From a virus, in IMG/VR virus record IMGVR_UViG_3300024346_000047, positions 1-64,000 of that record: a DNA stretch of 64,000 nt; one strand, 5' to 3'. Numbering within the stretch: position 1 is the stretch's first letter; each line of letters starts with the position of its first letter. Positions 1 through 64,000 of the stretch are shown here, one piece after another. The translations under genes and the position numbers were made by a program. The notes below the pieces were generated by a model. It did not search any database. It was not told where the DNA came from and saw only the letters and a program-made list of their open reading frames with translations.

Positions 1-1599
1 ATATACAATAGAATTACTTTAAACTATAATGCCAACGGAGGTATACAGTCTAAAACATTAAAAGATGGTAAAGTTATATTTGGTAAGTTAATTAAGTCTT
101 GGCAAAAATTACCAGCTTACTTACGACCTGAAGATTCTGGGGATACAAACCCTAGTCAAATATTAAAGTTTGTAGAGCCTGCTAAAAGAAGCTCAAAAGG
201 AGAAAAGAAAATATATAAGGAAGTATTAAACTCTCAGATTGATTATTTATCAGCAGTAGATAATGCTTATGATGGTACTAAGCTTAAATACTACTACGAT
301 GATGAATATGGTAAAACAACAGAGGTAGATGTTTTAGAAAGATGGAATATCGTTAAAGAGTGCTTGGTTCAAGGTAGAAATATTGTAGGAAAGAGTTTGC
401 ATACAACTACTGCTGAAGAAATGGAAGATAAGGGCGGTCAAGCTGCTAAAAATCTTTGGGATGAATCAGACATACACGAGGCTGTTAAATTAGGAAGAGA
501 TATGACTATATCTGGATTATTAAGATGGTTTAAGCCTGCTACTCATGGGTTAGAAGGTTTTATTGATTCTTATGGCTACAGTGTCATAGAAGATCCTGAA
601 AAACCTGTAATAGGAATAGATGGCGGAGTTATAGAGATGGGTTCTAAAAGCTATATAGCAAAAGAAAGACTAGGAAAATCAGGTTCTACATTAGCAGGGG
701 AAAAACGTAAATATCCTTTAACTATAGATGAGGCTTTTATAGAGGAAGGAAAGGAGTCTCCGTTTGATGTTATAAAACTAAATGAGCAATTGTCTTATTG
801 TGGCACACTTAGTAATAAAACAATAAAAGGAAACTTTGTTTGGTTAGATAAGAAGAATAAACAAGTAGGTTGGCAACCAACCGAAACGGGAAGGTGGTCT
901 GTGTTGTGGATGCCTCCTGTATCAGAAAGAAACAAACTAGTTGCAGATAGAAGAGGTTATAAACCTAGTAATTACCTTAAAGCGGTATCAGGAGTCGATC
1001 CATTTGACCATAAGACTACTACGGATGGTAAAAAATCTAATGCTGCGAGTTATGTGTATAGAAAATATAACGCTTGGGACGCTGAAACAAGTGATTGTTT
1101 TGTTTGTGAATACGTTAATAGACCAGCTACTCCTGATATGTTTTATGATGACATGATTAAGCAGTCTGTATTCTACGGAATAGAGTTATTAGCTGAAAAT
1201 AATAAACCAGGTATTGTTAATTATTTTGAGAACAACGGTTTTAGTCATTATTTAATGGATAGACCACCTTTAACTCACACAGAAAGCAGTAAGCGTCAAA
1301 AAGAAAAAGGTATTCCTATGAGTGGGGAACAACCTAGAACTTTAGCCGTAGAAACTACTGAAACTTATGTGTATAAGAATACAGGATTAAATTATAGTGA
1401 TGGAACTTACGGTAATGTATTCTTTCCTAAGTTGTTAAAATGTTGGATAAAGTTCAATCCTCAGAAGTGGACAGACTATGATGAATTTGTAGGTGCAGCT
1501 CTGTGTTTGTTAGCAAAAGATAGGTATATAAGAACTAAATCAGTTAAATCAGGAAGAGAAGTGTCAAGGTATATAAAGAGCTATAAACGTAAGAGGTAG
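1..1599 (+). CDS. terL: Terminase large subunit, C-terminal part (5' truncated by window)
   Basis: The reading frame is open from base 1, so the real start lies upstream and the Walker ATPase motifs are not seen. The visible part covers the end of the ATPase region and the RNase H-like nuclease domain, with a GVDPFD motif (first catalytic Asp) near nt 985-1000 and a later NNGFSHYLMD stretch. The enzyme translocates DNA into the prohead and cuts the concatemer. It lies directly before the portal gene, the usual order. The run ERWNIVKECLVQGRN and the GGQAAKNLW region resemble crAss-like terminases (recognition by eye). An ATG at 364 exists but is internal. Family assignment is strong, clade assignment moderate. 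Confidence 0.85.
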   Translation: MYNRITLNYNANGGIQSKTLKDGKVIFGKLIKSWQKLPAYLRPEDSGDTNPSQILKFVEPAKRSSKGEKKIYKEVLNSQIDYLSAVDNAYDGTKLKYYYDDEYGKTTEVDVLERWNIVKECLVQGRNIVGKSLHTTTAEEMEDKGGQAAKNLWDESDIHEAVKLGRDMTISGLLRWFKPATHGLEGFIDSYGYSVIEDPEKPVIGIDGGVIEMGSKSYIAKERLGKSGSTLAGEKRKYPLTIDEAFIEEGKESPFDVIKLNEQLSYCGTLSNKTIKGNFVWLDKKNKQVGWQPTETGRWSVLWMPPVSERNKLVADRRGYKPSNYLKAVSGVDPFDHKTTTDGKKSNAASYVYRKYNAWDAETSDCFVCEYVNRPATPDMFYDDMIKQSVFYGIELLAENNKPGIVNYFENNGFSHYLMDRPPLTHTESSKRQKEKGIPMSGEQPRTLAVETTETYVYKNTGLNYSDGTYGNVFFPKLLKCWIKFNPQKWTDYDEFVGAALCLLAKDRYIRTKSVKSGREVSRYIKSYKRKR

Positions 1600-1622
1600 A
1601 ATAATATGTAAAACATTTTGCA

Positions 1623-1630
1623 TATATTTG
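1623..1630 (+). promoter_or_regulatory. Candidate Bacteroidota -7 element upstream of portal
   Basis: The octamer TATATTTG fits the Bacteroidota -7 consensus TAnnTTTG exactly and sits 27 bp before the portal ATG in the only real gap between terminase and portal. No convincing -33 TTG is seen at the right distance, so this is a weak call. Confidence 0.25.
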
Positions 1631-1657
1631 TTTTTGTAAGAAAATTTTTATAAGAGA

Positions 1658-4042
1658 ATGATAGATTCTAAGAAAAGTAATATAAACTTCCCAGATAAAA
1701 CTCTTTCTAAAGAAGAGAAAGGAGAAAAGAAGTACGGATTAAAGTATGCTAAAGCTATGTATGGCACATATTCTTCAGAAGATTTCTCCATATATAATAA
1801 AATTTCAAAGTTTGTAGAGTTAAGAAAATCAGCGGAGGGTCTTCAAAGTATAAATAAGTTTAAAGACTTAATGGATTTAAATGGAGATCAGTCATGGGTT
1901 AATATTGATTGGCAATCTGTATCTTGTATTCCTAAGTTTGTAAATATCATCGTAGGAGAAATGATTAACCAACAATTCAAGGTTAAGGCAGAAGCTATGG
2001 ATGAGTCTTCTATGACTAAGTTTGAGGAAGAAAAGAATAAAATTTACGCTAATATGCTAATGGCTGATTTCTCTCAAAAGATGGAGCAGGAAACAGGTAT
2101 TCCGTTAGTAGATAAAGGTATTCCGATCCCAAAGGATAAAGAGGAGGCAGATATTTTAATAGAAACTACATTAAAACAGGCAGTAGAGATAGCAATGGAG
2201 GTTTCGATTTCTTTTGTTATGAATAGCAATAATTATGATAAAGAAATCAAAGAAAGAGTAATCAGAGATTTAATTGTTATTAAGATTTGTGCTGTAAGAG
2301 AATACTTTGACAATAATAATGATATTAGAATAAGATACGTAGACCCTGCTAATTTAATTGTTCCTTATACTAAAGACCCTTATTTCAGGGATTTAGAGTA
2401 CACAGGAGAAATTAATAAAATGAATTTTAATGACTTTTGTGCTTTAGTCGGAGACGAGATGGACGGTAAAGCTTATTACGATATATCAACAAAAGTAGGT
2501 AAGCAAAAACTATCTCCTAACTCATTACGAGAAGAAAACGGAAGATATTATTACAATTCAAACTCTAGTAGCACCTCTGAAAAAGACTTTTATATTGAAG
2601 TTGTAGACTTTGAATTTAGGTCGTGTAACTATGAGCATACATACGAAAAGAAACATATTAATAAAGGTAATTACTTTTTAAATAAAAAAAGAACAGGTTA
2701 CGAACCTAAGAAATATTCTAAAAAGAAGAAAGAAGTAATTAGAAAAAAAGTAGAAGTATTTTATGAAGGTTTATATGTGGTAGGAACTGACTATGTATTT
2801 AAATATGGTCTTCAAGAAAACATGAGCCGACCTAAGAAGGCAGGTGCTTACTGCTCAGAAGTTAAAAGTAGGTATAACATCGTAGCTCCTGGAATTTACG
2901 ATATGGAGAACAAGTCAATGGTTGAAACTATGACTCCTCATGACGATCAAATGATTTTAGCTTATTTAAAGTTGCAACAAGCGATGATTAAAGCTAGACC
3001 ATCAGGTATTGCGGTAGATGTAAGTTCTCTAGAAGGTGTTTTAAAAGGTAGGGGACAAGATTTCTTAGACCCAATGGAGATTGTAGAGATATTTGACCAA
3101 ACGGGTAATATGCCTTATAGATCTGAAGATTCAGAGTTTGGAGGTCAGATTAATCAAAAGCCAATTCAAGAACTAGCAAACGGATTAAGCGCAAATGCTT
3201 TAAACTTTGTATCTATTTACAATCATAATCTTGAGATGATTAGAAACATCACAGGTATTAATGAGGCAAGAGATGGCTCAACTCCTTCTTCAAAAGCTTT
3301 AGTTGGGGTTCAAAAGATGGCTGTTAATATGAGTCGTAACTCTACAAGATCACTTAATGAAGCTTATTTGTATATATTTAAATCAATGGCTGATAATATT
3401 GCCCTGATGGTTCAAAACAAAGCTATTGCAGACGGTTTAAGAGGTTTTGAGTTGGCGTTAGGTAAAGAGGTTGTGGATGTTATTGAGATAACTAAAGACT
3501 TAAGTTTAGCGGAGTTAGGTATTGAAATAGACATTCTCCCAGATGCAGAAGAATTAGCAGAACTAACTCAATTAATAGAAAGAGCAATTACATCAGGAAG
3601 TATCGAACTAGAAGACGGTATGGAAATTAAAGATGTATCAAAGACTAACATAAAGAAGGCGACACATTTACTCAAAAAAAGACGTAAAGAGAAAGCGGAA
3701 CAAGATATGCAAAAGAGTAGTGCTGCTTCACAAGCAAACGCTCAAGCTCAAATGCAAGCAACTCAAGCAACAGCTCAAGCAGAAGCTCAATTAAAACAAA
3801 TGGAGCATCAGCAAAAAATGGAAGAGTTGCAAATGGAGTATAGCTTAAAAATGGAATTAGAAAAAGTTAAAGCTCAGTATAACGGAATGGCTAAGGTTGA
3901 AACAGGAATGGTTGACAACGAGCATAAGTTACAGCAAATAGATAGAGCTAAGAATAATAATTTAGATGATACGTCTTTAGGTAATGGAGTAAGAGAACCC
4001 TCTGTTTTCTCAGGTGTTGGAGATACTACAAAATTAGATTAA
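1658..4042 (+). CDS. Portal protein (crAss-like type)
   Basis: A 794-residue protein directly after terminase and before scaffold and capsid genes. The N-terminal part (about residues 40-130, including the SWVNIDWQSVSCIPKFVN stretch) resembles portals of crAss-like podoviruses, and the length fits that family. The dodecameric portal ring forms the DNA channel at one capsid vertex and nucleates assembly. Residues about 690-760 are a Gln/Ala-rich coiled coil (AQAQMQATQATAQAE), typical of the portal barrel end. No frameshift is seen. The start ATG follows an A/T-rich leader after a possible -7 element. Confidence 0.8.
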   Translation: MIDSKKSNINFPDKTLSKEEKGEKKYGLKYAKAMYGTYSSEDFSIYNKISKFVELRKSAEGLQSINKFKDLMDLNGDQSWVNIDWQSVSCIPKFVNIIVGEMINQQFKVKAEAMDESSMTKFEEEKNKIYANMLMADFSQKMEQETGIPLVDKGIPIPKDKEEADILIETTLKQAVEIAMEVSISFVMNSNNYDKEIKERVIRDLIVIKICAVREYFDNNNDIRIRYVDPANLIVPYTKDPYFRDLEYTGEINKMNFNDFCALVGDEMDGKAYYDISTKVGKQKLSPNSLREENGRYYYNSNSSSTSEKDFYIEVVDFEFRSCNYEHTYEKKHINKGNYFLNKKRTGYEPKKYSKKKKEVIRKKVEVFYEGLYVVGTDYVFKYGLQENMSRPKKAGAYCSEVKSRYNIVAPGIYDMENKSMVETMTPHDDQMILAYLKLQQAMIKARPSGIAVDVSSLEGVLKGRGQDFLDPMEIVEIFDQTGNMPYRSEDSEFGGQINQKPIQELANGLSANALNFVSIYNHNLEMIRNITGINEARDGSTPSSKALVGVQKMAVNMSRNSTRSLNEAYLYIFKSMADNIALMVQNKAIADGLRGFELALGKEVVDVIEITKDLSLAELGIEIDILPDAEELAELTQLIERAITSGSIELEDGMEIKDVSKTNIKKATHLLKKRRKEKAEQDMQKSSAASQANAQAQMQATQATAQAEAQLKQMEHQQKMEELQMEYSLKMELEKVKAQYNGMAKVETGMVDNEHKLQQIDRAKNNNLDDTSLGNGVREPSVFSGVGDTTKLD

Positions 4043-4083
4043 TTTTTTTTTAATATATTAGTATTAATTAAATTAGAACTAAA

Positions 4084-5187
4084 ATGAAAATAGAGGATTA
4101 TTTAAGATCTCAGGGTCTTGAGCCTGTAAGTAAAGAAGATGCTACAGAAAACCTTGAAGAAGGTACTCAAGAAACTGAAGAGCAATCAGTTGAAACACCA
4201 GAAGGAGTTGAAGCTGAAGTAGAAAAAATAGAAGAAAACACTGAAGATACTGGTAACACAGGGGAATCGGTACAAAGCTTCGAAGATTCGTTTAAAGAGA
4301 AATATGAATCTTTTGAAGCGTTAGAGAGTAAAATACGTTCTTTGGAAGAGTCTAAAAAAGGAGAAAGTTTATCTGACCGTTATGGGGAGGAGAACGTCTC
4401 TCGTTTAGAAAAACTACTTGATGGAGGTTTATCATGGGATAAGGTTTCCGAGATTGCTAAAATTCAGTCATTAGATGTTGATTCGTTAGATGATAGACAA
4501 GCTTTAGTTAAGTCATTAGAACTTAAAGACGGTTTATCAGCAGCAGAGATCAAAGGTCAGTTACTTAAGTATGATAGACTTAAAGATGCTGATATAGATT
4601 TAATGGATGAAGAAGAGCAAGTCGCACATTTCGCATTAGAAGCAGAAATGAAGAGACTAGCTAAATCAGGGAAAGAGTATCTTAATTCACTAAAGGGAGA
4701 TGAAGCTTATAGCTTACCAACTTTAGAGAAGCCAGAAGCTGTAAACCAAGAAGAAGTTTTAAAACAAAGACAACAAGAATTTGAAGAATTAGGACGAATG
4801 TACGAAGCAGGAGTTTCTGAATCGTTGAAAGATTTCAACTCTATCAAAATAAACCTCGGAGAGGGAAATGATTATGAGTTTGAATTAAACGAAGAACAGA
4901 AACAGGTGATTCAAAACAAAATGAATAAGGTTAATAGTTTTCATGAGAATTTCAACGGTGACGGAAAGATTCTTTTTAATGAAATGGCAACTTCATTTGT
5001 AGCACAAGAGTTCTTAGGAGAAATAGTAAAGTCGGCTGTTGAGAATAATACCAACAACGGAAAGGTTGAAGCGATTAAAGATATCAATAACGTTGTTGAT
5101 AAATCGAAGAAGCAAGCGACTAGTACAAGTGGCAAGAATTATATGTCTGAAATAGAAGCAGGATATAGAAAAGCCCAAGGTATTTAA
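4084..5187 (+). CDS. Acidic coiled-coil protein, probable capsid scaffold
   Basis: A 367-residue protein between portal and major capsid protein. Residues about 15-75 are extremely Glu-rich, and the rest is predicted helical and charged with long EEQ/KLE runs. That composition and position are typical of scaffolding proteins, which template the prohead and then leave or are degraded. No protease motif is visible. The short C-terminal basic region (SKKQATSTSGK) could contact the capsid protein. No sequence-level family is recognised, so function rests on position and composition. Confidence 0.55.
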   Translation: MKIEDYLRSQGLEPVSKEDATENLEEGTQETEEQSVETPEGVEAEVEKIEENTEDTGNTGESVQSFEDSFKEKYESFEALESKIRSLEESKKGESLSDRYGEENVSRLEKLLDGGLSWDKVSEIAKIQSLDVDSLDDRQALVKSLELKDGLSAAEIKGQLLKYDRLKDADIDLMDEEEQVAHFALEAEMKRLAKSGKEYLNSLKGDEAYSLPTLEKPEAVNQEEVLKQRQQEFEELGRMYEAGVSESLKDFNSIKINLGEGNDYEFELNEEQKQVIQNKMNKVNSFHENFNGDGKILFNEMATSFVAQEFLGEIVKSAVENNTNNGKVEAIKDINNVVDKSKKQATSTSGKNYMSEIEAGYRKAQGI

Positions 5188-5212
5188 TTTTTAACATTTA
5201 AAATTTTTTACA

Positions 5213-6634
5213 ATGCCAATAGGTTATAACGAAGGAGGATATGTAACTCCAAACACTTACAATTGGGTAACAGGAATGGATTTAGACAAACCTGCAATTG
5301 ATTCAGAATTAACAGAACCTTTCGGAGATCAGACTTTAGACGGTATGATGTCTATGATTGGTGCAGAAAAAGGTGTATCAGCTTTAGAATACAAGCACGC
5401 AGAAGAGAAAAGAATCTATCCAAAGTTGAAAGCAACTAACGGTGGAGCAGGTGGAGCAGGAGAAGCAGTTACTTTTACTTTAGTAGCAGAAGCTACTAAA
5501 ACTATTGCTAACGTATCTCCTTATGATGTAGCAGCAACAGGAAAAGATGTTGTAGTACCAAGAAAAGGTGAAACTTTAATGATTAAGCCAGCAACAGGTT
5601 TAGCGACAGTAGATAACTCTATTTACGCAACTGTTACTGCTGTTAACGCAGGGGCAGGAACTTTTGTGGCTATTCCTTTAGATTCAGGAGATGTAATTCC
5701 TAACATGGCAACAGCTCAAGAGATCATCATCATTGGTAACGCTAATGGAGAAGGATCAGTAGCAGTAGCAGGAAGACAAGTAGAGGTTGAATATAAAACT
5801 AACCAATTACAAACTTTCAGAGGTGGAACAGAAGTTACAGGAGACGCTAGAAATATCGTTACTTGGCAAGAGTTCACAGGAAAGAATGGTGAAAAAGGTC
5901 ATGTTAATTACTTACATGGTGAGGCAGCAGAGTATAAAAACTTTAAGTCTCAAATGGAATTAACTTTCTTACTTGGTAAGCCTTTAACTAATACAGACTT
6001 AGCTAATGATTCTTTTTTCGGGACTGAACACCCAGTATCAATGACTAAAGGTTTAATTCCTTCTATCTTGGATGAGGGTAATATATCCAACTATGCTGCG
6101 TTAACAGGATGGGATAAGCAAGATGCTAAGGCTTTAGTTGAGACTTTGGATAAGCAAAAAGGAGACAAAAAGAACATGATTTGCCCAGGTATCTCTTTAT
6201 CAATGCAAATTGATGATACTCTAGCTGATTACAGAACTTCAGGTTCTATTGTTTATGGAAACTTTACTTTTGACCAAAACGCAAAAGCTAATTTCCAATT
6301 CGATGCTTTTAATTTCGGAGGATACGAGTTTGGTAAGAAAGTTTTTAACACTTTTAATGACTTACAGTCTTTAGGAGCTGATGGATATGGTTTCCCTAAC
6401 GAGGCTATGGTAATTCCAATGGGAATGACTATGGATAAGATCGATAACGTTAAAACTCAGTACCTGAGAACTAGATTCTTAGAAGACCCAAGAACAGGAG
6501 CTAGAGATCGTAGATCATCTATCATTGATAAATTCCAAGTTAACGGAACAGATACTTTCCAAGTTAACTATATTGACAAGAAAGGTTTAGAGACTTTTGC
6601 TTTAAACAAGTTCGCTTACATTAAGCAAGCATAA
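5213..6634 (+). CDS. Major capsid protein
   Basis: A 473-residue protein following the scaffold-like gene and followed at once by a strong terminator, as expected for a highly expressed gene. The N-terminal region (residues about 15-70, TPNTYNWVTG then LEYKHAEEKRIYP) and the overall length resemble crAss-like HK97-fold capsid proteins. Residues 75-190 hold a Gly/Ala/Val-rich inserted-domain-like segment. The C-terminal part contains the RTRFLEDPRTGARDRRSS stretch. The coding sequence uses regular, apparently optimised codons such as repeated GCA and GGA, consistent with high expression. Confidence 0.72.
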   Translation: MPIGYNEGGYVTPNTYNWVTGMDLDKPAIDSELTEPFGDQTLDGMMSMIGAEKGVSALEYKHAEEKRIYPKLKATNGGAGGAGEAVTFTLVAEATKTIANVSPYDVAATGKDVVVPRKGETLMIKPATGLATVDNSIYATVTAVNAGAGTFVAIPLDSGDVIPNMATAQEIIIIGNANGEGSVAVAGRQVEVEYKTNQLQTFRGGTEVTGDARNIVTWQEFTGKNGEKGHVNYLHGEAAEYKNFKSQMELTFLLGKPLTNTDLANDSFFGTEHPVSMTKGLIPSILDEGNISNYAALTGWDKQDAKALVETLDKQKGDKKNMICPGISLSMQIDDTLADYRTSGSIVYGNFTFDQNAKANFQFDAFNFGGYEFGKKVFNTFNDLQSLGADGYGFPNEAMVIPMGMTMDKIDNVKTQYLRTRFLEDPRTGARDRRSSIIDKFQVNGTDTFQVNYIDKKGLETFALNKFAYIKQA

Positions 6635-6641
6635 TACACTA

Positions 6642-6668
6642 GGGAGAGGGTAATACCTCTCCCTTTTT
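6642..6668 (+). terminator. Intrinsic terminator after capsid gene
   Basis: A perfect 8-bp stem GGGAGAGG / CCTCTCCC around a 6-nt loop, followed by five T residues, starting 8 bp after the capsid stop codon. Confidence 0.85.
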
Positions 6669-6690
6669 ATAAATTAAAACTAAAATTAAA

Positions 6691-7782
6691 ATGCCAGAAT
6701 TAAAAAAAGCTCCAGCAGGAATGACTGCTAGAAACACTAGTAATAGGATTTTCAACCTAGTAAAAAGAAACCCTAAAGGTGGTTATCCAGCCACTTCTAA
6801 TATTCCAGCAGAAGATGAAGTATATATGGAATGGACAGATAAAAAATCAGGAGAGAAAAAATCAGGATTAAGACATATTAGATTTTCTATTGGTGAATCA
6901 TCTATATATGTAGATGAACAATCAGAAAAATCTGAAACCCGTAGAGGTAAGATTAAATTCACTGACGGTTTACTTACTGTTAATGAAATGGAGAAAACTA
7001 AAATTGAATTTTTAGAAGTTTGTAATTACAATAAGTCAAACCATGAAAATGGTACAGCTATGGTAGGTAAGTCAGCTTTATTTAGATCAGATGCTAGTAA
7101 GCATGAAGCTAGATTAAGATTAAACAAGAGACATCAAAAACAAAAATTAAATAATATTGTAGCTAACTATTCCATCGAAGAAATCGAAGGTATCTGTTTA
7201 GCCTTACAAGTTCCTATTAACGTTAATGACGAAGAATCAATAATGTTAGCTAAAGATAGATTCGGAAGAATGATCGATTATAACGCTGATAGATTTGAAA
7301 AAGAAGTTAACTCAGAGATGTTAAGAATGAAAACCGTTCTTCATTATGCTTTAAGAGATAATATTATTTCTTTTGATAGAGCAGGAAGTGAGTGGTATTT
7401 TGAAATCGGAGGAAAACGTAGAATCCTTTCAGTTCCAAGAAGTTCAGATAAGTTTGAGTTTTTTGCAGAAATGGTAACTGTTAAGGAAGATATTAGGGAA
7501 GTGTTTAATGATATAAAATCTTTAGTAAAAGACGGTAAGAAGCCTTCAAATAAAAAACTAAACCCTAATACTAAATCATACAAATTAGTAAACGAAGGAA
7601 TGGAGTTAAAAGTAATTAAAAACAACTTAGGAACTTTAGTAGCTAATAACATTGGTCAATTAGGAGAACCTGATTCAGGCATCGAAGGTGCAGTTCATCA
7701 TTTAATGGAAGATAAAGGAACGATGAAAGCAGTAGAAGAATTAATAGCATTAGCTAAAGAGGACGCTAAAAAGAAAAAATAG
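6691..7782 (+). CDS. Uncharacterised head-module protein
   Basis: A 363-residue basic protein between two terminators, directly after the capsid gene. I do not recognise the family. The N-terminus (KAPAGMTARN) precedes a region that reads as beta strands (VYMEWTDKK, LRHIRFSIG), the middle is helical and charged (RLRLNKRHQKQKLNN), and the C-terminus ends in Lys. Having its own terminator suggests independent high expression, as for capsid-decoration or head-completion proteins. A virion role is inferred from context only. Confidence 0.6.
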   Translation: MPELKKAPAGMTARNTSNRIFNLVKRNPKGGYPATSNIPAEDEVYMEWTDKKSGEKKSGLRHIRFSIGESSIYVDEQSEKSETRRGKIKFTDGLLTVNEMEKTKIEFLEVCNYNKSNHENGTAMVGKSALFRSDASKHEARLRLNKRHQKQKLNNIVANYSIEEIEGICLALQVPINVNDEESIMLAKDRFGRMIDYNADRFEKEVNSEMLRMKTVLHYALRDNIISFDRAGSEWYFEIGGKRRILSVPRSSDKFEFFAEMVTVKEDIREVFNDIKSLVKDGKKPSNKKLNPNTKSYKLVNEGMELKVIKNNLGTLVANNIGQLGEPDSGIEGAVHHLMEDKGTMKAVEELIALAKEDAKKKK

Positions 7783-7810
7783 TATTTTATAATATAATTA
7801 CTAACTAAAA

Positions 7811-7841
7811 AGAGAGGTGTAAAAAGCCTCTCTTTTTTTTT
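7811..7841 (+). terminator. Intrinsic terminator
   Basis: Stem AGAGAGG / CCTCTCT with a 9-nt loop followed by a run of at least seven T residues, 28 bp after the preceding stop codon. Confidence 0.85.
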
Positions 7842-7873
7842 GTGTATATTTATAAAATAAATTATAAAAGAAC

Positions 7874-9646
7874 ATGGCAATTATACCAAATGTTAAATTA
7901 AACATCTCATATTCATTAGATTCAAGCACTCCTCAGTTTGTTTTTACAGATGTTACGGACTACGGATCTTACACAGGGGTTATAGGAACTATAAATGTAA
8001 CATCTCCAAGTGGGGTTACATCTTCAGGTAGCATAACTGTAGATACATCGAGGATTAATGGAGGTATATCTATACCTATGCTTTCGGATAGCACTCCTGA
8101 AATAGGAATGTATAGTTTTAATTATTCAGCGGTATCAGGTGGAGATTCAGGGGTTTATTTAAAAACTTTTGATTTTCAATATGTAAAACCTAAAGCAGAT
8201 ATTACAGCGGTAGTAGATTGTTTGTCTCCATACCTTTATACAGAAGATACAACTAATTACTTAGTGGGTAGCGTTACGCCTTCGGATAGGTTTATAATAT
8301 CTTCTGTTGATTCTATAAATAATACATTTAGCGTTTCAGGAGAAAAATCAGCTTTTGTCAGAGCAGGTGACACATTTAGTATTATAAGTTCTTCAGCAAA
8401 TAACGGAGATTATACTGTTCTAGATGTTTCATATACAGAGTTAACTAATGAAACAGTAATAAGTGTATTCAATGTAGCAGATGGAACACTAGGTGGAACA
8501 ACGCTAGTAACTAGAAAAGCTAACATATTCTACCCTCAAGTTTTAGGTTTAGATCCGTTGGTTGGTGATAGTAAGAAATTAGGTACAAGTGTTTTTTATG
8601 ACAAGACCCACGAGTTTAAGTACGTAACTAAAGGTTTTTATGATTACGGAGATGGAGTCTCAGTTGTAGATTACTTTACAGATTCAACAGAATTAGACGT
8701 TCAGTGTGATGTTAGGTTGTGTGAGGTTTTTTGTTGTATTAACTCAGTTTTTAAAGAATACTTAGGCTTAAAATGTAGAAATAAAACATTAGCAGATATA
8801 GCTTTAGAAAAATACGTATTAGCAACATCTCATTTATCAGCTTTAAGACAAGCCTTTGAGTGTGGTCAAAGTGAAGCTGTAGACTCATTAGTTTCTGAAA
8901 TAAAAAAAGTCACTAGTTGTACAGATGATTGTAGTTGTAGTGATACTAAGCCTACTTTGATAACAGGTTTAGGTTCAGGAGGATCTATATCTGTAGTGGC
9001 TTCAGGAGACAATAATATCAACGTAGCTTCTTCTGTAAGTGGGGATACTACTACATATACTTTAACTTTATCTGAATCTATACTAAACGATATAGCTAAT
9101 ATAGGAGACACAAGTGTAGTTGAATCTGAAGATTCTTCTATTATTGTAGAATCTGTAACCTCCGCTGGTGTTACAACATACGACTTAAGTGTAGCTCCTC
9201 CATCAGATCTTGTTGCTCCAAGAGAGTTTATAGCTTTTAATGTAGAGGCAAACTTTCAGGATTCAGTTTTTACAATATCTGATGTCGTAATTCAAAACAA
9301 AAATAATTTAAACGAAACCTCTTTAACAGTAGAAGATGGAAATTCATCATCTGCAAACTGGCATCAGCAAGTTATAACGGTAAAAGATTTTCAATCAACC
9401 GCTAATTCAACTTACAAGGCTTTTGTTAGTAATACTTATACTGAAGGTGAAAACACTGCATGGGTTGGTATTGAGTCGTCTATAAGGTATTGGGGAGTAG
9501 GTTCTTTAGTATACGACAGCTGTATAACTGAAAAAAACGATGGAAGCTTTAGTTTTGTTATTTCAGATCAGATAAGAAGAGAAATTGTTTCAAGAGGTAC
9601 TGCTTCGGAGTCTATTTTAAAATTTAATATTCAAATAATAGAATAA
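7874..9646 (+). CDS. Structural protein, Ser/Thr/Val-rich with Cys-rich centre
   Basis: A 590-residue protein whose first 200 residues read as Ig-like or beta-sandwich repeats (TDVTDYGSYTGVIGTINVTS, then PEIGMYSFNYSAVSGGDSG). Residues about 275-360 are unusual: a helical block with ten or more cysteines (CDVRLCEVFCC and later CTDDCSCSD), which could bind metal or form disulfides in the virion. The C-terminal third is again beta-rich, as in fibres. The stop overlaps the next ATG (TAATG), suggesting translational coupling. Probable head fibre or tail-surface protein; the exact role is not recognised. Confidence 0.5.
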   Translation: MAIIPNVKLNISYSLDSSTPQFVFTDVTDYGSYTGVIGTINVTSPSGVTSSGSITVDTSRINGGISIPMLSDSTPEIGMYSFNYSAVSGGDSGVYLKTFDFQYVKPKADITAVVDCLSPYLYTEDTTNYLVGSVTPSDRFIISSVDSINNTFSVSGEKSAFVRAGDTFSIISSSANNGDYTVLDVSYTELTNETVISVFNVADGTLGGTTLVTRKANIFYPQVLGLDPLVGDSKKLGTSVFYDKTHEFKYVTKGFYDYGDGVSVVDYFTDSTELDVQCDVRLCEVFCCINSVFKEYLGLKCRNKTLADIALEKYVLATSHLSALRQAFECGQSEAVDSLVSEIKKVTSCTDDCSCSDTKPTLITGLGSGGSISVVASGDNNINVASSVSGDTTTYTLTLSESILNDIANIGDTSVVESEDSSIIVESVTSAGVTTYDLSVAPPSDLVAPREFIAFNVEANFQDSVFTISDVVIQNKNNLNETSLTVEDGNSSSANWHQQVITVKDFQSTANSTYKAFVSNTYTEGENTAWVGIESSIRYWGVGSLVYDSCITEKNDGSFSFVISDQIRREIVSRGTASESILKFNIQIIE

Positions 9647-11517
9647 TGTCAATAAAAACAGAATTATCAAAATACGGATCAGGAATAGGTATTATATATC
9701 TAACAGATTCTAATGATTTAATAAAATATCAAAAATTAAACGATAAAAGAGGGAGAGAAGAATCTGAAAGACTGATGCTAGTTTCTTCTACTTTAAGCTC
9801 TAACATATCAGCTACATCATTAGTTGAAGTTACAGCTAGTGGTGGTAATATAACCAATTTATCTTACAACGGGGTGTCTGTTTTCAACACAACAACACCA
9901 GTAACAGGTGCTACAACATCAGACTTAGCGTTATCACTAGCATTAGCTATTAATTCTAACGTAAGTACACCTAATTATACAGCGGTATCATCAGGTTCTT
10001 TTGTAACTGTATATTTAAGCGCAGACCAAGGAGATTCTTTAAACGGTCAAGTTGCAGGGTTTTCAACAACAGGTACAGCAGATTTAACAGCAACACCATT
10101 AGACGGAGGGTCTTACTCCTCAGGTTCAGAGGTGGATTCTCAAGTTGGATACAAAATGTATCTAAATTCAAATGATTCAGCAGTAGTAGATACATTGGTA
10201 GGAGCTACTGATATTACTTCGGCAGTTTTAAGAAAATCATCATCTTCTCCATACACGATTCGAGAATCGCAAATATCTTCAGGAAGTATATCTGTAAACA
10301 GAGATACGAATATTACAATAGTTAACGTTCAGACAGAAGGTTCTGTTGCGACAGACGACTTAACTTCAATTAACGAGGGTATATTTAATGATGGGGATAC
10401 AATTGTTTTAGTAGCCAAAGAATCAACTAAGGTTATAACGGTAAAAGAAAATCAGGGAGGGAATATAGAGTTGTCAAATGGTGTAGATTTTATAACAGGA
10501 GGTAAGGATTTTTCTATATCTTTAAGATATAGTGCTTCAGATAATAAGTGGTATGAATCATCAAGATCTCCAGGAACAGATTTAAGTGTTTCTTCTTTAA
10601 GGTCATCAGGAATAGCTACACCAATACAAGGAGTAGAAGTTACTGTTTTAGCAACAACAGGTGGTACGGTTAATTTAGTACCAGGAGTTGATAAGGGTTA
10701 TGTTTCTTTAACAGGAACAGGAACTTTAACAGGTTCTTGGAATTACACGTTAGGGGCAGGTGTTGTAGATGGTGACACATTTATTATAGATTATAACGGA
10801 TTATTTACACCAGGAGCAAATACAGTAACACTCTTTGGGATTACACTAACAGATAAACAGGTATCTGAAGGAAGTGTAGTAGCTAAAGCAGTTTACAGTG
10901 GTTATCTTTCAGCTTGGGTTGTTACATTAATTAGGGATACTCAATCAGTAGACTTAGCAGATGAAACAGATTTAGTCTTAAAAGAAAACTCTCTAGGAGA
11001 TCCTTCTGTAGACGGATATGTATTATCATCTTCAGTAGCAGGAGTCAGAAGTTGGGTTGCTAACAATACAGATATATATTTAAATACCGACACATCAACA
11101 GGGTCTAGTGTAGGTACTTCAGAAACAACATTAAGAACAATTACAGTACCTTCTAATACTTTAAGCTCTGACAATTCTTCTTTAATTATATATTTTGGAG
11201 GAAGTTTTGGAGCTAATGCTAACACTAAAACTTTAAAGGTGAAGTTTGATGGAAATTTAATCGTTTCTAATACTAACACAACAGCTCCTAATGGTGTAAA
11301 CTTTTTATCTAAAGTGATTATATCAAGGATGTCTAATACTCAAATTAGAGCAACGGGAGAGATTAATATAGATGGATCAGTAAACGAAGTAGAGCTTACT
11401 ACTTTATCAGGATTTAATTTTACCACTACTTCTTATAATGTAGAAGCAACAGGTCAAGGCGTTTTAAACTCTGATGTAGATGTTTTTCAATCAATAGCTA
11501 ATAAAATTATAGCATAA
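9646..11517 (+). CDS. Beta-rich structural protein (head fibre or tail-surface)
   Basis: A 623-residue Ser/Thr/Gly-rich protein with repeated short beta-strand patterns and few charged helices apart from residues 20-45. Overlapping TAATG junctions on both sides tie it to its neighbours. A short RTITVPSNTLSSDNSSL segment near residue 495 begins a jelly-roll-like C-terminal domain seen in phage surface proteins. I infer a trimeric fibre or decoration protein; no specific family is recognised. Confidence 0.5.
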   Translation: MSIKTELSKYGSGIGIIYLTDSNDLIKYQKLNDKRGREESERLMLVSSTLSSNISATSLVEVTASGGNITNLSYNGVSVFNTTTPVTGATTSDLALSLALAINSNVSTPNYTAVSSGSFVTVYLSADQGDSLNGQVAGFSTTGTADLTATPLDGGSYSSGSEVDSQVGYKMYLNSNDSAVVDTLVGATDITSAVLRKSSSSPYTIRESQISSGSISVNRDTNITIVNVQTEGSVATDDLTSINEGIFNDGDTIVLVAKESTKVITVKENQGGNIELSNGVDFITGGKDFSISLRYSASDNKWYESSRSPGTDLSVSSLRSSGIATPIQGVEVTVLATTGGTVNLVPGVDKGYVSLTGTGTLTGSWNYTLGAGVVDGDTFIIDYNGLFTPGANTVTLFGITLTDKQVSEGSVVAKAVYSGYLSAWVVTLIRDTQSVDLADETDLVLKENSLGDPSVDGYVLSSSVAGVRSWVANNTDIYLNTDTSTGSSVGTSETTLRTITVPSNTLSSDNSSLIIYFGGSFGANANTKTLKVKFDGNLIVSNTNTTAPNGVNFLSKVIISRMSNTQIRATGEINIDGSVNEVELTTLSGFNFTTTSYNVEATGQGVLNSDVDVFQSIANKIIA

Positions 11518-12215
11518 TGAACATAAACAAAGTGTATAATTTTTTAAAATACCTGGCTGATAAAGATCAGTCGGGTAATATTACACCTAAAGAGTTTAAT
11601 TTATCACTACCCAGAGCTTTAAACGAGTGGGTAATGAAGCGTTATAACAACGTAAAATCTGTGCAGCCTAATAAACAAGGTTGGCAGAAGAATCAAAAAA
11701 TTACAGATGATTTAAGATTTTTATTAGTAAGAAATGAGGTATCTAATGTCACCCCAGATGGTAAGTTGTCGTTACCTGATGATTATTTACATTTATCAAG
11801 CTTGGTGTATAATTACAAGTATTCAGAAGATGGGGATACAGTTTCTATTCCTAAAGATGTTGATGTTGTGAATGACAACGAAATAGCAGAATTTTTATCA
11901 TCACACATTTATAGAAAAAGCATAAAAGCTAAGAAGTATGTTATAGGTGCTTTCTATAATGATTATTTACAAATTTACCCTAAAGATATAGGGACAGTAG
12001 ATCTTACATATTTAAGAAAACCAATAGAGCCTTTTTGGGCTTTTACCTTAGAAAGAGGAAGACCAGTGTATGACCCTATAAACTCAATTGATTTGGAAGT
12101 TCCAGATGATACAGCTAACGAGATTATAGTCATGTGTGCTTCTTATCTAGGTATGAACCTAAGAGAGCCTGAGTTAGTTAATTATTCAGAAATGTTAAAA
12201 AACCAAGGGGTTTAA
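11517..12215 (+). CDS. Ring/adaptor-type neck protein
   Basis: A 232-residue protein containing a SLPDDYLHLSSL motif near residue 83, a hallmark of podovirus head-tail adaptor proteins of the crAss-like type. The pattern recurs in the protein encoded at 12845-13600, so the two may be distant paralogues. The N-terminal helix region (YNFLKYLADKDQSGNIT) looks like the EF-hand-like start common in this group. Likely a ring between portal and tail barrel. The start overlaps the previous stop (TAATG). Confidence 0.55.
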   Translation: MNINKVYNFLKYLADKDQSGNITPKEFNLSLPRALNEWVMKRYNNVKSVQPNKQGWQKNQKITDDLRFLLVRNEVSNVTPDGKLSLPDDYLHLSSLVYNYKYSEDGDTVSIPKDVDVVNDNEIAEFLSSHIYRKSIKAKKYVIGAFYNDYLQIYPKDIGTVDLTYLRKPIEPFWAFTLERGRPVYDPINSIDLEVPDDTANEIIVMCASYLGMNLREPELVNYSEMLKNQGV

Positions 12216-12218
12216 TAG

Positions 12219-12845
12219 ATGGAAAGAGATAGTAGATTTATAATAGCAGAGCAAGCACAAAGAATTATAAACGGGGGTACTCCAACCCCTGACACTGAGG
12301 TTCGTATAGAGGAATTGCTGATATATGTCGATCAGTCTTTTTCTAAAATGATTAAAGCTAGTTATTTTGAAAATAGACAAGACGGTATTAGAGACGTTAA
12401 CGGAGCTTTTATTTATTCTTTTATAGTAGACGTAGCTGAAGATAAGATGAGGGGTCTTCTTAAAGCTAAGATACCTTCAGCGTATGTTAACCTCCCGTTA
12501 GGTACAGGTATTTATCAAGTATCTCAAGTTAACGATATGTTTAATACTATTATTCCTGTAAATGTAAGCTTCTTGGCTTTGTCTAGAGGATTAAAAGTAG
12601 GAAGTATGGAAGGTAGGCAGGGTTATTTTGTAGAGAACACAAGTATGTTTTTTGTAAATATTAAACCTTCAGATTGTGTAGATAAGGTTTTAATTAAATT
12701 AGCAGGAGGGATTCAAGGAGAACTAGACCCTGAAGTGGAAATTCCTGTAGATATGCAATCTGATTTAGTTAATTTTACTGTTCAGATGTATATGCAACAA
12801 AGGCAATTACCTAAAGATGATATTAACGACAATAATAAAAACTAA
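12219..12845 (+). CDS. Neck or tail-ring structural protein
   Basis: A 208-residue protein between two adaptor-like genes, starting 4 bp after the first and overlapping the next by TAATG. The N-terminus is helical (EQAQRIINGG), followed by a mixed alpha/beta centre. No motif is recognised, but position and tight coupling suggest another ring of the neck assembly. Confidence 0.5.
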   Translation: MERDSRFIIAEQAQRIINGGTPTPDTEVRIEELLIYVDQSFSKMIKASYFENRQDGIRDVNGAFIYSFIVDVAEDKMRGLLKAKIPSAYVNLPLGTGIYQVSQVNDMFNTIIPVNVSFLALSRGLKVGSMEGRQGYFVENTSMFFVNIKPSDCVDKVLIKLAGGIQGELDPEVEIPVDMQSDLVNFTVQMYMQQRQLPKDDINDNNKN

Positions 12846-13600
12846 TGGAGTTAGAAAAAGTAGTTAGAGAATTTTTAATAGAATCAGGAAGAACAGAGCA
12901 TAGATTTGTCCAAGCTTTACAGTTTGGAATTTCTTGTTTAAGAGAATTAAATTATGACGTAACAGGTTCTCCTTCTATTAAGATACTGACTGTAAATGAT
13001 AATGATACGGTAGATTTACCAGATGATTATCTAAATTATATTAGATTAGGTTTTACAGACGGTAGGGGTAGATTTAGAGAATTAGGAAGAAACAAAGACA
13101 TAGCATTAAATAGAAGTTTAAATGATTGTGGTGAAAGAGGAGACAGATATGACTCTACTAAAAAAGAGACAGGGTTGTTTCCTTATTATTCTTCTGATTA
13201 TCATTCAAATCATTTTAGAAACGGTGAAAGTGTAGGAAGGTTTTACGGAGCTGGAGGAGGTAACAACTCAAATGGAGGTTTTAAAATAGATAATAATTAT
13301 TCGCAAATACAATTAGATTGTTATGCAGGAGGTAGCACAATTACTCTAGAATACTTATCAGACCCTAATAAAGCCGAGGGCAATTTTAATGTACATCCGT
13401 TCTCAGTTGAAACAGTTAAGTCATGGATAGATTGGAAGATAAACGCTAACAATCCAAACGTACCTGCTGGATACTCGGAACAAAAAAGATTATTATATTC
13501 ACGTAATAAAAAGCTATTGTTTGCTAGAATGTCTTCTATGAGTGTACAAGATATGTTACAATCATTTAGAAAAGGAAATAAAGCTTCACCAAAATTTTAA
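12845..13600 (+). CDS. Ring/adaptor-type neck protein
   Basis: A 251-residue protein with VDLPDDYLNYIRLG near residue 58, matching the LPDDYL adaptor motif of the gene at 11517-12215. A Gly/Asn-rich loop (residues about 135-150) splits the domain. It ends 4 bp before the muzzle-like gene. Probably forms a ring connecting the portal to the tail barrel. Confidence 0.55.
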   Translation: MELEKVVREFLIESGRTEHRFVQALQFGISCLRELNYDVTGSPSIKILTVNDNDTVDLPDDYLNYIRLGFTDGRGRFRELGRNKDIALNRSLNDCGERGDRYDSTKKETGLFPYYSSDYHSNHFRNGESVGRFYGAGGGNNSNGGFKIDNNYSQIQLDCYAGGSTITLEYLSDPNKAEGNFNVHPFSVETVKSWIDWKINANNPNVPAGYSEQKRLLYSRNKKLLFARMSSMSVQDMLQSFRKGNKASPKF

Positions 13601-13603
13601 CAA

Positions 13604-16600
13604 ATGGGTTACGAAAAGAGACAGTTTTTATACGGTATGGATTTCGATACCGAAGAAAGATTAATACAACAAGGTTATAGTCGTAAAAATGTTAATGTAA
13701 GGATAGGGTCTTCAACAGATGATGGAGTTTTTTCTGCTGAAAATGTACAAGGAAATACGCTTATACTAAATTTAGAACTTCCAGACGGAGAAAATAAAGT
13801 TATAGGTAGTTTTTGGTATCATTTAAAAAACCTTAATTACTATTTTGTATGGAATAGCGAGGGTAATCATGGTATATTTGAATATAACCATGTTGATTCT
13901 CTCATCACTAGAGTTATGATTGCTAAGGTTTTAAACTTTAGCAAGGATTATTTAATTACAGGAATAAATGTAGTAGAGTTTGATGATGACAATGATTTAT
14001 TGTATTGGTCAGAAAAGTCTAATCCACCTAGAAAAATTAACATTAATAAAGCTAAATCTAATGGGTATGATTTACCTATTACGGAAGAGGTTATAGACGC
14101 TATAAAGTACCCTCCATTATGTCAACCTACAGCATTTTTTCAAACCGACAAAGATCAAAAAACTAATTACTTAATAGATTCTATTTGGCAGTTTAAAGCT
14201 AGGTATATATATGACGATAAAGAGAAGTCTGCGTTCTCTCCTATATCCTCTCAGATATTGCCAAATAAGAGTTGTTTATCAGATGCTCAGGGTAACACAA
14301 TTAGAATAGTAATCCCTAAAGGAGGAGAGCTAGTAACTAGAGTAGAGATAGCAGGTAGAAAGGGTAATGTAAACGACTTTGAACAAGTAATAGATTTAGA
14401 GGTAGAAGAATATGATATAGATGAAGAAGGTAATTATATTTATATTTTCAGAAATGACAAAGCATTAAAAGGCATACCAGTACCTGAATCTATTAAACTA
14501 TACGATAATGTTCCTCAAATAGCGGGAGCGCAGGAGTTTATTGCTAATAGATTGATGTACGCAGATGTAACAGAAGGTTATGATAATGTAGAAGTAGATT
14601 ATGAATTAGGTGTTTCTTATGATGAAATAGAGGATGAAAAACCTTTAAATACTATTACAGGACATTTACGAATTGTTAACAATGAAGGTGCATTTCAACC
14701 AATACATAAAAACAGTTCTGGTAAGGTTATGTATGGGGGTTTCTCAAAATATGGTTATGCTAGAAACGCTTTTGCAGGAACAAATAATGTTGTAAATCGA
14801 GCATCCCAATCTTTACCTTTAAAAGGTTTTGTTATTTATTTAGCAGGTACAACCCATCATGCTATATCTTTTCAGTCCCCAGGTAATAACACAGAGATAC
14901 AAACTAATGATAAATATAGAACTTATGATTCATCTGGAAACTCTAATAAAGGGAATATTAGAAGCGAGATGGAAGGTTCAGGGTCTAACCCGTGGGGTAA
15001 ATCCAGATTAAAATCTACATTTAAGATAGAAAATGTTCCAGACGGAGAGTATATTTTAAGAGTGGCTTCTAATCTTACTAAAGCTATAGATTTAGCAGAT
15101 GATAACCTAGGTTATCAAAAAACATCAACTTGCGTTCTTAGAATCGAAAATAGTTTTAATTATAATAATTCTGGATTACCTATTAAAGAAATAAAGGTAA
15201 AGGTACAAGGAGGAGAAGTAGTAAGTGATATATTTATAACTATTTCTGATGGAAGTCTTAAGGATTATAATAGAGCAGTTTACCCTAGTGGGTATTTAGT
15301 TAACACCCCAGATCCAGATTACAATCCGACATCAATAAGTCAAGCTTTAGGTCAAGTAAGAATGGATTACGCAGATTTAGCTAGAGGATCATCAAGTACA
15401 GATCATAATGGATTTTTCTTTGGAGGTGCTTTTACAGGGATTGTAGGTGTAGTATCGGGAGGGTTCGCAGATTATGATTATAAAGCTTATCTTCTTTCAG
15501 ACACCAGTACTGATCCCGCCCCTATAGATGAGATTGAATTTCTTAGATCAGTTTATGTAGTTAATAATAGTAATATTTATAATTATTCAAAAACAGAAGG
15601 GTTATTAAGGGTTCAAGATTCTAATGGATTAGGATTGGAAGGGGTTTCTATTGTAACCTCAAGAGGGCAAACATCATTTACTGATATAGATGGAAACGCA
15701 AAAATTACTTTTTATACAAATACAAAAATAGGAGGAAGCTTTGCAAGAAAGTTACATATTTTCGCTTACACTTCTGGTTTTTGTGGTGTAACTTTTTTAC
15801 CTTCTCAAATTAAAAAAGATGTATTAATAGGAGAAGATTTTAACAACACTATTACAGCAGAAGATGAACCTGTAGATTTAGGTGTTATTAATGCTACATT
15901 CTTAGTAGACCCTAGTTTTTCAGGTTTAAAACCAGGGGGAGTTTATAGATATGGATTGGTTTATTACGATAAAGCTAATAGAAGTGGTTTAACTAATGTT
16001 ACAACTAATCCTGAATTATCAGTTCCTTTTTACACAGAATTAGAAAACCCTAATATCAGGTCAGTATCAGGTACGTGGGAAATTAAAAGTTTACCTCCAG
16101 AATGGGCTACTCATTACCAATGGGTTAGAACGAAAGATACAGCTATAGACTCCTATATACAATGGTATACAGATAATGTAACCTACATAGAGAGTGAAAC
16201 ACTTATAGAAATAGATATAACAAACTTAACAGACCAGTATGTTACTAATAACCCTTCTAGCAATTTGTCTTATGGTTATAAAGAAGGCGATAGATTACGA
16301 CTCATAAAAAACAGCGCAGGAGATTACTTTGATGAGTATACAGATTTAAAGGTTGTTAAGTTTGAAACAGGGATAATTACAGTAGAGAATTTAGCTTCTG
16401 CTCCAGATTTTAGAGAAGGATTAATGTTTGAAGTGTATCACCCTAGATTAGATGTAGATGAGGACTTATACTACGAGGTAGGAGAGTGTTATGAAATATT
16501 AGAGATAGAAGTAGGGAGAGAAGAAGAAAGATACACGGTTAGAGTTCACCAAGGACAAGACACAGATCAGTCACCTATTCAGCCTTCTTTAGAGCCTGCT

Positions 16601-18067
16601 ACAGGAACTTTTAAAACAGGAGATACGTATTTTAGAAATAGATCAATACCTGTTTCTGACCTTGTAAATGGAAATTACAACAACTTAATAGATTCTAAAA
16701 GTTTTAGTGATTTTTGGTTATCTGAAGTATCAGATATTGGAAGAATAAGTAAAGTAGACTTAGATGCTAAAAGAGTAACTAGACCGACTACTATTTATTA
16801 TTCTGAACGATTCATACCTGAAACTAATATAAACGGCTTAAACAGCTTTTATGATGATTCGTTTGAAACTTACGATAGAAATTTTGGAGCTATTAAAAAA
16901 CTATTTTCTTATAATAATAGATTAGATTGTTTTCAAGAATTAAGAGTAAGTAAAATATTAGTAGAGGAAAACGTAATATACGATCAGTTTGATAAAGGAA
17001 CGATAGCGGCAAGTGCAAAAGTATTATCCAAGGAGATTTATTACCAAGGGGAATATGGAACATCTAATCCTGAGAGTTTTGTTTCTAATGAAGGAAGAAG
17101 ATATTTCTTTGATATTAGAAACGGAAAAGTATTAAGATTATCTAATGATGGTCTTACTCCTATTTCGGATAATAAAATGCACAGTTATTTTGAATCTAAA
17201 AGTAATTTTTATTCAGCATTTAATATTATACCTGAAATATGGGGTACGTTTGATGAGAATTTTGATGAATATATTATTAATTTTGGTGTTGTTACACGAG
17301 ATGAAGGATTTACACCTGACGAGTTAGAGTTAGTTAGTTCTCAAGCTGAGGTTGTTACAGAAACTATAGATGGAACTGTTTATACTTTTGTTATAGAATA
17401 TGGGGAAAACGAAGAGGGTGTTAATACAGAGTTTACCGTAGTCGAAGATTTATCTAATGGAGTTTATGTGATAAACAGTAACGCAGGAGATATAACTTTA
17501 GATAGACAAAAAATACTATCTATTCCTTCTGAGACTTTAGGTTTTAGTGAAAAAACTAAACATTGGACTTCTTTCTATACTTATCTACCTGAATGTATGG
17601 GAAGAATAGGTATTGATTTTCTAACTTTTAGAAACGGTAGAGCTTATTTACACAATACAAACCATGAAAGAAATACTTTTTACGGAATAGGTTCTTCAAG
17701 CGAGGTTTGGGCGGTATTCAACCAAGACCCAAGTAACAATAAGGTTTATCAATCTTTAAATCAAGAAAGTGATACTGTGTGGGAGGCAAGAGAGATATTA
17801 ACTCAGAAAGGTCAAAAAAGTAATCTTATAAAACAAGATTTTGCTGTTGATTATGGAGATGGTCACACACTTTATAGTAGAGAAAACATTCATTCAGCAG
17901 CAGTATTAAAGGATGAAAATACACCTAATGTTGATATACCTTTAATAGAGGGGGATTCAATGAGAGATGTAAGTATATTGTTTAAGTTAATAAACGAGTC
18001 AACGGATAAAGAAAGGTTATTCGCTTCTAGTGTTAGATACTCTTTATCAGCAAGAACAAACAGGTAG
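13604..18067 (+). CDS. Large tail barrel (muzzle/stabilisation-like) protein
   Basis: A 1487-residue protein starting GYEKRQFLYGMDFDTEERLI and then NVRIGSS. That opening (G-MD-D-E-RLI followed by AVNIRIG-like text) is typical of large crAss-like tail proteins called stabilisation or muzzle proteins, which form the distal tail barrel and plug the channel. Beta-propeller-like repeats are suggested by regularly spaced WYHLKNLNYYFVW and DDNDLLYWSE stretches. Residues about 670-700 look like a carboxypeptidase-regulatory-type beta insert (GLEGVSIVTSRGQTSFTD). A hairpin terminator directly overlaps its stop. Confidence 0.6.
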   Translation: MGYEKRQFLYGMDFDTEERLIQQGYSRKNVNVRIGSSTDDGVFSAENVQGNTLILNLELPDGENKVIGSFWYHLKNLNYYFVWNSEGNHGIFEYNHVDSLITRVMIAKVLNFSKDYLITGINVVEFDDDNDLLYWSEKSNPPRKININKAKSNGYDLPITEEVIDAIKYPPLCQPTAFFQTDKDQKTNYLIDSIWQFKARYIYDDKEKSAFSPISSQILPNKSCLSDAQGNTIRIVIPKGGELVTRVEIAGRKGNVNDFEQVIDLEVEEYDIDEEGNYIYIFRNDKALKGIPVPESIKLYDNVPQIAGAQEFIANRLMYADVTEGYDNVEVDYELGVSYDEIEDEKPLNTITGHLRIVNNEGAFQPIHKNSSGKVMYGGFSKYGYARNAFAGTNNVVNRASQSLPLKGFVIYLAGTTHHAISFQSPGNNTEIQTNDKYRTYDSSGNSNKGNIRSEMEGSGSNPWGKSRLKSTFKIENVPDGEYILRVASNLTKAIDLADDNLGYQKTSTCVLRIENSFNYNNSGLPIKEIKVKVQGGEVVSDIFITISDGSLKDYNRAVYPSGYLVNTPDPDYNPTSISQALGQVRMDYADLARGSSSTDHNGFFFGGAFTGIVGVVSGGFADYDYKAYLLSDTSTDPAPIDEIEFLRSVYVVNNSNIYNYSKTEGLLRVQDSNGLGLEGVSIVTSRGQTSFTDIDGNAKITFYTNTKIGGSFARKLHIFAYTSGFCGVTFLPSQIKKDVLIGEDFNNTITAEDEPVDLGVINATFLVDPSFSGLKPGGVYRYGLVYYDKANRSGLTNVTTNPELSVPFYTELENPNIRSVSGTWEIKSLPPEWATHYQWVRTKDTAIDSYIQWYTDNVTYIESETLIEIDITNLTDQYVTNNPSSNLSYGYKEGDRLRLIKNSAGDYFDEYTDLKVVKFETGIITVENLASAPDFREGLMFEVYHPRLDVDEDLYYEVGECYEILEIEVGREEERYTVRVHQGQDTDQSPIQPSLEPATGTFKTGDTYFRNRSIPVSDLVNGNYNNLIDSKSFSDFWLSEVSDIGRISKVDLDAKRVTRPTTIYYSERFIPETNINGLNSFYDDSFETYDRNFGAIKKLFSYNNRLDCFQELRVSKILVEENVIYDQFDKGTIAASAKVLSKEIYYQGEYGTSNPESFVSNEGRRYFFDIRNGKVLRLSNDGLTPISDNKMHSYFESKSNFYSAFNIIPEIWGTFDENFDEYIINFGVVTRDEGFTPDELELVSSQAEVVTETIDGTVYTFVIEYGENEEGVNTEFTVVEDLSNGVYVINSNAGDITLDRQKILSIPSETLGFSEKTKHWTSFYTYLPECMGRIGIDFLTFRNGRAYLHNTNHERNTFYGIGSSSEVWAVFNQDPSNNKVYQSLNQESDTVWEAREILTQKGQKSNLIKQDFAVDYGDGHTLYSRENIHSAAVLKDENTPNVDIPLIEGDSMRDVSILFKLINESTDKERLFASSVRYSLSARTNR

Positions 18068-18087
18068 CATTTTGCTACTTATTTTTA
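18064..18087 (+). terminator. Intrinsic terminator overlapping a stop codon
   Basis: A perfect 6-bp stem GTAGCA / TGCTAC with a 3-nt loop, followed by TTATTTTT. The stem contains the TAG stop of the preceding gene. Confidence 0.6.
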
Positions 18088-18115
18088 ATTAGTTAAATTA
18101 GTAAAAAAGAAAGAT

Positions 18116-18829
18116 ATGGCATTGTCAGCAGTTTTATCAGCAATCCCAGCAGTAGTACAAGCAGGGACAGGTATTTACCAAGCGTATCAAGGGAATAAAT
18201 TAGCAAACAGTATGGAGCGTCCAGATTATTCTATACCTCAAGAGGTTTTGGATAATCTAACAGATTCTCAAATCCAAGCTTTACGTGGTCTCCCAGAGGA
18301 ACAGCGTCAGCAATACATGGAAAATATTATGAGGTCAGCTCAAACTTCTATATCCGCATTAGGAGATAGAAAAGGAGGTTTAGCTGGTATGTCAAGTGTT
18401 CAACAACAACAGAATGACGCTTATAAGAATTTACTTTCAATTGATGCTCAAAAACGAGAAGAGAACGAAAGAAACCTACAGGCTACTAGAAATACAATGT
18501 CAGAATACAAAGATAAGCAGTTTCAAATGAATGAAATGCAACCGTTCCAAGATACAATGGCAGCAGCTGAAGGTATGCAAGGAGCAGGTATTCAGAATAT
18601 AATGGGAGGTGTTACATCAGGATCTAAAATGGGATTAGACTATATGAAGTATATGGAATTATTAAACTCTATGGGTTCAGCCGATGTAGGTAAAACAGGT
18701 TCAGCGTTATCTGAAATACCAGGAGGTTCTGGTAAATCTAATGGGTTATTAAAGATGCTACAATCATTTTTAGGCGGAGGCGATCCTTCTAATAGCTCAG
18801 GATCTAATATTTCACTTCCAACTCCCTAA
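18116..18829 (+). CDS. Internal virion (ejection/cargo-like) protein
   Basis: A 237-residue protein with an Ala-rich hydrophobic N-terminus (residues 1-28, LSAVLSAIPAVVQAGTGIYQ), then Gln-rich helices and Gly-rich C-terminal segments. This layout (short membrane-active helix, Gln-rich coil, Gly-rich tail) is common in podovirus internal proteins injected with DNA. It opens a block of four genes ending in the giant protease-containing protein. Confidence 0.5.
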   Translation: MALSAVLSAIPAVVQAGTGIYQAYQGNKLANSMERPDYSIPQEVLDNLTDSQIQALRGLPEEQRQQYMENIMRSAQTSISALGDRKGGLAGMSSVQQQQNDAYKNLLSIDAQKREENERNLQATRNTMSEYKDKQFQMNEMQPFQDTMAAAEGMQGAGIQNIMGGVTSGSKMGLDYMKYMELLNSMGSADVGKTGSALSEIPGGSGKSNGLLKMLQSFLGGGDPSNSSGSNISLPTP

Positions 18830-18834
18830 TTAAT

Positions 18835-19056
18835 ATGTACAACAACGACCTAGGAATATATAAAAATTATAAAAGGATTAAATCTCAACAAGAATTGATG
18901 AATCCTAAGAACGCTATGCCTCAACAGCCGATAGCTAATCAACCAGTAGTAGAAGAACCAAAGAAGTTTACTCCTGAAGATAAAATGAGGTATGATGAAC
19001 TGAAGAATAAGATTGCAATGCAACAAGGAAATTTAAACACAAAAGGAAATAAGTAA
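18835..19056 (+). CDS. Small Gln/Asn-rich internal-block protein
   Basis: A 73-residue hydrophilic protein with a disordered middle (PQQPIANQPVVEEPKK) and a charged helical end. It starts 6 bp after the previous stop and overlaps the next start by TAATG, so it belongs to the internal-protein block. No family is recognised. Confidence 0.55.
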   Translation: MYNNDLGIYKNYKRIKSQQELMNPKNAMPQQPIANQPVVEEPKKFTPEDKMRYDELKNKIAMQQGNLNTKGNK

Positions 19057-20732
19057 TGGCTGATCCGTTAGGAATATCAACAGGACAAGGAAAAGGTAGA
19101 GCGCAAGTATTTGGTGATACTTATAACGACTACTTTGCTGAAAAAGTTAAGACAGGTACTGAAGAGAAGAAAGTTCAACAAGAAGAACTAGCTAAACTTC
19201 AAGCTGCTGATGGTTTATGGGATAGAGATAACGAATTATTTAAGCCAAAAATAGAAGCTCTAAGGAAGTATTATAGGGAAAACGCACGAAACATAATCAA
19301 AGGTGATTTCGATGCTACTACTAACTTACAAGCTATGAAAGATGACCTCACACAATTCATAGGGTCATCTAAAGCATCTAAAGAATTTTACATAGATCTG
19401 AAAAAGAAGATTGCATCAGATCCTGGGAAATACTCTGACGCTACTAAAGCTAGAATGGATGAGTACCAAAGAACAGGAGGGAGATTTGATAATGATATCG
19501 CTTTCGCTTCTAAGTACAACGCAAAAGATACTATTGATAGTTTATCAGATAAAGTAAAGTCAGCAGGTTATGACTTAGATAATATTACTTACGGAACAGA
19601 CCCAAGTGGTAAGACTTACATGATTGATAAGTCAGGTCAAAAAGTAGACATAGATAAAATGGTGGATAGTGTTATATCAGCCGAGGATTCTTTCTATGGG
19701 GATAAACAAGTTTCGGAATATTGGAATCAACCAGGAAGAAGAGATCAGCTTAAAGAGGCTTTAACAAGTCTGGAGGGTGAGAAGAGAAGTACTAAATATT
19801 CTCCTGTTATATCATCTTATGACAGAGGACAAGGGGATAAAAAAGATTTAGCTACTATACTTATAAATGACAACTGGCACGCTAGGAATTACATTCCTGA
19901 CGTAACAGAGGCTGTTTTAGATAAAATAGTAGAAAGCGTCAGTAGTCTAAAGAGTGCGGTTCACACTAACTCTAGTAAAGACTTACAAGCTAAGTACCCT
20001 GGATCAGGAGGAGTTGTGTTTTCAACTGTCGATAATAAAGGTGCTGTTAAAGAAGAGTTTATACCTTCAAAAGATTATAACAGGTTTTTAAAAAAGCTTC
20101 AAAACACAAAAGAGTATAATTCTTTAAAGGGGTATGATTTGTCTAAGATAGATGAATACACTCCTACAAAAGAAGAGTTAGCTTATCAAGAAGATAAAGG
20201 TAACGTTTACGACCCAACAGAGGTTTATGATAAAGATATAAATGATTATGCTACTGTTTTAGGTGGTACTCCTTCTGCAACAGAGCCTGCCACAATTAGG
20301 GTTCTGCAATCATTAGGGATTACAGGAAAATCTCAGACAGAGCTACTTAAGAAGTATGCTAACATAAACAGCCCTCAAGCTCAGGATTTTATTAATTTAA
20401 TTAAACCTGATTTAATTAAAAAATCACAACGTATACCTATACGTAATAACGACCCTGAAGGTGGTGGGTCTCTAGTAGGTGGTAAACTTAAAAATGTAAA
20501 AATAGACGACAATGTAATGACGTTTTATTTTAAAGACTCCACAGGTAAAGCAGTAAAAGGAGATTACAACCGAATAGATTACACTAAAAAAGATAATGAA
20601 GAATTTAACGTAACTAATATTCTTAGGGAGTTATTAAAAAAAGGAGGAACTAAAGTTAAAGTTGAAGAAGAATCCGTATCTTCGGAAAAGAAACCTCTTA
20701 ATAAAGGTGATATAAACGACTTACCTGATTAA
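19056..20732 (+). CDS. Probable internal virion protein
   Basis: A 558-residue charged, mostly helical protein. It begins GISTGQGKGRAQVFGDTYNDY and has long Lys/Asp/Glu-rich helices (residues 30-200) and an extended C-terminus. No enzyme motif is found. Its place between two ejection-type proteins suggests it is packaged in the head and delivered with DNA. Not recognised at family level. Confidence 0.5.
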   Translation: MADPLGISTGQGKGRAQVFGDTYNDYFAEKVKTGTEEKKVQQEELAKLQAADGLWDRDNELFKPKIEALRKYYRENARNIIKGDFDATTNLQAMKDDLTQFIGSSKASKEFYIDLKKKIASDPGKYSDATKARMDEYQRTGGRFDNDIAFASKYNAKDTIDSLSDKVKSAGYDLDNITYGTDPSGKTYMIDKSGQKVDIDKMVDSVISAEDSFYGDKQVSEYWNQPGRRDQLKEALTSLEGEKRSTKYSPVISSYDRGQGDKKDLATILINDNWHARNYIPDVTEAVLDKIVESVSSLKSAVHTNSSKDLQAKYPGSGGVVFSTVDNKGAVKEEFIPSKDYNRFLKKLQNTKEYNSLKGYDLSKIDEYTPTKEELAYQEDKGNVYDPTEVYDKDINDYATVLGGTPSATEPATIRVLQSLGITGKSQTELLKKYANINSPQAQDFINLIKPDLIKKSQRIPIRNNDPEGGGSLVGGKLKNVKIDDNVMTFYFKDSTGKAVKGDYNRIDYTKKDNEEFNVTNILRELLKKGGTKVKVEEESVSSEKKPLNKGDINDLPD

Positions 20733-20749
20733 ATAAAACAAGATATAAT

Positions 20750-23700
20750 ATGCCAAATAACTTATCAGTAAACCTACCTGAATACGGATCATATACTAAA
20801 GAACAATTAGTAGATAAGTACGGGGAAGGATGGGAGAACAGGGTTAACGATTTAAACGGATCTGTATCTCTAGAGGGGTACGGTGAGTATTCTGTATCTG
20901 ATCTTAGGAACAAGTATGGTGACGATTGGGAAAACAGAGTAGATTTAATCAATAATCCTAAAAAAAAAGAACAAGAGGAACAGGTTCAAGAAGATTCGGA
21001 ATCAGTTTCGGAAGATGGTTCTTTGGAATCACAAGAAGTAACTGAGGAAGTAGATTATAGTCAGGTTAAAAAACCTGAAGATTATCAGTTTAAAACTCAA
21101 AACGAACTAGAGTTAGAGGCTATAGAAAAACAGCAATCAGAACTTGTTGATATATCGGATGAGGCTTTATTAAAAATAGAAGAGGATAGAAAAGCAGCGT
21201 CTAAAGATCAAAGGTTAGAGTTAGAAGAAGCAGTTTCTTATGTAGGAGCTAACCTTACTGATGATCAGTTATTATCTAAAAGCACTCAAGATTTAGCGGA
21301 TGAATTAGATACTGATATATATTCTTCGGATTTAAACTTTGCTTTAAAAGGAAGGAAGAATGATATTATAAACGCTAGAACTAAAGAGTATTCAGAGGAA
21401 GTAAAAAAATCACAAATAGATTCTTTATTATCTGAGGGATTACCTCAAGCAGAAGCGGATAGTATTTACGCTAGTACTAAAAAAGATGATTTATTAAAGT
21501 CAGGTATAAAGGTATTAGGTTTAGATGAAGAAGAGGTTTTAAAGTATAGTGATTTTATTACAGAGTACTACACACTTAGAAATAAAGGATCAGAAAGAAC
21601 AGACGAAGAAAATATAAAGCTAGTAGGGTTAGGCGAAGAGATAAAGAACCTAAGAGAGGATATGAACGCTAAGGAGTTTATTAATCCCGAAACAAATAAC
21701 ATCGATCAAGAAAAAGCAGAGGAGTCTATTAATCTTGTCCTTAAGTACGAGAAAGAATTAAAAACAGATCAACAAAAGTTTTCAGAAAGATACTCATCAG
21801 AGAGAGATAAGTTAAAATATCTAGAGAAAGAACTTTTATCAATGTTTGATGAAGGATCAGGTAAGGATGGAATAACTCGATCTTCTGTGATAGAAGACAT
21901 ACCTTCGGTATTAAAAGGTGGTGGGGTTTTGGATAATATTTACATGAGAGACGAAGCTGAAGAGGCTGTAAATAAATACAAATCATTATACGAAGAATAC
22001 GAAGACACTAAATCTAACTTCAGCGCATTAAGTAGAGCTTTGTTGTTAAATGAAGATCCAGCTTCTGTATCAAGAGGTTTAGGAGAATCTGATATTCCAT
22101 ATCTAGGAGCAGTGATGAACGTTATAGGTAACGTTATTACAGCAGGGGGAGAGTCTTTAATTGAGGAGTCTACAGGTTTTAATGTACAAACGGATTCAGA
22201 CTTCGCTAGTAAGATTGTACAAATAGCTAATGAAGAAGGTGTTAAGGTTACTCCTGAGCAAGCTGAAAGAGCTATACCAGAGTTTAGTGAGCAATTAGGA
22301 TCAGGGATTGGAGCTTCTTTACCAATGATGTCTGACATTATTATAAATACTGTAATCGGTAATAAAATTAAAGGAGTGTTAGGAGTGCCTAAATTCTTCT
22401 CTAAACTAGAGTATTTAAAAAAATCTCCAAAGATAACTAAGTTATTAGATAATACATTAGAAGCTACTCAGCAAGCTTTAGTTTTTGAGTTCTCAGAGGG
22501 AGGTTCAGCAGCAATGGGGGTAGGAGAGTTTTTAGGAGAGAAAGGTTTTGAAAAAGCCATCTCTAAATTAGGAGGTAAATACGGGAAAGTGTTTAAGTTG
22601 TTAGGTAAAACTTTGTCAGCAGGTGTAGGTGGTACATTCGGGGAGTACGGAGGAGATTTAGCAGAACAAAGCTTTAAGCATGGTTTACTAACTAAGGCTT
22701 CTTTTAGAGAGACATTTGGAAGAGACTATAATGAAGGCTTAGATAAGCTGATTCTTACAGGGGTTATTTCTACCATTATGGGTGGTGGTTCTCAAGTAGG
22801 TTCTTTCTTGTCAGATAGTAAGGCTTATTATGAATCGATAGGAGACACACAAAGAGTAGGGGATATTCAGCAATTGATTGATGCTAATAAAGCTAATGAT
22901 TTAGCGGCTAGAGTAAAATCAGGAGAAGCTACAATAGAAGAGTTGGAATCTGTCTTAGGCTCAGGTAAAGATAAACCTAAGAAGTTAGACGATATGTCTA
23001 AAGAGGAGTTGGATGCTTATGCTAAAGAGAACGATATAGAATTAGAAGAAATAGAAAAGACATTAACACCTGAAGAAACAGAAGAGGAAGTTGTACCAGA
23101 AGAAGAAATAGAAAAGACATTAACACCTGAAGAAACAGAAGAGGAAGTTGTACCAGAAGAAGAAATAGAAAAGACATTAACACCTGAAGAAACAGAAGAG
23201 GAAGTTGTACCAGAAGAAGAAATAGAGGAAGAAGAAAAACCTAAAACAAAAGATCCTGAAGATAATACATTAACTCTTGAAGAAGAAGTTGTAGAAGAAC
23301 CTATTACAGAACCTGACACAATTAGTGAAGAAGAAATAGAAGAGTCAGAGGAGGTGGAGAGCATCCCTAAAGAGGAAGCGGTAGAAAAAATAACACAGAA
23401 AGAATCACTAGTAGTTGATTCAGAAGAGAGTAAGGAGAACAAGGAGGATATTTTTACTCCATCAGACTTAGAAGAGTTAAACCCTAAAGCAAAACTACTA
23501 GTAGAAAAATCAATTAACTCTTTAGAAAACACAAAGAAACAATTAGCTGAATCTATTAGGAAGAAAGACACTTTATCTATAAAAGAGAACACCTCTAGAA
23601 TTGGCAGATTAGAAGTTTATTTAAAAAAACAAAAGCAGAACCTAATAAAGAAGAAGAAGGCAGAAGTTAAACGTATAGAAAGACAAGAGTTAAAAGCTAA

Positions 23701-26700
23701 AAAAGAAGCCTCTAGATTAGAAGAAGAAAGACAAATAAGGGAGTCAAAATCTAGTACGCTATCAAAAGTTAAATCCAAATGGGCTTCAGAACACTCTAAA
23801 GAGACTAAAGGGGAGTCGTTTGAATTAGAAACCGAAGGAAGTGATAATATCGGTCTGATAGAAGGTTATGATTCAAGAACTGGTTCTGTTATTTACGGTG
23901 CTTACAAAAATGGAAATAGAACTAGAGTTGGGATATCTTCTTACAAAGGTGATCTTTTTACAGAGGGTGAGGTTGCTAAATTAAAAAAACTAGAGCAAGA
24001 GTTAAGAGATCAGGACTTGGAAAATTCTAAGAAAGGAAGTCCTTTCGATTTAAAAGAATCAGATGTAGTGTCTACACCAAGTGTCTCAGAAGGTAACAAT
24101 ATACTTGTAAAAGCTTTAAAGAAAGCTTTCGGATTGGATGGTGTTAAGATATTAATTACTACAGATTCAGATTTAACTAATGAGGTTTTTGAAGAGTATA
24201 ATCTAACGGGAGATTACGGAAAAGTAAGAAGTGCTAAACTTAACTCTGCTGAAAAACAAACAAGAGGTGTAACGTCTAGAATTAAAGAAGGAGAACATTA
24301 TATCTATGTAGATGAATCTTTAACCCCTGAGCAACAAGCAGTAGTTTTATCTCATGAATTTGGGCATATACTTCAGAAGGAAAAATTTAATAAGTTATCA
24401 GAAACAGAGCAACAGTTAGTTAAAGATGAATATAATAAATGGTACGCTAGTTTAACAGGTAAAACCTTAAAGGAGGTAAGAGAAGAGGTTAGCGATGTTT
24501 CTATGTGGGAGATAATGAATGATACAGACTCTGTATTTAATCCTAACCAAAGGTTTGATAGATACTTATCTTCTTTTTCTGAGTGGTTCGCAGATAACGT
24601 ATCTAAATATGTGTCTTCTTCTGAAAAACCTAAGAGTGCTTTAGATAAGTTCTTTTATGATATTTATTCAGCTTTGAAGAAGATATATACGTCTTTTAAA
24701 AAGAAGAATAAAAAATTCCCTAAATTCGAAGAGTGGTTGGACTCAGTATTCGACCCTGTGAAAGCTGAGGAAGTTTTAGAAGAGTATAGTGTTCAGAAAT
24801 CTAAAAGTGGTTTTAGTAAAACAGAGCTTCAAAACAAAGCGGACACTTTAGCGGATAAATCTAAAAAAGAATACGACAAGCAAAAAACTCAAGGTAAAAA
24901 CTCTAAGCAAGCAGCAGAAGAGACTTTCAGAAAAGTGTTTAAAAATGCTTCTTGGTTTAATAAATTATCAAAAGTAGATCAAGCTTCAGTGGAGGCAGAT
25001 TTTAATAACAGATTAGTTGAAACTTTTGAAAACCCTAATCCAGCAAAGAATCAAAAAGGTAAACCTCCTAAACCTAAAGATACTTCAGATAAAGTAGTTA
25101 CTACTGTAATGAAGCAATTAAAAGAAAAATGGAAGAACCAAGATAAAGGTATTACTGAAGGTAAGAGAGAGGCTTTAAAAACAGTAAAAGAATCTCAAGC
25201 TGAATTTCAAAAAGACTTAAACGAGGTTACTAAGTATCTTTCTGAAAGTAAGAGAAAAAGAGCAGAGCTATTACTAAGAAAAGTAAAAGATCAGAAATCT
25301 TTAGAAGAATCTAGAGCAGCTTTAGATGCCTTGGTTTCAGATAAGCAAGTTTATGTAACAGCTAAAGAATCTGATATAAATGCAGAACTAATAAGAGCTG
25401 AAAAGAAAGCTGAAAAGAATCTAACTATAGAGCAAAGAAAAAGATTAAAAGAAATAACTAAAGATTTAAAAGGAAGGTTAAAAGGAAAGGTTAATTTAAG
25501 AACAGCAATCCAAATAGCTAATAAGCTAGCAGGGTTAGATCCTTTTGATATATCTAAGGTTGCAGAATTTGAAAGCTTTGTAAATAACGTAGTAGAAGAC
25601 ACAGAGTACACTACTAAAAAATCAACAGCTAAAAGTTTACAAACCAAGATTAAGAATAAGTTAAAATCTTTAAACAAACAAGCAGGTAAATCTAAACTAG
25701 GTATTAGACAGGTTAAAGCAACTGAATTAGCTAAACTTGATATAAACAGAATAGAAGACTTAGAAGCTTTTAATGAAATAGCTGAAAAGGTACTACAATC
25801 TTTAAGTGGTAAACAAGTTTCTTTTGCTGAGGTGTCTAGTCAACTAGATGCTTTAGTTTCTGAAACACAGAAAGCGACTAAAGAATTTAACGAAAAATTA
25901 GCTAAAGAACAAGAAGCTAAAATAAGAGCTGAATACGAAGCTAGTCCTATGAGGGATACTATGTCTTTTGAAAAATACCAAGAGATAGTAGAAGATATAA
26001 GACAAGATGAGTTAACAGCTAAAGCAGAAGCTAAACTAGAAGAGTCATCAGATGAGATGAGATCATGGGTTGCTAATAGAATAGATGTTATTAAGTCTAA
26101 CCTAGACGTTATTACTTCAGGTATGACACCTGCTCAGAAAGCTATAATTAAAACTCTTATTAAGGCTAAAGATATTATCTCTAACAAAAGCATAGTAGGT
26201 GTTAAATCTTTAGCGAAGATTAATCAAGCTTTAGATGAGATTATAACTTACAACTCCACTTCAGGGGTTGGTATTATAGATGCAGAGTTAGAAGCTCTAA
26301 GAGCGTCTGTAAATCTAGCGAGAACTCTTAAAGGAAAGTTAGACCCTGGTAATTTTTTAGCTAAGAAAGGTAAAGGGTTTATGAAGATTGTATCTCAAAA
26401 ATCAAACCTAACACAATTCTTTAAAGGAATAACAAAAGGAGGAGAAGCTATGAGAAATATAGCTCAGAAAACAGTAGCTAAATTTGAATCGGGTTTTAAA
26501 AACGCTAAAGTTTTACATAAAAAATTCAATACTTCGTTAATAGCTTTAGCTGATGCGTTAGACATTAAAGAAGATCAATCTATAAGAATAGGTATAATCT
26601 CAAGACTAGAGCAGAATACTCAGGGTTTAACCGAAGAGGAATCTAATTTAGACTTAGAAGAGAAGATTACGGCTATAAAGAACGAGATTAAAACTTTAAA

Positions 26701-28519
26701 ATTATCAGAGTATAAACCAGATAAAAGAATGGGTGCTAAATTAGAAAAAGCATTTAACTCTTTAAAGCTAGAAGGTATAAAAACTAAAAAGGAATTAAAA
26801 TCTAAACTAACAGATAACGAAAACAAGTTTCTTGATTTTGCTAAACTAGAGTTTTCTAAAATAAGAGAATCATATCAAGATACTTATAGAAACTCATACG
26901 GTAAAGAGTTAGAATTAGAAGACAATTACCTTCCTACTTTTGCTAGAAAAAAAGGAGAGAGTAAGAAAGATATAGAGTCTAATAATTACGCTAGAACAAT
27001 GGATTCTGATTCTCAAGGAAGATCAATTAAGAGAGCTAAGACAGATATGACAGGTGCTACTGTTTATAACTACGACATTAAGAGAACAGCTTCTGAAGGT
27101 TATTACCAGACTCAGTATGATATTAATACTTTAAGAGATAGGCAGGTTTTAAATTCTTTAATGAACTCTCCAGTTTTTAAGGATTTATTAATGGGTAGAA
27201 ATGCAGAAAATGTAAATGGAAGTCATATAGAGTTGTATGAAGAATTTGTAAATAGAATGAAAACCTTAGCAGGTAAAAGAAAATCTTCTACATCTTTAAT
27301 TGAAGCAGAGAAGTCTAAATTAAAAAAAGTAAGCTCTAGAATAGGTAATGCTTTAATTGCGCTTCCTTTAAAAGATGTGACACAATTCATAAAACAACCT
27401 GCTGCTATTATAATTAATACTTTATTAAGACATCCTGCTACTACTATCCAAGCATTTGGTGATGTATCTAAAATGATATTATCAGCTAACATACCAGGGG
27501 CAACACAAACAGAAGAAACAAAAGCAATAGTTTCTTTATTAGGTGAGGGTAACACTAAGTTAAGGGACACTATGGGTGATTTAGATTTTAAAAATGCTGA
27601 ATCTATTATTGAGAATTTAACCAATTTAACACCTAAAAAAATGAAAAGGATTATAAACGCTTTAGGGTCTGGGTCTTTAGGTGAAGCGGATATGATAGCT
27701 ACACAAGGAAACTGGATGGCTAATTATAGATCTTTTAGAAGAAAGCAAGAAGGATCAGGTTTTAAGTTTGACATTATAGAAGAAGCTAAGAATCCTAACT
27801 CTGATGCTGTTACCGCTGCTAATTTAGCGGCAGATGAAGTAAATAACGTTTCAGATTCTACTACTAAAAATCAAGATGAAACTGCTGTGTTAAATACATT
27901 ATTCTTTTTATTTAAAAGTTTTTCTATTAATCAAACAATACACACCTACTTGGATATAAAAAACGCTTTTAAATCAGATTCTAAATCAGATAAAATTGAA
28001 GCAACTAAAGCATTAACAGGTTCATTAACTGGTATTATGGCTTTTGTTGCTGTGAAACAATACGTACTAGATAAGGGTATAGACTCTATAATGGATGAGT
28101 TTTTCGGAGAGCTTGACAAGGAAGACGAAGACGAAGAAAAAGGGGTTTTATCATTTTTAGCTGAAGGTTTATCTGAACTGTTTATGGGTGGATTACCTGA
28201 TGATATTATGTGGGCAGCTAAAGAGGGAGTAAATTATATCTCTGATAAAGTATCAGAAGACGAAGTGTTTAAAATTTACAGCAGCAAAGTAGGAGTAATA
28301 GGGTTGGGTACATCTTACGTTAAAGATATTGCAGATGATATAGATATATTATTTGGAAATAACGAGTATAAAGAAGACGGAAGAACTTATGAAATAGATT
28401 ACAGTTCGTCTATGAAAAAAGCAGCAGTAGCAGACTTAGTAGGAGTACTTACTCAATGGGGTAACACGAAAAGAGTAGGAGAGAAAACTAAAAGAGCAAT
28501 AAAAAAGAGAGAAAAATAA
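20750..28519 (+). CDS. Giant internal/ejection protein with zinc-metalloprotease motif
   Basis: At 2589 residues this is the largest gene in the window. Seen directly: two N-terminal repeats of about 25 residues (YGSYTKEQLVDKYGEGWENR and YGEYSVSDLRNKYGDDWENR); a Gly/Ala-rich hydrophobic zone around 450-640; three perfect 19-residue Glu-rich repeats at 766-822; a gluzincin-type SHEFGH motif at about 1201-1206 with a candidate downstream ligand in SEWFADN near 1277; long Lys/Glu coiled coils from about 1350 to 2000; and hydrophobic C-terminal helices. Giant multi-domain proteins at the end of the internal block are known from phages that eject enzymes with DNA. I infer that the protease acts on virion or cell-envelope proteins during entry. 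Confidence 0.65.
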   Translation: MPNNLSVNLPEYGSYTKEQLVDKYGEGWENRVNDLNGSVSLEGYGEYSVSDLRNKYGDDWENRVDLINNPKKKEQEEQVQEDSESVSEDGSLESQEVTEEVDYSQVKKPEDYQFKTQNELELEAIEKQQSELVDISDEALLKIEEDRKAASKDQRLELEEAVSYVGANLTDDQLLSKSTQDLADELDTDIYSSDLNFALKGRKNDIINARTKEYSEEVKKSQIDSLLSEGLPQAEADSIYASTKKDDLLKSGIKVLGLDEEEVLKYSDFITEYYTLRNKGSERTDEENIKLVGLGEEIKNLREDMNAKEFINPETNNIDQEKAEESINLVLKYEKELKTDQQKFSERYSSERDKLKYLEKELLSMFDEGSGKDGITRSSVIEDIPSVLKGGGVLDNIYMRDEAEEAVNKYKSLYEEYEDTKSNFSALSRALLLNEDPASVSRGLGESDIPYLGAVMNVIGNVITAGGESLIEESTGFNVQTDSDFASKIVQIANEEGVKVTPEQAERAIPEFSEQLGSGIGASLPMMSDIIINTVIGNKIKGVLGVPKFFSKLEYLKKSPKITKLLDNTLEATQQALVFEFSEGGSAAMGVGEFLGEKGFEKAISKLGGKYGKVFKLLGKTLSAGVGGTFGEYGGDLAEQSFKHGLLTKASFRETFGRDYNEGLDKLILTGVISTIMGGGSQVGSFLSDSKAYYESIGDTQRVGDIQQLIDANKANDLAARVKSGEATIEELESVLGSGKDKPKKLDDMSKEELDAYAKENDIELEEIEKTLTPEETEEEVVPEEEIEKTLTPEETEEEVVPEEEIEKTLTPEETEEEVVPEEEIEEEEKPKTKDPEDNTLTLEEEVVEEPITEPDTISEEEIEESEEVESIPKEEAVEKITQKESLVVDSEESKENKEDIFTPSDLEELNPKAKLLVEKSINSLENTKKQLAESIRKKDTLSIKENTSRIGRLEVYLKKQKQNLIKKKKAEVKRIERQELKAKKEASRLEEERQIRESKSSTLSKVKSKWASEHSKETKGESFELETEGSDNIGLIEGYDSRTGSVIYGAYKNGNRTRVGISSYKGDLFTEGEVAKLKKLEQELRDQDLENSKKGSPFDLKESDVVSTPSVSEGNNILVKALKKAFGLDGVKILITTDSDLTNEVFEEYNLTGDYGKVRSAKLNSAEKQTRGVTSRIKEGEHYIYVDESLTPEQQAVVLSHEFGHILQKEKFNKLSETEQQLVKDEYNKWYASLTGKTLKEVREEVSDVSMWEIMNDTDSVFNPNQRFDRYLSSFSEWFADNVSKYVSSSEKPKSALDKFFYDIYSALKKIYTSFKKKNKKFPKFEEWLDSVFDPVKAEEVLEEYSVQKSKSGFSKTELQNKADTLADKSKKEYDKQKTQGKNSKQAAEETFRKVFKNASWFNKLSKVDQASVEADFNNRLVETFENPNPAKNQKGKPPKPKDTSDKVVTTVMKQLKEKWKNQDKGITEGKREALKTVKESQAEFQKDLNEVTKYLSESKRKRAELLLRKVKDQKSLEESRAALDALVSDKQVYVTAKESDINAELIRAEKKAEKNLTIEQRKRLKEITKDLKGRLKGKVNLRTAIQIANKLAGLDPFDISKVAEFESFVNNVVEDTEYTTKKSTAKSLQTKIKNKLKSLNKQAGKSKLGIRQVKATELAKLDINRIEDLEAFNEIAEKVLQSLSGKQVSFAEVSSQLDALVSETQKATKEFNEKLAKEQEAKIRAEYEASPMRDTMSFEKYQEIVEDIRQDELTAKAEAKLEESSDEMRSWVANRIDVIKSNLDVITSGMTPAQKAIIKTLIKAKDIISNKSIVGVKSLAKINQALDEIITYNSTSGVGIIDAELEALRASVNLARTLKGKLDPGNFLAKKGKGFMKIVSQKSNLTQFFKGITKGGEAMRNIAQKTVAKFESGFKNAKVLHKKFNTSLIALADALDIKEDQSIRIGIISRLEQNTQGLTEEESNLDLEEKITAIKNEIKTLKLSEYKPDKRMGAKLEKAFNSLKLEGIKTKKELKSKLTDNENKFLDFAKLEFSKIRESYQDTYRNSYGKELELEDNYLPTFARKKGESKKDIESNNYARTMDSDSQGRSIKRAKTDMTGATVYNYDIKRTASEGYYQTQYDINTLRDRQVLNSLMNSPVFKDLLMGRNAENVNGSHIELYEEFVNRMKTLAGKRKSSTSLIEAEKSKLKKVSSRIGNALIALPLKDVTQFIKQPAAIIINTLLRHPATTIQAFGDVSKMILSANIPGATQTEETKAIVSLLGEGNTKLRDTMGDLDFKNAESIIENLTNLTPKKMKRIINALGSGSLGEADMIATQGNWMANYRSFRRKQEGSGFKFDIIEEAKNPNSDAVTAANLAADEVNNVSDSTTKNQDETAVLNTLFFLFKSFSINQTIHTYLDIKNAFKSDSKSDKIEATKALTGSLTGIMAFVAVKQYVLDKGIDSIMDEFFGELDKEDEDEEKGVLSFLAEGLSELFMGGLPDDIMWAAKEGVNYISDKVSEDEVFKIYSSKVGVIGLGTSYVKDIADDIDILFGNNEYKEDGRTYEIDYSSSMKKAAVADLVGVLTQWGNTKRVGEKTKRAIKKREK
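23045..23215 (+). repeat. Three perfect 57-bp in-frame tandem repeats
   Basis: Three identical 57-bp units encode 19-residue acidic repeats (EEIEKTLTPEETEEEVVPE) inside the giant internal protein; a fourth unit begins and then diverges. Identity at the nucleotide level, wobble positions included, indicates a recent expansion by slippage or unequal recombination, or a collapsible region in assembly. Confidence 0.95.
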
Positions 28520-28552
28520 AATAACTATCTTAGGTATTCTTAATAAAGAAAA

Positions 28553-31327
28553 ATGGCAGGAACTCAAAACGTACAAGGAATAAACGCAATAGCAATAGCG
28601 AGAGGAAAAGAAGAGCCGTCTAACAGGAATGTTTTATGGCTTGACGAAAACATCACAGGATCTTTTTATAAAATCATTAAATGTTTTAATTTAGAATCAG
28701 GTAAATGGGAGTTACTTTCTCGTTCTAATCTAGAATTGTTATCTGACCTTAAAACAGTAGATGGTAAAGGCTCTGGATTGGATGCGGATACAATACAAGG
28801 TTTAACTCCTGAAGAGTTATTAGGAGATAACGCTATACCTAATTTATCTACAGGTCAAATTATTGCTGGGCAGGCTGACACAATTGGTGTAGCGAAAACA
28901 GTTGGCGGTGTGGTAACAATGGATGCAGATGGTAATTTCGCTTACACACCTAACTCTATCTCTCATACAGGTTTATCGGATATAGGTACTAATACACACG
29001 CTCAGATAGACACTCATATATCTAATGCGTCTAACCCTCATTCGGTAACAGCTTCACAAGTAGGTAACACTTTACCTCAATGGAACGCTAATAGTATAGA
29101 GGGTAATTTAACAAACTTAGGAACATTAGGGGTAGGTCAAGATGGGTATTCTATAACATGGGATAATGCAACATCTAGATTTATAACTACGAGTGTAGAT
29201 TCTATTTATAATAGTGACGGAGAGTTGTCAGGAAATAGAATTATTAGTGGAGGTGGAACAAAAAGCTTGTCTTTAGGAGATAATGTCTTAAATGAAAACC
29301 TTGGCTATATTAAAACTAATTCAACTCAAGGATTAGAGCAGTTTTCAAGTGTATTTCCGATTACAAGTGCAGGTTTAGAGGTAATTAAAAATCCTGCTAA
29401 CTTTATAGCAAATGTAAAGTCAAGTGCAACTGATTATTCTCAATTTAGATTACAAAGTGATGAATTTATAGTAAATAGTTTTTTAGGTACTAATAACTAT
29501 ATGCACTCAAGTACTCCTGCTTTAAGTAGTACAATTATATCTGATGGAGGAGCAGGAACAAATTCAAGACTTTTGCTGTATGGCTCAGGTAGAGTTGATT
29601 TAGGTACAACAGGCTCAGTTGGAGCTTATATTACCTTAGATACTTCAAACACTTTTACAGATAGAAATACAACTCCAAAAGGACTTGAATATACTTTGGA
29701 CTATTCTGCTAATTTTACAAACCGTTCTTTAGTTGATAAAGAATATGTTGATAATAATGCAGGAGGTGATTCAATCTATACGGCTGATGGTACATTGACA
29801 GGGAATAGAACGGTTGATTTAGACGGGAATGATTTAAGTTTTGAAGGAAATTCGGGGTTAAATATTGATAATACAGCAGTAAACAACAATAAAGCTTTAC
29901 TATCTCTTTCTAAGGGAATGAGTAATTCTGAAACACGTTCAACATTTATAGAGGGTATTCAAAACGGTTCAACAAATAATTATTGGAAAATATACCAAAA
30001 AGGAAGTTCAAACTTTATGAACAACAACGGTATTGGGTTTTATAGAAATAATACCGCTAGTCAAGGAACTGAATACGGAATGACGGGAATAAGTGCGATT
30101 AATAGTGCTTTATATATTGCTAACTATACAGATTCAACACCTCGTATGACGCTATATGGTGGAACTACTAATGTTACGGGTAACGGATATTTGAAGTTTT
30201 GGGACTACAACGCATCGACTCAAAGAATACAAATAGCAAGAAGTGGAACGAATTTTATTAATCCCGACACGAGAACGGGTGGAGTTGCAGGGTTGATTGT
30301 AATGGGCGACACTTATGTAGGAACTGAAAAAATAAGCCTACAAGGTTCAACACTAATCAAAGGAAACGGAACTTCAACGGGTTCAACTTTAGCTTTATAT
30401 AACAACGATACAACACCCGTTAAGACTTGGGATTTCTTGGATAATGGGAATGTAAATTTAGGGGTTGATAGTACGGTTGATTTAGATAGTAATAAATTAA
30501 CTTTTGACGCGGGAAATTCTACAGATGGCGGTGTTGTTGTTGATGGTTCAAATTACACAGGGAATCAAGACCCTGTTTTTACTGTTTTAGGTCAGGTAAA
30601 TAGTAGTTTTCGGATAAACGAAAAAGGTTTTATCACTAACAGCGAAATAGAAGATAATAACATTTTAAAATTAGAAACTTCTAATAATTCATTCAATTTA
30701 ATTCACGAAGCTGGGATATTTAGTTCCAAAGCTTCGAGCTTCAAATTTATACACCCAACATTTACCACGAATTATGTAGAAATAGACGCAAGTAGAACAC
30801 GTATGAAATTCTTTTTTTTAGGGAATGCCGTACACGATATAATGGCGGAATTTGATACTAACTTCTACCAAAGTGGTTTTTCCTCAAATAAATGGATTTC
30901 TTTTGGTTCTTCTTCAAGAATTTCAACCGAAGATATATCCTTACAAGGCGATACATTAATTGATGGCTCGTTGGATATGAACAACAACCGTATAACAAAC
31001 ACGATTGTTAATCCATCAGTTCAAGAAACAACTTCAACGGCAACTTTTACAATAAACGTAGATGAAGAAACAACGGGAGTTTTGACGGCTATTGCATTAG
31101 CTACGACAATAGCAAGTCCAACGGGAACACCCGTACAAAGTCAGAATTTAATATTTAGGTTTAAAGACAATGGTACTGCAAGAGCATTAACTTGGAACGC
31201 AATATTTAGAGCAATAGGAATAACTTTACCAACAACAACAACTGCAAACAAATTACTTTACGTAGGTTGTAAATACAATTCAACAGACACTAAATGGGAT
31301 GTTGTTTCAGTACAAGAAGAAGCATAA
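28553..31327 (+). CDS. Tail fibre / receptor-binding protein
   Basis: A 924-residue protein. The first 110 residues hold a compact anchor (VLWLDENITGSFYKIIKCFN), then repeated modules of the type IYTADGTLTGNRTVDLDGNDL (residues about 405-425 and variants near 220 and 650) typical of Bacteroidota phage fibres. The C-terminus (LTWNAIFRAIGITLPTTTTA) resembles fibre ends of other phages. Around nt 30180 onward, codon choice and composition look different (more ACG and GAC), suggesting a swapped distal part. It binds the host surface and would set host range. Confidence 0.65.
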   Translation: MAGTQNVQGINAIAIARGKEEPSNRNVLWLDENITGSFYKIIKCFNLESGKWELLSRSNLELLSDLKTVDGKGSGLDADTIQGLTPEELLGDNAIPNLSTGQIIAGQADTIGVAKTVGGVVTMDADGNFAYTPNSISHTGLSDIGTNTHAQIDTHISNASNPHSVTASQVGNTLPQWNANSIEGNLTNLGTLGVGQDGYSITWDNATSRFITTSVDSIYNSDGELSGNRIISGGGTKSLSLGDNVLNENLGYIKTNSTQGLEQFSSVFPITSAGLEVIKNPANFIANVKSSATDYSQFRLQSDEFIVNSFLGTNNYMHSSTPALSSTIISDGGAGTNSRLLLYGSGRVDLGTTGSVGAYITLDTSNTFTDRNTTPKGLEYTLDYSANFTNRSLVDKEYVDNNAGGDSIYTADGTLTGNRTVDLDGNDLSFEGNSGLNIDNTAVNNNKALLSLSKGMSNSETRSTFIEGIQNGSTNNYWKIYQKGSSNFMNNNGIGFYRNNTASQGTEYGMTGISAINSALYIANYTDSTPRMTLYGGTTNVTGNGYLKFWDYNASTQRIQIARSGTNFINPDTRTGGVAGLIVMGDTYVGTEKISLQGSTLIKGNGTSTGSTLALYNNDTTPVKTWDFLDNGNVNLGVDSTVDLDSNKLTFDAGNSTDGGVVVDGSNYTGNQDPVFTVLGQVNSSFRINEKGFITNSEIEDNNILKLETSNNSFNLIHEAGIFSSKASSFKFIHPTFTTNYVEIDASRTRMKFFFLGNAVHDIMAEFDTNFYQSGFSSNKWISFGSSSRISTEDISLQGDTLIDGSLDMNNNRITNTIVNPSVQETTSTATFTINVDEETTGVLTAIALATTIASPTGTPVQSQNLIFRFKDNGTARALTWNAIFRAIGITLPTTTTANKLLYVGCKYNSTDTKWDVVSVQEEA

Positions 31328-31363
31328 AAAGTGGTAATAATAACTATTAAAAATTAAAAAAAA

Positions 31364-31645
31364 GTGATAACAATAATTAGTAAAATAGAGTTAGAGGGTG
31401 AGGACAACCTTAAATCATCAGATGTAGGATATACATCTGATGTTGATGTTATAAATGAAATAAACGAAGCCTATGACGCTTCATTAGGGTTGTTTTTAGG
31501 AGAAAATAGAACTAAACTTGAGTTAAACCTTGTAAGTGTAAGTTCTTTCTTTTCTGAAACTCCTTATGTAAACGAGGCAAGAACTCAGGTTGAAAACACA
31601 GAAGGCTTAGTTTTAATTGAGATAACTAACATAAATCAATTATAA
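31364..31645 (+). CDS. Small tail-tip-region protein
   Basis: A 93-residue acidic protein starting at a GTG (no ATG is available in frame near the gap) and overlapping the next gene by TAATG. It follows the fibre gene and may be a fibre assembly or base component. No family is recognised. Confidence 0.5.
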   Translation: MITIISKIELEGEDNLKSSDVGYTSDVDVINEINEAYDASLGLFLGENRTKLELNLVSVSSFFSETPYVNEARTQVENTEGLVLIEITNINQL

Positions 31646-32310
31646 TGTCTGTACCTATTAAAGGAAATACTACAAGTAATAATTCAACTCCAGGTGGTAG
31701 TTTTAGAAATCAAGCACACACCCAAAATACGGGTAGTGGCGGATTAATAGTTGCTCAATTTTGTATGAGTAATAGTGTATCCTATTCAAGTGCTACTTAT
31801 GGAGGATTTGCAATGACTCAGTTATATCAAATTAACAGAAGCGGATTAGGTCAAAGAATGGCTTTTTTTTATTTAGAAAATCCACCAACAGGAAGTAATA
31901 CTTTAAGAGTTAATTTCAGTGGTTCACAATGGAATCCACTTAGTACGCACATAAGAAGCTTTACAAACTCAGGAGGTATTGGTAACTCATTAAGATCAGG
32001 AGGTTCTGCAACACCACATAACGCAAGTTTAACGGTTTCTGATGATAGCTTGATAATGATGACTTCATGTAGTATTAACGCTATTACAAGCCAACAAATA
32101 CCAACAGGAACAAATCAATCATACAGCCAACATAACACCAATAGACAAGTTGCTACAGGTGCTATTTCATCAAATGCTGGTCATAGTGCAGGTAGTATTG
32201 CATTAAGAGCCACATCGACATTTGGTAATATATCATTAGATAGAACAGAAATATTAGGTGTATCTTCGCCAGTTAGTACGGGTAACGGAGATTTTTTCTT
32301 AGTGATGTAA
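31645..32310 (+). CDS. Beta-rich small tail protein
   Basis: A 221-residue Ser/Asn/Gly-rich, almost uncharged protein with alternating strand patterns (GGLIVAQFCMSN, QRMAFFYLENPP, SLIMMTSCSINA), consistent with a jelly-roll or lectin-like domain. It is coupled to the preceding gene. Likely an accessory receptor-binding or fibre-tip protein, inferred from composition and location. Confidence 0.5.
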   Translation: MSVPIKGNTTSNNSTPGGSFRNQAHTQNTGSGGLIVAQFCMSNSVSYSSATYGGFAMTQLYQINRSGLGQRMAFFYLENPPTGSNTLRVNFSGSQWNPLSTHIRSFTNSGGIGNSLRSGGSATPHNASLTVSDDSLIMMTSCSINAITSQQIPTGTNQSYSQHNTNRQVATGAISSNAGHSAGSIALRATSTFGNISLDRTEILGVSSPVSTGNGDFFLVM

Positions 32311-32334
32311 AAATAATTTTAATATATTTATAAA

Positions 32335-32688
32335 ATGGAAAGTACAAATTCAATTTATTACAAAGTAACAGGGAGTTTAACAAGCGACTTCGGAGAAACA
32401 ATTACAAACCCTATTGTTAAAATAGATGTAAGTTCAACAGGTGCAGAAAGTGATGGTTTACTGAAGTGCGAATACAAAGTTTATTTTTCTGAACAAAGTT
32501 ATTTAGATGGAAAATATTTTTTTAAATCATGGGATTTGGAAGAAAATAAAAGAATTGTAAACTTTAATTATCCAGTTATTGATGTTCCAACATGGGGATT
32601 TATGACGTATAAAGAATTACAGCGAAAAATAATTGCCGATCAATTTGGATGGACAATTGAAAACGTTGTTTTAGTAGAAGAAGCTTAA
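32335..32688 (+). CDS. Uncharacterised tail-region protein
   Basis: A 117-residue protein with beta-strand N-terminal half (STNSIYYKVTGSLTSDFGET) and a helical C-terminus (MTYKELQRKIIADQFGW). The stop overlaps the next start (TAATG). No family is recognised; a structural or fibre-chaperone role is possible. Confidence 0.5.
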   Translation: MESTNSIYYKVTGSLTSDFGETITNPIVKIDVSSTGAESDGLLKCEYKVYFSEQSYLDGKYFFKSWDLEENKRIVNFNYPVIDVPTWGFMTYKELQRKIIADQFGWTIENVVLVEEA

Positions 32689-33041
32689 TGTTAGGGTTTT
32701 TATTATTAATAATAGCACTAGTGTTATCAGTCATCCTGTTTCCTTTAGGTTGGTTGTATTCTTTATTTACTTTTAAATTAAGCATAAGAAGGTTAGGTAG
32801 TTATTTTAAAGCTATAGCTATATCCATAGATCAATTAGGAAATGTGGTAATGTCTAACCTTTTAGATGACACACTTATAAAAAAACATGGTTATAAGTTT
32901 GGAAATCCTGATGAAACTATTAGTATGGTGTTAGGGATAAACAAAAAGGATAAATCTTTAACTAAGTGGGGTGTTAGATTAGCAAACATCTTAAACAAGA
33001 TAGAAGATAATCACGTAGAAAAAGCTATAGAGAAAAGATAA
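32688..33041 (+). CDS. Membrane-anchored small protein
   Basis: A 117-residue protein with one strong N-terminal membrane segment (residues 2-26, LGFLLLIIALVLSVILFPLG) and a basic soluble tail. At the junction of tail and lysis genes it may belong to the lysis block, for example as an anchored accessory. Not recognised. Confidence 0.55.
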   Translation: MLGFLLLIIALVLSVILFPLGWLYSLFTFKLSIRRLGSYFKAIAISIDQLGNVVMSNLLDDTLIKKHGYKFGNPDETISMVLGINKKDKSLTKWGVRLANILNKIEDNHVEKAIEKR

Positions 33042-33106
33042 TTTTATCTTGCTATATAATGTTTTTAGTTATAACTTAGATTAATTAATAATTAAAACTA
33101 TATTTT

Positions 33107-33289
33107 ATGTTAAGTAAAGAAGAAGTTAAAAACTTAGAAGCTATTTTCTCATTAGCTAGGATTCAAATCACCAACACTAGACCAGATCATAAAAACGATC
33201 TTATTCAATTGTTAAACTTTGAAACATCAATTTTGGAAAAGTTATCCGAAAAAGAACAAAAAGAAGATTCAGAACCATTAGAATACTAA
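33107..33289 (+). CDS. Small helical protein
   Basis: A 60-residue hydrophilic helical protein followed directly by a strong terminator, giving it the look of a complete small transcription unit end. No family is recognised. Confidence 0.5.
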   Translation: MLSKEEVKNLEAIFSLARIQITNTRPDHKNDLIQLLNFETSILEKLSEKEQKEDSEPLEY

Positions 33290-33320
33290 AAAAAAGGAGA
33301 GCTTAGGTTCTCCTTTTTTT
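33290..33320 (+). terminator. Intrinsic terminator
   Basis: Stem AAGGAGA / TCTCCTT with an 8-nt loop, flanked by A-run upstream and T-run downstream, starting at the stop codon of the preceding gene. Confidence 0.85.
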
Positions 33321-33389
33321 TGACATATTTTTCTTAAAATAATTTTTAACAGTAAAAATAACTTCGTTCAAAGATATTTTTTAACAGTG

Positions 33390-33416
33390 TTGATTTTTTT
33401 ATTTATATTACGTTTA
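33390..33416 (+). promoter_or_regulatory. Possible promoter of the lysis block
   Basis: A TTG followed 16 bp later by TACGTTTA resembles the Bacteroidota -33/-7 pair (TTG and TAnnTTTG). It lies between a terminator and the first lysis gene, and the upstream gap carries two copies of TTTTTAACAGT. Spacing and the last base deviate from consensus. Confidence 0.25.
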
Positions 33417-33435
33417 ATATAAAAATACTATATTT

Positions 33436-33729
33436 ATGACTGATATAACTATAAAAAAAAGCATAATGGATAACTCTATTTTTGGAATAATTTTTAATTC
33501 TATAGGATCTCTTTTTGGGTGGATAGTGATAGGAGAAAGTGTAGACTCTATAAGAGATAGTGTTCCAAGTCTAGATTATATTAAAATAATTGTAACTAAT
33601 GCTTCTGAATCAGGAATAGATGTAACAAGCAAAGTAGCTGTTTTATCTCTAACAATTATGTCTTTAATTACATCTTCAATAACTATAGGTCAGTTTATTT
33701 ATAAAGTATATAGTAATAAAAAAAAGTAA
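33436..33729 (+). CDS. Small membrane protein, holin-like
   Basis: A 97-residue protein with two predicted membrane segments (about residues 14-32 and 67-88), a polar loop between them and a Lys-rich end (KVYSNKKK). Size and topology fit class II holins, and it lies 170 bp upstream of the endolysin gene. It could time lysis by permeabilising the inner membrane. No sequence family is recognised, and the membrane protein at 34327-34806 competes for the role. Confidence 0.45.
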   Translation: MTDITIKKSIMDNSIFGIIFNSIGSLFGWIVIGESVDSIRDSVPSLDYIKIIVTNASESGIDVTSKVAVLSLTIMSLITSSITIGQFIYKVYSNKKK

Positions 33730-33759
33730 CTAATTTATGTTATCTTTCGTTTAAAAACG

Positions 33760-33882
33760 ATGAGAAATTTATATGTAAGAATTTGTAAAGTTTTAGCTGG
33801 GGTAATTTTATTTGCTTTGGCTATTTTAGCTTTTTACCTTAACGTAAATGTTTTAATTGATTTTTTTAAAAATGTAAAATAA
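33760..33882 (+). CDS. 40-residue single-pass membrane peptide in lysis block
   Basis: MRNLYVRICK then a hydrophobic stretch (residues 11-27, VLAGVILFALAILAFYL) and a short polar end. It starts 30 bp after the holin-like gene and ends 13 bp before the endolysin. Such peptides in lysis blocks may be spanin or antiholin parts; this is inference. Confidence 0.5.
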   Translation: MRNLYVRICKVLAGVILFALAILAFYLNVNVLIDFFKNVK

Positions 33883-33895
33883 AAAACTTAGTTGT

Positions 33896-34324
33896 ATGGC
33901 AAGAAAGATAACAGAGAATTTTTCAGATGTAGAAGTGCTACCGAAAGAATATCATGGTAGAAAGTGGGAGATTTTTATAGATAAAAGAATAGTAGAAATA
34001 GCTCAAGAGCTTAGAAATGTATTTGGAGCTATTACTATTAATGATAAATCGATAGGGGGTAGCTATAACCTTTCAGGATGGAGACCATTTGATTGTAAGA
34101 TAGGAGCTAAACATTCTTCTCATAAATTTGGAAGAGGATTAGATTTAAAGTTTAATACTAAAGGAGTAGATCCTATTTTAGTTCAGGATTATATTTTAAA
34201 AAATCAGGAACGGTTTATGAAGTTAGGATTAACAAGATTAGAGAATGCAGAAATAACTAAAACTTGGTTGCATATAGATTGTAGCTCAACAGGTTTAGAT
34301 AAGGTATACGTTTTTAACCCGTAG
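33896..34324 (+). CDS. Endolysin, peptidase M15-type (D-Ala-D-Ala / L-Ala-D-Glu peptidase)
   Basis: A 142-residue protein with the zinc ligands of the M15 family visible: His76 and Asp83 in SSHKFGRGLD, and His126 with Asp128 in WLHID. Single-domain M15 endolysins of this length are common in phages of Gram-negative hosts and cut the peptide crossbridges of peptidoglycan. No signal peptide is seen, so a holin is needed for export. It ends 2 bp before the next membrane protein gene. Confidence 0.85.
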   Translation: MARKITENFSDVEVLPKEYHGRKWEIFIDKRIVEIAQELRNVFGAITINDKSIGGSYNLSGWRPFDCKIGAKHSSHKFGRGLDLKFNTKGVDPILVQDYILKNQERFMKLGLTRLENAEITKTWLHIDCSSTGLDKVYVFNP

Positions 34325-34326
34325 AT

Positions 34327-34806
34327 ATGAATAAGTTTGTAAAGTTTTTAGGAAAAGCCAAAGGAGTGATTACTTCTAAGGGAGGAGATGTAGCTCAATT
34401 AGCGATTGCAGCAGCTACGGGAGATTTTAAAGGTGCTTTAAAGGAGGTTGGTGATATTTTAGGTGCTGACTTAACCGATGAGGGTAAAGCTCTTTCAGAA
34501 GAGTTTAAAATCAGTATTAAGGAGTTTGAGCTGGAACACGCTAAGATTGAAATGGCTGATAGAGACTCAGCTAGAGAAATGCAATCAGAAGCATTAAATC
34601 AAAATGATTTATTTTCTAAGCGTTTTATATACTACTTAGCTGCTTTTTGGAGTGTAGTAGGTGCTGCTTTTGTGTTACTAGTATTCTTTGTTGATATACC
34701 TGAAAAGAATCTTAGGTTAGTTGATACCCTTGAAGGGTTTGTGTTGAGTGGTGTTGTATCTACGATTATAGCTTTCTTTTATGGAGGGATGAACAATAAA
34801 GACTAA
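34327..34806 (+). CDS. Holin-like membrane protein
   Basis: A 159-residue protein with an amphipathic N-terminal half, the motif MADRDSAREMQSEAL (DRDSAR is common in phage holin-like proteins), then two membrane helices (about residues 97-121 and 133-153). It directly follows the endolysin and ends the late operon. Probably a holin or accessory membrane lysis factor. Confidence 0.55.
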   Translation: MNKFVKFLGKAKGVITSKGGDVAQLAIAAATGDFKGALKEVGDILGADLTDEGKALSEEFKISIKEFELEHAKIEMADRDSAREMQSEALNQNDLFSKRFIYYLAAFWSVVGAAFVLLVFFVDIPEKNLRLVDTLEGFVLSGVVSTIIAFFYGGMNNKD

Positions 34807-35141
34807 TCATCCCCAAATATTTTATAATACCTCAAATAGTTATTCTGTTTGAGGTATTTTTTTTGTTCATCTGTTAGGTTGAACTTCCTGATCTGGTCAA
34901 GTGTTCCGAACTCGTAAATTTGGTGGCAGGGTAAGCAAATAATCTTAAAGTTATCAGGATCTAATCTTAACTTAGGTTCTTTACTCTTAGGGATGATATG
35001 AGAAAAGTAAGCAGGATTAGGATCATCTCCTAAATCTTTATCACAGTTCTGGCAATAATGCTTTTTCTTTTCACTCCATAATTTAAGATGTAATTCTCTT
35101 TCCCCTGTAGGTTTTTTCTTTTTATATTTTATTCTACCCAT
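34803..35141 (-). CDS. HNH endonuclease
   Basis: A 112-residue protein with the HNH/McrA-type zinc frame: CQNC near residue 30, then FSHIIPKS (catalytic His), Asn in PDNFK, and CLPCHQ. The C-terminal lysine-rich helix overlaps the late-operon terminator. In phages such stand-alone HNH proteins may act in packaging, as homing nucleases or in host DNA attack; which applies is not shown. It is convergent with the lysis block, meeting it with a 4-bp overlap. Confidence 0.75.
   Translation of the reverse strand: MGRIKYKKKKPTGERELHLKLWSEKKKHYCQNCDKDLGDDPNPAYFSHIIPKSKEPKLRLDPDNFKIICLPCHQIYEFGTLDQIRKFNLTDEQKKYLKQNNYLRYYKIFGDD
34826..34864 (+). terminator. Late-operon terminator embedded in the convergent HNH gene
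   Basis: Perfect 11-bp stem AATACCTCAAA / TTTGAGGTATT with an 11-nt loop, then eight T residues on the plus strand. It terminates rightward late transcription, yet lies inside the 3' coding end of the leftward HNH gene. Confidence 0.85.
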
Positions 35142-35151
35142 AGTGACACAT

Positions 35152-35361
35152 TTAGTACATATTTCTCTTATGATCAGGATTAGACTTAAACTCTACCTCT
35201 GATAACACCTCTTCTACTTTTATGGTGTTAAGGAGTAAGTGTTTAAATCCATCATCTTCTTCCTTTACAGCTGTTGTAAATGTGTCGCACCGAGAAACTA
35301 TGGTGTACTTAAAACCTTTATGAATAAACCTTCCGTATAATGGTACTCTTTGTACTTCCAT
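35152..35361 (-). CDS. Uncharacterised small protein
   Basis: A 69-residue protein lying 5 bp downstream of the phosphoesterase gene and 10 bp before the HNH gene; the gap holds a copy of the TAAATGTG motif that recurs in the early region. Pattern of short strands (YGRFIHKGFKYTIVSRCD) suggests an SH3-like small beta barrel. Not recognised. Confidence 0.5.
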   Translation of the reverse strand: MEVQRVPLYGRFIHKGFKYTIVSRCDTFTTAVKEEDDGFKHLLLNTIKVEEVLSEVEFKSNPDHKRNMY

Positions 35362-35366
35362 TTTTT

Positions 35367-36518
35367 TTATTTGAATAAATGTGTAATCTTCGCTACTTGT
35401 CCGTACTCTTTAGAATGAATAAACCCCTCGACTGCTTTAGGTGCGTGTTGATATTGATTTCTATGATGCCATGAATCTGTTCCACTAGGCGACCTTAAGT
35501 ACTCAACTGTAATGCCTGGGTAATCTGAAGATGTTAAGAATTTATACTTTTTGTTGTGATGTATATGGTGCAAGTAAATGTATCTGTATGTAGCTTTAGA
35601 CCAATCCTCAGACTCTACAGCCATAGTTAAAGGTAATGTATCCATCTTCCCTCCATCACCGTGGCTTGTACCTATTAAAGAGCATCCGTACATAAAATAT
35701 TTTCTATGAGCAATACTTACATCCCAAGTTATATTTTTACTTTTTCTAAACCAACAGAAAATAGAGTCAGCCAACATAAATCCTGACATATAATCATGGT
35801 TACTAGGATTGTGAACTATATGAACATCAGCAATCTGCATTAAAGAGCTAATTATTTCAATATACATATCCCTAGCTATGGTATAATTAGAGTGCCACAT
35901 TCTGTCTGTGTCCTGCGGAGTACCTGAAGTAGTAGTTGATTTAGTGTTGTCTGTATGAAGAACATCGTTACCTATTACAAATAATATTTTATCGATATTG
36001 AATCCTTTTGATTTATCTAAGATACCTTGTACACCTTCTAATCCTCTTTGTACTGCTATTTCTGTATTGTACTGTTGACCTGATTCTGTTGCTTCTGCTA
36101 ACTTACCTATATGTAAATCTGCTATATCTATTATTAGTAGATGACCTTCTTTGTTGTCCTTTCGTTTTATTTTACTAAATGTGGGACTATGCTTTTTTAG
36201 TTTACTAACGAATGAATCTCTCATATCGTCAAAACTAACTACTGTTTGTTTATTATTAATCTTTACTGAAACTTCCGAGCTTTTAATCCAAGCTGTAGAC
36301 CAAGGCTGATCTTCGGGTACATTGAAATCCTTTAAAGTGTCTTCCACTATTGTGTTACCATTAAAAGGAGTGCCGTACTCTTGGAACTTTCTTCTAATAT
36401 ATCGAGAAGCAAATTCTACTCCTTTTTCTTTTTTAAGCCATTTTTGAATTTTAATTGAGTTATAACCTTGATTCTTTAGTTCTAGTAATTCAGGGTAGTA
36501 GTCTTTGAATACAGCCAT
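35367..36518 (-). CDS. Metallophosphoesterase with N-terminal HTH (SbcD-like nuclease)
   Basis: A 383-residue protein. Residues 1-48 look like a helix-turn-helix (KNQGYNSIKIQKWLKKEKG). The calcineurin-like core follows with metal motifs in order: DLHIGK (about residue 134), GNDVLHTDN, NPSNHDYM, GTSHGDGGK and HHIHHNK. The GND-LHTDN-TTSGTPQDTDR pattern is typical of phage homologues of the SbcCD nuclease subunit. Probably processes DNA ends or recombination intermediates alongside the YqaJ exonuclease encoded next door. All catalytic motifs look intact. Confidence 0.8.
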   Translation of the reverse strand: MAVFKDYYPELLELKNQGYNSIKIQKWLKKEKGVEFASRYIRRKFQEYGTPFNGNTIVEDTLKDFNVPEDQPWSTAWIKSSEVSVKINNKQTVVSFDDMRDSFVSKLKKHSPTFSKIKRKDNKEGHLLIIDIADLHIGKLAEATESGQQYNTEIAVQRGLEGVQGILDKSKGFNIDKILFVIGNDVLHTDNTKSTTTSGTPQDTDRMWHSNYTIARDMYIEIISSLMQIADVHIVHNPSNHDYMSGFMLADSIFCWFRKSKNITWDVSIAHRKYFMYGCSLIGTSHGDGGKMDTLPLTMAVESEDWSKATYRYIYLHHIHHNKKYKFLTSSDYPGITVEYLRSPSGTDSWHHRNQYQHAPKAVEGFIHSKEYGQVAKITHLFK

Positions 36519-36558
36519 TTAAGCTTATAGTTTTAGTTTTCTACACTAATATAACAAT

Positions 36559-36590
36559 AAATGTGCAACCCTATAAAAGATTGCACATTT
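36559..36590. other. 10-bp inverted repeat between phosphoesterase and exonuclease genes
   Basis: AAATGTGCAA, 12-nt loop, TTGCACATTT. The arms are the same ATGTGCAA / TTGCACAT word that recurs in leaders of the 58-63 kb region. No T-run follows on either strand, so it is more likely a binding site or RNA structure than a terminator. Confidence 0.6.
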
Positions 36591-36594
36591 TGTA

Positions 36595-37857
36595 TTATTT
36601 ATAATTCTTAATATTAACTCTAAACGTACTTTTATATTCTTCTTTTTTAGCGTCCCAGAATTTTTTACTTAAGACTCTACCATTACTACCTTCATCTCCA
36701 AACTCTATCGTTGAGTCGTATCTAGTAGAAGATAGTAGCTTGTTTTTAATACCATCTTGCTCTGCTTTAAGATCTTTTATAGTATCATTGATAACTTTGT
36801 ATCTAACAGCTTTATCCCATTCATCTTGAGTACCTAACCTAGAAGCATCTTCTAAAGTCTCTTTATATCTAGATGTATACCATTCTTTATAAGATTCATT
36901 TGCTGAAGGTTCAGGTTCTAATTCGTAAATCTTACGATCGAGTTCTGAAATTAATAGTTTTAAATCTTCTCCTTGGTCTGAATTTTGTTGAGCTGATGAC
37001 ATTGAAGCTAATTTATCTTCTAATGGTTTTAACTCAGCGTAAATAGGTCGAGCCTCTTGTACACGTTTCCAAAAATCATAAGACTTAACAATTAAATCTT
37101 GACAAATATCAAAGTCCATTTCAAAAGGAGTAACCTTAGAATCAAACCCTCCCGTTAAACTAGCAATTTCCGCATAAGTAGTATTTGTAACTAGCATTTG
37201 TTGATGAAGCTGAAATACGTATCTGACTGGTATACCTCCGTTATATTTCTGAGCAGCAAAATAACTTATGTTCTTAACTTCTATGGAAAAGTCAAAGTTT
37301 ATAACTTCTCCTGTAAAGGGGCTTTTCTGACCTCCTAAGGCAAGATAATCTAAAGAAGCTGATAAGTGTGGATAATCTAAATTAATTGCGTAACAAGGTA
37401 TCTCTGCCTTTTGTCTTACTTTCTTACCTGAAGACCAAATCTCTGCCCATCCATCATCTGTACCATCGTTAAAATCCCATAAGTCAGCGATACCAGATTC
37501 AAAGTGAGAGCCTGCTGTCATAAACTTGGAATATACTTTAGGTGTACTCATTCCTATTTTTTCCCAAAACATCTTAACAGGGTCTCCATATTCATCATGG
37601 TCTGTTAATGTAGCTATACTGGAAGCTCCTATTGTATAATATCTAAATGTATACCAATCTTCATTATTAGCTCCTGATTTTGTAAACTGAGGAATAAAGA
37701 ATCCCCATACGCCTTCCTTAATAGGTTTAGCATATTTTTTGTATTCTTCTAAATGTGCGATTTCTGGTGGTAACTCGTAAGTTCCAATATCTTTTTTATT
37801 AAGATCGAAATCTAATGGTTTTAGCTTCTTCATAATATTGTTAAAAAATAGGGGCAT
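36595..37857 (-). CDS. YqaJ-type recombination exonuclease
   Basis: A 420-residue protein with the PD-(D/E)XK layout of the YqaJ/lambda-Exo family: GASSIATLTDHDEYG near residue 77, TAGSHFESGIADLW, ASLDYLAL (catalytic Asp), IEVKN (Glu-x-Lys), and a QLHQQM helix. A coiled-coil insertion spans about residues 270-350. It resects double-stranded ends so an annealing protein (candidate at 42863-43498) can pair strands. An internal ATG 24 bp downstream (KKLKPLDF) could be the true start because it has the better A/T-rich leader. Confidence 0.72.
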   Translation of the reverse strand: MPLFFNNIMKKLKPLDFDLNKKDIGTYELPPEIAHLEEYKKYAKPIKEGVWGFFIPQFTKSGANNEDWYTFRYYTIGASSIATLTDHDEYGDPVKMFWEKIGMSTPKVYSKFMTAGSHFESGIADLWDFNDGTDDGWAEIWSSGKKVRQKAEIPCYAINLDYPHLSASLDYLALGGQKSPFTGEVINFDFSIEVKNISYFAAQKYNGGIPVRYVFQLHQQMLVTNTTYAEIASLTGGFDSKVTPFEMDFDICQDLIVKSYDFWKRVQEARPIYAELKPLEDKLASMSSAQQNSDQGEDLKLLISELDRKIYELEPEPSANESYKEWYTSRYKETLEDASRLGTQDEWDKAVRYKVINDTIKDLKAEQDGIKNKLLSSTRYDSTIEFGDEGSNGRVLSKKFWDAKKEEYKSTFRVNIKNYK

Positions 37858-37907
37858 CGACCACCTCCCCTGTGTATAATAAAAAGTCTTCTTTAATTGT
37901 AATTTAT

Positions 37908-38567
37908 TTAAAAAGGCAAATCGTCCTCTTCTTCTTCTTCTTCTTGAGAAGCTACTACTGGTGCAACAAAAGGCTCAGGAGTATAAGTTCCTTCCATTTG
38001 TGCGTCCATACTTTCAGCTACACCACCATCTAATACGTTGGTAGATAGAGGTTTTAAACTAGCGCACATTTCCATCAACTTAACATTTAAGTCAAAGAAA
38101 TCTCTTTCAATTGTACCATTCTTCTTTTTAGTAACTTCAATAAGCTCTTTCTGCTCATCCATACTTAAAGCCCATCTAGGTTTCTTATCTCCGTTTACAT
38201 CTAAGTAAACAGCAGGATAATCTTTCCCCTCGTAAGTTCTAGTAGCTAAAGAAATACTAATCATACCTAATTCAGGTACAGAACATAATGTGTTCATAAT
38301 ACTTCTACAAGTCATACTTAAAGAAGATTCAATCACATAGTCTACTCCTTGATCAGCAATAGTTAGATTCATTCTTTTAGTAGTAACACCATCATAAGTG
38401 TTGTCTTGAAAAGAAATAGATTTGAAGTACCCACTTACAAATGTTTCTTCTTGTGTGCAAACGTACTTACCTGTACTTGCATCTTTCGTGTAAATTTTAA
38501 ACACTGGTTTATCCTTAGTGTTTAATTTTAAATACGTCCTTGGATTGTTATCTCTTCCTAGTCCCAT
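37908..38567 (-). CDS. Single-stranded DNA-binding protein
   Basis: A 219-residue protein whose N-terminal 150 residues read as an OB-like strand pattern (YLKLNTKDKPVFKIYT, ERRYVIESSLSM-type turns), followed by an acidic tail ending EEEEEDDLPF. An acidic tip ending in Pro-Phe is the classic SSB partner-binding tail. The gene sits between the exonuclease and the primase-helicase, as expected for replication. Family by context and tail; an OB fold is inferred. Confidence 0.65.
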   Translation of the reverse strand: MGLGRDNNPRTYLKLNTKDKPVFKIYTKDASTGKYVCTQEETFVSGYFKSISFQDNTYDGVTTKRMNLTIADQGVDYVIESSLSMTCRSIMNTLCSVPELGMISISLATRTYEGKDYPAVYLDVNGDKKPRWALSMDEQKELIEVTKKKNGTIERDFFDLNVKLMEMCASLKPLSTNVLDGGVAESMDAQMEGTYTPEPFVAPVVASQEEEEEEDDLPF

Positions 38568-38595
38568 AATATATAATTGTTTATTGATTACTTAA

Positions 38596-40695
38596 TTAAA
38601 ATGGAGGTGCGTCTTCAGTGCTTTCTTCTTCTAAATGTGCGTCCTCCTCTGTTGTTCTTGATCTTTTAAAAACTGAGCCTTTATTAAAGTCATGATACTC
38701 TTGAGATGAATTATTATCCTCTGGTTCTTCGTTGTTATCTTCGTAAACTTGTTCTTGGATTGTTGGTTCAATTACTTCTATAGATTGCTCACCTAAGATA
38801 GTCTTTTTGAACCATCCTCGCAAGGGAGATTCGTTTTTTGAGTCATAAAAACTAAAGAAATCTCTATATTTCCCTCTACCCATGTTTAAGAGTACAGGAT
38901 TAGCTAAAGTTGTTTCCATTCCCCCAGTGTGTTTAGATTTAACTTTTTTAACTGCTATCTGAGTTTGGTTTCTTAATTCTTCTACAAACTTATATCTGTG
39001 TACTAATAGTAAATGTGTCGCTTTGTTCTCCCAAACTACTCCATCTGCTAAATCTGCTGCATTTAAAGGAGCTGGATTATCTTTTAAATCTCCTGACTGA
39101 TGAACTCTCCTAGCTGACTCCGTATTAGAGTGCATACCAACGTAAAGAGACATATCTTTAGCTTTACACCATTTTTGTAATCTAGTCGTCACCTGAAGCG
39201 TATATTGGTAAGTATTAAGCTTACGATCTACTTCTGTATAGTCTAGTTTTAAAGCATTCCATGGGTCTATAAAAAGTATATCAAACTTACCTTTTTGCTT
39301 CTCTATTTTATCAGCCATATTAATAACATCTAAATACGACAGCATATCTTCAGTCTCTATAAAGGCAAATTGCTTATCTAGGTAAGCTAAACCTAAATCT
39401 CTGTGTGCTTTAGGTATGTCTTTTACTCTCTCTCCGTATAAAAACTCAAGTATAAAAACTTTTAATTCCCAAGCTGGGTTTTCAGTAGAATATATTATTA
39501 CTTTTTTACCATGCAATGCGTTAGCTAGTGCAAACAAAAAACAAGCAATAGTTGTCTTACCTAAACCTGCTGTTCCTCCTATAATATCAAAAGCTTGAGG
39601 TTTAAATCTATAATGGTTATCTAAGTCATCATATCCCGTTGATAAACCCATAGGTATTTTACCCGTTGCAAAATCATCAATAAAAGAGTTAACGTCTGAT
39701 CCTACTAAAAACTCATGTGTATCATTAAACTCTACGGGTTCATCTACTCTTTTAAATTTAGACTCTGGTTTTCTACCGTAATTTAATTCTGAAAGCTCTC
39801 TAGCTGCTTGCTTAAAATCTCCACCACATTCTAATATTGTGTAGATAGAAAAAGGATTGTAAGATTTATCTGAGTCAAAAATACTTGATGTACTAAACAC
39901 TCTCAATAAATTATACTTAGTATCAAAGTTACCTGAAACAGGAGATTTACTTCCTGGTCTTTTAACTGGGTACTTACTTCCTTGTTGTGTTTTTATAGTC
40001 CACCCATGTTTAGTCATTACCGACTGCCAATCCCCCCTAGAATTAAAATCCTCCCAAGGTGTTAATCCTGAAGAAGCATAAGAAACTTGAGGGTTTTCCA
40101 TAAAAACAGGAGGCATAGTATCATCAAACATTCTACAGCAAGAAAATATAGTATCTCTTTCTGCTTTTGTAATAGTAGGTATTTCAGATAATGATCCTTG
40201 TATTATATTATACCCCTCAGTTGGTACTGTTACGATATACCCAGACTCTCCTCTAGTTTCTAGTAATACAACTTTCTTCTCTCCTTCTTTTTGTTCCTTT
40301 TTAGTAGCATCTCTAGAGGCTAGTTTTACATTACCACATATCTTCTCACATTTATAAATAAGATGATATCCTCCGTTTATAGTTTCTGCTACCGTAAGTT
40401 TTTTATATAAACCTTTAGAGAATAATTCCATCTTAGATTTAAGCTGATCTATTAGATGACCTTCTTCTTCTATGTATATCTCATTCTTTTGATCTACGTC
40501 TATAACTTCTAAGTTTCCACTAACTTCTCCGCATACTAATCCTAAAGATTCGAATAGATGTGCATTCTCCTCTATATTTATAAAGTCTTTTTGATATCTC
40601 TTCCAAGAGTTAATATTAGGTCGTTTATCTTTTTTAAGGGGAACAATAGAAAGTTTTTTAGCTATAAATCCTTTAAGTATTTTTTTATCTATCAT
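38596..40695 (-). CDS. Primase-polymerase / DnaB-like helicase fusion
   Basis: A 699-residue protein. The N-terminal third (residues about 1-170, with SIVPLKKDKRPNINSWKRYQ and then VIDVDQ) matches the bifunctional primase/polymerase (PrimPol) fold, the acidic VIDVD being the metal site. A RecA-type helicase follows, with Walker A GGTAGLGKTT at about residue 371 and Walker B FDILFIDPW near 465. The C-terminus (EESTEDAPPF) imitates an SSB tip. It would prime and unwind DNA at the fork. No separate DNA polymerase gene is seen in the window, so synthesis may rely on the host or on genes outside. Confidence 0.78.
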   Translation of the reverse strand: MIDKKILKGFIAKKLSIVPLKKDKRPNINSWKRYQKDFINIEENAHLFESLGLVCGEVSGNLEVIDVDQKNEIYIEEEGHLIDQLKSKMELFSKGLYKKLTVAETINGGYHLIYKCEKICGNVKLASRDATKKEQKEGEKKVVLLETRGESGYIVTVPTEGYNIIQGSLSEIPTITKAERDTIFSCCRMFDDTMPPVFMENPQVSYASSGLTPWEDFNSRGDWQSVMTKHGWTIKTQQGSKYPVKRPGSKSPVSGNFDTKYNLLRVFSTSSIFDSDKSYNPFSIYTILECGGDFKQAARELSELNYGRKPESKFKRVDEPVEFNDTHEFLVGSDVNSFIDDFATGKIPMGLSTGYDDLDNHYRFKPQAFDIIGGTAGLGKTTIACFLFALANALHGKKVIIYSTENPAWELKVFILEFLYGERVKDIPKAHRDLGLAYLDKQFAFIETEDMLSYLDVINMADKIEKQKGKFDILFIDPWNALKLDYTEVDRKLNTYQYTLQVTTRLQKWCKAKDMSLYVGMHSNTESARRVHQSGDLKDNPAPLNAADLADGVVWENKATHLLLVHRYKFVEELRNQTQIAVKKVKSKHTGGMETTLANPVLLNMGRGKYRDFFSFYDSKNESPLRGWFKKTILGEQSIEVIEPTIQEQVYEDNNEEPEDNNSSQEYHDFNKGSVFKRSRTTEEDAHLEEESTEDAPPF

Positions 40696-40808
40696 ATTTT
40701 CTAATTGTGCAATGATTAAAAAAGAGGCAATCTTAAGATTAACCTCCTTTAGTATTCTCCGACTGCTAATCTAAATCAAATAATTGTATATACAAAGATA
40801 AATTAGAA

Positions 40809-41114
40809 TTAAAATAATTTATCTGCTTCTTTTTTTAAAAAATCTAGTTCTGATACATCGATTTCTTCTTCCTTATTTAATTTATCTACCAACCCTGTCA
40901 TCAGGGCGCACATTTTTATATACTCAATAGAAAGGGTTCTTACTTCCTCTACGTATCTTAATCTAAACTCTGCGTTGGTTTTATACTTCTTGTATTCTGT
41001 AGGGTCTGTAGGAGTAAATGTGCTATTCTCTACAACTCCTAAAGTTTTAAGCTTTTTCTCTGTTTGGTCTACCAGGTAGTCAGATCCTTTCTTAATCTTT
41101 TTTAACGTGTTCAT
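40809..41114 (-). CDS. Uncharacterised helical protein
   Basis: A 101-residue charged helical protein between the helicase operon and the first attC-like repeat. A 113-bp gap to the helicase gene suggests the replication genes start a new unit there. No family is recognised. Confidence 0.5.
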   Translation of the reverse strand: MNTLKKIKKGSDYLVDQTEKKLKTLGVVENSTFTPTDPTEYKKYKTNAEFRLRYVEEVRTLSIEYIKMCALMTGLVDKLNKEEEIDVSELDFLKKEADKLF

Positions 41115-41144
41115 ATTTTATATTCGTTAAGTTGTGTTAAATTT

Positions 41145-41214
41145 CTAACAGTATTGTAACTGCCATTCTCGTACCTCGAACGTGCGCACAAGCGCAGTTA
41201 CAAGGGTGTTATAG
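41145..41214 (-). repeat. attC-like site 1 (identical to site at 47393)
   Basis: On the coding (minus) strand it runs CTATAAC - spacer - GTAACTGC - loop - GCAGTTAC - spacer - GTTAG. Outer boxes are complementary and inner arms pair, with unpaired bases in the longer arm, exactly the R''-L''-L'-R' layout of integron attC sites; 70 bp fits the attC length range. It is clearly richer in G+C than flanking DNA. All 70 bases are identical to 47393-47462. Confidence 0.75.
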
Positions 41215-41218
41215 CCAA

Positions 41219-41539
41219 TTAGCCTTGTTCGTAATCGCAACTTGTGAACTCATCTAAAATGGTATCATAAATAATTACATAATCAGCAGTAGTACTTCGG
41301 TTGCAACTTTCGTTTGCATCATTAAAATCGTAACCAAAAAAGAAAACTATTTTTTTAGTATCATAATCACATTCTTCAGGCATTATTTCAAAGTCCTTGT
41401 GTGCGTGTTGTTTAAATTGCAATATTCTTTCAAAGTGGTCTGCTTGTATTCTTTCTGCAATTAATATTTCTTCTTGTTCATTGTATAGGTCTAAAAATAG
41501 TTTCCCAAAATCAATGTAATTATTTATTTGTGCTTCCAT
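41219..41539 (-). CDS. Uncharacterised cassette gene
   Basis: A 106-residue acidic protein flanked by attC-like sites on both sides: its stop codon lies 4 bp before site 1, and site 2 lies 28 bp upstream of its start. This is the exact layout of an integron gene cassette (single gene, short leader, attC after the stop). The Cys-containing end (CNRST, CDYEQG) gives no family clue. Confidence 0.6.
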   Translation of the reverse strand: MEAQINNYIDFGKLFLDLYNEQEEILIAERIQADHFERILQFKQHAHKDFEIMPEECDYDTKKIVFFFGYDFNDANESCNRSTTADYVIIYDTILDEFTSCDYEQG

Positions 41540-41567
41540 AATGGTCTGCGTTTATTTAAATAACTGG

Positions 41568-41662
41568 CTATAACAACGTGTATAGTTAAAAAGCCAATTA
41601 AGGTTAGTAATTATTTTAAAGTTGGTTGCTATGGCTTTCAAACCATACACAAACCGTTATAA
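41568..41662 (-). repeat. attC-like site 2
   Basis: Minus strand: TTATAAC - GG - TTTGTGTATGG - internal arms GAAAGCCATAG - loop - then TATACAC - GTT - GTTATAG. Ends are complementary and the inner TGTGTATG / TATACAC arms pair imperfectly. The start TAACGGTTTG is shared with the sites at 48656, 48974 (variant), 57038 and 57448. The stop codon of the upstream gene lies inside its first box. Confidence 0.72.
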
Positions 41663-41809
41663 ATCATTTAAAATTTGTTTAGTAGTTGGCTTTTTCTGCT
41701 TTGAACAGTACTCCCTCTTATTACATACTGGGCACTTTTTTCCACCTTCAGCGATTTCGCAATCACAAGTAGTACACCAGTGTTGCTTGCGTTTATACTT
41801 CCCTTTCAT
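41657..41809 (-). CDS. 50-residue zinc-ribbon protein in a cassette
   Basis: Sequence begins MKGKYKRKQHWCTTCDCEI and continues EGGKKCPVCN; CxxC pairs at residues 12-15 and 26-29 form a rubredoxin-like zinc knuckle, with a basic tail. The TAA stop is formed by the TTATAAC box of attC-like site 2, a hallmark of cassette genes. Function unknown; small zinc ribbons in phages often bind nucleic acid or host proteins. Confidence 0.65.
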   Translation of the reverse strand: MKGKYKRKQHWCTTCDCEIAEGGKKCPVCNKREYCSKQKKPTTKQILNDL

Positions 41810-41888
41810 CTATTCAAATTTTAAACAATTCATAACATCAATTTAAAAACAATTAAAACAGTTTTAACTTGTAGCATTAGCATTAATA

Positions 41889-42107
41889 CTAAACTTTTAT
41901 TTTAAATAAATACTCTTGGGTATCATCCTTAAATATTTTCAATGTATATCCTCCTATTTTTATCTCTTTGGAAAAGTCACTCTCTTTGGATACATAAAAA
42001 GTATCGGTAATAAGTAGGTATAAATCTTTTCCTACAAAAACTTCTGCTTTTTTCTTATACTTTATCTTGTCTAATTCTTTTACAATAGATATTAATATCT
42101 CCTTCAT
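41889..42107 (-). CDS. Uncharacterised small protein
   Basis: A 72-residue Lys-rich protein with alternating strands (KKKAEVFVGKDLYLLITDT). It is followed by a degenerate palindromic stretch (AATGCTAATGCT), perhaps an eroded attC-like site. No family is recognised. Confidence 0.5.
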   Translation of the reverse strand: MKEILISIVKELDKIKYKKKAEVFVGKDLYLLITDTFYVSKESDFSKEIKIGGYTLKIFKDDTQEYLFKIKV

Positions 42108-42138
42108 TCTGTTTAGTTTTATTCATTAACAATCCGTA

Positions 42139-42194
42139 CTAATGCTAACTAGTATTAATAACAACTAACGCAGTTATTACACTTATCATTATAA
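42139..42194 (-). repeat. attC-like site 3 (variant ends)
   Basis: Minus strand: TAATGATAA - GTG - TAATAAC - loop TGCGTTA - GTTGTTATTA - ATACTAG - TTAGCATTA. Two nested inverted repeats with a mismatch, as in attC, but the outer box is TAATG rather than TATAAC. It follows the stop of the upstream gene by 14 bp. Confidence 0.5.
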
Positions 42195-42208
42195 ACAATT
42201 AAATATTA

Positions 42209-42388
42209 TTACGCTTTTCTGCATTTTGAGCAATTACATATAAACTTTCTAAATCTACCGCAACCCTTTGCGTATATATACCCTTCTTTTATTAACTCAT
42301 CATAATCCCCGTTAACCTTCCATTTTTCAAGTGTTTTAGGGTTGGTTATACGTAAAGTAACCACACAAGGCTTTTCCCATTGTTCCAT
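42209..42388 (-). CDS. 59-residue Cys-rich small protein
   Basis: Begins MEQWEKPCVVTLRIT; cysteines at 8, 43, 51, 53 and 56 (the last three as CNCSKC) suggest zinc binding. It starts 9 bp after the upstream gene stop and is followed by attC-like site 3. Not recognised. Confidence 0.6.
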   Translation of the reverse strand: MEQWEKPCVVTLRITNPKTLEKWKVNGDYDELIKEGYIYAKGCGRFRKFICNCSKCRKA

Positions 42389-42397
42389 AATATTTAA

Positions 42398-42580
42398 CTA
42401 CTTATAACAGGATATTATTTTATGAATAACAAACCCCTTCTCTGATTGTTTTTTGCGAAACTTACTATAAGCAGCCTCCTTTGTTCCTGCTTTTATCTTG
42501 TCTTTAAGCGTGTAGATTAAATACGGTACAGTTTGATTAGTTTTATCTTTAACAGATGCTTTAAATATAAATTCATACAT
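42398..42580 (-). CDS. Uncharacterised small protein
   Basis: A 60-residue basic protein (YEFIFKASVKDKTNQTVPYL) of beta-alpha appearance. It ends in GTTATAAGTAG, so an attC-like end word overlaps its last codons but no full palindrome is present. No family is recognised. Confidence 0.5.
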   Translation of the reverse strand: MYEFIFKASVKDKTNQTVPYLIYTLKDKIKAGTKEAAYSKFRKKQSEKGFVIHKIISCYK

Positions 42581-42610
42581 ATTCTAAAAGTTTATAACAC
42601 AGTATAAAAA

Positions 42611-42856
42611 CTATTGTATTTGCTTTTTACAATCCATACATTTATTATAGTCTAATTCTATTCTTGCTCTTTCGTGTCTTAATAGTTCACAATCACATTT
42701 TATAATATCATCTGAAACAACATTATTTTTAACGTGTTCAACAACTATATCAATCGCAACACCTATATCTCTAGGTTTTAACATTGGTTCTGAGTCTTCT
42801 CCTCTTCTCCATCTGTTGTGAGTTTCTAATATTCCGATTGCTTGTTTTATGTCCAT
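42611..42856 (-). CDS. Small phage protein with NRWRRG motif and C-terminal zinc knuckle
   Basis: An 81-residue protein whose first 45 residues (AIGILETHNRWRRGEDSE then IGVAIDIVVEHV) match a small family frequent in phages of several phyla, function unknown. The last 25 residues add CDCELL and CMDC, which look like a metal site. It is 6 bp downstream of the annealing-type protein gene. Confidence 0.6.
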   Translation of the reverse strand: MDIKQAIGILETHNRWRRGEDSEPMLKPRDIGVAIDIVVEHVKNNVVSDDIIKCDCELLRHERARIELDYNKCMDCKKQIQ

Positions 42857-42862
42857 AATTAA

Positions 42863-43498
42863 TTACTTACCTAAAACTTGTTTATTGATAAACTCTTTTA
42901 GTTCTGATGTCGCACAATTAGTCATAAAATCTGCTAAGTCAGGATACTTACCTTCAGGATCGTAATTCTTAAGCTTACCTACAAGAGTAATCCTAGTAAC
43001 ACCCATCTTTTTTAAAGACTCAGACATTTTCTTTAATCCGTCAACACTTCTATCGTCAGTTATAAAGTCTAAACTAATAGACTTTACTCCTTTCTTAGCT
43101 TTAGCTACAGTGTTAGCTCCTTTCTCTATGATTTCTTTCTTCTCTACTACTTTCTTTTTAGATTTAGCGTTAATTACTTCCTCTTCGGATGCAAAGTTAT
43201 TGGTGTTAGACACTCCTAGAGATTTTAATGCTCTACCTATAGACGAGGTTTCAGCGTTTTCTAACCAACTTGTTCCGTTTATAGTACCAAAACCTTCTCG
43301 TTCACTTGCGTGACCTGTAGCTACTGTTAAACCCTCTTGGTTTATTATTCTACACATAAAGTCTGCCTGGTATTTCTTCTCAGGGGTAAGTGTGTGAGAT
43401 AATAACTCTGTAATTATACTGTGATTTGGGTAGTCTCTTTTGAATATAATAATTCTTTCTGCTACTGTGTCGTAGTCTTTTAGTCCTTCTTTTTTCAT
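42863..43498 (-). CDS. Putative single-strand annealing / ssDNA-binding recombination protein
   Basis: A 211-residue protein with ATGHASEREGFGTIN and then WLENAETSSIGRALKSLGV (residues about 60-95). The ENAETSxIGRAL signature is widely found in phage proteins related to Erf/Rad52-type annealing or associated ssDNA-binding factors. A Lys-rich linker (residues 105-130) leads to a small C-terminal domain. It would pair with the YqaJ exonuclease encoded at 36595-37857. Confidence 0.6.
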   Translation of the reverse strand: MKKEGLKDYDTVAERIIIFKRDYPNHSIITELLSHTLTPEKKYQADFMCRIINQEGLTVATGHASEREGFGTINGTSWLENAETSSIGRALKSLGVSNTNNFASEEEVINAKSKKKVVEKKEIIEKGANTVAKAKKGVKSISLDFITDDRSVDGLKKMSESLKKMGVTRITLVGKLKNYDPEGKYPDLADFMTNCATSELKEFINKQVLGK

Positions 43499-43519
43499 TA
43501 TTTATGTTTAAATGTATTA

Positions 43520-43759
43520 TTAAAAATTATCCCAACACCAAATTGGCGTTTTATCACCAACATACGAACCGCTTACGTTATATGTAAAATGCTCCATAGA
43601 GTCTGTGTAACTCATTTCTAACATAAGAATATCTAAGCATTTAGAAACAGAGTATATTAACCTCATTTCTGTTTCGTCTACACCTATTATCGCATCGTCA
43701 AACCCATCAGCTTTTAAGAACTGTTCTTCATGGTAATGTTCGATTATATCGTTTATCAT
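43520..43759 (-). CDS. Conserved small phage protein (FLKADGFDDAIIGVD family)
   Basis: A 79-residue acidic protein with EEQFLKADGFDDAIIGVDE, then RLIYSVSKCLDIL and the end GDKTPIWCWDNF. These words recur in small proteins of many phages; function is unknown. Located 21 bp upstream of the annealing-type gene. Confidence 0.6.
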   Translation of the reverse strand: MINDIIEHYHEEQFLKADGFDDAIIGVDETEMRLIYSVSKCLDILMLEMSYTDSMEHFTYNVSGSYVGDKTPIWCWDNF

Positions 43760-43764
43760 TTAGT

Positions 43765-43842
43765 TTATTTACCTTTTAAATATATAGTATACAGTATTTC
43801 TGTAATCACCCATGTTACAAATATTAAAACAACAACATCCAT
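43765..43842 (-). CDS. 25-residue membrane peptide
   Basis: MDVVVLIFVTWVITEILYTIYLKGK, nearly all one hydrophobic helix, filling the gap between the regulator gene and the next one with 3-5 bp spacing on each side. Too short for a family call. Confidence 0.4.
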   Translation of the reverse strand: MDVVVLIFVTWVITEILYTIYLKGK

Positions 43843-43845
43843 AAG

Positions 43846-43983
43846 TTATATACGGTATTTTTCTTTAACTGAAATTCTTATTAATTCTGAAACTGAAACT
43901 GATTTTTTAGCAGCAATAATTTTTAGTTTATTAATAATTTCTTTTTCTACTCTGAATAAATATCTGGTATCTTTCTTAGCCAT
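43846..43983 (-). CDS. Ribbon-helix-helix (Arc/CopG-type) DNA-binding protein
   Basis: From the internal ATG at 43983 it is a 45-residue protein: TRYLFRVEKEIINKLKIIAA then SVSVSELIR, the strand-helix-helix pattern of Arc/CopG repressors with SVSELIR as second helix start. A longer frame from 44031 would overlap the upstream gene by 56 bp, so I prefer the 8-bp overlap start. Likely a local transcription regulator. Confidence 0.6.
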   Translation of the reverse strand: MAKKDTRYLFRVEKEIINKLKIIAAKKSVSVSELIRISVKEKYRI

Positions 43984-44341
43984 TTTGTAATTTTTTAACT
44001 TGTTCAGGAGTTGCCCTGTAAACATCTCCACTTTTTAGTTGTTTAATAAATGACCTTAAATCTAAAAGATCTTGTATTTCTAATGATGCCATTTCCGAGA
44101 ATATATCTTGATATACTTCTTGGATTCCAACAATTAAGTTTATGTCAGATTCTTTTTTACATAACTCATCCTCTACAGGAACTACTTTTTTCTCTAAAGC
44201 TTCAAAGAATCTATTGCCATGGAATTTAATTTCTTTAGACCATAAGGCTGTGTCTTTTAAATCTTCTACGTTTTCTAGTAATATTATACCATTACACATA
44301 AAAGATGTAGCTAACGACTTGTAATTATCTATTTTATTCAT
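43976..44341 (-). CDS. Uncharacterised helical protein
   Basis: A 121-residue helical, mildly acidic protein ending EQVKKLQNG. It overlaps the regulator gene by 8 bp, suggesting the two are translated together. No family is recognised. Confidence 0.5.
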   Translation of the reverse strand: MNKIDNYKSLATSFMCNGIILLENVEDLKDTALWSKEIKFHGNRFFEALEKKVVPVEDELCKKESDINLIVGIQEVYQDIFSEMASLEIQDLLDLRSFIKQLKSGDVYRATPEQVKKLQNG

Positions 44342-44358
44342 TTCTTTAAAATTAAGAA

Positions 44359-44526
44359 TTAATAACTACTACCATACCTATTCATACCGCCTAAATTAGG
44401 TGATGAAATTTTGTTTTCCATGACTGTACCGCATTTTGGACACTTCACTTCCGCTTGGTAGTTCTTTACTAATACGTCTTTTAATTCTTCTTTACATTTT
44501 GGGCATTTTTTATCAAAAAAAGGCAT
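44359..44526 (-). CDS. 55-residue zinc-ribbon protein
   Basis: Reads MPFFDKKCPKCKEELKDVLV and then VKCPKCGTVME: two CPxC knuckles (residues 8-11 and 29-32) as in FmdB-type or transcription-factor zinc ribbons. The start lies 3 bp after the stop of the upstream membrane protein. Function unknown. Confidence 0.65.
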   Translation of the reverse strand: MPFFDKKCPKCKEELKDVLVKNYQAEVKCPKCGTVMENKISSPNLGGMNRYGSSY

Positions 44527-44529
44527 TGG

Positions 44530-45135
44530 CTATAAGTATTTAATGTTAATAATAATATCATGAGGAGCGAAATCTTTACCTCCAAAATAAGGAAATAAAT
44601 TCACCCCAAAAAGGTATTTCTTTTCTGTAGTTAACTTTATAGATGACCTCACATTTATGTTAATAGACTGTATGTGGGATACGCTTCTTTTGCCTTTCTC
44701 GTATTCATAAAGAAATAAATCAATCTTATCAGAATAAGGATTATACTTCCAACCTATACGAGAACTGTTATAATGTATAAAAATAGAGCCGAAACCAAAT
44801 AATTTATTAATTTGTTCTGACAATTGAATACCACCATTGTATCTACAGCTATCATTAAATAAAACAGAAACTTTTTGTTCTTTTTTATTTATGAAAAACT
44901 TTAATCTATAACCCGAATAGTGATTACCTTTTTTAATTTTAAAATCTCCTGATCTTAATTTAAACATCCAAAACAAAAAAGGAGATAAAATCATTACTAA
45001 TACCGCAATAGAGAAAAACAATACAAAATACCATATTGTTATTTCTTCAAGTATTTCTGACGGTTTAATATAAGACAAAATTATAAACCCCATACCTATT
45101 GCTATTAAGGAGTATATTGCTATTGTTTTTTTCAT
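44530..45135 (-). CDS. Membrane protein with soluble C-terminal domain
   Basis: From the ATG at 45135 (KKTIAIYSLIAIG) it has 201 residues with two membrane helices (about 5-22 and 33-56) and a 140-residue soluble beta-rich domain. A longer frame from 45213 would overlap the small gene at 45191-45346, so the internal start is chosen. No family is recognised; a host-envelope role such as superinfection exclusion is possible but unproven. Confidence 0.55.
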   Translation of the reverse strand: MKKTIAIYSLIAIGMGFIILSYIKPSEILEEITIWYFVLFFSIAVLVMILSPFLFWMFKLRSGDFKIKKGNHYSGYRLKFFINKKEQKVSVLFNDSCRYNGGIQLSEQINKLFGFGSIFIHYNSSRIGWKYNPYSDKIDLFLYEYEKGKRSVSHIQSININVRSSIKLTTEKKYLFGVNLFPYFGGKDFAPHDIIINIKYL

Positions 45136-45190
45136 ATTTATTTTTTTTAGTAAATACAAACTTAAATATAATATTTGTATTGACAAAGTG

Positions 45191-45346
45191 TTAATTATAA
45201 TCTTCCATGTCATCTATTAGTTCATTTACTAAGATATCAAGCATAACCTCAATATTTACTGAATTAAAGCCGAATGATTCTCCATCGTAAAAAACTTCAA
45301 AAGTGACATAATTATTACCTAGTTCAAATTTAGATCTTTCTTCCAT
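45191..45346 (-). CDS. 51-residue acidic protein
   Basis: MEERSKFELGNNYVTFEVFYD start, strongly acidic end (LIDDMEDYN). It overlaps the upstream gene by 17 bp, in a different frame. No family is recognised. Confidence 0.5.
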   Translation of the reverse strand: MEERSKFELGNNYVTFEVFYDGESFGFNSVNIEVMLDILVNELIDDMEDYN

Positions 45347-45674
45347 TTATAGAATTTCCTTTTAATTTACGGATATTTTTGTTTACATTTTTAAGTTTTA
45401 ACAAATTATCGTCTGTTGGATTTTCTAAATGTACTGAACTATACTCTTCTAGTTTTTGTTTTAATTGTCTCATTTGCTCCTCCCTAGTTATAACGCAATT
45501 AAGATAGTCTCTTATCGCTTTTAAAGAACCTACTCCTGATAAAGAGAACTTCTTACCAGGAATAAGTCCTCTTCTGTCATAAGACTCCCCTATTAAGAAA
45601 GTAATTATATCGTAAGATTCGTTACAAGTTATAACTGCGTTTCCTTCTTCATCTAATATAAGTGTCCTATCCAT
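45330..45674 (-). CDS. Uncharacterised small protein
   Basis: A 114-residue protein: a short N-terminal beta part (RTLILDEEGNAVITCNE) and a long basic coiled coil (residues 65-105). It is 2 bp from the upstream HTH gene. Function not recognised. Confidence 0.5.
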   Translation of the reverse strand: MDRTLILDEEGNAVITCNESYDIITFLIGESYDRRGLIPGKKFSLSGVGSLKAIRDYLNCVITREEQMRQLKQKLEEYSSVHLENPTDDNLLKLKNVNKNIRKLKGNSINGRKI

Positions 45675-45676
45675 AG

Positions 45677-45841
45677 TTATTTATTATAAGCCTTAATATA
45701 CCACTCGCCTTTTAGTTTTCTTCTCTTAAGAACCCCCCCTTGAGCTTGTCTTTTTACTGTTGATAATTTCTTACCGAAAACTTCAGCGTAATCTTCTATA
45801 GGATAGTAAATCCCATCTGGGAACGTAACTCTATCTAGCAT
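45677..45841 (-). CDS. Excisionase-like helix-turn-helix protein
   Basis: 54 residues: FPDGIYYPIEDYAEVFGKKL then STVKRQAQGGVLKRRKLKGE and WYI. This is the winged HTH of MerR/Xis-type small DNA-binding proteins (helix, TVKR recognition helix, KRRKLKGEWYI wing). The start overlaps the last codons of the upstream gene. It may regulate transcription or assist a recombinase such as the serine recombinase at 51307. Confidence 0.6.
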   Translation of the reverse strand: MLDRVTFPDGIYYPIEDYAEVFGKKLSTVKRQAQGGVLKRRKLKGEWYIKAYNK

Positions 45842-46709
45842 ATTTTTGTTCTTTTCTTTTTTCTTGACTTAATGATATTTTACCATACAATTCAGGTGAT
45901 AACTTCATAACCGCCACCTTTAAGCTATATACATCTAAGTATTCAAAAAACATATTATTTAGAGCAGACCATGTTACCCCTCCTTCTATAACTTTGTCTA
46001 TAGTTTCTTTATCCTGATTATAAACCTTACTAGCTAAAGATGACCTGTGCCTTTTAACCATACTATACATATTAGGGTGTGATTTTTTTAATCTATACTT
46101 AAAAGAATCACAATTAGAATATTGAAAGTATTTATCATTTAAATCAGAGTATGAAAAACCTGATGATATATCATCCATCATTTCCTCTATGTTTTTATCA
46201 ATTTTACTATCAAATCTTGTTTTAACTTGTTGAGATTTACTAACTATTAATACATCTTTTACTTTAATACTACTTAAATCTTCTCCTGTTATTTTTTCTT
46301 TTATTTCTAAAAAATGATTGGTAAGCGATTTACCATTTAACATTCTAGAATCCATCATGTGTAATCCAGATACATAGCCTCTTAAATAGTGTAGGTAAGT
46401 GGTTCTATGTTTTTTAGTTAACTGTAAAGCTTTTGTAAAGTAAATAGAGTTTTTTGGGTTTTTGCTTTGATCTATAACTAAATAAAAAAACACAACCATT
46501 GGAATTATATCTTCTGACTTTTTTGACCTTGGGATAAGAGTGTTTATTTCAAAATAATCCATTACTGAATTACTTATCAAATGTATTAATGGGTCTTGCT
46601 GAAGAGATAATATCTTTGCTTTTTTTAAATCATAACCTTGTTTTAAAAAGTTAACTATAGAGTCTAAATCTTTATCTGAGTAAATTTTTTCTTTGATTTG
46701 TTTTTTCAT
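45831..46709 (-). CDS. Uncharacterised DNA-binding-like protein (possible initiator-type)
   Basis: A 292-residue basic helical protein. Residues 70-115 (MVVFFYLVIDQSKNP, LTKKHRTTYLHYLRGY) recall the C-terminal HTH of DnaA-type initiators, and the second half holds two similar blocks (SYSDLNDKYFQYSNCDSFKYRLKK and TWSALNNMFFEYLDVYSLKV, residues about 190-215 and 246-270) that look like tandem HTH repeats. Function in replication or regulation is inferred only. Confidence 0.5.
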   Translation of the reverse strand: MKKQIKEKIYSDKDLDSIVNFLKQGYDLKKAKILSLQQDPLIHLISNSVMDYFEINTLIPRSKKSEDIIPMVVFFYLVIDQSKNPKNSIYFTKALQLTKKHRTTYLHYLRGYVSGLHMMDSRMLNGKSLTNHFLEIKEKITGEDLSSIKVKDVLIVSKSQQVKTRFDSKIDKNIEEMMDDISSGFSYSDLNDKYFQYSNCDSFKYRLKKSHPNMYSMVKRHRSSLASKVYNQDKETIDKVIEGGVTWSALNNMFFEYLDVYSLKVAVMKLSPELYGKISLSQEKRKEQKYAR

Positions 46710-47350
46710 TTTGTATTGGCTAATATGTTTTCAGTTCTTACTGCTATATAATCTACTTTTTCTATTTTAATAGTGTAGATTGCTTGCTCTCTTACGGCAA
46801 ATGTGTCACCTGGTGCGTATCCTTCTTTAATAAGCTGTCTAGATAAGTGCGTAGACTGTAATATATCCTCTCTCTTCTTTTGTTTTAAATGTTCGGGTAT
46901 AATTATCGTAGAACTTTGATGAATCTGCTCAACAGGCTTAAAAAGATTCCAATCAAAAGTTGGTATTATTTCTCCATCTACAATCTGACATATAATATTA
47001 GAAGTAATAGATCCAACCATATCTCTAGGATAAGAAAGGTGGTATTCATCCTCTCCAGCTAATCTATCTTCGTTAACTGCTAAGTGATGTAAGTAAACCG
47101 TACATCCTTCTATTAATTCATCTAATGTCATACCAGCTTTGGTTGCTTTTCTACCTAAAGCTAATGGTTTTTGTATAAGTTTACCTTTAAAAGGAATATA
47201 CTCATCACCTTCAGGAATATAATCTTTATCTAATCTGTTGTAGATATTACCTAAATCTAAAGTTTTAATTCCATCTGCTGTTTTTATTTCAGTTGTAAGG
47301 TTTTGATCTTTTTTAATCTCTACCCTCATAAAGTCTTTTATGTATTTCAT
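46706..47350 (-). CDS. Possible GroES-like co-chaperonin
   Basis: A 214-residue protein. The C-terminal part reads GYAPGDTFAVREQAIYTIKI, then KVDYIAVRTENILA, very close to the GroES ending pattern (GD-V-----IEIDGKEY-ILRE-DILA). The first half has a weaker copy (GCTVYLHHLAVNEDRL, YPRDMVGSI), so it may be a tandem or expanded GroES fold of the phage gp31 type, helping the host GroEL fold capsid protein. It overlaps the next gene by 4 bp. The identification is by eye and uncertain. Confidence 0.42.
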   Translation of the reverse strand: MKYIKDFMRVEIKKDQNLTTEIKTADGIKTLDLGNIYNRLDKDYIPEGDEYIPFKGKLIQKPLALGRKATKAGMTLDELIEGCTVYLHHLAVNEDRLAGEDEYHLSYPRDMVGSITSNIICQIVDGEIIPTFDWNLFKPVEQIHQSSTIIIPEHLKQKKREDILQSTHLSRQLIKEGYAPGDTFAVREQAIYTIKIEKVDYIAVRTENILANTK

Positions 47351-47392
47351 TTTTTTTTATTTTATATATTTTATGGGTCTTAATTAAATTTT

Positions 47393-47462
47393 CTAACAGT
47401 ATTGTAACTGCCATTCTCGTACCTCGAACGTGCGCACAAGCGCAGTTACAAGGGTGTTATAG
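47393..47462 (-). repeat. attC-like site 4 (identical to site 1)
   Basis: Base-for-base identical to 41145-41214 over 70 bp and in the same orientation. It begins 4 bp after the stop codon of the small gene at 47467, again the cassette layout. Confidence 0.75.
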
Positions 47463-47466
47463 TTAA

Positions 47467-47640
47467 TTATTCCTCTCTTTGGTAATCGTCAACTTTTAAA
47501 CTTAAATCACTTCCCTTTTTAATTTGCTTTAGTATCGTTGTAATTTCATAAAGAAGCTCTTGCCCTTTATCTGTTAGCTCGTTATTCCTATTTAAAAAGC
47601 TTAACCTTTCTTTTTCACTTTCTAATCTTTTATACTTCAT
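47467..47640 (-). CDS. 57-residue charged protein, last gene of a two-gene cassette
   Basis: MKYKRLESEKERLSFLNRNN start; Lys/Glu-rich helical throughout. Its stop is 4 bp before attC-like site 4, and its start is 3 bp after the upstream gene. No family is recognised. Confidence 0.6.
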   Translation of the reverse strand: MKYKRLESEKERLSFLNRNNELTDKGQELLYEITTILKQIKKGSDLSLKVDDYQREE

Positions 47641-47643
47641 TGT

Positions 47644-47922
47644 TTAAAGTTTATTAATCCAGTCTTTAACTGTTTTAATTAATGTATTTACAAATGGTTT
47701 TTCTGTTGGTATTCCATAATCTCGTTCTGGGTAATCCATAACATCAAGACTTAAATCATCTATTAGATTAAATATTTCATCATCTGGTATCTGTTTAAGC
47801 TTTGCTTGGTGGTATTTACACATAGCTTCCGCTATACTTGGATGGTTACGGACTAACATGCCTGTGCAATCGTAAAGTATCTGGTCTAACAGTGGCGCTT
47901 CATAAAATTCTTTATCTCTCAT
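47644..47922 (-). CDS. Uncharacterised cassette protein
   Basis: A 92-residue acidic helical protein (EFYEAPLLDQILYDCTGMLV). It precedes the 57-residue gene with a 3-bp gap, so a two-gene cassette bounded by attC-like sites at 47393 and 47991 is suggested. No family is recognised. Confidence 0.55.
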   Translation of the reverse strand: MRDKEFYEAPLLDQILYDCTGMLVRNHPSIAEAMCKYHQAKLKQIPDDEIFNLIDDLSLDVMDYPERDYGIPTEKPFVNTLIKTVKDWINKL

Positions 47923-47990
47923 TTTACTTGGTTTAAATTTTATCTTATTTATAAATTATTAGTTTACTTATTCATAGTATTTTAAACTAA

Positions 47991-48040
47991 CTATAACACA
48001 AAAGTAAAAAGCAATAAACAGCTTTTACTTTACTCGTTAT
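47991..48040 (-). repeat. attC-like site 5
   Basis: Minus strand: CATAAC - GAGTAAA - GTAAAAGC - TGTTTATT - GCTTTTTAC - TTTTGT - GTTATAG. Inner arms pair with one extra base on one side; outer boxes are complementary. Compact form of about 50 bp. The stop codon of the methyltransferase gene falls inside the first box. Confidence 0.72.
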
Positions 48041-48624
48041 GTACAATGTTCACTTAAATTTTCGCATATTAAATCATTCGGCAAGAAGTCTACACAGAAA
48101 TATGAACTACTAAACGTAATTTTATTGTTTGGTTTTCCGTAAGGATTATTAAACTTTATCCTTTTATCAAACATTAGTAATTGCATTTGTTTATTTGCTT
48201 CCATAAAAACTTTTTTTGAGTAAGCGTCATTCAACCACGCATTAGTCATTATTAAAGCAAAAGGTTTATTAAAACTTAACGCTCTTTCAAAGAATTGTCG
48301 CTTCCCTTTAAATGGTGGGTTACTTACTATGCAATCCCAATCTTCTTTAGGCTCATAATCAAAAAAGTTTTGCCCAGTGCTTATATGAGAATGTATTACT
48401 TTATTAGTCTTACTTATCATTTTAACAAATGCAGAATCAGCTTCGTCAAAAGGACACCAAACAACAAAATTACTTGGTATGTATTTTAAAATAGGCTTTA
48501 CACCATATTTAGGAGTATATGCTTCATCGTTTCCTGTTTTATTATAAAGTATTTTTTGGCTATCAATTTGTTTGTTTTGCCTCATTACGTTATTGTACAT
48601 TTGTTGGGTTCTGTCTTCATTCAT
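48037..48624 (-). CDS. DNA adenine methyltransferase-like protein (cassette-borne)
   Basis: A 195-residue protein with DEAYTPKYGVKPILKYIP, then VVWCPFDEADSAFV (motif I-like) and DCIVSNPPFKGKRQF (catalytic NPPF, motif IV). These match small phage N6-adenine methyltransferases that modify phage DNA, for instance against restriction. The TAA stop lies in the first box of attC-like site 5, and site 6 lies 31 bp upstream of the start, so the gene is a clean single-gene cassette. Confidence 0.68.
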   Translation of the reverse strand: MNEDRTQQMYNNVMRQNKQIDSQKILYNKTGNDEAYTPKYGVKPILKYIPSNFVVWCPFDEADSAFVKMISKTNKVIHSHISTGQNFFDYEPKEDWDCIVSNPPFKGKRQFFERALSFNKPFALIMTNAWLNDAYSKKVFMEANKQMQLLMFDKRIKFNNPYGKPNNKITFSSSYFCVDFLPNDLICENLSEHCT

Positions 48625-48655
48625 AGTTTATTGCTTTTTAACCGTTCACACAGTA

Positions 48656-48784
48656 CATAACAACATGTATAATCCATTGCTATTTTCTGCTTTTTCAAAG
48701 GCTTGTTATTATTAATTTATTTAGTTTTTAATCCGATAATTTCTGTCTGTTAAAACGCAACATATCATACACAAACCGTTAGCA
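48656..48784 (-). repeat. attC-like site 6 (long form)
   Basis: Minus strand: TGCTAAC - GG - TTTGTGTATGATATG - about 75-nt loop - GGATTATACATG - TT - GTTATG. Length 129 bp, like the long Vibrio-type attC sites. Outer and inner arms are complementary with mismatches. Confidence 0.68.
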
Positions 48785-48949
48785 TTAATTAGAAAACTTC
48801 ACAATATAATTTTGTTTGTAAAAAGCTAAATCTCTTGAGTGGTAAAAACCATCAAAGTGATTCATATTTCTACTTCCATCTATATTGTAAAATTTAACTA
48901 TTCCTGTAAATGTTGATATTACTGCTATCGGTTTATTTTTCTTATTCAT
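48785..48949 (-). CDS. 54-residue cassette protein
   Basis: From the ATG at 48949 it reads MNKKNKPIAVISTFTGIVKF, a small beta-rich basic protein. An upstream in-frame ATG at 48982 lies inside attC-like site 7, so the internal start is preferred. Its TAA stop abuts attC-like site 6. Single-gene cassette layout; function unknown. Confidence 0.6.
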   Translation of the reverse strand: MNKKNKPIAVISTFTGIVKFYNIDGSRNMNHFDGFYHSRDLAFYKQNYIVKFSN

Positions 48950-48973
48950 ATTGTTTATTTTAAAATTAACTAA

Positions 48974-49105
48974 TGCTAACAAAGTATATAAGTAATGGCT
49001 AAAGCATACCTAAGAGCTGAACCTTCGGGTCTTTCGGGGTTACTCGTTTGTATGCGGTACTGTTAACCCTTATTCCCGCCACTACTTATATACAAACCAT
49101 TATGC
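48974..49105 (-). repeat. attC-like site 7 (long form)
   Basis: Minus strand: GCATAAT - GG - TTTGTATATAAGTAGTGGC - GC-richer loop - GCCATTACTTATATAC - TTT - GTTAGCA. The inner arms pair over about 15 bp with one mismatch, the clearest stem of the series. Total 132 bp. Confidence 0.75.
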
Positions 49106-49118
49106 GTAACTATATTTT

Positions 49119-49141
49119 GCCACTAATTAGCGTTTAGTGGC
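49119..49141. other. Short hairpin beside attC-like site 7
   Basis: GCCACTAA / TTAGTGGC, an 8-bp perfect stem with a 7-nt loop between the zinc-knuckle gene stop and attC-like site 7. No T-run follows on the minus strand, so a classic terminator is doubtful. Confidence 0.5.
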
Positions 49142-49155
49142 TATTTATAGAATTA

Positions 49156-49371
49156 CTAACTTTTACCAAAAAAGTATTCTGTGACACAATTTTTACAACA
49201 AAAATGTAGCTCTCGACCGCCGTTATATTCTAAACCTTTGTTATCGGGAATATCATTTTTAATAATAGCATTTTTAAAAGTTACCCACTCTTTTGGGTAT
49301 TCAAATCCATCGTATGTTTCTTTACTTGAATCTGTTTCTATATTACAGTTATCACAAAAATATCTTTTCAT
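49156..49371 (-). CDS. 71-residue protein with two zinc knuckles (cassette)
   Basis: MKRYFCDNCNIETDSS with CxxC at 6-9, and HFCCKNC near residue 57-62, leaving about 48 residues between: a small zinc-binding domain. It starts at an overlapping TTATGA junction with a short upstream reading frame that lacks an ATG. Function unknown. Confidence 0.6.
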   Translation of the reverse strand: MKRYFCDNCNIETDSSKETYDGFEYPKEWVTFKNAIIKNDIPDNKGLEYNGGRELHFCCKNCVTEYFFGKS

Positions 49372-49437
49372 AACTTTTCTATTTCTTGTTTTACTTCACG
49401 CCAGTTATTACTGTATTCGTTGGTGGTAATACCTCAA

Positions 49438-49662
49438 TTAATGGTAACTTACTTTTTGTAAATTTTCTGAATCTCTTAAAAGGATATCGTATTCTTTTTT
49501 ACTTATAGTTATATCGGTACTACAACCAACATCGGTTAAAGTTAATGCTTTACTTCTTATTTTATGAATAGCATCAGTTATAAGTATTTTATCTTTGTTG
49601 TTTAATTCCGTAGCATCAAGCATATTCATTGCTTTATTAGCTAATTGTATTATTTCGTCCAT
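49438..49662 (-). CDS. Uncharacterised helical protein
   Basis: A 74-residue protein (MDEIIQLANKAMNMLDATEL), helical with a C-terminal KKEYDILLRDSENL coil. It has no attC-like site of its own at its 3' end. No family is recognised. Confidence 0.5.
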   Translation of the reverse strand: MDEIIQLANKAMNMLDATELNNKDKILITDAIHKIRSKALTLTDVGCSTDITISKKEYDILLRDSENLQKVSYH

Positions 49663-49694
49663 TTTTATTAAATTTATTTATTATTAAATCAGCA

Positions 49695-49720
49695 CTAACC
49701 TTAACCGCAATACGTTATAA
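49695..49720 (-). repeat. Partial attC-like remnant
   Basis: Minus strand: TTATAAC - GTATTGCGG - TTAAG - GTTAGTGC. Only the outer boxes remain, about 26 bp apart, and the stop codon of the gene at 49715 lies in the first box. Probably an eroded site. Confidence 0.3.
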
Positions 49721-50038
49721 ACTACTTAATAATATTCTTTCAGCTACAAACGTGCAGCCTCTTCTAAAACCTATGTACTTTCCTGATGAGAATCTTTTTT
49801 CTAATTCTGAAGAATCTTTCTTAAACCCTTCTTCCATCCGAGCAGCTTCATCAACATCTTTTTTAGATGGTAAAAAGTTTATAACATCACCTAAAGCACT
49901 ATTATTAACTTTCTTTAGTTCTTCTTTCCAACTTTTTGCCCATAAATCAACATTTGTTATTGTGGCTTTGTTATCTGTTGAATTTTTTTCAATAGTTGAA
50001 ATTAAATCCTGTAAAATTTCTTTAGCTGTCATCTTCAT
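49715..50038 (-). CDS. Uncharacterised helical protein
   Basis: A 107-residue charged helical protein (TAKEILQDLISTIEKNS; AARMEEGFKKDSSEL). The TAA stop is part of a TTATAAC box. No family is recognised. Confidence 0.55.
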   Translation of the reverse strand: MKMTAKEILQDLISTIEKNSTDNKATITNVDLWAKSWKEELKKVNNSALGDVINFLPSKKDVDEAARMEEGFKKDSSELEKRFSSGKYIGFRRGCTFVAERILLSSL

Positions 50039-50075
50039 CTCTTTAAATCATTAATAACATTGTTTAGTTGTAACA

Positions 50076-50372
50076 TTATAGGCACATACCAAGTACCTTC
50101 TTAATCAAACTTTCTGCGTGTTTTAATGCTTCTGCGTATAATTCTAATTCCTTTTCATCTGAACACCGCAGCATTCTAACTGCAAGTTCTTTTTTGTATT
50201 CCAATATGTGCTGTAAACTATCGGTTGTCTTTTCAATATCCATAAATGCTGCTATGTGCAAATCATTAAATGGCTCTATTCTAATCGTTGCCTTTTCAGC
50301 AGATTCAGCAGTACGTGCCATAACATTTTGTATAGCACGTTGCTGTAGTGTTTTTAATCTTATATCATACAT
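50076..50372 (-). CDS. Uncharacterised helical protein
   Basis: A 98-residue helical protein (LKTLQQRAIQNVMARTAESA; YKKELAVRMLRCSDEKEL). Its stop lies in CTATAATG, and a short AATGTTA / GTTATTA repeat follows, perhaps a small attC-like remnant. Not recognised. Confidence 0.55.
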   Translation of the reverse strand: MYDIRLKTLQQRAIQNVMARTAESAEKATIRIEPFNDLHIAAFMDIEKTTDSLQHILEYKKELAVRMLRCSDEKELELYAEALKHAESLIKKVLGMCL

Positions 50373-50400
50373 AATTCAAAGTTTTGTGTTATCAATTTAA

Positions 50401-50437
50401 GTTAGCGAGGCAACGTGTCATACAATAGCCGTTATAA
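50401..50437 (-). repeat. Short attC-like element
   Basis: Minus strand: TTATAAC - GG - CTATTGTATGACACG - TTGCCTC - GCTAAC. It shares the TAACGG opening and TGTATGACAC arm of the longer sites but is shortened to 37 bp, perhaps a half site. Confidence 0.35.
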
Positions 50438-50448
50438 GTAATAAAAAA

Positions 50449-50598
50449 CTAAAGTTGTTTAAACTTTTGACATTTTTCACATTTATATAAATCAAACCCA
50501 CCGAATCCACCTGTTTTATCTGGTTGTAACTTATAGCTATGTTTGCAAGTCTGTTGCTTGCAAATTTTCTTTATCCATAAAATTAAATCTCCTATCAT
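50449..50598 (-). CDS. 49-residue zinc-knuckle protein
   Basis: MIGDLILWIKKICKQQTCKH start, GGFGGFDLYKCEKCQKF end; Cys/His groups CKQQTCKH and CEKC form a probable zinc site. The stop lies 11 bp before an attC-like element. Function unknown. Confidence 0.6.
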   Translation of the reverse strand: MIGDLILWIKKICKQQTCKHSYKLQPDKTGGFGGFDLYKCEKCQKFKQL

Positions 50599-50614
50599 AA
50601 TCCGTTTTTTAAAA

Positions 50615-50666
50615 CTTATAACATTATTTAAAAATCATTAAAACGTTTTTTACATTTAGCATTATA
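50615..50666 (-). repeat. attC-like site 8 (AT-rich)
   Basis: Minus strand: TTATAATG - CTAAAT - GTAAAAAACG - TTTTAAT - GATTTTTAAA - TAAT - GTTATAAG. Outer boxes and A/T-rich inner arms are complementary; the low complexity lowers confidence. Confidence 0.4.
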
Positions 50667-50672
50667 AAAAGA

Positions 50673-51059
50673 CTACTGCACATTTAGGATTAAACAACCT
50701 TTAATATCAGGAGGAGTAAAAGAATTAGGTTTAGATATTTTACCATTACTATCCTTTACTACTTTACCATTGTGTAGCTTACTCATATTAGATCGGTGTA
50801 TCTCGTCCATAATACGCTCTAAGCTATCACCATCTAAACCATGTTTGTACGCTGTCCCTATAACTAAATAAAGCATATCACCGATAGCATCTGCTATTTC
50901 TATAGGGTCTTTATCTATACAAGCTAATCTGTATTCATCTATCTCCTCTTGTATCATATCAAACTCTAGTTCGTATTCGGTTATACATCCAAATGTGTCC
51001 CTTTTAGATATATTAAAACAGTTGTTAAACTCTTTTCTTTGATTAAACAACTTTTTCAT
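50673..51059 (-). CDS. MazG/PRA-PH-type NTP pyrophosphohydrolase
   Basis: A 128-residue all-alpha protein with metal motif EEIDEY, then EIADAIGDMLYLVIG, and the later SNMSKL...GKISKP block typical of phosphoribosyl-ATP pyrophosphohydrolase-like NTPases. It hydrolyses NTPs or alarmone-like nucleotides; phage members can blunt stress signalling or clean the nucleotide pool. The last codons read through a CTAAATGTGCA motif, so its C-terminus appears extended into that motif. Confidence 0.72.
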   Translation of the reverse strand: MKKLFNQRKEFNNCFNISKRDTFGCITEYELEFDMIQEEIDEYRLACIDKDPIEIADAIGDMLYLVIGTAYKHGLDGDSLERIMDEIHRSNMSKLHNGKVVKDSNGKISKPNSFTPPDIKGCLILNVQ

Positions 51060-51186
51060 ACTTTTCTTTTAATTCGTTCTTAGTTAATTTTTCAATCTTT
51101 CCGCTTGGATGTATTATCTCATATACATCTCCTGATTCAATAACTTTTACAACTGAGGGTTTTGTTCTGTAGAATTGTGTTTTCAT
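51043..51186 (-). CDS. 47-residue small protein
   Basis: MKTQFYRTKPSVVKVIESGD; then VYEIIHPSGKIEKLTKNELK. It overlaps the MazG-type gene by 17 bp and shares a TGA/ATG overlap with the zinc-finger gene upstream, so the genes form a tight group. No family is recognised. Confidence 0.55.
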   Translation of the reverse strand: MKTQFYRTKPSVVKVIESGDVYEIIHPSGKIEKLTKNELKEKYEKVV

Positions 51187-51332
51187 TTTTCTAAATGTGT
51201 TATGTTTATTTTTATCCATTCCTTAATACACGATTCACAACAGGTAAACTTTTTTTCAGGCTTACCACATATCTCACATTTACCAGGGAATAAGCTTAAT
51301 TGTCTTTTATAAGAATTGTTCGTAGATTTCAT
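51183..51332 (-). CDS. 49-residue zinc-finger protein
   Basis: MKSTNNSYKRQLSLFPGKCE, CEIC, then CCESC: a four-cysteine knuckle with a basic N-terminus. It overlaps the serine recombinase gene end by 26 bp in another frame and the next start by 4 bp. Possibly a recombinase accessory protein, by position only. Confidence 0.6.
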   Translation of the reverse strand: MKSTNNSYKRQLSLFPGKCEICGKPEKKFTCCESCIKEWIKINITHLEK

Positions 51333-51981
51333 CGTTGTAAATCCTATGTACTTTTGATACGTTCATCTTAACAACTCTAGCTATGGTTCTAAAGGATGTT
51401 TGAAGCTCAGAATCGTTATCCTTCATTCTGTATATTTGCTTAACTACTTCCATTTCTTTTAGATTAGGTATTAAGTCTTTATCTTTTCTTGTAAATCCGT
51501 AAGGAGTCTTACCTGAGTAAACCTTAAGGTTTTGTTTTCTGTGTTGTAATGATTTTTTTACTCTATCTCTAATTGTGTGACGCTCTAACTCTGCAAAAGC
51601 TAACATCATAGTCACCATCATTCTTCCTAAAGGCGTAGATGAGTCTAAAGTTTCACCTGACATATCAATCACTGAGAAATCTATATTGTTAGCGTTAAAG
51701 TCGTTTAAAACAGTTAACCCATCCACTACTGATCTAGTCATTCTGTCTAATTTGTAAACAACAATGTTATCTATTTCTTTATTGTCTAAACATTTTTTTA
51801 AGCGTGAACCTGCTGGTCTATCGAACAATCTAACACCTCCTGATACATTAGAGTCTATGAAAACATCAACTACTTCGTAACCTTTCATATTGCAATAAGT
51901 AAGGCATTTTTCAGACTGCATTAATTCTGAGTTTTCCTGATTACCAGTTGAAACTCTTATATATATAGCCGTTTTTTTCAT
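51307..51981 (-). CDS. Serine recombinase (resolvase/invertase family)
   Basis: A 224-residue protein with the catalytic Ser11 in AIYIRVSTG, the DNVVVYKLDRMTRS-type segment (YKLDRMTR near residue 77), the LGRMMVTMMLAFAELER helix E and a C-terminal HTH (FRTIARVVKMNVSKVHRIY). All features of an active small serine recombinase are present. It would invert, resolve or integrate DNA at short dyad sites. It is the only recombinase of its kind in the window and lies inside the cassette region, but attC sites are normally used by tyrosine integrases, so a link is not implied. Confidence 0.88.
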   Translation of the reverse strand: MKKTAIYIRVSTGNQENSELMQSEKCLTYCNMKGYEVVDVFIDSNVSGGVRLFDRPAGSRLKKCLDNKEIDNIVVYKLDRMTRSVVDGLTVLNDFNANNIDFSVIDMSGETLDSSTPLGRMMVTMMLAFAELERHTIRDRVKKSLQHRKQNLKVYSGKTPYGFTRKDKDLIPNLKEMEVVKQIYRMKDNDSELQTSFRTIARVVKMNVSKVHRIYNDEIYEQFL

Positions 51982-52052
51982 AGTTTTACTAAGTTAAATT
52001 ATTTATTTTGTATTGACAAGTTTATTTATCAAACCGACACATTAAAACGTGT

Positions 52053-52106
52053 CATAACGTTCTATAATAGCAATCCTACGGACAGCCTATTATTTCAACG
52101 TTATAA
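52053..52106 (-). repeat. attC-like site 9
   Basis: Minus strand: TTATAAC - GTTGA - AATAATAG - loop - GCTATTATAG - AAC - GTTATG. Inner arms AATAATAG / CTATTAT pair; outer boxes are complementary. Length 54 bp. It lies 72 bp upstream of the serine recombinase start, and the stop of the next gene lies in its first box. Confidence 0.72.
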
Positions 52107-52277
52107 ATAATTAAATTTTCCAGAATGGTGCTTGAAATGATAATAAGATTCCTTAAGATATTCAACCATCTCATCGTAATTAGTATTGAAGAATATTTTA
52201 TCTTCCTTATCTATATCATTTCCTAGTTGTGCATTGTGGTCTATAATCCACATTCTTTGCTTTTCGTTATCTGTCAT
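52101..52277 (-). CDS. 58-residue cassette protein
   Basis: MTDNEKQRMWIIDHNAQLGN start; acidic N-terminal half and His-rich end (YYHFKHHSG). Its TAA stop is within the TTATAAC box of attC-like site 9, and site 10 lies 20 bp upstream of its start: a single-gene cassette. No family is recognised. Confidence 0.6.
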   Translation of the reverse strand: MTDNEKQRMWIIDHNAQLGNDIDKEDKIFFNTNYDEMVEYLKESYYHFKHHSGKFNYL

Positions 52278-52296
52278 TTTGTAAAATTTAAAAGTT

Positions 52297-52439
52297 TATA
52301 ACAATATTTAATAGCAATATTTACTTGGGGCACGGTTTATTTCCTGTCGCTTTTCTATACCGTAATTCTATGCTTAATGTACAATCCACATAGTGCAACA
52401 TTCCCCCAGTAAATACAGCCTATTACATTTAACATTATA
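52297..52439 (-). repeat. attC-like site 10 (long form)
   Basis: Minus strand: CATATAATG - TTAAATG - TAATAGGC - TGTATTTACTGGGG - about 65-nt loop - CCCCAAGTAAATATT - GCTATTA - AATATT - GTTATAAAC. Two consecutive arms pair (TAATAG / CTATTA, ATTTACTGGGG / CCCCAAGTAAAT with one extra base), the strongest long stem of the array. 143 bp. Confidence 0.78.
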
Positions 52440-52444
52440 TGCAA

Positions 52445-52636
52445 CTATTTTTCAGTAGATTTTATAGCACTTGATAAGTGTTCAAAATTACCTCCATCGT
52501 TGTTTTCTTCACCGTTAACTTTTTCTACGGTATACAACCTATCATTATAATGGTTTTGTTCATAAACCTCTAAATCATCTCCGTTAGAGTTTTTAATACT
52601 AATTGTTCTGTACGATACGTTTTTATTCTTTCCCAT
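52445..52636 (-). CDS. 63-residue cassette protein
   Basis: MGKNKNVSYRTISIKNSNGD, beta-rich and charged. Its stop is 5 bp before attC-like site 10, and site 11 lies 37 bp upstream of its start. No family is recognised. Confidence 0.58.
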   Translation of the reverse strand: MGKNKNVSYRTISIKNSNGDDLEVYEQNHYNDRLYTVEKVNGEENNDGGNFEHLSSAIKSTEK

Positions 52637-52673
52637 TGTAATTTAATTTAGTACGCTGTTAAAAGTGGTCGCA

Positions 52674-52733
52674 GCATATAACACCACCTAAAAATAATTT
52701 CGTTCCTCAACTCTTTTTAGCCAAAACGTTAAA
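52674..52733 (-). repeat. attC-like site 11
   Basis: Minus strand: TTTAAC - GTTTTGG - CTAAAAAG - loop AGTTGAGGAACGAAAT - TTTTTAGG - TG - GTGTTATATG. Inner CTAAAAA / TTTTTAG arms pair perfectly. A second GTTTTGGCTGAAC word at about 52784-52800 shows that a further half site may follow. Confidence 0.65.
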
Positions 52734-52922
52734 AAGGTTTTACAAAATCAACTAAACAGAATTAAAGCGAAGTTCAGCCAAAACGTTTATAATTTTTAAT
52801 TTTGGCGTTAAAACCGTCACTAATTTATAATATAATTGGGACAAAACATTACTATAAACAGAATACTAATGTTTATAATTTATCCAAAAATATACAAAAG
52901 AAGTAAGTTTTTAATTTAACAT
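52734..52922. other. Non-coding spacer with partial attC-like half site
   Basis: No gene is seen on either strand. It holds an inverted GCCAAAA / TTTTGGC pair around 52784-52816 that repeats the arm of site 11, and otherwise A/T-rich sequence. A TATTTTTG word on the minus strand near 52885 fits the Bacteroidota -7 consensus but lacks a clear -33 partner. Confidence 0.4.
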
Positions 52923-53102
52923 TTAATCTAAAGTGTCATTTTTTATAATATAATCACACTTTCCTTTTTTTATTCCTTTTTTATAAGGAGTCCAATTCAT
53001 ATAAGAATCCCCAAAAGGTTCAGGTTTTCTAGTGTATCTTAAGCAATTAAATTTTAAGTTACAATTAACTGCTAAACACTTTGCTTCTTTTAGATTTTTC
53101 AT
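52923..53102 (-). CDS. 59-residue Cys-rich protein
   Basis: MKNLKEAKCLAVNCNLKFNC with Cys at 9, 14 and 20, followed by LRYTRKPEP and a fourth Cys at 49: a likely zinc or Fe site. It lies downstream of the 306-residue HTH protein region with no attC-like site between. Not recognised, but the pattern resembles small proteins of other Bacteroidota phages. Confidence 0.58.
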   Translation of the reverse strand: MKNLKEAKCLAVNCNLKFNCLRYTRKPEPFGDSYMNWTPYKKGIKKGKCDYIIKNDTLD

Positions 53103-53235
53103 TTTTTTTATTTTAAATGTGAGAATTTACTTTTTTGTTTAAACTTAACAAAAATTCATAGTTATATTATTTAGATTAATTCATCTATTTAACTGTTGGA
53201 CAAAAATGTTAGTAGTCTAGGGTGAAACCCTACTT

Positions 53236-54156
53236 CTAAAACTTAATCCCCAAACAATACTTAGCCAAGAAAGAAGAATATCTAAGATCTAACTTAAATA
53301 AGAACTTAGAACAGAAATCCTCTCCTCCTCCATAAATGGAATCAGATATTAATTCTCCTGTATCCTCGCTCCTTTTCAAAAAACAAACCTTGTTATACAA
53401 TTTCTTGTATATGTTCCCTTTCTTATGAAATATTGTAGGGTCATCGTAAGCTCTTCTAAGCTCCGCTGCTCTCATTTCGTTACCACTGCATACTTTACCA
53501 GCTCTTTTTTGGTCAGAGATAATATTTTGCATAGATAACGACTTAAGAGTACGAGAAGCTTCCATAGCTGAACAACCCCATAATTCTGAACACTTTTCTC
53601 TTGATGCTGTAACATCCATACTTCTTAAAAAACTCGAATGCGATTTTAATTGTTCCTCATTATTAAGAATCATGGCTTTCATGCCTCTGACTCCTAAAGA
53701 TTTGAAATATTTCACCTGTTCCTTGCTTGCGTTTTTTAATACTTTGTATTCCTGAGATTTAATATGTTCTTTTAATGATTGAGATCTTAATAAATCTTTA
53801 ATAGTAAAGACTTTATTAGATGCGAATTTTATTTTTTTTGGTGAATTTTCATTATAATCACACCCAACTGTTAAACAAATCTTTCTTAAAGATCTTAAAT
53901 AGATATTATCACCTATTACATCTATCCATCCTAAAGATTTAAGAGCTTGTATTCTTCTTTTAACTGTTTTTAATGATAGTTGTGCTTCAAATGAAAAATT
54001 AAATAGGTCATAATCTTTTATACAACCACTTTTTTCTAAAGTCTTAAGATAACCATAGAACTCAAATTCTTTCACCTTCTTACTCGTTAGGATAGCATTT
54101 GCTAAACCAGGAGTTAAAGTTATTTGTGTATGTGATAGAAATTTGTTATTTTGCAC
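53236..54156 (-). CDS. Winged-helix DNA-binding protein (possible regulator or initiator)
   Basis: A 306-residue basic protein. Residues about 47-92 (FNFSFEAQLSLKTVKRRIQALKSLGWIDVIGDNIYLRS) form a clear winged HTH with the TVKRRIQAL recognition helix, and a second HTH-like segment appears near 185-215 (CSELWGCSAMEASRTLKSL). Its N-terminal 30 residues resemble replication-initiator-type openings. It is a single unit bounded by a strong terminator upstream. It may control early genes or phage replication. Confidence 0.55.
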   Translation of the reverse strand: MQNNKFLSHTQITLTPGLANAILTSKKVKEFEFYGYLKTLEKSGCIKDYDLFNFSFEAQLSLKTVKRRIQALKSLGWIDVIGDNIYLRSLRKICLTVGCDYNENSPKKIKFASNKVFTIKDLLRSQSLKEHIKSQEYKVLKNASKEQVKYFKSLGVRGMKAMILNNEEQLKSHSSFLRSMDVTASREKCSELWGCSAMEASRTLKSLSMQNIISDQKRAGKVCSGNEMRAAELRRAYDDPTIFHKKGNIYKKLYNKVCFLKRSEDTGELISDSIYGGGEDFCSKFLFKLDLRYSSFLAKYCLGIKF

Positions 54157-54187
54157 CTGTATTTAATTTAAGCGATTACAATATACG

Positions 54188-54240
54188 AAAAAATCCCTAA
54201 CCTTCAAACTTAATTCTTAAGTGGTTAGGGATTTTTATTT
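54188..54240. terminator. Strong bidirectional terminator
   Basis: Perfect 14-bp stem AAAAATCCCTAACC / GGTTAGGGATTTTT, 20-nt loop, giving A-run and T-run on both sides. It separates the genes to the right from the 306-residue HTH protein gene. Confidence 0.88.
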
Positions 54241-54423
54241 CTACCCCCTATTAATTACCTTATCATCGCACATTTCAACGCTAAATTCACATTGAAACAC
54301 TCTACCAAGGTTAGTTAGTCTAGAATCACCGTTAGGATTAAACTCTTTCAGCTCTCTACTAAGTTTAGGAATTTTTAATAATCCTAAGTGTGTGAAGTGA
54401 TATGTTTTTACAGTATGCATCAT
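54241..54423 (-). CDS. Uncharacterised 60-residue protein
   Basis: MMHTVKTYHFTHLGLLKIPK; starts in an ATGA overlap with the preceding gene and is the last gene before the bidirectional terminator. No family is recognised. Confidence 0.5.
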   Translation of the reverse strand: MMHTVKTYHFTHLGLLKIPKLSRELKEFNPNGDSRLTNLGRVFQCEFSVEMCDDKVINRG

Positions 54424-54743
54424 GATTCTAATTCTTCAATTTCAGCCTTTAATCTTTTAAGCCGTTCAAGTTTTAATTTCTTTTTCTCTTCAACAACTAA
54501 CGGGTTAATTAAACCCCAGATCTTTGTTACTTCTTCTTCGTTGTTAAACGTTAAGTACTTACCAAGTAAATCACCAATATTATCAACTTTTAAGCTCCAT
54601 TTTTCATTAGCTATCCAAAGATCAAGAATATGCTTATCTATTTCCACAGTAGCTCTAAACTCATCAGCCTTAATAAATTTAAAGTCCCCTTCTAGTAGTT
54701 TTCCTTTAAAGTACTCTGCTACTTCTTTTATTTTTTTTTCCAT
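54420..54743 (-). CDS. Uncharacterised small protein with C-terminal coiled coil
   Basis: A 107-residue protein: helix-strand N-terminal domain (EYFKGKLLEGDFKFIKADEF) and a C-terminal Lys/Glu coil (EEKKKLKLERLKRLKAEIEE). It ends in an ATGA overlap. No family is recognised. Confidence 0.55.
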   Translation of the reverse strand: MEKKIKEVAEYFKGKLLEGDFKFIKADEFRATVEIDKHILDLWIANEKWSLKVDNIGDLLGKYLTFNNEEEVTKIWGLINPLVVEEKKKLKLERLKRLKAEIEELES

Positions 54744-54758
54744 ATTATAAGTGTGTGA

Positions 54759-54947
54759 TTATCTGTGTTTTAAACATTTAGTAACTCCAGAAGAGTTGAA
54801 GTAAATTTCTTCAGCTTTATGTATATCCTCTCTAAAACTATCCCTCCCTGGTCTAGTTTTAAAATCCCATACGTTAATATCTAAATATCTTTTATTTTCA
54901 GCAGCAGGAAGCAAATCCCTCCTTGTTAAGTGTATTATTTTCTTCAT
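54759..54947 (-). CDS. 62-residue basic protein
   Basis: MKKIIHLTRRDLLPAAENKR start; mixed alpha/beta with basic clusters. Overlaps the upstream gene by 4 bp. Function not recognised. Confidence 0.5.
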   Translation of the reverse strand: MKKIIHLTRRDLLPAAENKRYLDINVWDFKTRPGRDSFREDIHKAEEIYFNSSGVTKCLKHR

Positions 54948-55132
54948 GGCTTATTGGTTTTAAAAGGCTGAGGAATATCAGGAATCCTAGTCCATTCAGC
55001 GTAGTTTCTATTAGCTATTTCCCATATAGTACCGTCATTACATAAAGCGGTAGTTATGTATTCACATTGTGTTGTTAACGATTCATCTACCCTTATGGTG
55101 GATATCTGTATTACTTGTCTTATGTTTTCCAT
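54944..55132 (-). CDS. 62-residue beta-rich small protein
   Basis: MENIRQVIQISTIRVDESLT and TALCNDGTIWEIANRN; the CNDGTIWEI stretch resembles small phage proteins with a single beta sheet. It starts after a CACATTTAGAATATG leader and overlaps the next gene by 4 bp. Confidence 0.55.
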   Translation of the reverse strand: MENIRQVIQISTIRVDESLTTQCEYITTALCNDGTIWEIANRNYAEWTRIPDIPQPFKTNKP

Positions 55133-55150
55133 ATTCTAAATGTGTTATGG

Positions 55151-55477
55151 TTAAGAGAATATTTTTATTATAAGAAATACAAAAAGCATAAAGTAAACAC
55201 AACCATGAAATACAGTTCTGTTAAATGCTTTAATTCTTTCTATTTGTATTTTATCTTGCAGAGTTCCGATAGCTTCTTCTTTACTTTCTAGTAAGTCTGC
55301 TGCTTTCTTACCTACATCTATAGCTTTTTGGGAAGTATCGTTTGAATCTTTAAGTAAGTCTTGTAAGTCGCTGTTAAATTCCTTTTCAGTTTTTAAATCG
55401 TGACTTAAACCTAAGTATTTTAAATTTAAAGTTTCAAGTTTTTCTTTAAGTTGTCTTATGGTTTCTTGAGAGTTCAT
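55151..55477 (-). CDS. Coiled-coil tail-anchored membrane protein
   Basis: A 108-residue protein: residues 5-75 form a coiled coil (LKEKLETLNLKYLGLS), and residues 90-107 are one membrane helix (CVYFMLFVFLIIKIF) at the very C-terminus, so it is tail-anchored. Possibly involved in membrane-linked phage functions; function unknown. Coupled to the upstream gene by TAATG. Confidence 0.58.
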   Translation of the reverse strand: MNSQETIRQLKEKLETLNLKYLGLSHDLKTEKEFNSDLQDLLKDSNDTSQKAIDVGKKAADLLESKEEAIGTLQDKIQIERIKAFNRTVFHGCVYFMLFVFLIIKIFS

Positions 55478-55659
55478 TAGCTTAGTGTTTTATGGTTAAA
55501 TATTAATTGTTCTAATCTTTCTATGTTTAATTTAAGCTCACTAATTGTTTTAGTTTTAATGGCAAGATTACTGTTTTCAAATATTTTTCTTGCGGTAGTT
55601 TTTATTTTTAAACTTTGTATCTCTATTAAAGATTTTGATTCCTCTGTAGTTATTATCAT
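55477..55659 (-). CDS. 60-residue helical protein
   Basis: MIITTEESKSLIEIQSLKIK, almost entirely one or two helices (coiled coil). Overlaps the coiled-coil membrane protein gene by TAATG and may interact with it. No family is recognised. Confidence 0.5.
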   Translation of the reverse strand: MIITTEESKSLIEIQSLKIKTTARKIFENSNLAIKTKTISELKLNIERLEQLIFNHKTLS

Positions 55660-55716
55660 CTTTTGTTTTTTACCATTATTAGTATTAATATAATTTAATT
55701 GGTATCAGAAGCAGTA

Positions 55717-55923
55717 TCATGGTTTTAGTATAAATTCCGAAAGCTTACACATTTTGTCTTTCATCACTTTGTATTGTGTAGAGTCATCTATATATTCGCA
55801 TTGAAAGCTATTAATATTAAGAACACCTTGTTCTGTAATTTCAGCACAACAACTGGAGTTATCTGTATCTATAGATATTGCATTGTTATCCCATACTCTA
55901 ATTCTATAATCTTCTTTAATCAT
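55717..55923 (-). CDS. 68-residue beta-rich acidic protein
   Basis: MIKEDYRIRVWDNNAISIDT, with two adjacent Cys (SSCCAE) and a short C-terminal helix. It starts 4 bp after the membrane-peptide gene at 55928. Not recognised. Confidence 0.5.
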   Translation of the reverse strand: MIKEDYRIRVWDNNAISIDTDNSSCCAEITEQGVLNINSFQCEYIDDSTQYKVMKDKMCKLSEFILKP

Positions 55924-55927
55924 ATTT

Positions 55928-56074
55928 TTATCTTTTAGGTAAAATTAGCAATATATAACATGATGTCCATGTAATAATTGGAATAAATGGATTCTCAAAG
56001 TACCAACCAAAAGGTATGGCTGCAAAACATATCCAAAAAAACATTTTGCAAAATATATTTATAACTGTATTCAT
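55928..56074 (-). CDS. 48-residue membrane peptide
   Basis: MNTVINIFCKMFFWICFAAI then PFGWYFENPF and ITWTSCYILLIL: two hydrophobic segments of about 20 residues separated by a Pro/Phe turn. Starts within a TAATATG overlap with the upstream gene. Function unknown. Confidence 0.5.
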   Translation of the reverse strand: MNTVINIFCKMFFWICFAAIPFGWYFENPFIPIITWTSCYILLILPKR

Positions 56075-56075
56075 A

Positions 56076-56564
56076 TTACATTTCTAATAAACCGAATCCA
56101 AAATTAACTTCAAATTTAAACCTTTCACATTTAAAAGGAATACTATTTGGAGCTTTAAATCCAAAATGTAGAGTAATAATTTCTCCGTCCATAATATAAG
56201 CATACCCTTTACCTGAATAGTATTTTTCAGGAGTTCCACCAGGAAGGCTAAATGCTGACCCATGTAGATCAGTTATCGGGTTAATTGTAAAGTATTCAAC
56301 TTGCTCTGATCTTTCTGCAAGCTGCCATTCTGTTGCTTTGTCAAGCTGTTTAATCCAGCCTTCAGTTAAACTTTTCATTCTACGTTTAGCGTCACTATAA
56401 TTTTTAGAGGACACAAGCACAGGGTTAACAGAGAACACACCCTTAGAACGTATTAAAATGCCTTGTTGATACATATTATTAGTATCAGATTCTATATCAA
56501 AATAGTCTTGTGTTAAATTTTTAACTGTATTTCCTCTTAAGTAGTATTGAAATGTATTTTCCAT
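56076..56564 (-). CDS. Uncharacterised beta-rich protein
   Basis: A 162-residue protein (FQYYLRGNTVKNLTQDYFDI; YTIMDGEIITLHFGFKAPNS-type strands). Overlaps the following membrane peptide gene tightly. No family is recognised. Confidence 0.52.
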   Translation of the reverse strand: MENTFQYYLRGNTVKNLTQDYFDIESDTNNMYQQGILIRSKGVFSVNPVLVSSKNYSDAKRRMKSLTEGWIKQLDKATEWQLAERSEQVEYFTINPITDLHGSAFSLPGGTPEKYYSGKGYAYIMDGEIITLHFGFKAPNSIPFKCERFKFEVNFGFGLLEM

Positions 56565-56591
56565 GATTGAATTATTTAATTGTTTAATTTA

Positions 56592-56744
56592 TTATTCTGT
56601 TTCAATGCAAGCGAATGAAACGCTTGCTAATATTAATAGTGACACAATTACCCAAGTAGAAATCTTTATGTTAATCATTAAAGGAAGAACATGAAAGATA
56701 AATATTAAAGTAGGTAAGAAGAGCCAAAACATTATTTTTTTCAT
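56592..56744 (-). CDS. 50-residue double-pass membrane peptide
   Basis: MKKIMFWLFLPTLIFIFHVL and WVIVSLLILASVSFACIETE: two membrane segments and a Cys near the end. It follows the upstream gene by 2 bp. Function unknown. Confidence 0.5.
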   Translation of the reverse strand: MKKIMFWLFLPTLIFIFHVLPLMINIKISTWVIVSLLILASVSFACIETE

Positions 56745-56746
56745 AA

Positions 56747-56992
56747 TTATGTAAGATTTAAAAGTTTTTCTTCATCAGTATAATAAGAGAACATTTCCAT
56801 CCAAGTATCAGACACATTACTATAAATTAAAAAATTAACCTGAACCATAGCATCAGGATTAATTGAGGATATTAAATCCCCTATTTCTTTTATTTTATAT
56901 TTAGCAACTGCATCTCCGTATTCAACGTCAATTGTTGTTCTTACTGATTTTTTACCACTTTCTTTTACTCTGATTTCTATTGATTTTTGCAT
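56747..56992 (-). CDS. 81-residue acidic protein
   Basis: MQKSIEIRVKESGKKSVRTT, beta-hairpin N-terminus, helical acidic end. Its start is preceded by leader repeat 1 (56993-57029). No family is recognised. Confidence 0.52.
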   Translation of the reverse strand: MQKSIEIRVKESGKKSVRTTIDVEYGDAVAKYKIKEIGDLISSINPDAMVQVNFLIYSNVSDTWMEMFSYYTDEEKLLNLT

Positions 56993-57029
56993 GATTTTAC
57001 ACCTATTTCTAGGATTTTATTTAGGGTTT
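56993..57029 (-). repeat. Leader repeat 1, copy 1
   Basis: Minus strand: CCCTAAATAAAATCC, then TAGAAATAGGTGTAAAATC right before the ATG at 56992. Contains the CCTA-GAAA-TAGG mini-hairpin with a GNRA-type loop. Six copies exist between 56.9 and 61.0 kb. Confidence 0.85.
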
Positions 57030-57037
57030 AATAAAAA

Positions 57038-57106
57038 GCATATAACGCTACCTATATGCAAAACTCCTTTACTCTACGTTCAGCACATAGCCAAACCGTT
57101 ATATGC
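57038..57106 (-). repeat. attC-like site 12
   Basis: Minus strand: GCATATAAC - GGTTTG - GCTATGTGC - loop TGAACGTAGAGTAAAGG - GCATATAGGTAGC - GTTATATGC. Outer nine-base ends GCATATAAC / GTTATATGC are perfectly complementary, and the inner arms TATGTGC / GCATATA pair imperfectly. 69 bp, the typical attC length. The loop and ends are shared with site 13. Confidence 0.8.
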
Positions 57107-57108
57107 AA

Positions 57109-57417
57109 TTAAAGACTCTTGTTCAACTCTAATAATTCAACACAAGTTTCTTCATAATCAGGAGAGTCAATTCCGATATAATAATTTGTTGAATTTGAAG
57201 TTAAAATATACTCATCAGTCCAACTCATAAGTTCTTTTAAATCTTGTTTCATCAATTCTTTATTTCTACTCGCTTGGCTAATCCATCCAATTAATTCATT
57301 AATAAAAGATTCTCTGTGAATTATTGAAAATTCGTGTAATTCTTCATCTCTTATCTTATCATTAAGTTTAGTGCCATTAATCCTATCTTCTGTCAATATA
57401 AATTTCTGCTTTTCCAT
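57109..57417 (-). CDS. Uncharacterised cassette protein
   Basis: A 102-residue acidic helical protein (EELHEFSIIHRESFINELIG). It lies between attC-like sites 12 (2 bp after its stop) and 13 (30 bp before its start), so it is a clean single-gene cassette. No family is recognised. Confidence 0.6.
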   Translation of the reverse strand: MEKQKFILTEDRINGTKLNDKIRDEELHEFSIIHRESFINELIGWISQASRNKELMKQDLKELMSWTDEYILTSNSTNYYIGIDSPDYEETCVELLELNKSL

Positions 57418-57447
57418 TTTAATTTATTTTTAATCTATTAATAAAAA

Positions 57448-57510
57448 GCATATAACACTAGCTATATGCCATACTCGTTCCTCGTTCAGCACATAGCCAA
57501 ACCGTTAGTA
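57448..57510 (-). repeat. attC-like site 13
   Basis: Minus strand: ACTAAC - GGTTTG - GCTATGTGC - loop TGAACGAGGAACGAGTATG - GCATATAGCTAGT - GTTATATGC. It shares about two thirds of its bases with site 12. The stop codon of the 48-residue gene is inside its first box. Confidence 0.78.
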
Positions 57511-57651
57511 AATATATTCCCATTCACCAATATTATAAGCTTCATTTATAATATATTCGTCACTTATATTATTATGTGGATCTACACCTCTATCTCTTAG
57601 AGATTTAATCATTTTTTCAAAAGTTGTAATATTTCCTAAATATTTTATCAT
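57505..57651 (-). CDS. 48-residue cassette protein
   Basis: MIKYLGNITTFEKMIKSLRD start; acidic. The TAA stop is formed in the CTAAC box of attC-like site 13, and leader repeat 1 (copy 2) precedes its start. No family is recognised. Confidence 0.6.
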   Translation of the reverse strand: MIKYLGNITTFEKMIKSLRDRGVDPHNNISDEYIINEAYNIGEWEYIY

Positions 57652-57688
57652 AATTTTACACCTATTTCTAGGATTTTATTTAGTGTTT
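57652..57688 (-). repeat. Leader repeat 1, copy 2
   Basis: Same element as at 56993, with ACTAAATAAAATCC instead of CCTAAATAAAATCC. The stop codon of the pseudogene falls in its 5' end. Confidence 0.85.
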
Positions 57689-58000
57689 AATTGTTATTAA
57701 ATTTCCGTTCCATTCTTTATCGTTTAGATACCAAACTCCTTTCCGTTGGGATATTTGTACACCATTAAGTCCGTTTAATCTTTCTTTTGTAGTGTTACTT
57801 TTCCATCCAGCGTTGGTAATCTTTAAAACTTTCTTACGTTTGGTTTTATGTATTTCTGCAATTTTGTTGTCGTGTAAGTAAAGCTCTGCCTATACTGGTA
57901 ATCCTTTTTCAGTACCTAGTATTTTTACTTTCATGTTGCTTTTATTAAAAGGTGTTAAACTTTCAAAAGCTTTGATTTATTCTTCTGTAATTTTTCTCAT
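57680..58000 (-). pseudogene. Interrupted gene: two in-frame nonsense codons
   Basis: A continuous 106-codon frame, MRKITEE-stop-IKAFESLTPF...KGLPV-stop-AELYLHDNKI, ending NGNLITIKH. The stops are TAA at 57977-57979 and TAG at 57890-57892. The reading resumes with sensible protein, TTKERLNGLNGV and QRKGVWYLNDKEWNG, a pattern I know from Bacteroidota phage and host hypothetical proteins. Replacing each stop by Gln restores a normal protein, and each differs by one C-to-T change. Either a recent pseudogene or a gene read through by suppression. Confidence 0.65.
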
Positions 58001-58026
58001 GATTGATTGTTTTAAAGGTTTTACAT

Positions 58027-58215
58027 TTAGATTAAAGAAGTTTTATTAAACCTCTGCATTGTATCTTTTATAAAGCTTTTAGGTGCTCTTTGCCAATTAG
58101 TAATAGCGTTACCATCTATCAATTGTCGTTGATAGAAGTGGTGACATTTAGACATTTTAAACTGAACAGTTTTATACTTATTGTACTTACACTGTATTGT
58201 GATTATATTTCCCAT
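58027..58215 (-). CDS. 62-residue basic protein
   Basis: MGNIITIQCKYNKYKTVQFK; strongly basic with Cys/His (KCHHFY). It starts after a CTAAATGTGCAACT leader. No family is recognised. Confidence 0.5.
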   Translation of the reverse strand: MGNIITIQCKYNKYKTVQFKMSKCHHFYQRQLIDGNAITNWQRAPKSFIKDTMQRFNKTSLI

Positions 58216-58225
58216 AGTTGCACAT

Positions 58226-58801
58226 TTAGATTAATTCATAACTAACATAAGTATCAGTTATAGTTTCGTAAAGATTATTATAAGTGTATTCTTCATTTTC
58301 TAATATAAAGTCTAACACAGATCCAAAGTTATGTTCTAAGTGTGATTCTGACTTTATGTTATTCATCCACGTTTCAGCGTTATTTGAATGAGACGATATA
58401 AAACCATCACGAGATGAATACGTTTCTTTTATATGTTTTTCAAAGGCTGACCAGTTACTTTTAATGTAGTCTATTACCTTGTTGTATTCGTGTTGTGTTA
58501 TTTCATACTCACAATTGATACTATCATTTGTAAAGTTGTAATATTTAGGACTAACTAGTTTTTGAAATTTAACTTTAACATCAAAGCCTATTTCTTCTAG
58601 TATTTCTTCTATTCCTGAGCAACATTCCTGAGACATACCGTTATGATAGTCATCATAATGCCATGTAAAGTCATCATAGTTGTAGTCAGTGTCATTTTCC
58701 TCATTGTATGAGTCTATTTCGTATTCCTCACTGTGTGATTCAAATATTGTGTTGTAAAATCCAGGAAATAGGGGTAGGTAAGATTCGATTGATTTTTTCA
58801 T
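58226..58801 (-). CDS. Acidic phage protein (YLPLFPGFY family)
   Basis: A 191-residue, very acidic protein beginning SYLPLFPGFYNTIFESHSEE, a signature seen in early proteins of diverse phages. Many Asp, Glu, Tyr and Asn suggest a possible DNA-mimic or host-inhibitor role, which is inference. It ends in the shared ELI-stop that leads into CTAAATGTGCAAC. Confidence 0.58.
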   Translation of the reverse strand: MKKSIESYLPLFPGFYNTIFESHSEEYEIDSYNEENDTDYNYDDFTWHYDDYHNGMSQECCSGIEEILEEIGFDVKVKFQKLVSPKYYNFTNDSINCEYEITQHEYNKVIDYIKSNWSAFEKHIKETYSSRDGFISSHSNNAETWMNNIKSESHLEHNFGSVLDFILENEEYTYNNLYETITDTYVSYELI

Positions 58802-58833
58802 TTTATTAGATTTTAGTATTAATTACTGCACAT

Positions 58834-59439
58834 TTAGATTAATTCTCCTTCACTAGTAAACTCATAGTCATTACACTCTATAGCTTCTTCTATAGCTTCT
58901 CTAGAAGTATAGTACTCGTGTACTTGTTCTAAGGAACGGTGTATCTTGTTACATATATTCTCGTAGTGTTCTCTTATTTCTTCTAAGATATCTTCTAAGA
59001 TGTCACCTATTCTAGAATAGGTTTTACCGTACCAATCATTAGTCATTTCGGCATCTAGGTTATCTGAATAGCTTTTTGAGTGGTAGTAGTGTCCCTGATG
59101 AGTAAAGCTGCCGTATATATTTATGTGACCGTTTTTAATTAGCTTAATAACTCTATACCAGTCTTTTTGATATTCTTTATTATTGTAGCCAGGAGTTATA
59201 AAGTGTAGTATATCTTTGTTTGGAGATCCTTCGAACATAGCACCATCGCCCTGTGACCAAAATCCTGAGAAGTATATTTTATTAATATCAAATCCCGTTT
59301 CATCTTCCATATACATTTCGTATACACTATCCCACCATTCGTAATCGGTGTATGTATGTCGGTTTTTTTCTATTACTTTTTCTTGTACTTCTTCACTAAG
59401 TTCCTCGAACTTGTAAACTTTTGTTTCTATTGTTCTCAT
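58834..59439 (-). CDS. Acidic early protein of the KFEELSEEVQEKVIEKN family
   Basis: A 201-residue protein with KVYKFEELSEEVQEKVIEKN, then IYFSGFWSQGDGAMFEG: a family that is common in phages and was sometimes annotated as an antitoxin-like protein. The GFWSQGDGA loop is the conserved core. Acidic and helix-rich C-terminus. It ends in ELI-stop followed by CTAAATGTGCAG. Confidence 0.62.
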   Translation of the reverse strand: MRTIETKVYKFEELSEEVQEKVIEKNRHTYTDYEWWDSVYEMYMEDETGFDINKIYFSGFWSQGDGAMFEGSPNKDILHFITPGYNNKEYQKDWYRVIKLIKNGHINIYGSFTHQGHYYHSKSYSDNLDAEMTNDWYGKTYSRIGDILEDILEEIREHYENICNKIHRSLEQVHEYYTSREAIEEAIECNDYEFTSEGELI

Positions 59440-59460
59440 TTTATTAAATTTTAGTATTAA

Positions 59461-59646
59461 TTACTTAATGTGATAGGTTTCGTTATAATCTTTATACTTT
59501 TCATCTCTTAAGTACTGGTTAATTGCTTTCTTAATTTTAGAGATGTTTTTACCGTAAAAACTAGGATTAGCATAAGCTGAAGCTAGGTATTCATTTTTAT
59601 TTAAATTTATACCAAAACCTTTATACGTTTGATATTCTACTTTCAT
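59461..59646 (-). CDS. 61-residue small protein
   Basis: MKVEYQTYKGFGINLNKNEY; the YKGFGI and short helical AINQYLRDEK resemble a small mixed alpha/beta domain. No family is recognised. Confidence 0.5.
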   Translation of the reverse strand: MKVEYQTYKGFGINLNKNEYLASAYANPSFYGKNISKIKKAINQYLRDEKYKDYNETYHIK

Positions 59647-59658
59647 AATATTAGGGTT

Positions 59659-59859
59659 TTATATTATATTTCCGTCTTCGTCTATTTTATTTCCATCATA
59701 ATCTCTTACACCGTTTCTAAAATCATTAAATTCGTTGATTAATTGAATTGGTGTCTTGTTATCGTTAAGAGATTCATTGCGATAATTTGACCAATTTGCA
59801 AGTGATCGTATAAATTCTATTCCTTCAAGATTTTTTTTGTATTGACTAACTTTTTTCAT
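59659..59859 (-). CDS. 66-residue small protein
   Basis: MKKVSQYKKNLEGIEFIRSL; helical, Asn/Asp-rich end. Preceded by leader repeat 1 (copy 3). No family is recognised. Confidence 0.5.
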   Translation of the reverse strand: MKKVSQYKKNLEGIEFIRSLANWSNYRNESLNDNKTPIQLINEFNDFRNGVRDYDGNKIDEDGNII

Positions 59860-59894
59860 AATCTTACACCTATTTCTAGGATTTTATTTAGGGT
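59860..59894 (-). repeat. Leader repeat 1, copy 3
   Basis: CCTAAATAAAATCC, TAGAAATAGGTGTAAGATT, then the ATG at 59859. Directly preceded (5' side) by TACTAAATGTGCAA. Confidence 0.85.
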
Positions 59895-59907
59895 TGCACA
59901 TTTAGTA

Positions 59908-60432
59908 TTAGGCTCTCATTACCATATTAAGAGGTATGTCATAACCATTAGGGTCAATAATAGGTTCAGATTCCTTGTATCCTTCTTCATCAGGCTCTGA
60001 GTCTTCATCTATTATGTATTCTATTTCTAGCCAATCACTTATTCTAGGGTTATCACTTCCCCATGCGTCTCTTACTCTTGCTGAGTCTCCGCAATCACTT
60101 AGTTCTATTTCGTAACCTCCTGTATTTGAAATAGTATATCCGCCATGAACCTTAAAACTTTTGTGTTTTTCGTATTCATTAATAGCAAGTTCTAAACATT
60201 CATTAAAGTTTTCTACATTTTCTTGAAACTTTTTTATTTTTAAGTCTTTGCTATTTGTTAGGTCGAATATGTATTGATTCCAGTCACCAGTTATTTCAAG
60301 TTCATCAAACATAGTTTCTGCATGGTTTCTGTCTTCCCATACGTCAAACCATATTTTTAGATTGTTTTCTGTCTCTATTTGTACGCTTGAAACTATTCCA
60401 GCGGTTTCTAATTCTATTTTAATTACTTTCAT
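59908..60432 (-). CDS. 174-residue acidic protein
   Basis: MKVIKIELETAGIVSSVQIE; the centre GGYTISNTGGYEIELSDCGD has strand and turn rhythm, and residues near 120-160 are acidic. It is preceded by leader repeat 1 (copy 4). No family is recognised; possibly an early host-interaction protein. Confidence 0.52.
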   Translation of the reverse strand: MKVIKIELETAGIVSSVQIETENNLKIWFDVWEDRNHAETMFDELEITGDWNQYIFDLTNSKDLKIKKFQENVENFNECLELAINEYEKHKSFKVHGGYTISNTGGYEIELSDCGDSARVRDAWGSDNPRISDWLEIEYIIDEDSEPDEEGYKESEPIIDPNGYDIPLNMVMRA

Positions 60433-60468
60433 AATTTTACACCTATTTCTAGGATTTTATTTAGGGTT
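60433..60468 (-). repeat. Leader repeat 1, copy 4
   Basis: Identical core to copies 1, 2, 5 and 6, ending directly at the ATG at 60432. Confidence 0.88.
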
Positions 60469-60475
60469 TGCAGTT

Positions 60476-60709
60476 TTAAACTAATTCTATTTTAGGGGTA
60501 ATTGTGTAGTCTGTAACCCCCCATCTTACTTCACATGAAACGTTGTATCCTCTTTTTTCTATTGCAGATACTATTTCATTTTTATAATTCCATACATCTT
60601 GATTCCAATTAGGATCAGAACAAGTTGACATTTTAGTGCTGCCATTTTTATCTGCGTACTTACATTCATTATTAATAACATCTGTTAATCTTTCTTTTAA
60701 TTCTTTCAT
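60476..60709 (-). CDS. 77-residue protein
   Basis: MKELKERLTDVINNECKYAD; helix then beta hairpin (SCEVRWGVTDYTITPKIE). Preceded by leader repeat 1 (copy 5). No family is recognised. Confidence 0.5.
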   Translation of the reverse strand: MKELKERLTDVINNECKYADKNGSTKMSTCSDPNWNQDVWNYKNEIVSAIEKRGYNVSCEVRWGVTDYTITPKIELV

Positions 60710-60744
60710 AATTTTACACCTATTTCTAGGATTTTATTTAGTGT
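60710..60744 (-). repeat. Leader repeat 1, copy 5
   Basis: Same core; the stop codon of the upstream gene (TAA) lies at its 5' end, ACTAAATAAAATCC. Confidence 0.88.
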
Positions 60745-60992
60745 TGAAATTCTCCTATATAAAAATTACCGTTTTCAAAACTAGGCTCGTATTCTTTGTG
60801 GTCTGCTAACATATCATCAGTTTCAAAAAAGTCAGAAGAGCAAGCTAGTTTTAAGTCATGACATACGCATATAATTGGATACTCATCACCTGCAATTGGA
60901 TGTTCAACAAAAGATATGTTTTGCCCCTTAGAGTTTACAAAACTTTCATATTCACTTGGGTTGTGATTCATTAATTTATTATAATTTAGCAT
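60738..60992 (-). CDS. 84-residue acidic protein
   Basis: MLNYNKLMNHNPSEYESFVN; Cys-containing centre (VCHDLKLACSS) and acidic C-terminus. The last codons overlap leader repeat 1 (copy 5). Not recognised. Confidence 0.5.
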   Translation of the reverse strand: MLNYNKLMNHNPSEYESFVNSKGQNISFVEHPIAGDEYPIICVCHDLKLACSSDFFETDDMLADHKEYEPSFENGNFYIGEFQH

Positions 60993-61027
60993 TTTTTTAC
61001 ACCTATTTCTAGGATTTTATTTAGGGT
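60993..61027 (-). repeat. Leader repeat 1, copy 6
   Basis: Same core with TGTAAAAAA before the ATG at 60992; the 5' side carries the CTAAATGTGCAACC motif. Confidence 0.88.
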
Positions 61028-61034
61028 TGCACAT

Positions 61035-61265
61035 TTAGATTAATTCACTTACACATATTCTCCTAGTAGAGGTATGAAATGAGTTGTCGTCTTCTAGGTA
61101 TTGATTAAGGAACACATCTTTACTATCAGGAGACATTTCATTAAATAAATCTCTCACTTGTTGACGTTGCCCGTTTATAAGGGATTCAACAATATATTCA
61201 AAGTATTGAGATGGGTATTCCCATCCGTACTCTCTTGCCAAGTCTTCTGCGTGTTTAGTCTTCAT
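61035..61265 (-). CDS. 76-residue protein
   Basis: MKTKHAEDLAREYGWEYPSQ; helical, ends RRICVSELI. The ELI-stop runs into CTAAATGTGCAACC. It overlaps the upstream gene by 11 bp. No family is recognised. Confidence 0.5.
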   Translation of the reverse strand: MKTKHAEDLAREYGWEYPSQYFEYIVESLINGQRQQVRDLFNEMSPDSKDVFLNQYLEDDNSFHTSTRRICVSELI

Positions 61266-61497
61266 TTCGTTCGTTTTTAGCGTGGTTTGTAATATTAGTA
61301 AGGTTAGCTTCTAAAATCTCAATAGCTTCGTTGTACTTCGCTTTAAATACACTCATAGCGTGATCTTTTATTACTTCTTTGTTTATGTTTGGCTCATTAC
61401 AGTGTATCTCTAATAATAGTTGTTCAAAGGTGTAATTTTCCATCAGGTTTCGAGACTTCTCATAACCGCTTTTTAAATCTATATTATTCCAGTCCAT
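61255..61497 (-). CDS. 80-residue protein
   Basis: From the ATG at 61497: MDWNNIDLKSGYEKSRNLME, helical. A longer in-frame start at 61533 lies inside leader repeat 2, which occurs out of frame before other genes, so the downstream ATG is chosen. No family is recognised. Confidence 0.52.
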   Translation of the reverse strand: MDWNNIDLKSGYEKSRNLMENYTFEQLLLEIHCNEPNINKEVIKDHAMSVFKAKYNEAIEILEANLTNITNHAKNERNED

Positions 61498-61538
61498 TTT
61501 AATTGGGGGTTTAGATCGTGCGACATTGCACATTTAGT
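61498..61538 (-). repeat. Leader repeat 2, copy 1
   Basis: Minus strand: CTAAATGTGCAATGTCGCAC, GATCTAAACCCCCAATTAAA, then the ATG at 61497. The GTGCAATGTCGCAC arm is one base off the perfect palindrome found in copy 5. Confidence 0.8.
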
Positions 61539-61551
61539 ATTAGTATAATTT

Positions 61552-61800
61552 TTAAAGTTCGTAAACAGTTTCCCATGAATGTCTATTCAATCGTCCTGCG
61601 TATTCAATTAATATTCCTCCTCCGTTACAATCTAGTGTTTTCCATAGTTTAAACCTTTCGGAGTCATGGTCGTACTTTTCGATTAGCATATCACCTGAAT
61701 GACATTGTTCTATGTATTCCATTCCGTCTTCGTCTGCGTCAATTACATCATTGATATTAGCATCGAAATACTTTTGTAATTCTTCTTGAGTAAATTCCAT
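61552..61800 (-). CDS. 82-residue acidic protein
   Basis: From the ATG at 61800: MEFTQEELQKYFDANINDVI; acidic with an HDSERFKLWKTLD core. An alternative start at 61836 would translate the leader. No family is recognised. Confidence 0.52.
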   Translation of the reverse strand: MEFTQEELQKYFDANINDVIDADEDGMEYIEQCHSGDMLIEKYDHDSERFKLWKTLDCNGGGILIEYAGRLNRHSWETVYEL

Positions 61801-61839
61801 TTTAATTGGGGTTTTAGTTTGTGCAACATTGCACATTTA
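61801..61839 (-). repeat. Leader repeat 2, copy 2
   Basis: Minus strand: ATAAATGTGCAATGTTGCAC, AAACTAAAACCCCAATTAAA, ATG at 61800. Confidence 0.8.
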
Positions 61840-62193
61840 TGAATAATAAACTTTTATTATTTTTTGAATAAGACTGTTTGCTTGATTCATAACCGCAGTA
61901 GTTTCTTCACCTGCTAGATATAGTTCTTTAGTTTTTTCAAACTCTCCTTCTAAACACATAGGCTTATAGTCGGGGTCTTGTGTGTTTTTTATTATCTTAA
62001 GGGAGCACCCTAGGTTTAAAGCTGTGTTGCAATTGTCCTCAATAAGGATTCGCATTATTTGCTCACCTTTGTCTCTAAGTATTTCGGTGTATTCATCAGA
62101 TTTTAAATATTCTTTTCTAGCTTTTTCTATTTTTGCTATTTCAATATCAAAATCTGACTTGCTTAATTTTTGTAATTCTTCAAAAGTTTTCAT
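61837..62193 (-). CDS. 118-residue helical protein
   Basis: From the ATG at 62193: MKTFEELQKLSKSDFDIEIA; Lys/Glu-rich helices, C-terminal amphipathic helix. The upstream alternative (GTG at 62226) lies in leader repeat 2 in a different frame from its neighbours, which supports the later ATG. No family is recognised. Confidence 0.52.
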   Translation of the reverse strand: MKTFEELQKLSKSDFDIEIAKIEKARKEYLKSDEYTEILRDKGEQIMRILIEDNCNTALNLGCSLKIIKNTQDPDYKPMCLEGEFEKTKELYLAGEETTAVMNQANSLIQKIIKVYYS

Positions 62194-62232
62194 AATACTG
62201 GGGGTTTTAGGTGTGCAACATTGCACATTTAG
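62194..62232 (-). repeat. Leader repeat 2, copy 3
   Basis: Minus strand: CTAAATGTGCAATGTTGCAC, ACCTAAAACCCCCAGTATT, ATG at 62193. The stop codon of the 34-residue gene lies in its 5' end. Confidence 0.8.
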
Positions 62233-62333
62233 AATAATTCACATGTCATTAATAACACAAAGGACACTGCAAGAGTGTAAAGAGTTACTGCAATACATTT
62301 GTCTATTATTTTTTCTGTTTTTTCTAAATTCAT
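62229..62333 (-). CDS. 34-residue membrane peptide
   Basis: MNLEKTEKIIDKCIAVTLYT then LAVSFVLLMTCELF: one hydrophobic helix (residues 13-31). Its TAA stop merges with leader repeat 2 (copy 3). A partial leader 2 (CTAAAACCCCCATTAAAATG) precedes its start. Function unknown. Confidence 0.5.
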   Translation of the reverse strand: MNLEKTEKIIDKCIAVTLYTLAVSFVLLMTCELF

Positions 62334-62350
62334 TTTAATGGGGGTTTTAG
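62334..62350 (-). repeat. Leader repeat 2, copy 4 (truncated)
   Basis: Only the AAAACCCCCATTAAA part remains before the ATG at 62333; the palindromic arm is missing. Confidence 0.6.
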
Positions 62351-62601
62351 TAGTTTTTATTAATCCACTGAATAATAGCTTTTTTATTTTCACTGTCGAA
62401 TTGATGCCATAATCTTAAAAATGCCATCGTACCATCCTCTAATTTTACCGCTAATTGGTGAAATTTTTCAGCTAAATGGTCTGGGTAACTTGTTGATATT
62501 AAACACTCAGGAGCGTATATGTCCCGTTCTGAATTATCAATGCAAAATAATTTTAATTTGTAATTTGATGCGTAAAGCATGAATTTTTCTACTTGTTCCA
62601 T
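62347..62601 (-). CDS. 84-residue protein
   Basis: MEQVEKFMLYASNYKLKLFC; mixed alpha/beta with a central LAVKLEDGTMAFLRLWHQF stretch. Preceded by leader repeat 2 (copy 5). No family is recognised. Confidence 0.52.
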   Translation of the reverse strand: MEQVEKFMLYASNYKLKLFCIDNSERDIYAPECLISTSYPDHLAEKFHQLAVKLEDGTMAFLRLWHQFDSENKKAIIQWINKNY

Positions 62602-62640
62602 TTTAACGGGGGTTTAGTTTGTGCAACGTTGCACATTTAG
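62602..62640 (-). repeat. Leader repeat 2, copy 5 with perfect palindrome
   Basis: Contains TGTGCAACGTTGCACA at 62620-62635, a perfect 16-bp palindrome, then AACTAAACCCCCGTTAAA and the ATG at 62601. Confidence 0.85.
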
Positions 62641-62644
62641 TATA

Positions 62645-62708
62645 GAACCATTAAAGGATTTGCACCTTTATACACTATGTGAGAATAGAGCAGTAACTAT
62701 ACATGGCT
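62645..62708 (-). tRNA. Degenerate tRNA-like gene
   Basis: Minus strand: AGCCATG / AATGGTT acceptor (six of seven pairs), T-arm AAAGG-TGCAAAT-CCTTT, and a 4-bp stem CTAT / ATAG where the anticodon arm should be. It is only 64 nt long; the D-loop lacks its GG, and the anticodon loop is not the normal seven bases, so no amino acid is assigned. Probably an eroded tRNA. A TATACTAAATGTGCC copy of the common motif lies just upstream. Confidence 0.45.
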
Positions 62709-63006
62709 TTTTAATTTAACACAGTGGCACATTTAGTATAATGCCACCGTATCAAATAACATTATTAATAAGCTATAATAAGAAACAAGAAACACGCAAA
62801 AAAATTGGTTATTAATTACGGTTCAAATTTCCTTTCTACTTATTAATTAAGTCTCAAACATTTCACTTTTTTTGTTGGTCGCTCTTGTATTGAATTTACT
62901 AACCTTGTCAAGATACATTACTGCATAGGGTGTTTAATTCAAAACTTAAGCGCAAAAAATTGCACACGTTTAAATTTTTGTCAGGATGTCAAATAACTAA
63001 AAAATA
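62709..63006. other. Non-coding gap between the two tRNA-like elements
   Basis: 298 bp without a supportable gene on either strand. It carries one TACTAAATGTGCC motif (near 62730) and AT-rich sequence. A minus-strand TTGACAAGG at about 62910 looks like a -35 word but has no good -10 partner. Confidence 0.5.
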
Positions 63007-63057
63007 GAACGGGCTAAAGGATTCGAACCTTTAAAACTTTGCGACCGTGCGCCCGTT
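63007..63057 (-). tRNA. tRNA-like minihelix lacking D and anticodon arms
   Basis: Minus strand: AACGGGC, 17-18 nt, AAAGG-TTCGAAT-CCTTT, A, GCCCGTT, C. The acceptor pairs perfectly over 7 bp, and the T-arm has a canonical TTCGAAT loop, with an extra U-A pair possible. Only GCACGGTCGCAAAGTTTT stands where about 40 nt of D and anticodon arms belong. Ends GTTCTAT like the element at 62645. Either an internally deleted tRNA gene or a small RNA with a tRNA end. Confidence 0.5.
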
Positions 63058-63067
63058 AAAAATAAAA

Positions 63068-63550
63068 TTATAATGTGAAGTCTTCGAATATGTCTTTAAC
63101 GTTATAACCCGTTAATAAGTCTTTAATTTCGTTAAAAAAACGACCTTTAGCCTTATTCAAATCTTGTTTACTGCCTTGCTTATAATTGTACGCTTTTACC
63201 GTTCCCTTTTCTTCTGTAGTAAGTATAATTTTGCGCGAATTGTTCCATGTCAAAATAATTTCCAAAGGTTTACTTATTTGAATAGGGTTAAAAGGTCGTA
63301 GTCCATCACTTTTACGCTTTTTTTCTCTTTCTACGAGAGCGTAAGTACCGTTAACAATAGCTAACAAAGACTGTTTTTGGTTAAATTTATTTGTTGTTTT
63401 AAAGTCCCAAATTTTAAGGTCAATTTTTTGGTCGCTTGTTAATTTGTCGGTCGAAAGTTCTTTTTTAGTTGTTACAACTTTTTGACTTTGTCTGATTACG
63501 ACACGTAAAGAGTTTTCTTTTTTCGGGGTTACTGCTTTAATAGTTTTCAT
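63068..63550 (-). CDS. Uncharacterised basic protein, first gene of the leftward early region
   Basis: A 160-residue basic protein (pK-rich N-terminus KTIKAVTPKKENSLRVVIRQ; middle IDLKIWDFKTTNKFNQKQSL; acidic end DIFEDFTL). It is the first minus-strand gene after the presumed regulatory region with three dyads, so probably the earliest expressed gene. Its TTG/TTT codons and clusters of CG (ACGTTTAC, GCGCGAA) look different from neighbours, suggesting separate origin. No family is recognised. Confidence 0.52.
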   Translation of the reverse strand: MKTIKAVTPKKENSLRVVIRQSQKVVTTKKELSTDKLTSDQKIDLKIWDFKTTNKFNQKQSLLAIVNGTYALVEREKKRKSDGLRPFNPIQISKPLEIILTWNNSRKIILTTEEKGTVKAYNYKQGSKQDLNKAKGRFFNEIKDLLTGYNVKDIFEDFTL

Positions 63551-63565
63551 AATAATTAAATTTAT

Positions 63566-63616
63566 GGCTTAAGCCTTATTTTTGGACAATATTGTCCTAT
63601 AGATGCCGTGTGGCAT
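63566..63616. promoter_or_regulatory. Three consecutive dyads upstream of the early genes (operator-like)
   Basis: GGCTTAAGCC (63566-63575, perfect), GGACAATATTGTCC (63584-63597, perfect 14 bp) and ATGCC-GTGT-GGCAT (63603-63616). They lie 16 to 66 bp upstream of the start codon of the 160-residue gene. Such perfect palindromes are typical operators for dimeric repressors; candidates in the window are the ribbon-helix-helix and winged-helix proteins. The third could also form an RNA hairpin in a 5' leader. Confidence 0.55.
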
Positions 63617-64000
63617 ATTACTAATAAAGAACGTCTGAATGCTAAGTTAAGATAAAACAAACGTATATACAAAATAAAAAGTAAAATAAAACGAAAATAA
63701 ATTATAAGTAACTGATAATGAGACAAATAAATTTTATTAAAAATACTACTAATTTAAAAAATTAGGTAAAAATATTAATTACTGCACATTTAGAAAGGAT
63801 AAAAGAAAGTTTAACAACTAAAGAAAGGACAAAGGAAAGGATATATAAAAAATGATCCTTTTAATATGTACACCGTTAAAACATCATAAACGGGGTAAGG
63901 GAAAAATACAGACCACCGCACAATTAGAAAAGTAAAACAATAAGAACAAACAATATAAAGGAAAGAACAAAGGATAAAGCAAAGGGATGGACTAAAAATA
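63617..64000. other. Non-coding AT-rich region with purine-rich repeats
   Basis: No supportable gene on either strand in 384 bp. It contains repeated AAAGGA/AAAGAAAGGA words at 63793-63842 and 63956-63985, an inverted AAAGGAT / ATCCTTT pair at 63836-63861, and TGCACATTTAG and CGCACAATTAG motifs at about 63783 and 63914. It is most simply the upstream promoter region of the leftward genes. Confidence 0.5.

Follow-up and report, generated by a model that had tools for sequence, protein, structure and literature searches.

The closest known elements to the locus described here are phage-borne CALINs (Qi et al., 2023, PMC9892861), notably that of Polaribacter phage P12002L, in which attC sites lie between small genes of a lytic phage with no integrase and the cargo includes DNA methyltransferases. 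Of two P12002L sites tested in E. coli, IntI1 recombined one (PMC9892861). Sedentary chromosomal integrons (e.g., those of Vibrio; PMC8618304) carry near-identical attC sites on unrelated genes, with gene and attC in the same sense. PeSLs of T4-type phages (Arbiol et al., 2010) are, as cited in PMC4503421, intergenic hairpin modules repeated within one phage, common to several and thought to mediate gene shuffling, each combining an early promoter with a terminator stem-loop.

We analyzed the first 64,000 nt (the window) of the 68,404-bp IMG/VR virus record IMGVR_UViG_3300024346_000047. Terminase and portal genes mark the record as a tailed phage, and its primase-helicase is closest to those of Cellulophaga phages. 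The tblastn relatives of this protein are distant, chiefly in Cellulophaga and Arthrobacter phages, and no close relative was found through it in IMG/VR. The record ends bear an imperfect 64-nt direct repeat. Like the phage CALINs, the window has attC-like sites between small genes, no integrase and a methyltransferase-like gene, and its sites have a loop motif in common with those of P12002L. Unlike the CALINs detailed in PMC9892861, which have few sites, it carries at least ten, and a related 71-kb record (G010) carries about 28; sites are also reused near-verbatim behind unrelated genes, even within one genome. Such reuse and the common sense of gene and site recall sedentary chromosomal integrons, from which the locus differs in that no integrase was found and the sites are scattered among phage genes. 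Compared with PeSLs, the sites have integron R/L boxes and no identified promoter. On balance, we favor the reading that the two identical sites described below represent one attC-type site that is present twice within a scattered, integrase-free, CALIN-like cassette set in the early region of a flavobacterial-type tailed phage, and that they match through a limited stock of reused attC sites.

An identical pair of attC-like sites

Features of the window to which the text refers are as follows.

36595-37857, − strand: RecE-like exonuclease (phrog_434)
41142-41214, − strand: identical site, copy A, closing putative cassette A (106-aa gene)
41219-41539, − strand: gene A of cassette A, coding for 106 aa of no known family and lying directly 5' of copy A
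41571-41659, − strand: attC-like site b, which bounds cassette A upstream and has a homolog at the same place in contig L005
42863-43498, − strand: within the 6.2-kb interval, gene for a putative single-strand annealing protein, a relative of which is annotated mgM101-like
46706-47350, − strand: next gene downstream of copy B, GroES-like by a weak match to phrog_13932
47390-47462, − strand: identical site, copy B, same orientation as copy A, 6248 bp away
47467-47640, − strand: 57-aa cassette gene B, adjoining copy B on its 5' side
47644-47922, − strand: second ORF of the copy-B cassette, 92 aa
47994-48039, − strand: attC-like site e, upstream boundary of cassette B; covariance model 22.5 bits, E = 0.0036
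48037-48624: methyltransferase-like gene
48658-48781, − strand: attC-like site f
48977-49107, − strand: attC-like site g; over 117 nt it matches a G010 site at 95% identity, with paired changes in the arm
51307-51981: serine recombinase
52055-52103, − strand: attC-like site i, within a 70-nt stretch identical in L028
52679-52731, − strand: attC-like site k, near-identical in L016, a phage contig of a flavobacterial MAG
57043-57101, − strand: attC-like site l (m/l family)
57453-57507, − strand: attC-like site m, also of the m/l family; its core recurs unchanged in six IMG/VR stretches and in two MAG contigs

The first-pass annotation had reported 70 identical bases in the same orientation (41145-41214 and 47393-47462). 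This identity holds and extends to 73 nt, and identity over 83 nt is 96%. The copies are direct repeats whose starts lie 6248 bp apart, and the 73-nt site occurs nowhere else in the whole record. A chance origin is ruled out for an exact repeat of this length in 68 kb, and the zero differences bound the divergence of the copies at about 4% only. As had also been noted, both are richer in GC (47%) than the flanking 500 bp (28-30%) and the window (32%). On the gene strand each copy starts a few nt past a stop codon, and outside the site the two flanks are unrelated to each other, short AT-rich stretches excepted. The annotation was likewise correct that every other attC-like site differs from the pair, of which there are at least eight in the window; yet sites l and m are themselves about 88% alike, and the pair is not the sole repeated site. 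Ten or more sites thus lie at 41.1-57.5 kb, mostly gene-sense and with genes between them, as in a CALIN.

On the gene strand (−), the site reads TAAC-ACCCT-TGTAACTGC-GCTTGTGCGCACGTTCGAGGTACGAGAATG-GCAGTTACA-ATACT-GTTA, with CGTTCGAGGTACGAGAATG as the loop of copy A, and follows the R''-L''...L'-R' layout of attC. The TAAC...GTTA ends and the 10-bp L arms (TTGTAACTGC/GCAGTTACAA) correspond to attC R and L boxes, and the loop motif CGT..GAGGTACGA..ATG is known from attC-like sites of flavobacterial phages. The spacers are symmetric, a single bulge lies deep on the L'' side, and no T-run follows directly 3' of the hairpin. Against dinucleotide shuffles, the single-strand hairpin is stable, with z scores of −3.2 on the + strand and −2.2 on the gene-sense − strand. 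The copies were the top matches of a pairing-based attC scan, with about 0.1-0.3 matches expected per shuffled genome at that score. An early permissive scan yielded mostly chance matches inside genes and was superseded by stricter scans. Four features support the label "attC-like" given in the first pass: the arrangement of R and L boxes, the gene-sense orientation, the placement directly 3' of a gene and the loop motif of the family.

A strict scan of 13 phage records found 75 intergenic attC-like matches in gene sense and 9 in antisense (binomial p = 4e-14), with a strand balance nearer even for matches in coding DNA. The loop motif CGT..GAGG(A/T)ACGA..ATG is common to the pair and several phage and MAG records; GAGG(A/T/C)ACGA, often followed by ATG, occurs in sites of records G010, G012, G013 and G018, of MAG phage contigs and of P12002L. 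We built a covariance model from 13 sites, almost all from other phages and one (site k, whose score is by construction) from the window. It recovered window sites m, l and e with E values from 1.6e-13 to 0.004, and 53 sites in 527 kb of relatives, where seed sites match by construction; six of the roughly 28 sites in G010 are in the model. No sites were found by the model in the loci around two Vibrio integron integrases. The identical copies score 16.0 bits on the − strand (E = 0.22 in 64 kb) and 11.6 bits on the antisense, ranking just below the clear attC sites, with the next non-attC match at E = 1.1. Family members have a longer R'' side, in contrast to the symmetric spacers of the pair. 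This model support, which is supportive but weak, is consistent with the pair being a divergent member of the attC-like family; the score of just 16 bits and the symmetric spacers count against our favored reading.

Reuse of sites behind unrelated genes

Exact matches to the core of site m came from six IMG/VR stretches and from two contigs of flavobacterial MAGs, both contigs being phage-like with holin and PHROG matches, and the arms-only m/l pattern was found in 15 IMG/VR stretches. No m/l site was found outside virus records and these two contigs. Among 18 m/l sites (one duplicate removed), pairwise identity upstream of R'' is at background (0.26-0.31) and jumps sharply at R''; downstream, ten-blocks one and two stand at 0.86 and 0.80, and the value falls to 0.35 by the next gene. 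The 18 sites have no related neighboring genes, except one gene between the two window sites. The search pattern ends at AAC, which makes conservation to AAC a matter of construction but not the collapse just beyond it, and our conclusions accordingly draw on the flanks beyond the pattern and on pairs that were found by other means. Among all collected sites, none of the 83 pairs at least 80% alike has an upstream gene in common, 64 of these pairs being m/l sites of different records.

Sites also recur within single genomes. Record G010 has two m-type sites as direct repeats 31 kb apart, and P12002L has a 77-nt module twice, 97% identical and 8 kb apart. With the reused stretch in L028, these cases make the identical pair one instance of a common pattern. 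A further link to P12002L is a 94% identity between G010:8124-8171 and P12002L:30008-30056; the latter lies between methyltransferase genes and, on that ground, was possibly among the sites tested with IntI1.

Because near-identical sites recur behind unrelated genes, the identity of the pair reflects attC reuse and not necessarily a recent duplication. The first-pass annotation had proposed recent duplication or a shared source; the shared source is plausible, and recent duplication is not required. A duplication in this phage lineage, with the second place filled by gene conversion or annealing, overlaps our favored reading without excluding it, and we consider it possible but doubtful. It would fit with the 73-nt site being found nowhere else. 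Its exact and arms-only patterns had no match in IMG/VR beyond this record, and it was absent from the plasmids searched. Among genomes, the GTDB species set (84,980) gave no exact match to the 46-nt core, and 397 genomes of one family gave no real match; of the weak matches among the latter, those opened did not resemble attC sites. The absence of further copies from the record, IMG/VR and the species genomes holds at the search stringencies used. Set against a recent duplication are the unrelated flanks and the conservation of sibling sites, which is about as high across distant phages, so that identity is no clock.

How far the conserved unit extends bears on what is being reused. In the m/l family, conservation runs past the G^TT crossover point into the leader near the next gene's ATG, which a pure cassette model does not require and which counts against our favored reading. 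For the pair, an independent 7-kb viral contig (L005) holds a counterpart of cassette A (DNA 91% identical over 396 bp), with a relative of gene A (90% aa), the same leader and the same upstream site. Likeness between L005 and the window stops at R'' of copy A and not at R', again a point against. As a test of the crossover point, L005 is non-discriminating, since its downstream site has collapsed to CTATAAC-ATA-GTTATAAC. Another relative of gene A (74%) is gp12 of Cellulophaga phage Nekkels_1, where it occurs without attC; gene A therefore exists with and without this site. No phage relative of cassette gene B was found.

The conserved leader lends some weight to a different reading, in which the sites are not integron sites but mobile regulatory hairpins, each comprising a hairpin and the leader of the next gene, shuffled by homologous recombination like PeSLs and resembling attC partly by convergence or as a relic. 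The m/l unit, which spans R'', the hairpin, R' and leader sequence, has this form, as do repeated modules in P12002L and record G017 that run from TAAC to an ATG, one with an intrinsic-terminator-like hairpin. The enzyme searches given below and the presence of RecE-like and Mgm101-like genes also point this way. Against it, no promoter motif was identified, and a P12002L site recombined with IntI1 (PMC9892861). Moreover, all four boxes (R'', L'', L' and R'), the asymmetric spacers and the AAC and GTT ends persist across divergent sites, where changes in the L arm are paired, although the counts of such changes are inflated by the choice of sites for pairing. We consider regulatory hairpins possible but doubtful.

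Recombination enzymes and the origin of the pair

Searches with the integron integrase profile TIGR02249 covered this 68.4-kb record and seven related ones and gave no match, and no tyrosine recombinase (PF00589) was found at E <= 0.01 in this record and 15 others with such sites or cassette A. A host integrase from the MAGs was considered and rejected, as the TIGR02249 fragments scored well below cut-off. In the family of one MAG with a related phage contig, 199 sampled genomes gave no integron integrase at the chosen limit; two Vibrio genomes, as positive controls, scored 460 and 386 bits. The record thus agrees with a CALIN in having no integron integrase in the element, and, with no tyrosine recombinase found and only the serine recombinase at 51307-51981, it does not qualify as a complete integron, which would have an intI gene and attI. 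Complete integrons are reported to be rare in Bacteroidetes (PMC9024848). Integron-type movement would have to proceed without an enzyme in the phage, the related records or the host-family genomes, which counts against the reading we favor.

Under that reading, each copy would close a different small cassette, copy A that of gene A and copy B that of the two ORFs beside it, and the phages of the group would draw on a limited stock of attC sites kept nearly unchanged behind unrelated genes, which would give the match. The cassettes may have been placed, once or at times, by an integron integrase supplied in trans by a host or co-infecting element. Annealing-type homologous recombination between phages could then shuffle genes at shared hairpins and keep the sites alike. 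Judged from their predicted products, a RecE-like nuclease and an Mgm101-like protein would make homologous exchange by annealing at short repeats available in principle.

Slightly less likely than the foregoing alternatives is that phages of this group carry and spread integrase-free attC-like modules of their own, copied near-verbatim behind new genes by the phage recombination machinery, such that new cassettes would be born in phages and not in bacterial integrons.

The first-pass annotation had pointed out that recombination between the copies would excise a 6248-bp circle with the genes from 41.2 to 47.4 kb. We regard it as improbable that the copies cause such excision, through an integrase or through annealing, and so form a switchable segment. 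The direct-repeat geometry is right and annealing-type recombination genes are present, but excision by an integrase is unsupported, given the 16 records with no tyrosine recombinase and the 199 genomes with no IntI. The annealing-protein and GroES-like genes do lie in the interval, under putative labels that are only moderately supported; it seems doubtful that the phage could lose the putative recombination genes and chaperonin-like genes of the segment, and further attC sites lie between and beside the copies. In attC x attC recombination it is the fold that is recognized, not the sequence. The identity of the copies therefore gives an integrase no preference and favors homologous deletion only, and an annealing-type deletion between them would be possible from the arrangement. 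Their identity is not evidence of active excision. An assembly artefact, in which a short repeat was made or copied at a contig join, is more improbable still, for although the record is apparently a metagenome assembly with a repeat at its ends, and the k-mers used by assemblers come close to 73 nt in length, each copy is joined at both ends to intact genes and has distinct flanks, and cassette A and its left border also occur in the independent contig L005.

Implications for cassette origin

The identical copies alone are a modest finding, and the part worth following is the reuse of attC sites across integrase-free phages. A direct caution is that identical attC copies should not be taken as recent duplications. 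How a gene gains its attC and becomes a cassette is a long-standing open question, and one site family that follows 18 different genes in records with no integrase, its junction with each of them falling sharply at R'', offers natural junctions for studying cassette birth. The reuse suggests that phages act as a reservoir and shuttle for cassettes.

Serine recombinase gene and a candidate cassette

The window encodes one recombinase of the following description, and its gene adjoins an attC-like site (52055-52103, - strand).

51307-51981, - strand: serine recombinase (resolvase domain, E 8e-35)

A small gene with its leader (49438-49720) shares 84% DNA identity with positions 40753-40952 of the isolated Polaribacter phage P12002L and is probably another cassette shared with that phage.

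Leaders, tandem repeat and record ends

One leader, TTTTACACCTATTTCTAGGATTTTATTTAGGGTT, recurs in six intergenic copies just ahead of start codons, and is perhaps a promoter or translation signal.

56974-57032, 57633-57691, 59841-59905, 60414-60478, 60691-60755 and 60974-61038, - strand: TTTTACACCTATTTCTAGGATTTTATTTAGGGTT leader

Between many small genes at 58.2-63.8 kb a TGCACATTTAGA / GTGCAACATTGCACATTTA motif recurs, and a 57-bp tandem repeat (22968-23252) lies within a 2589-aa ORF. The whole virus record (G000) carries an imperfect 64-nt direct repeat (95%) at both ends (1-64 and 68341-68404); possibly the genome is circular and the mismatch is a sequencing difference.

Repeated modules and attC-like sites in related phages

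P12002L contains a 77-nt module twice as direct repeats of 97% identity (29172-29248 and 37198-37274), with 8 kb between copies, each running from TAAC to near the start of the next gene. This is the same kind of repeat pair as that of the window, in an isolated phage. Record G017 has a four-copy module that includes an intrinsic-terminator-like hairpin, GATTTGCTTGCAATTGCGAGCAAATCTTTTT, and starts with TAACA(A/G)GGTATATCAG in three of the four.

50290-50394, 50933-51034, 59477-59557 and 61486-61587: G017 intergenic module

A covariance model identified about 28 intergenic attC-like sites in the 71-kb phage record IMGVR_UViG_3300033388_003553, at 0.7-17.4 kb and 65.8-71.1 kb and nearly all in gene sense. 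The published descriptions consulted report a few per phage; this record is far richer.
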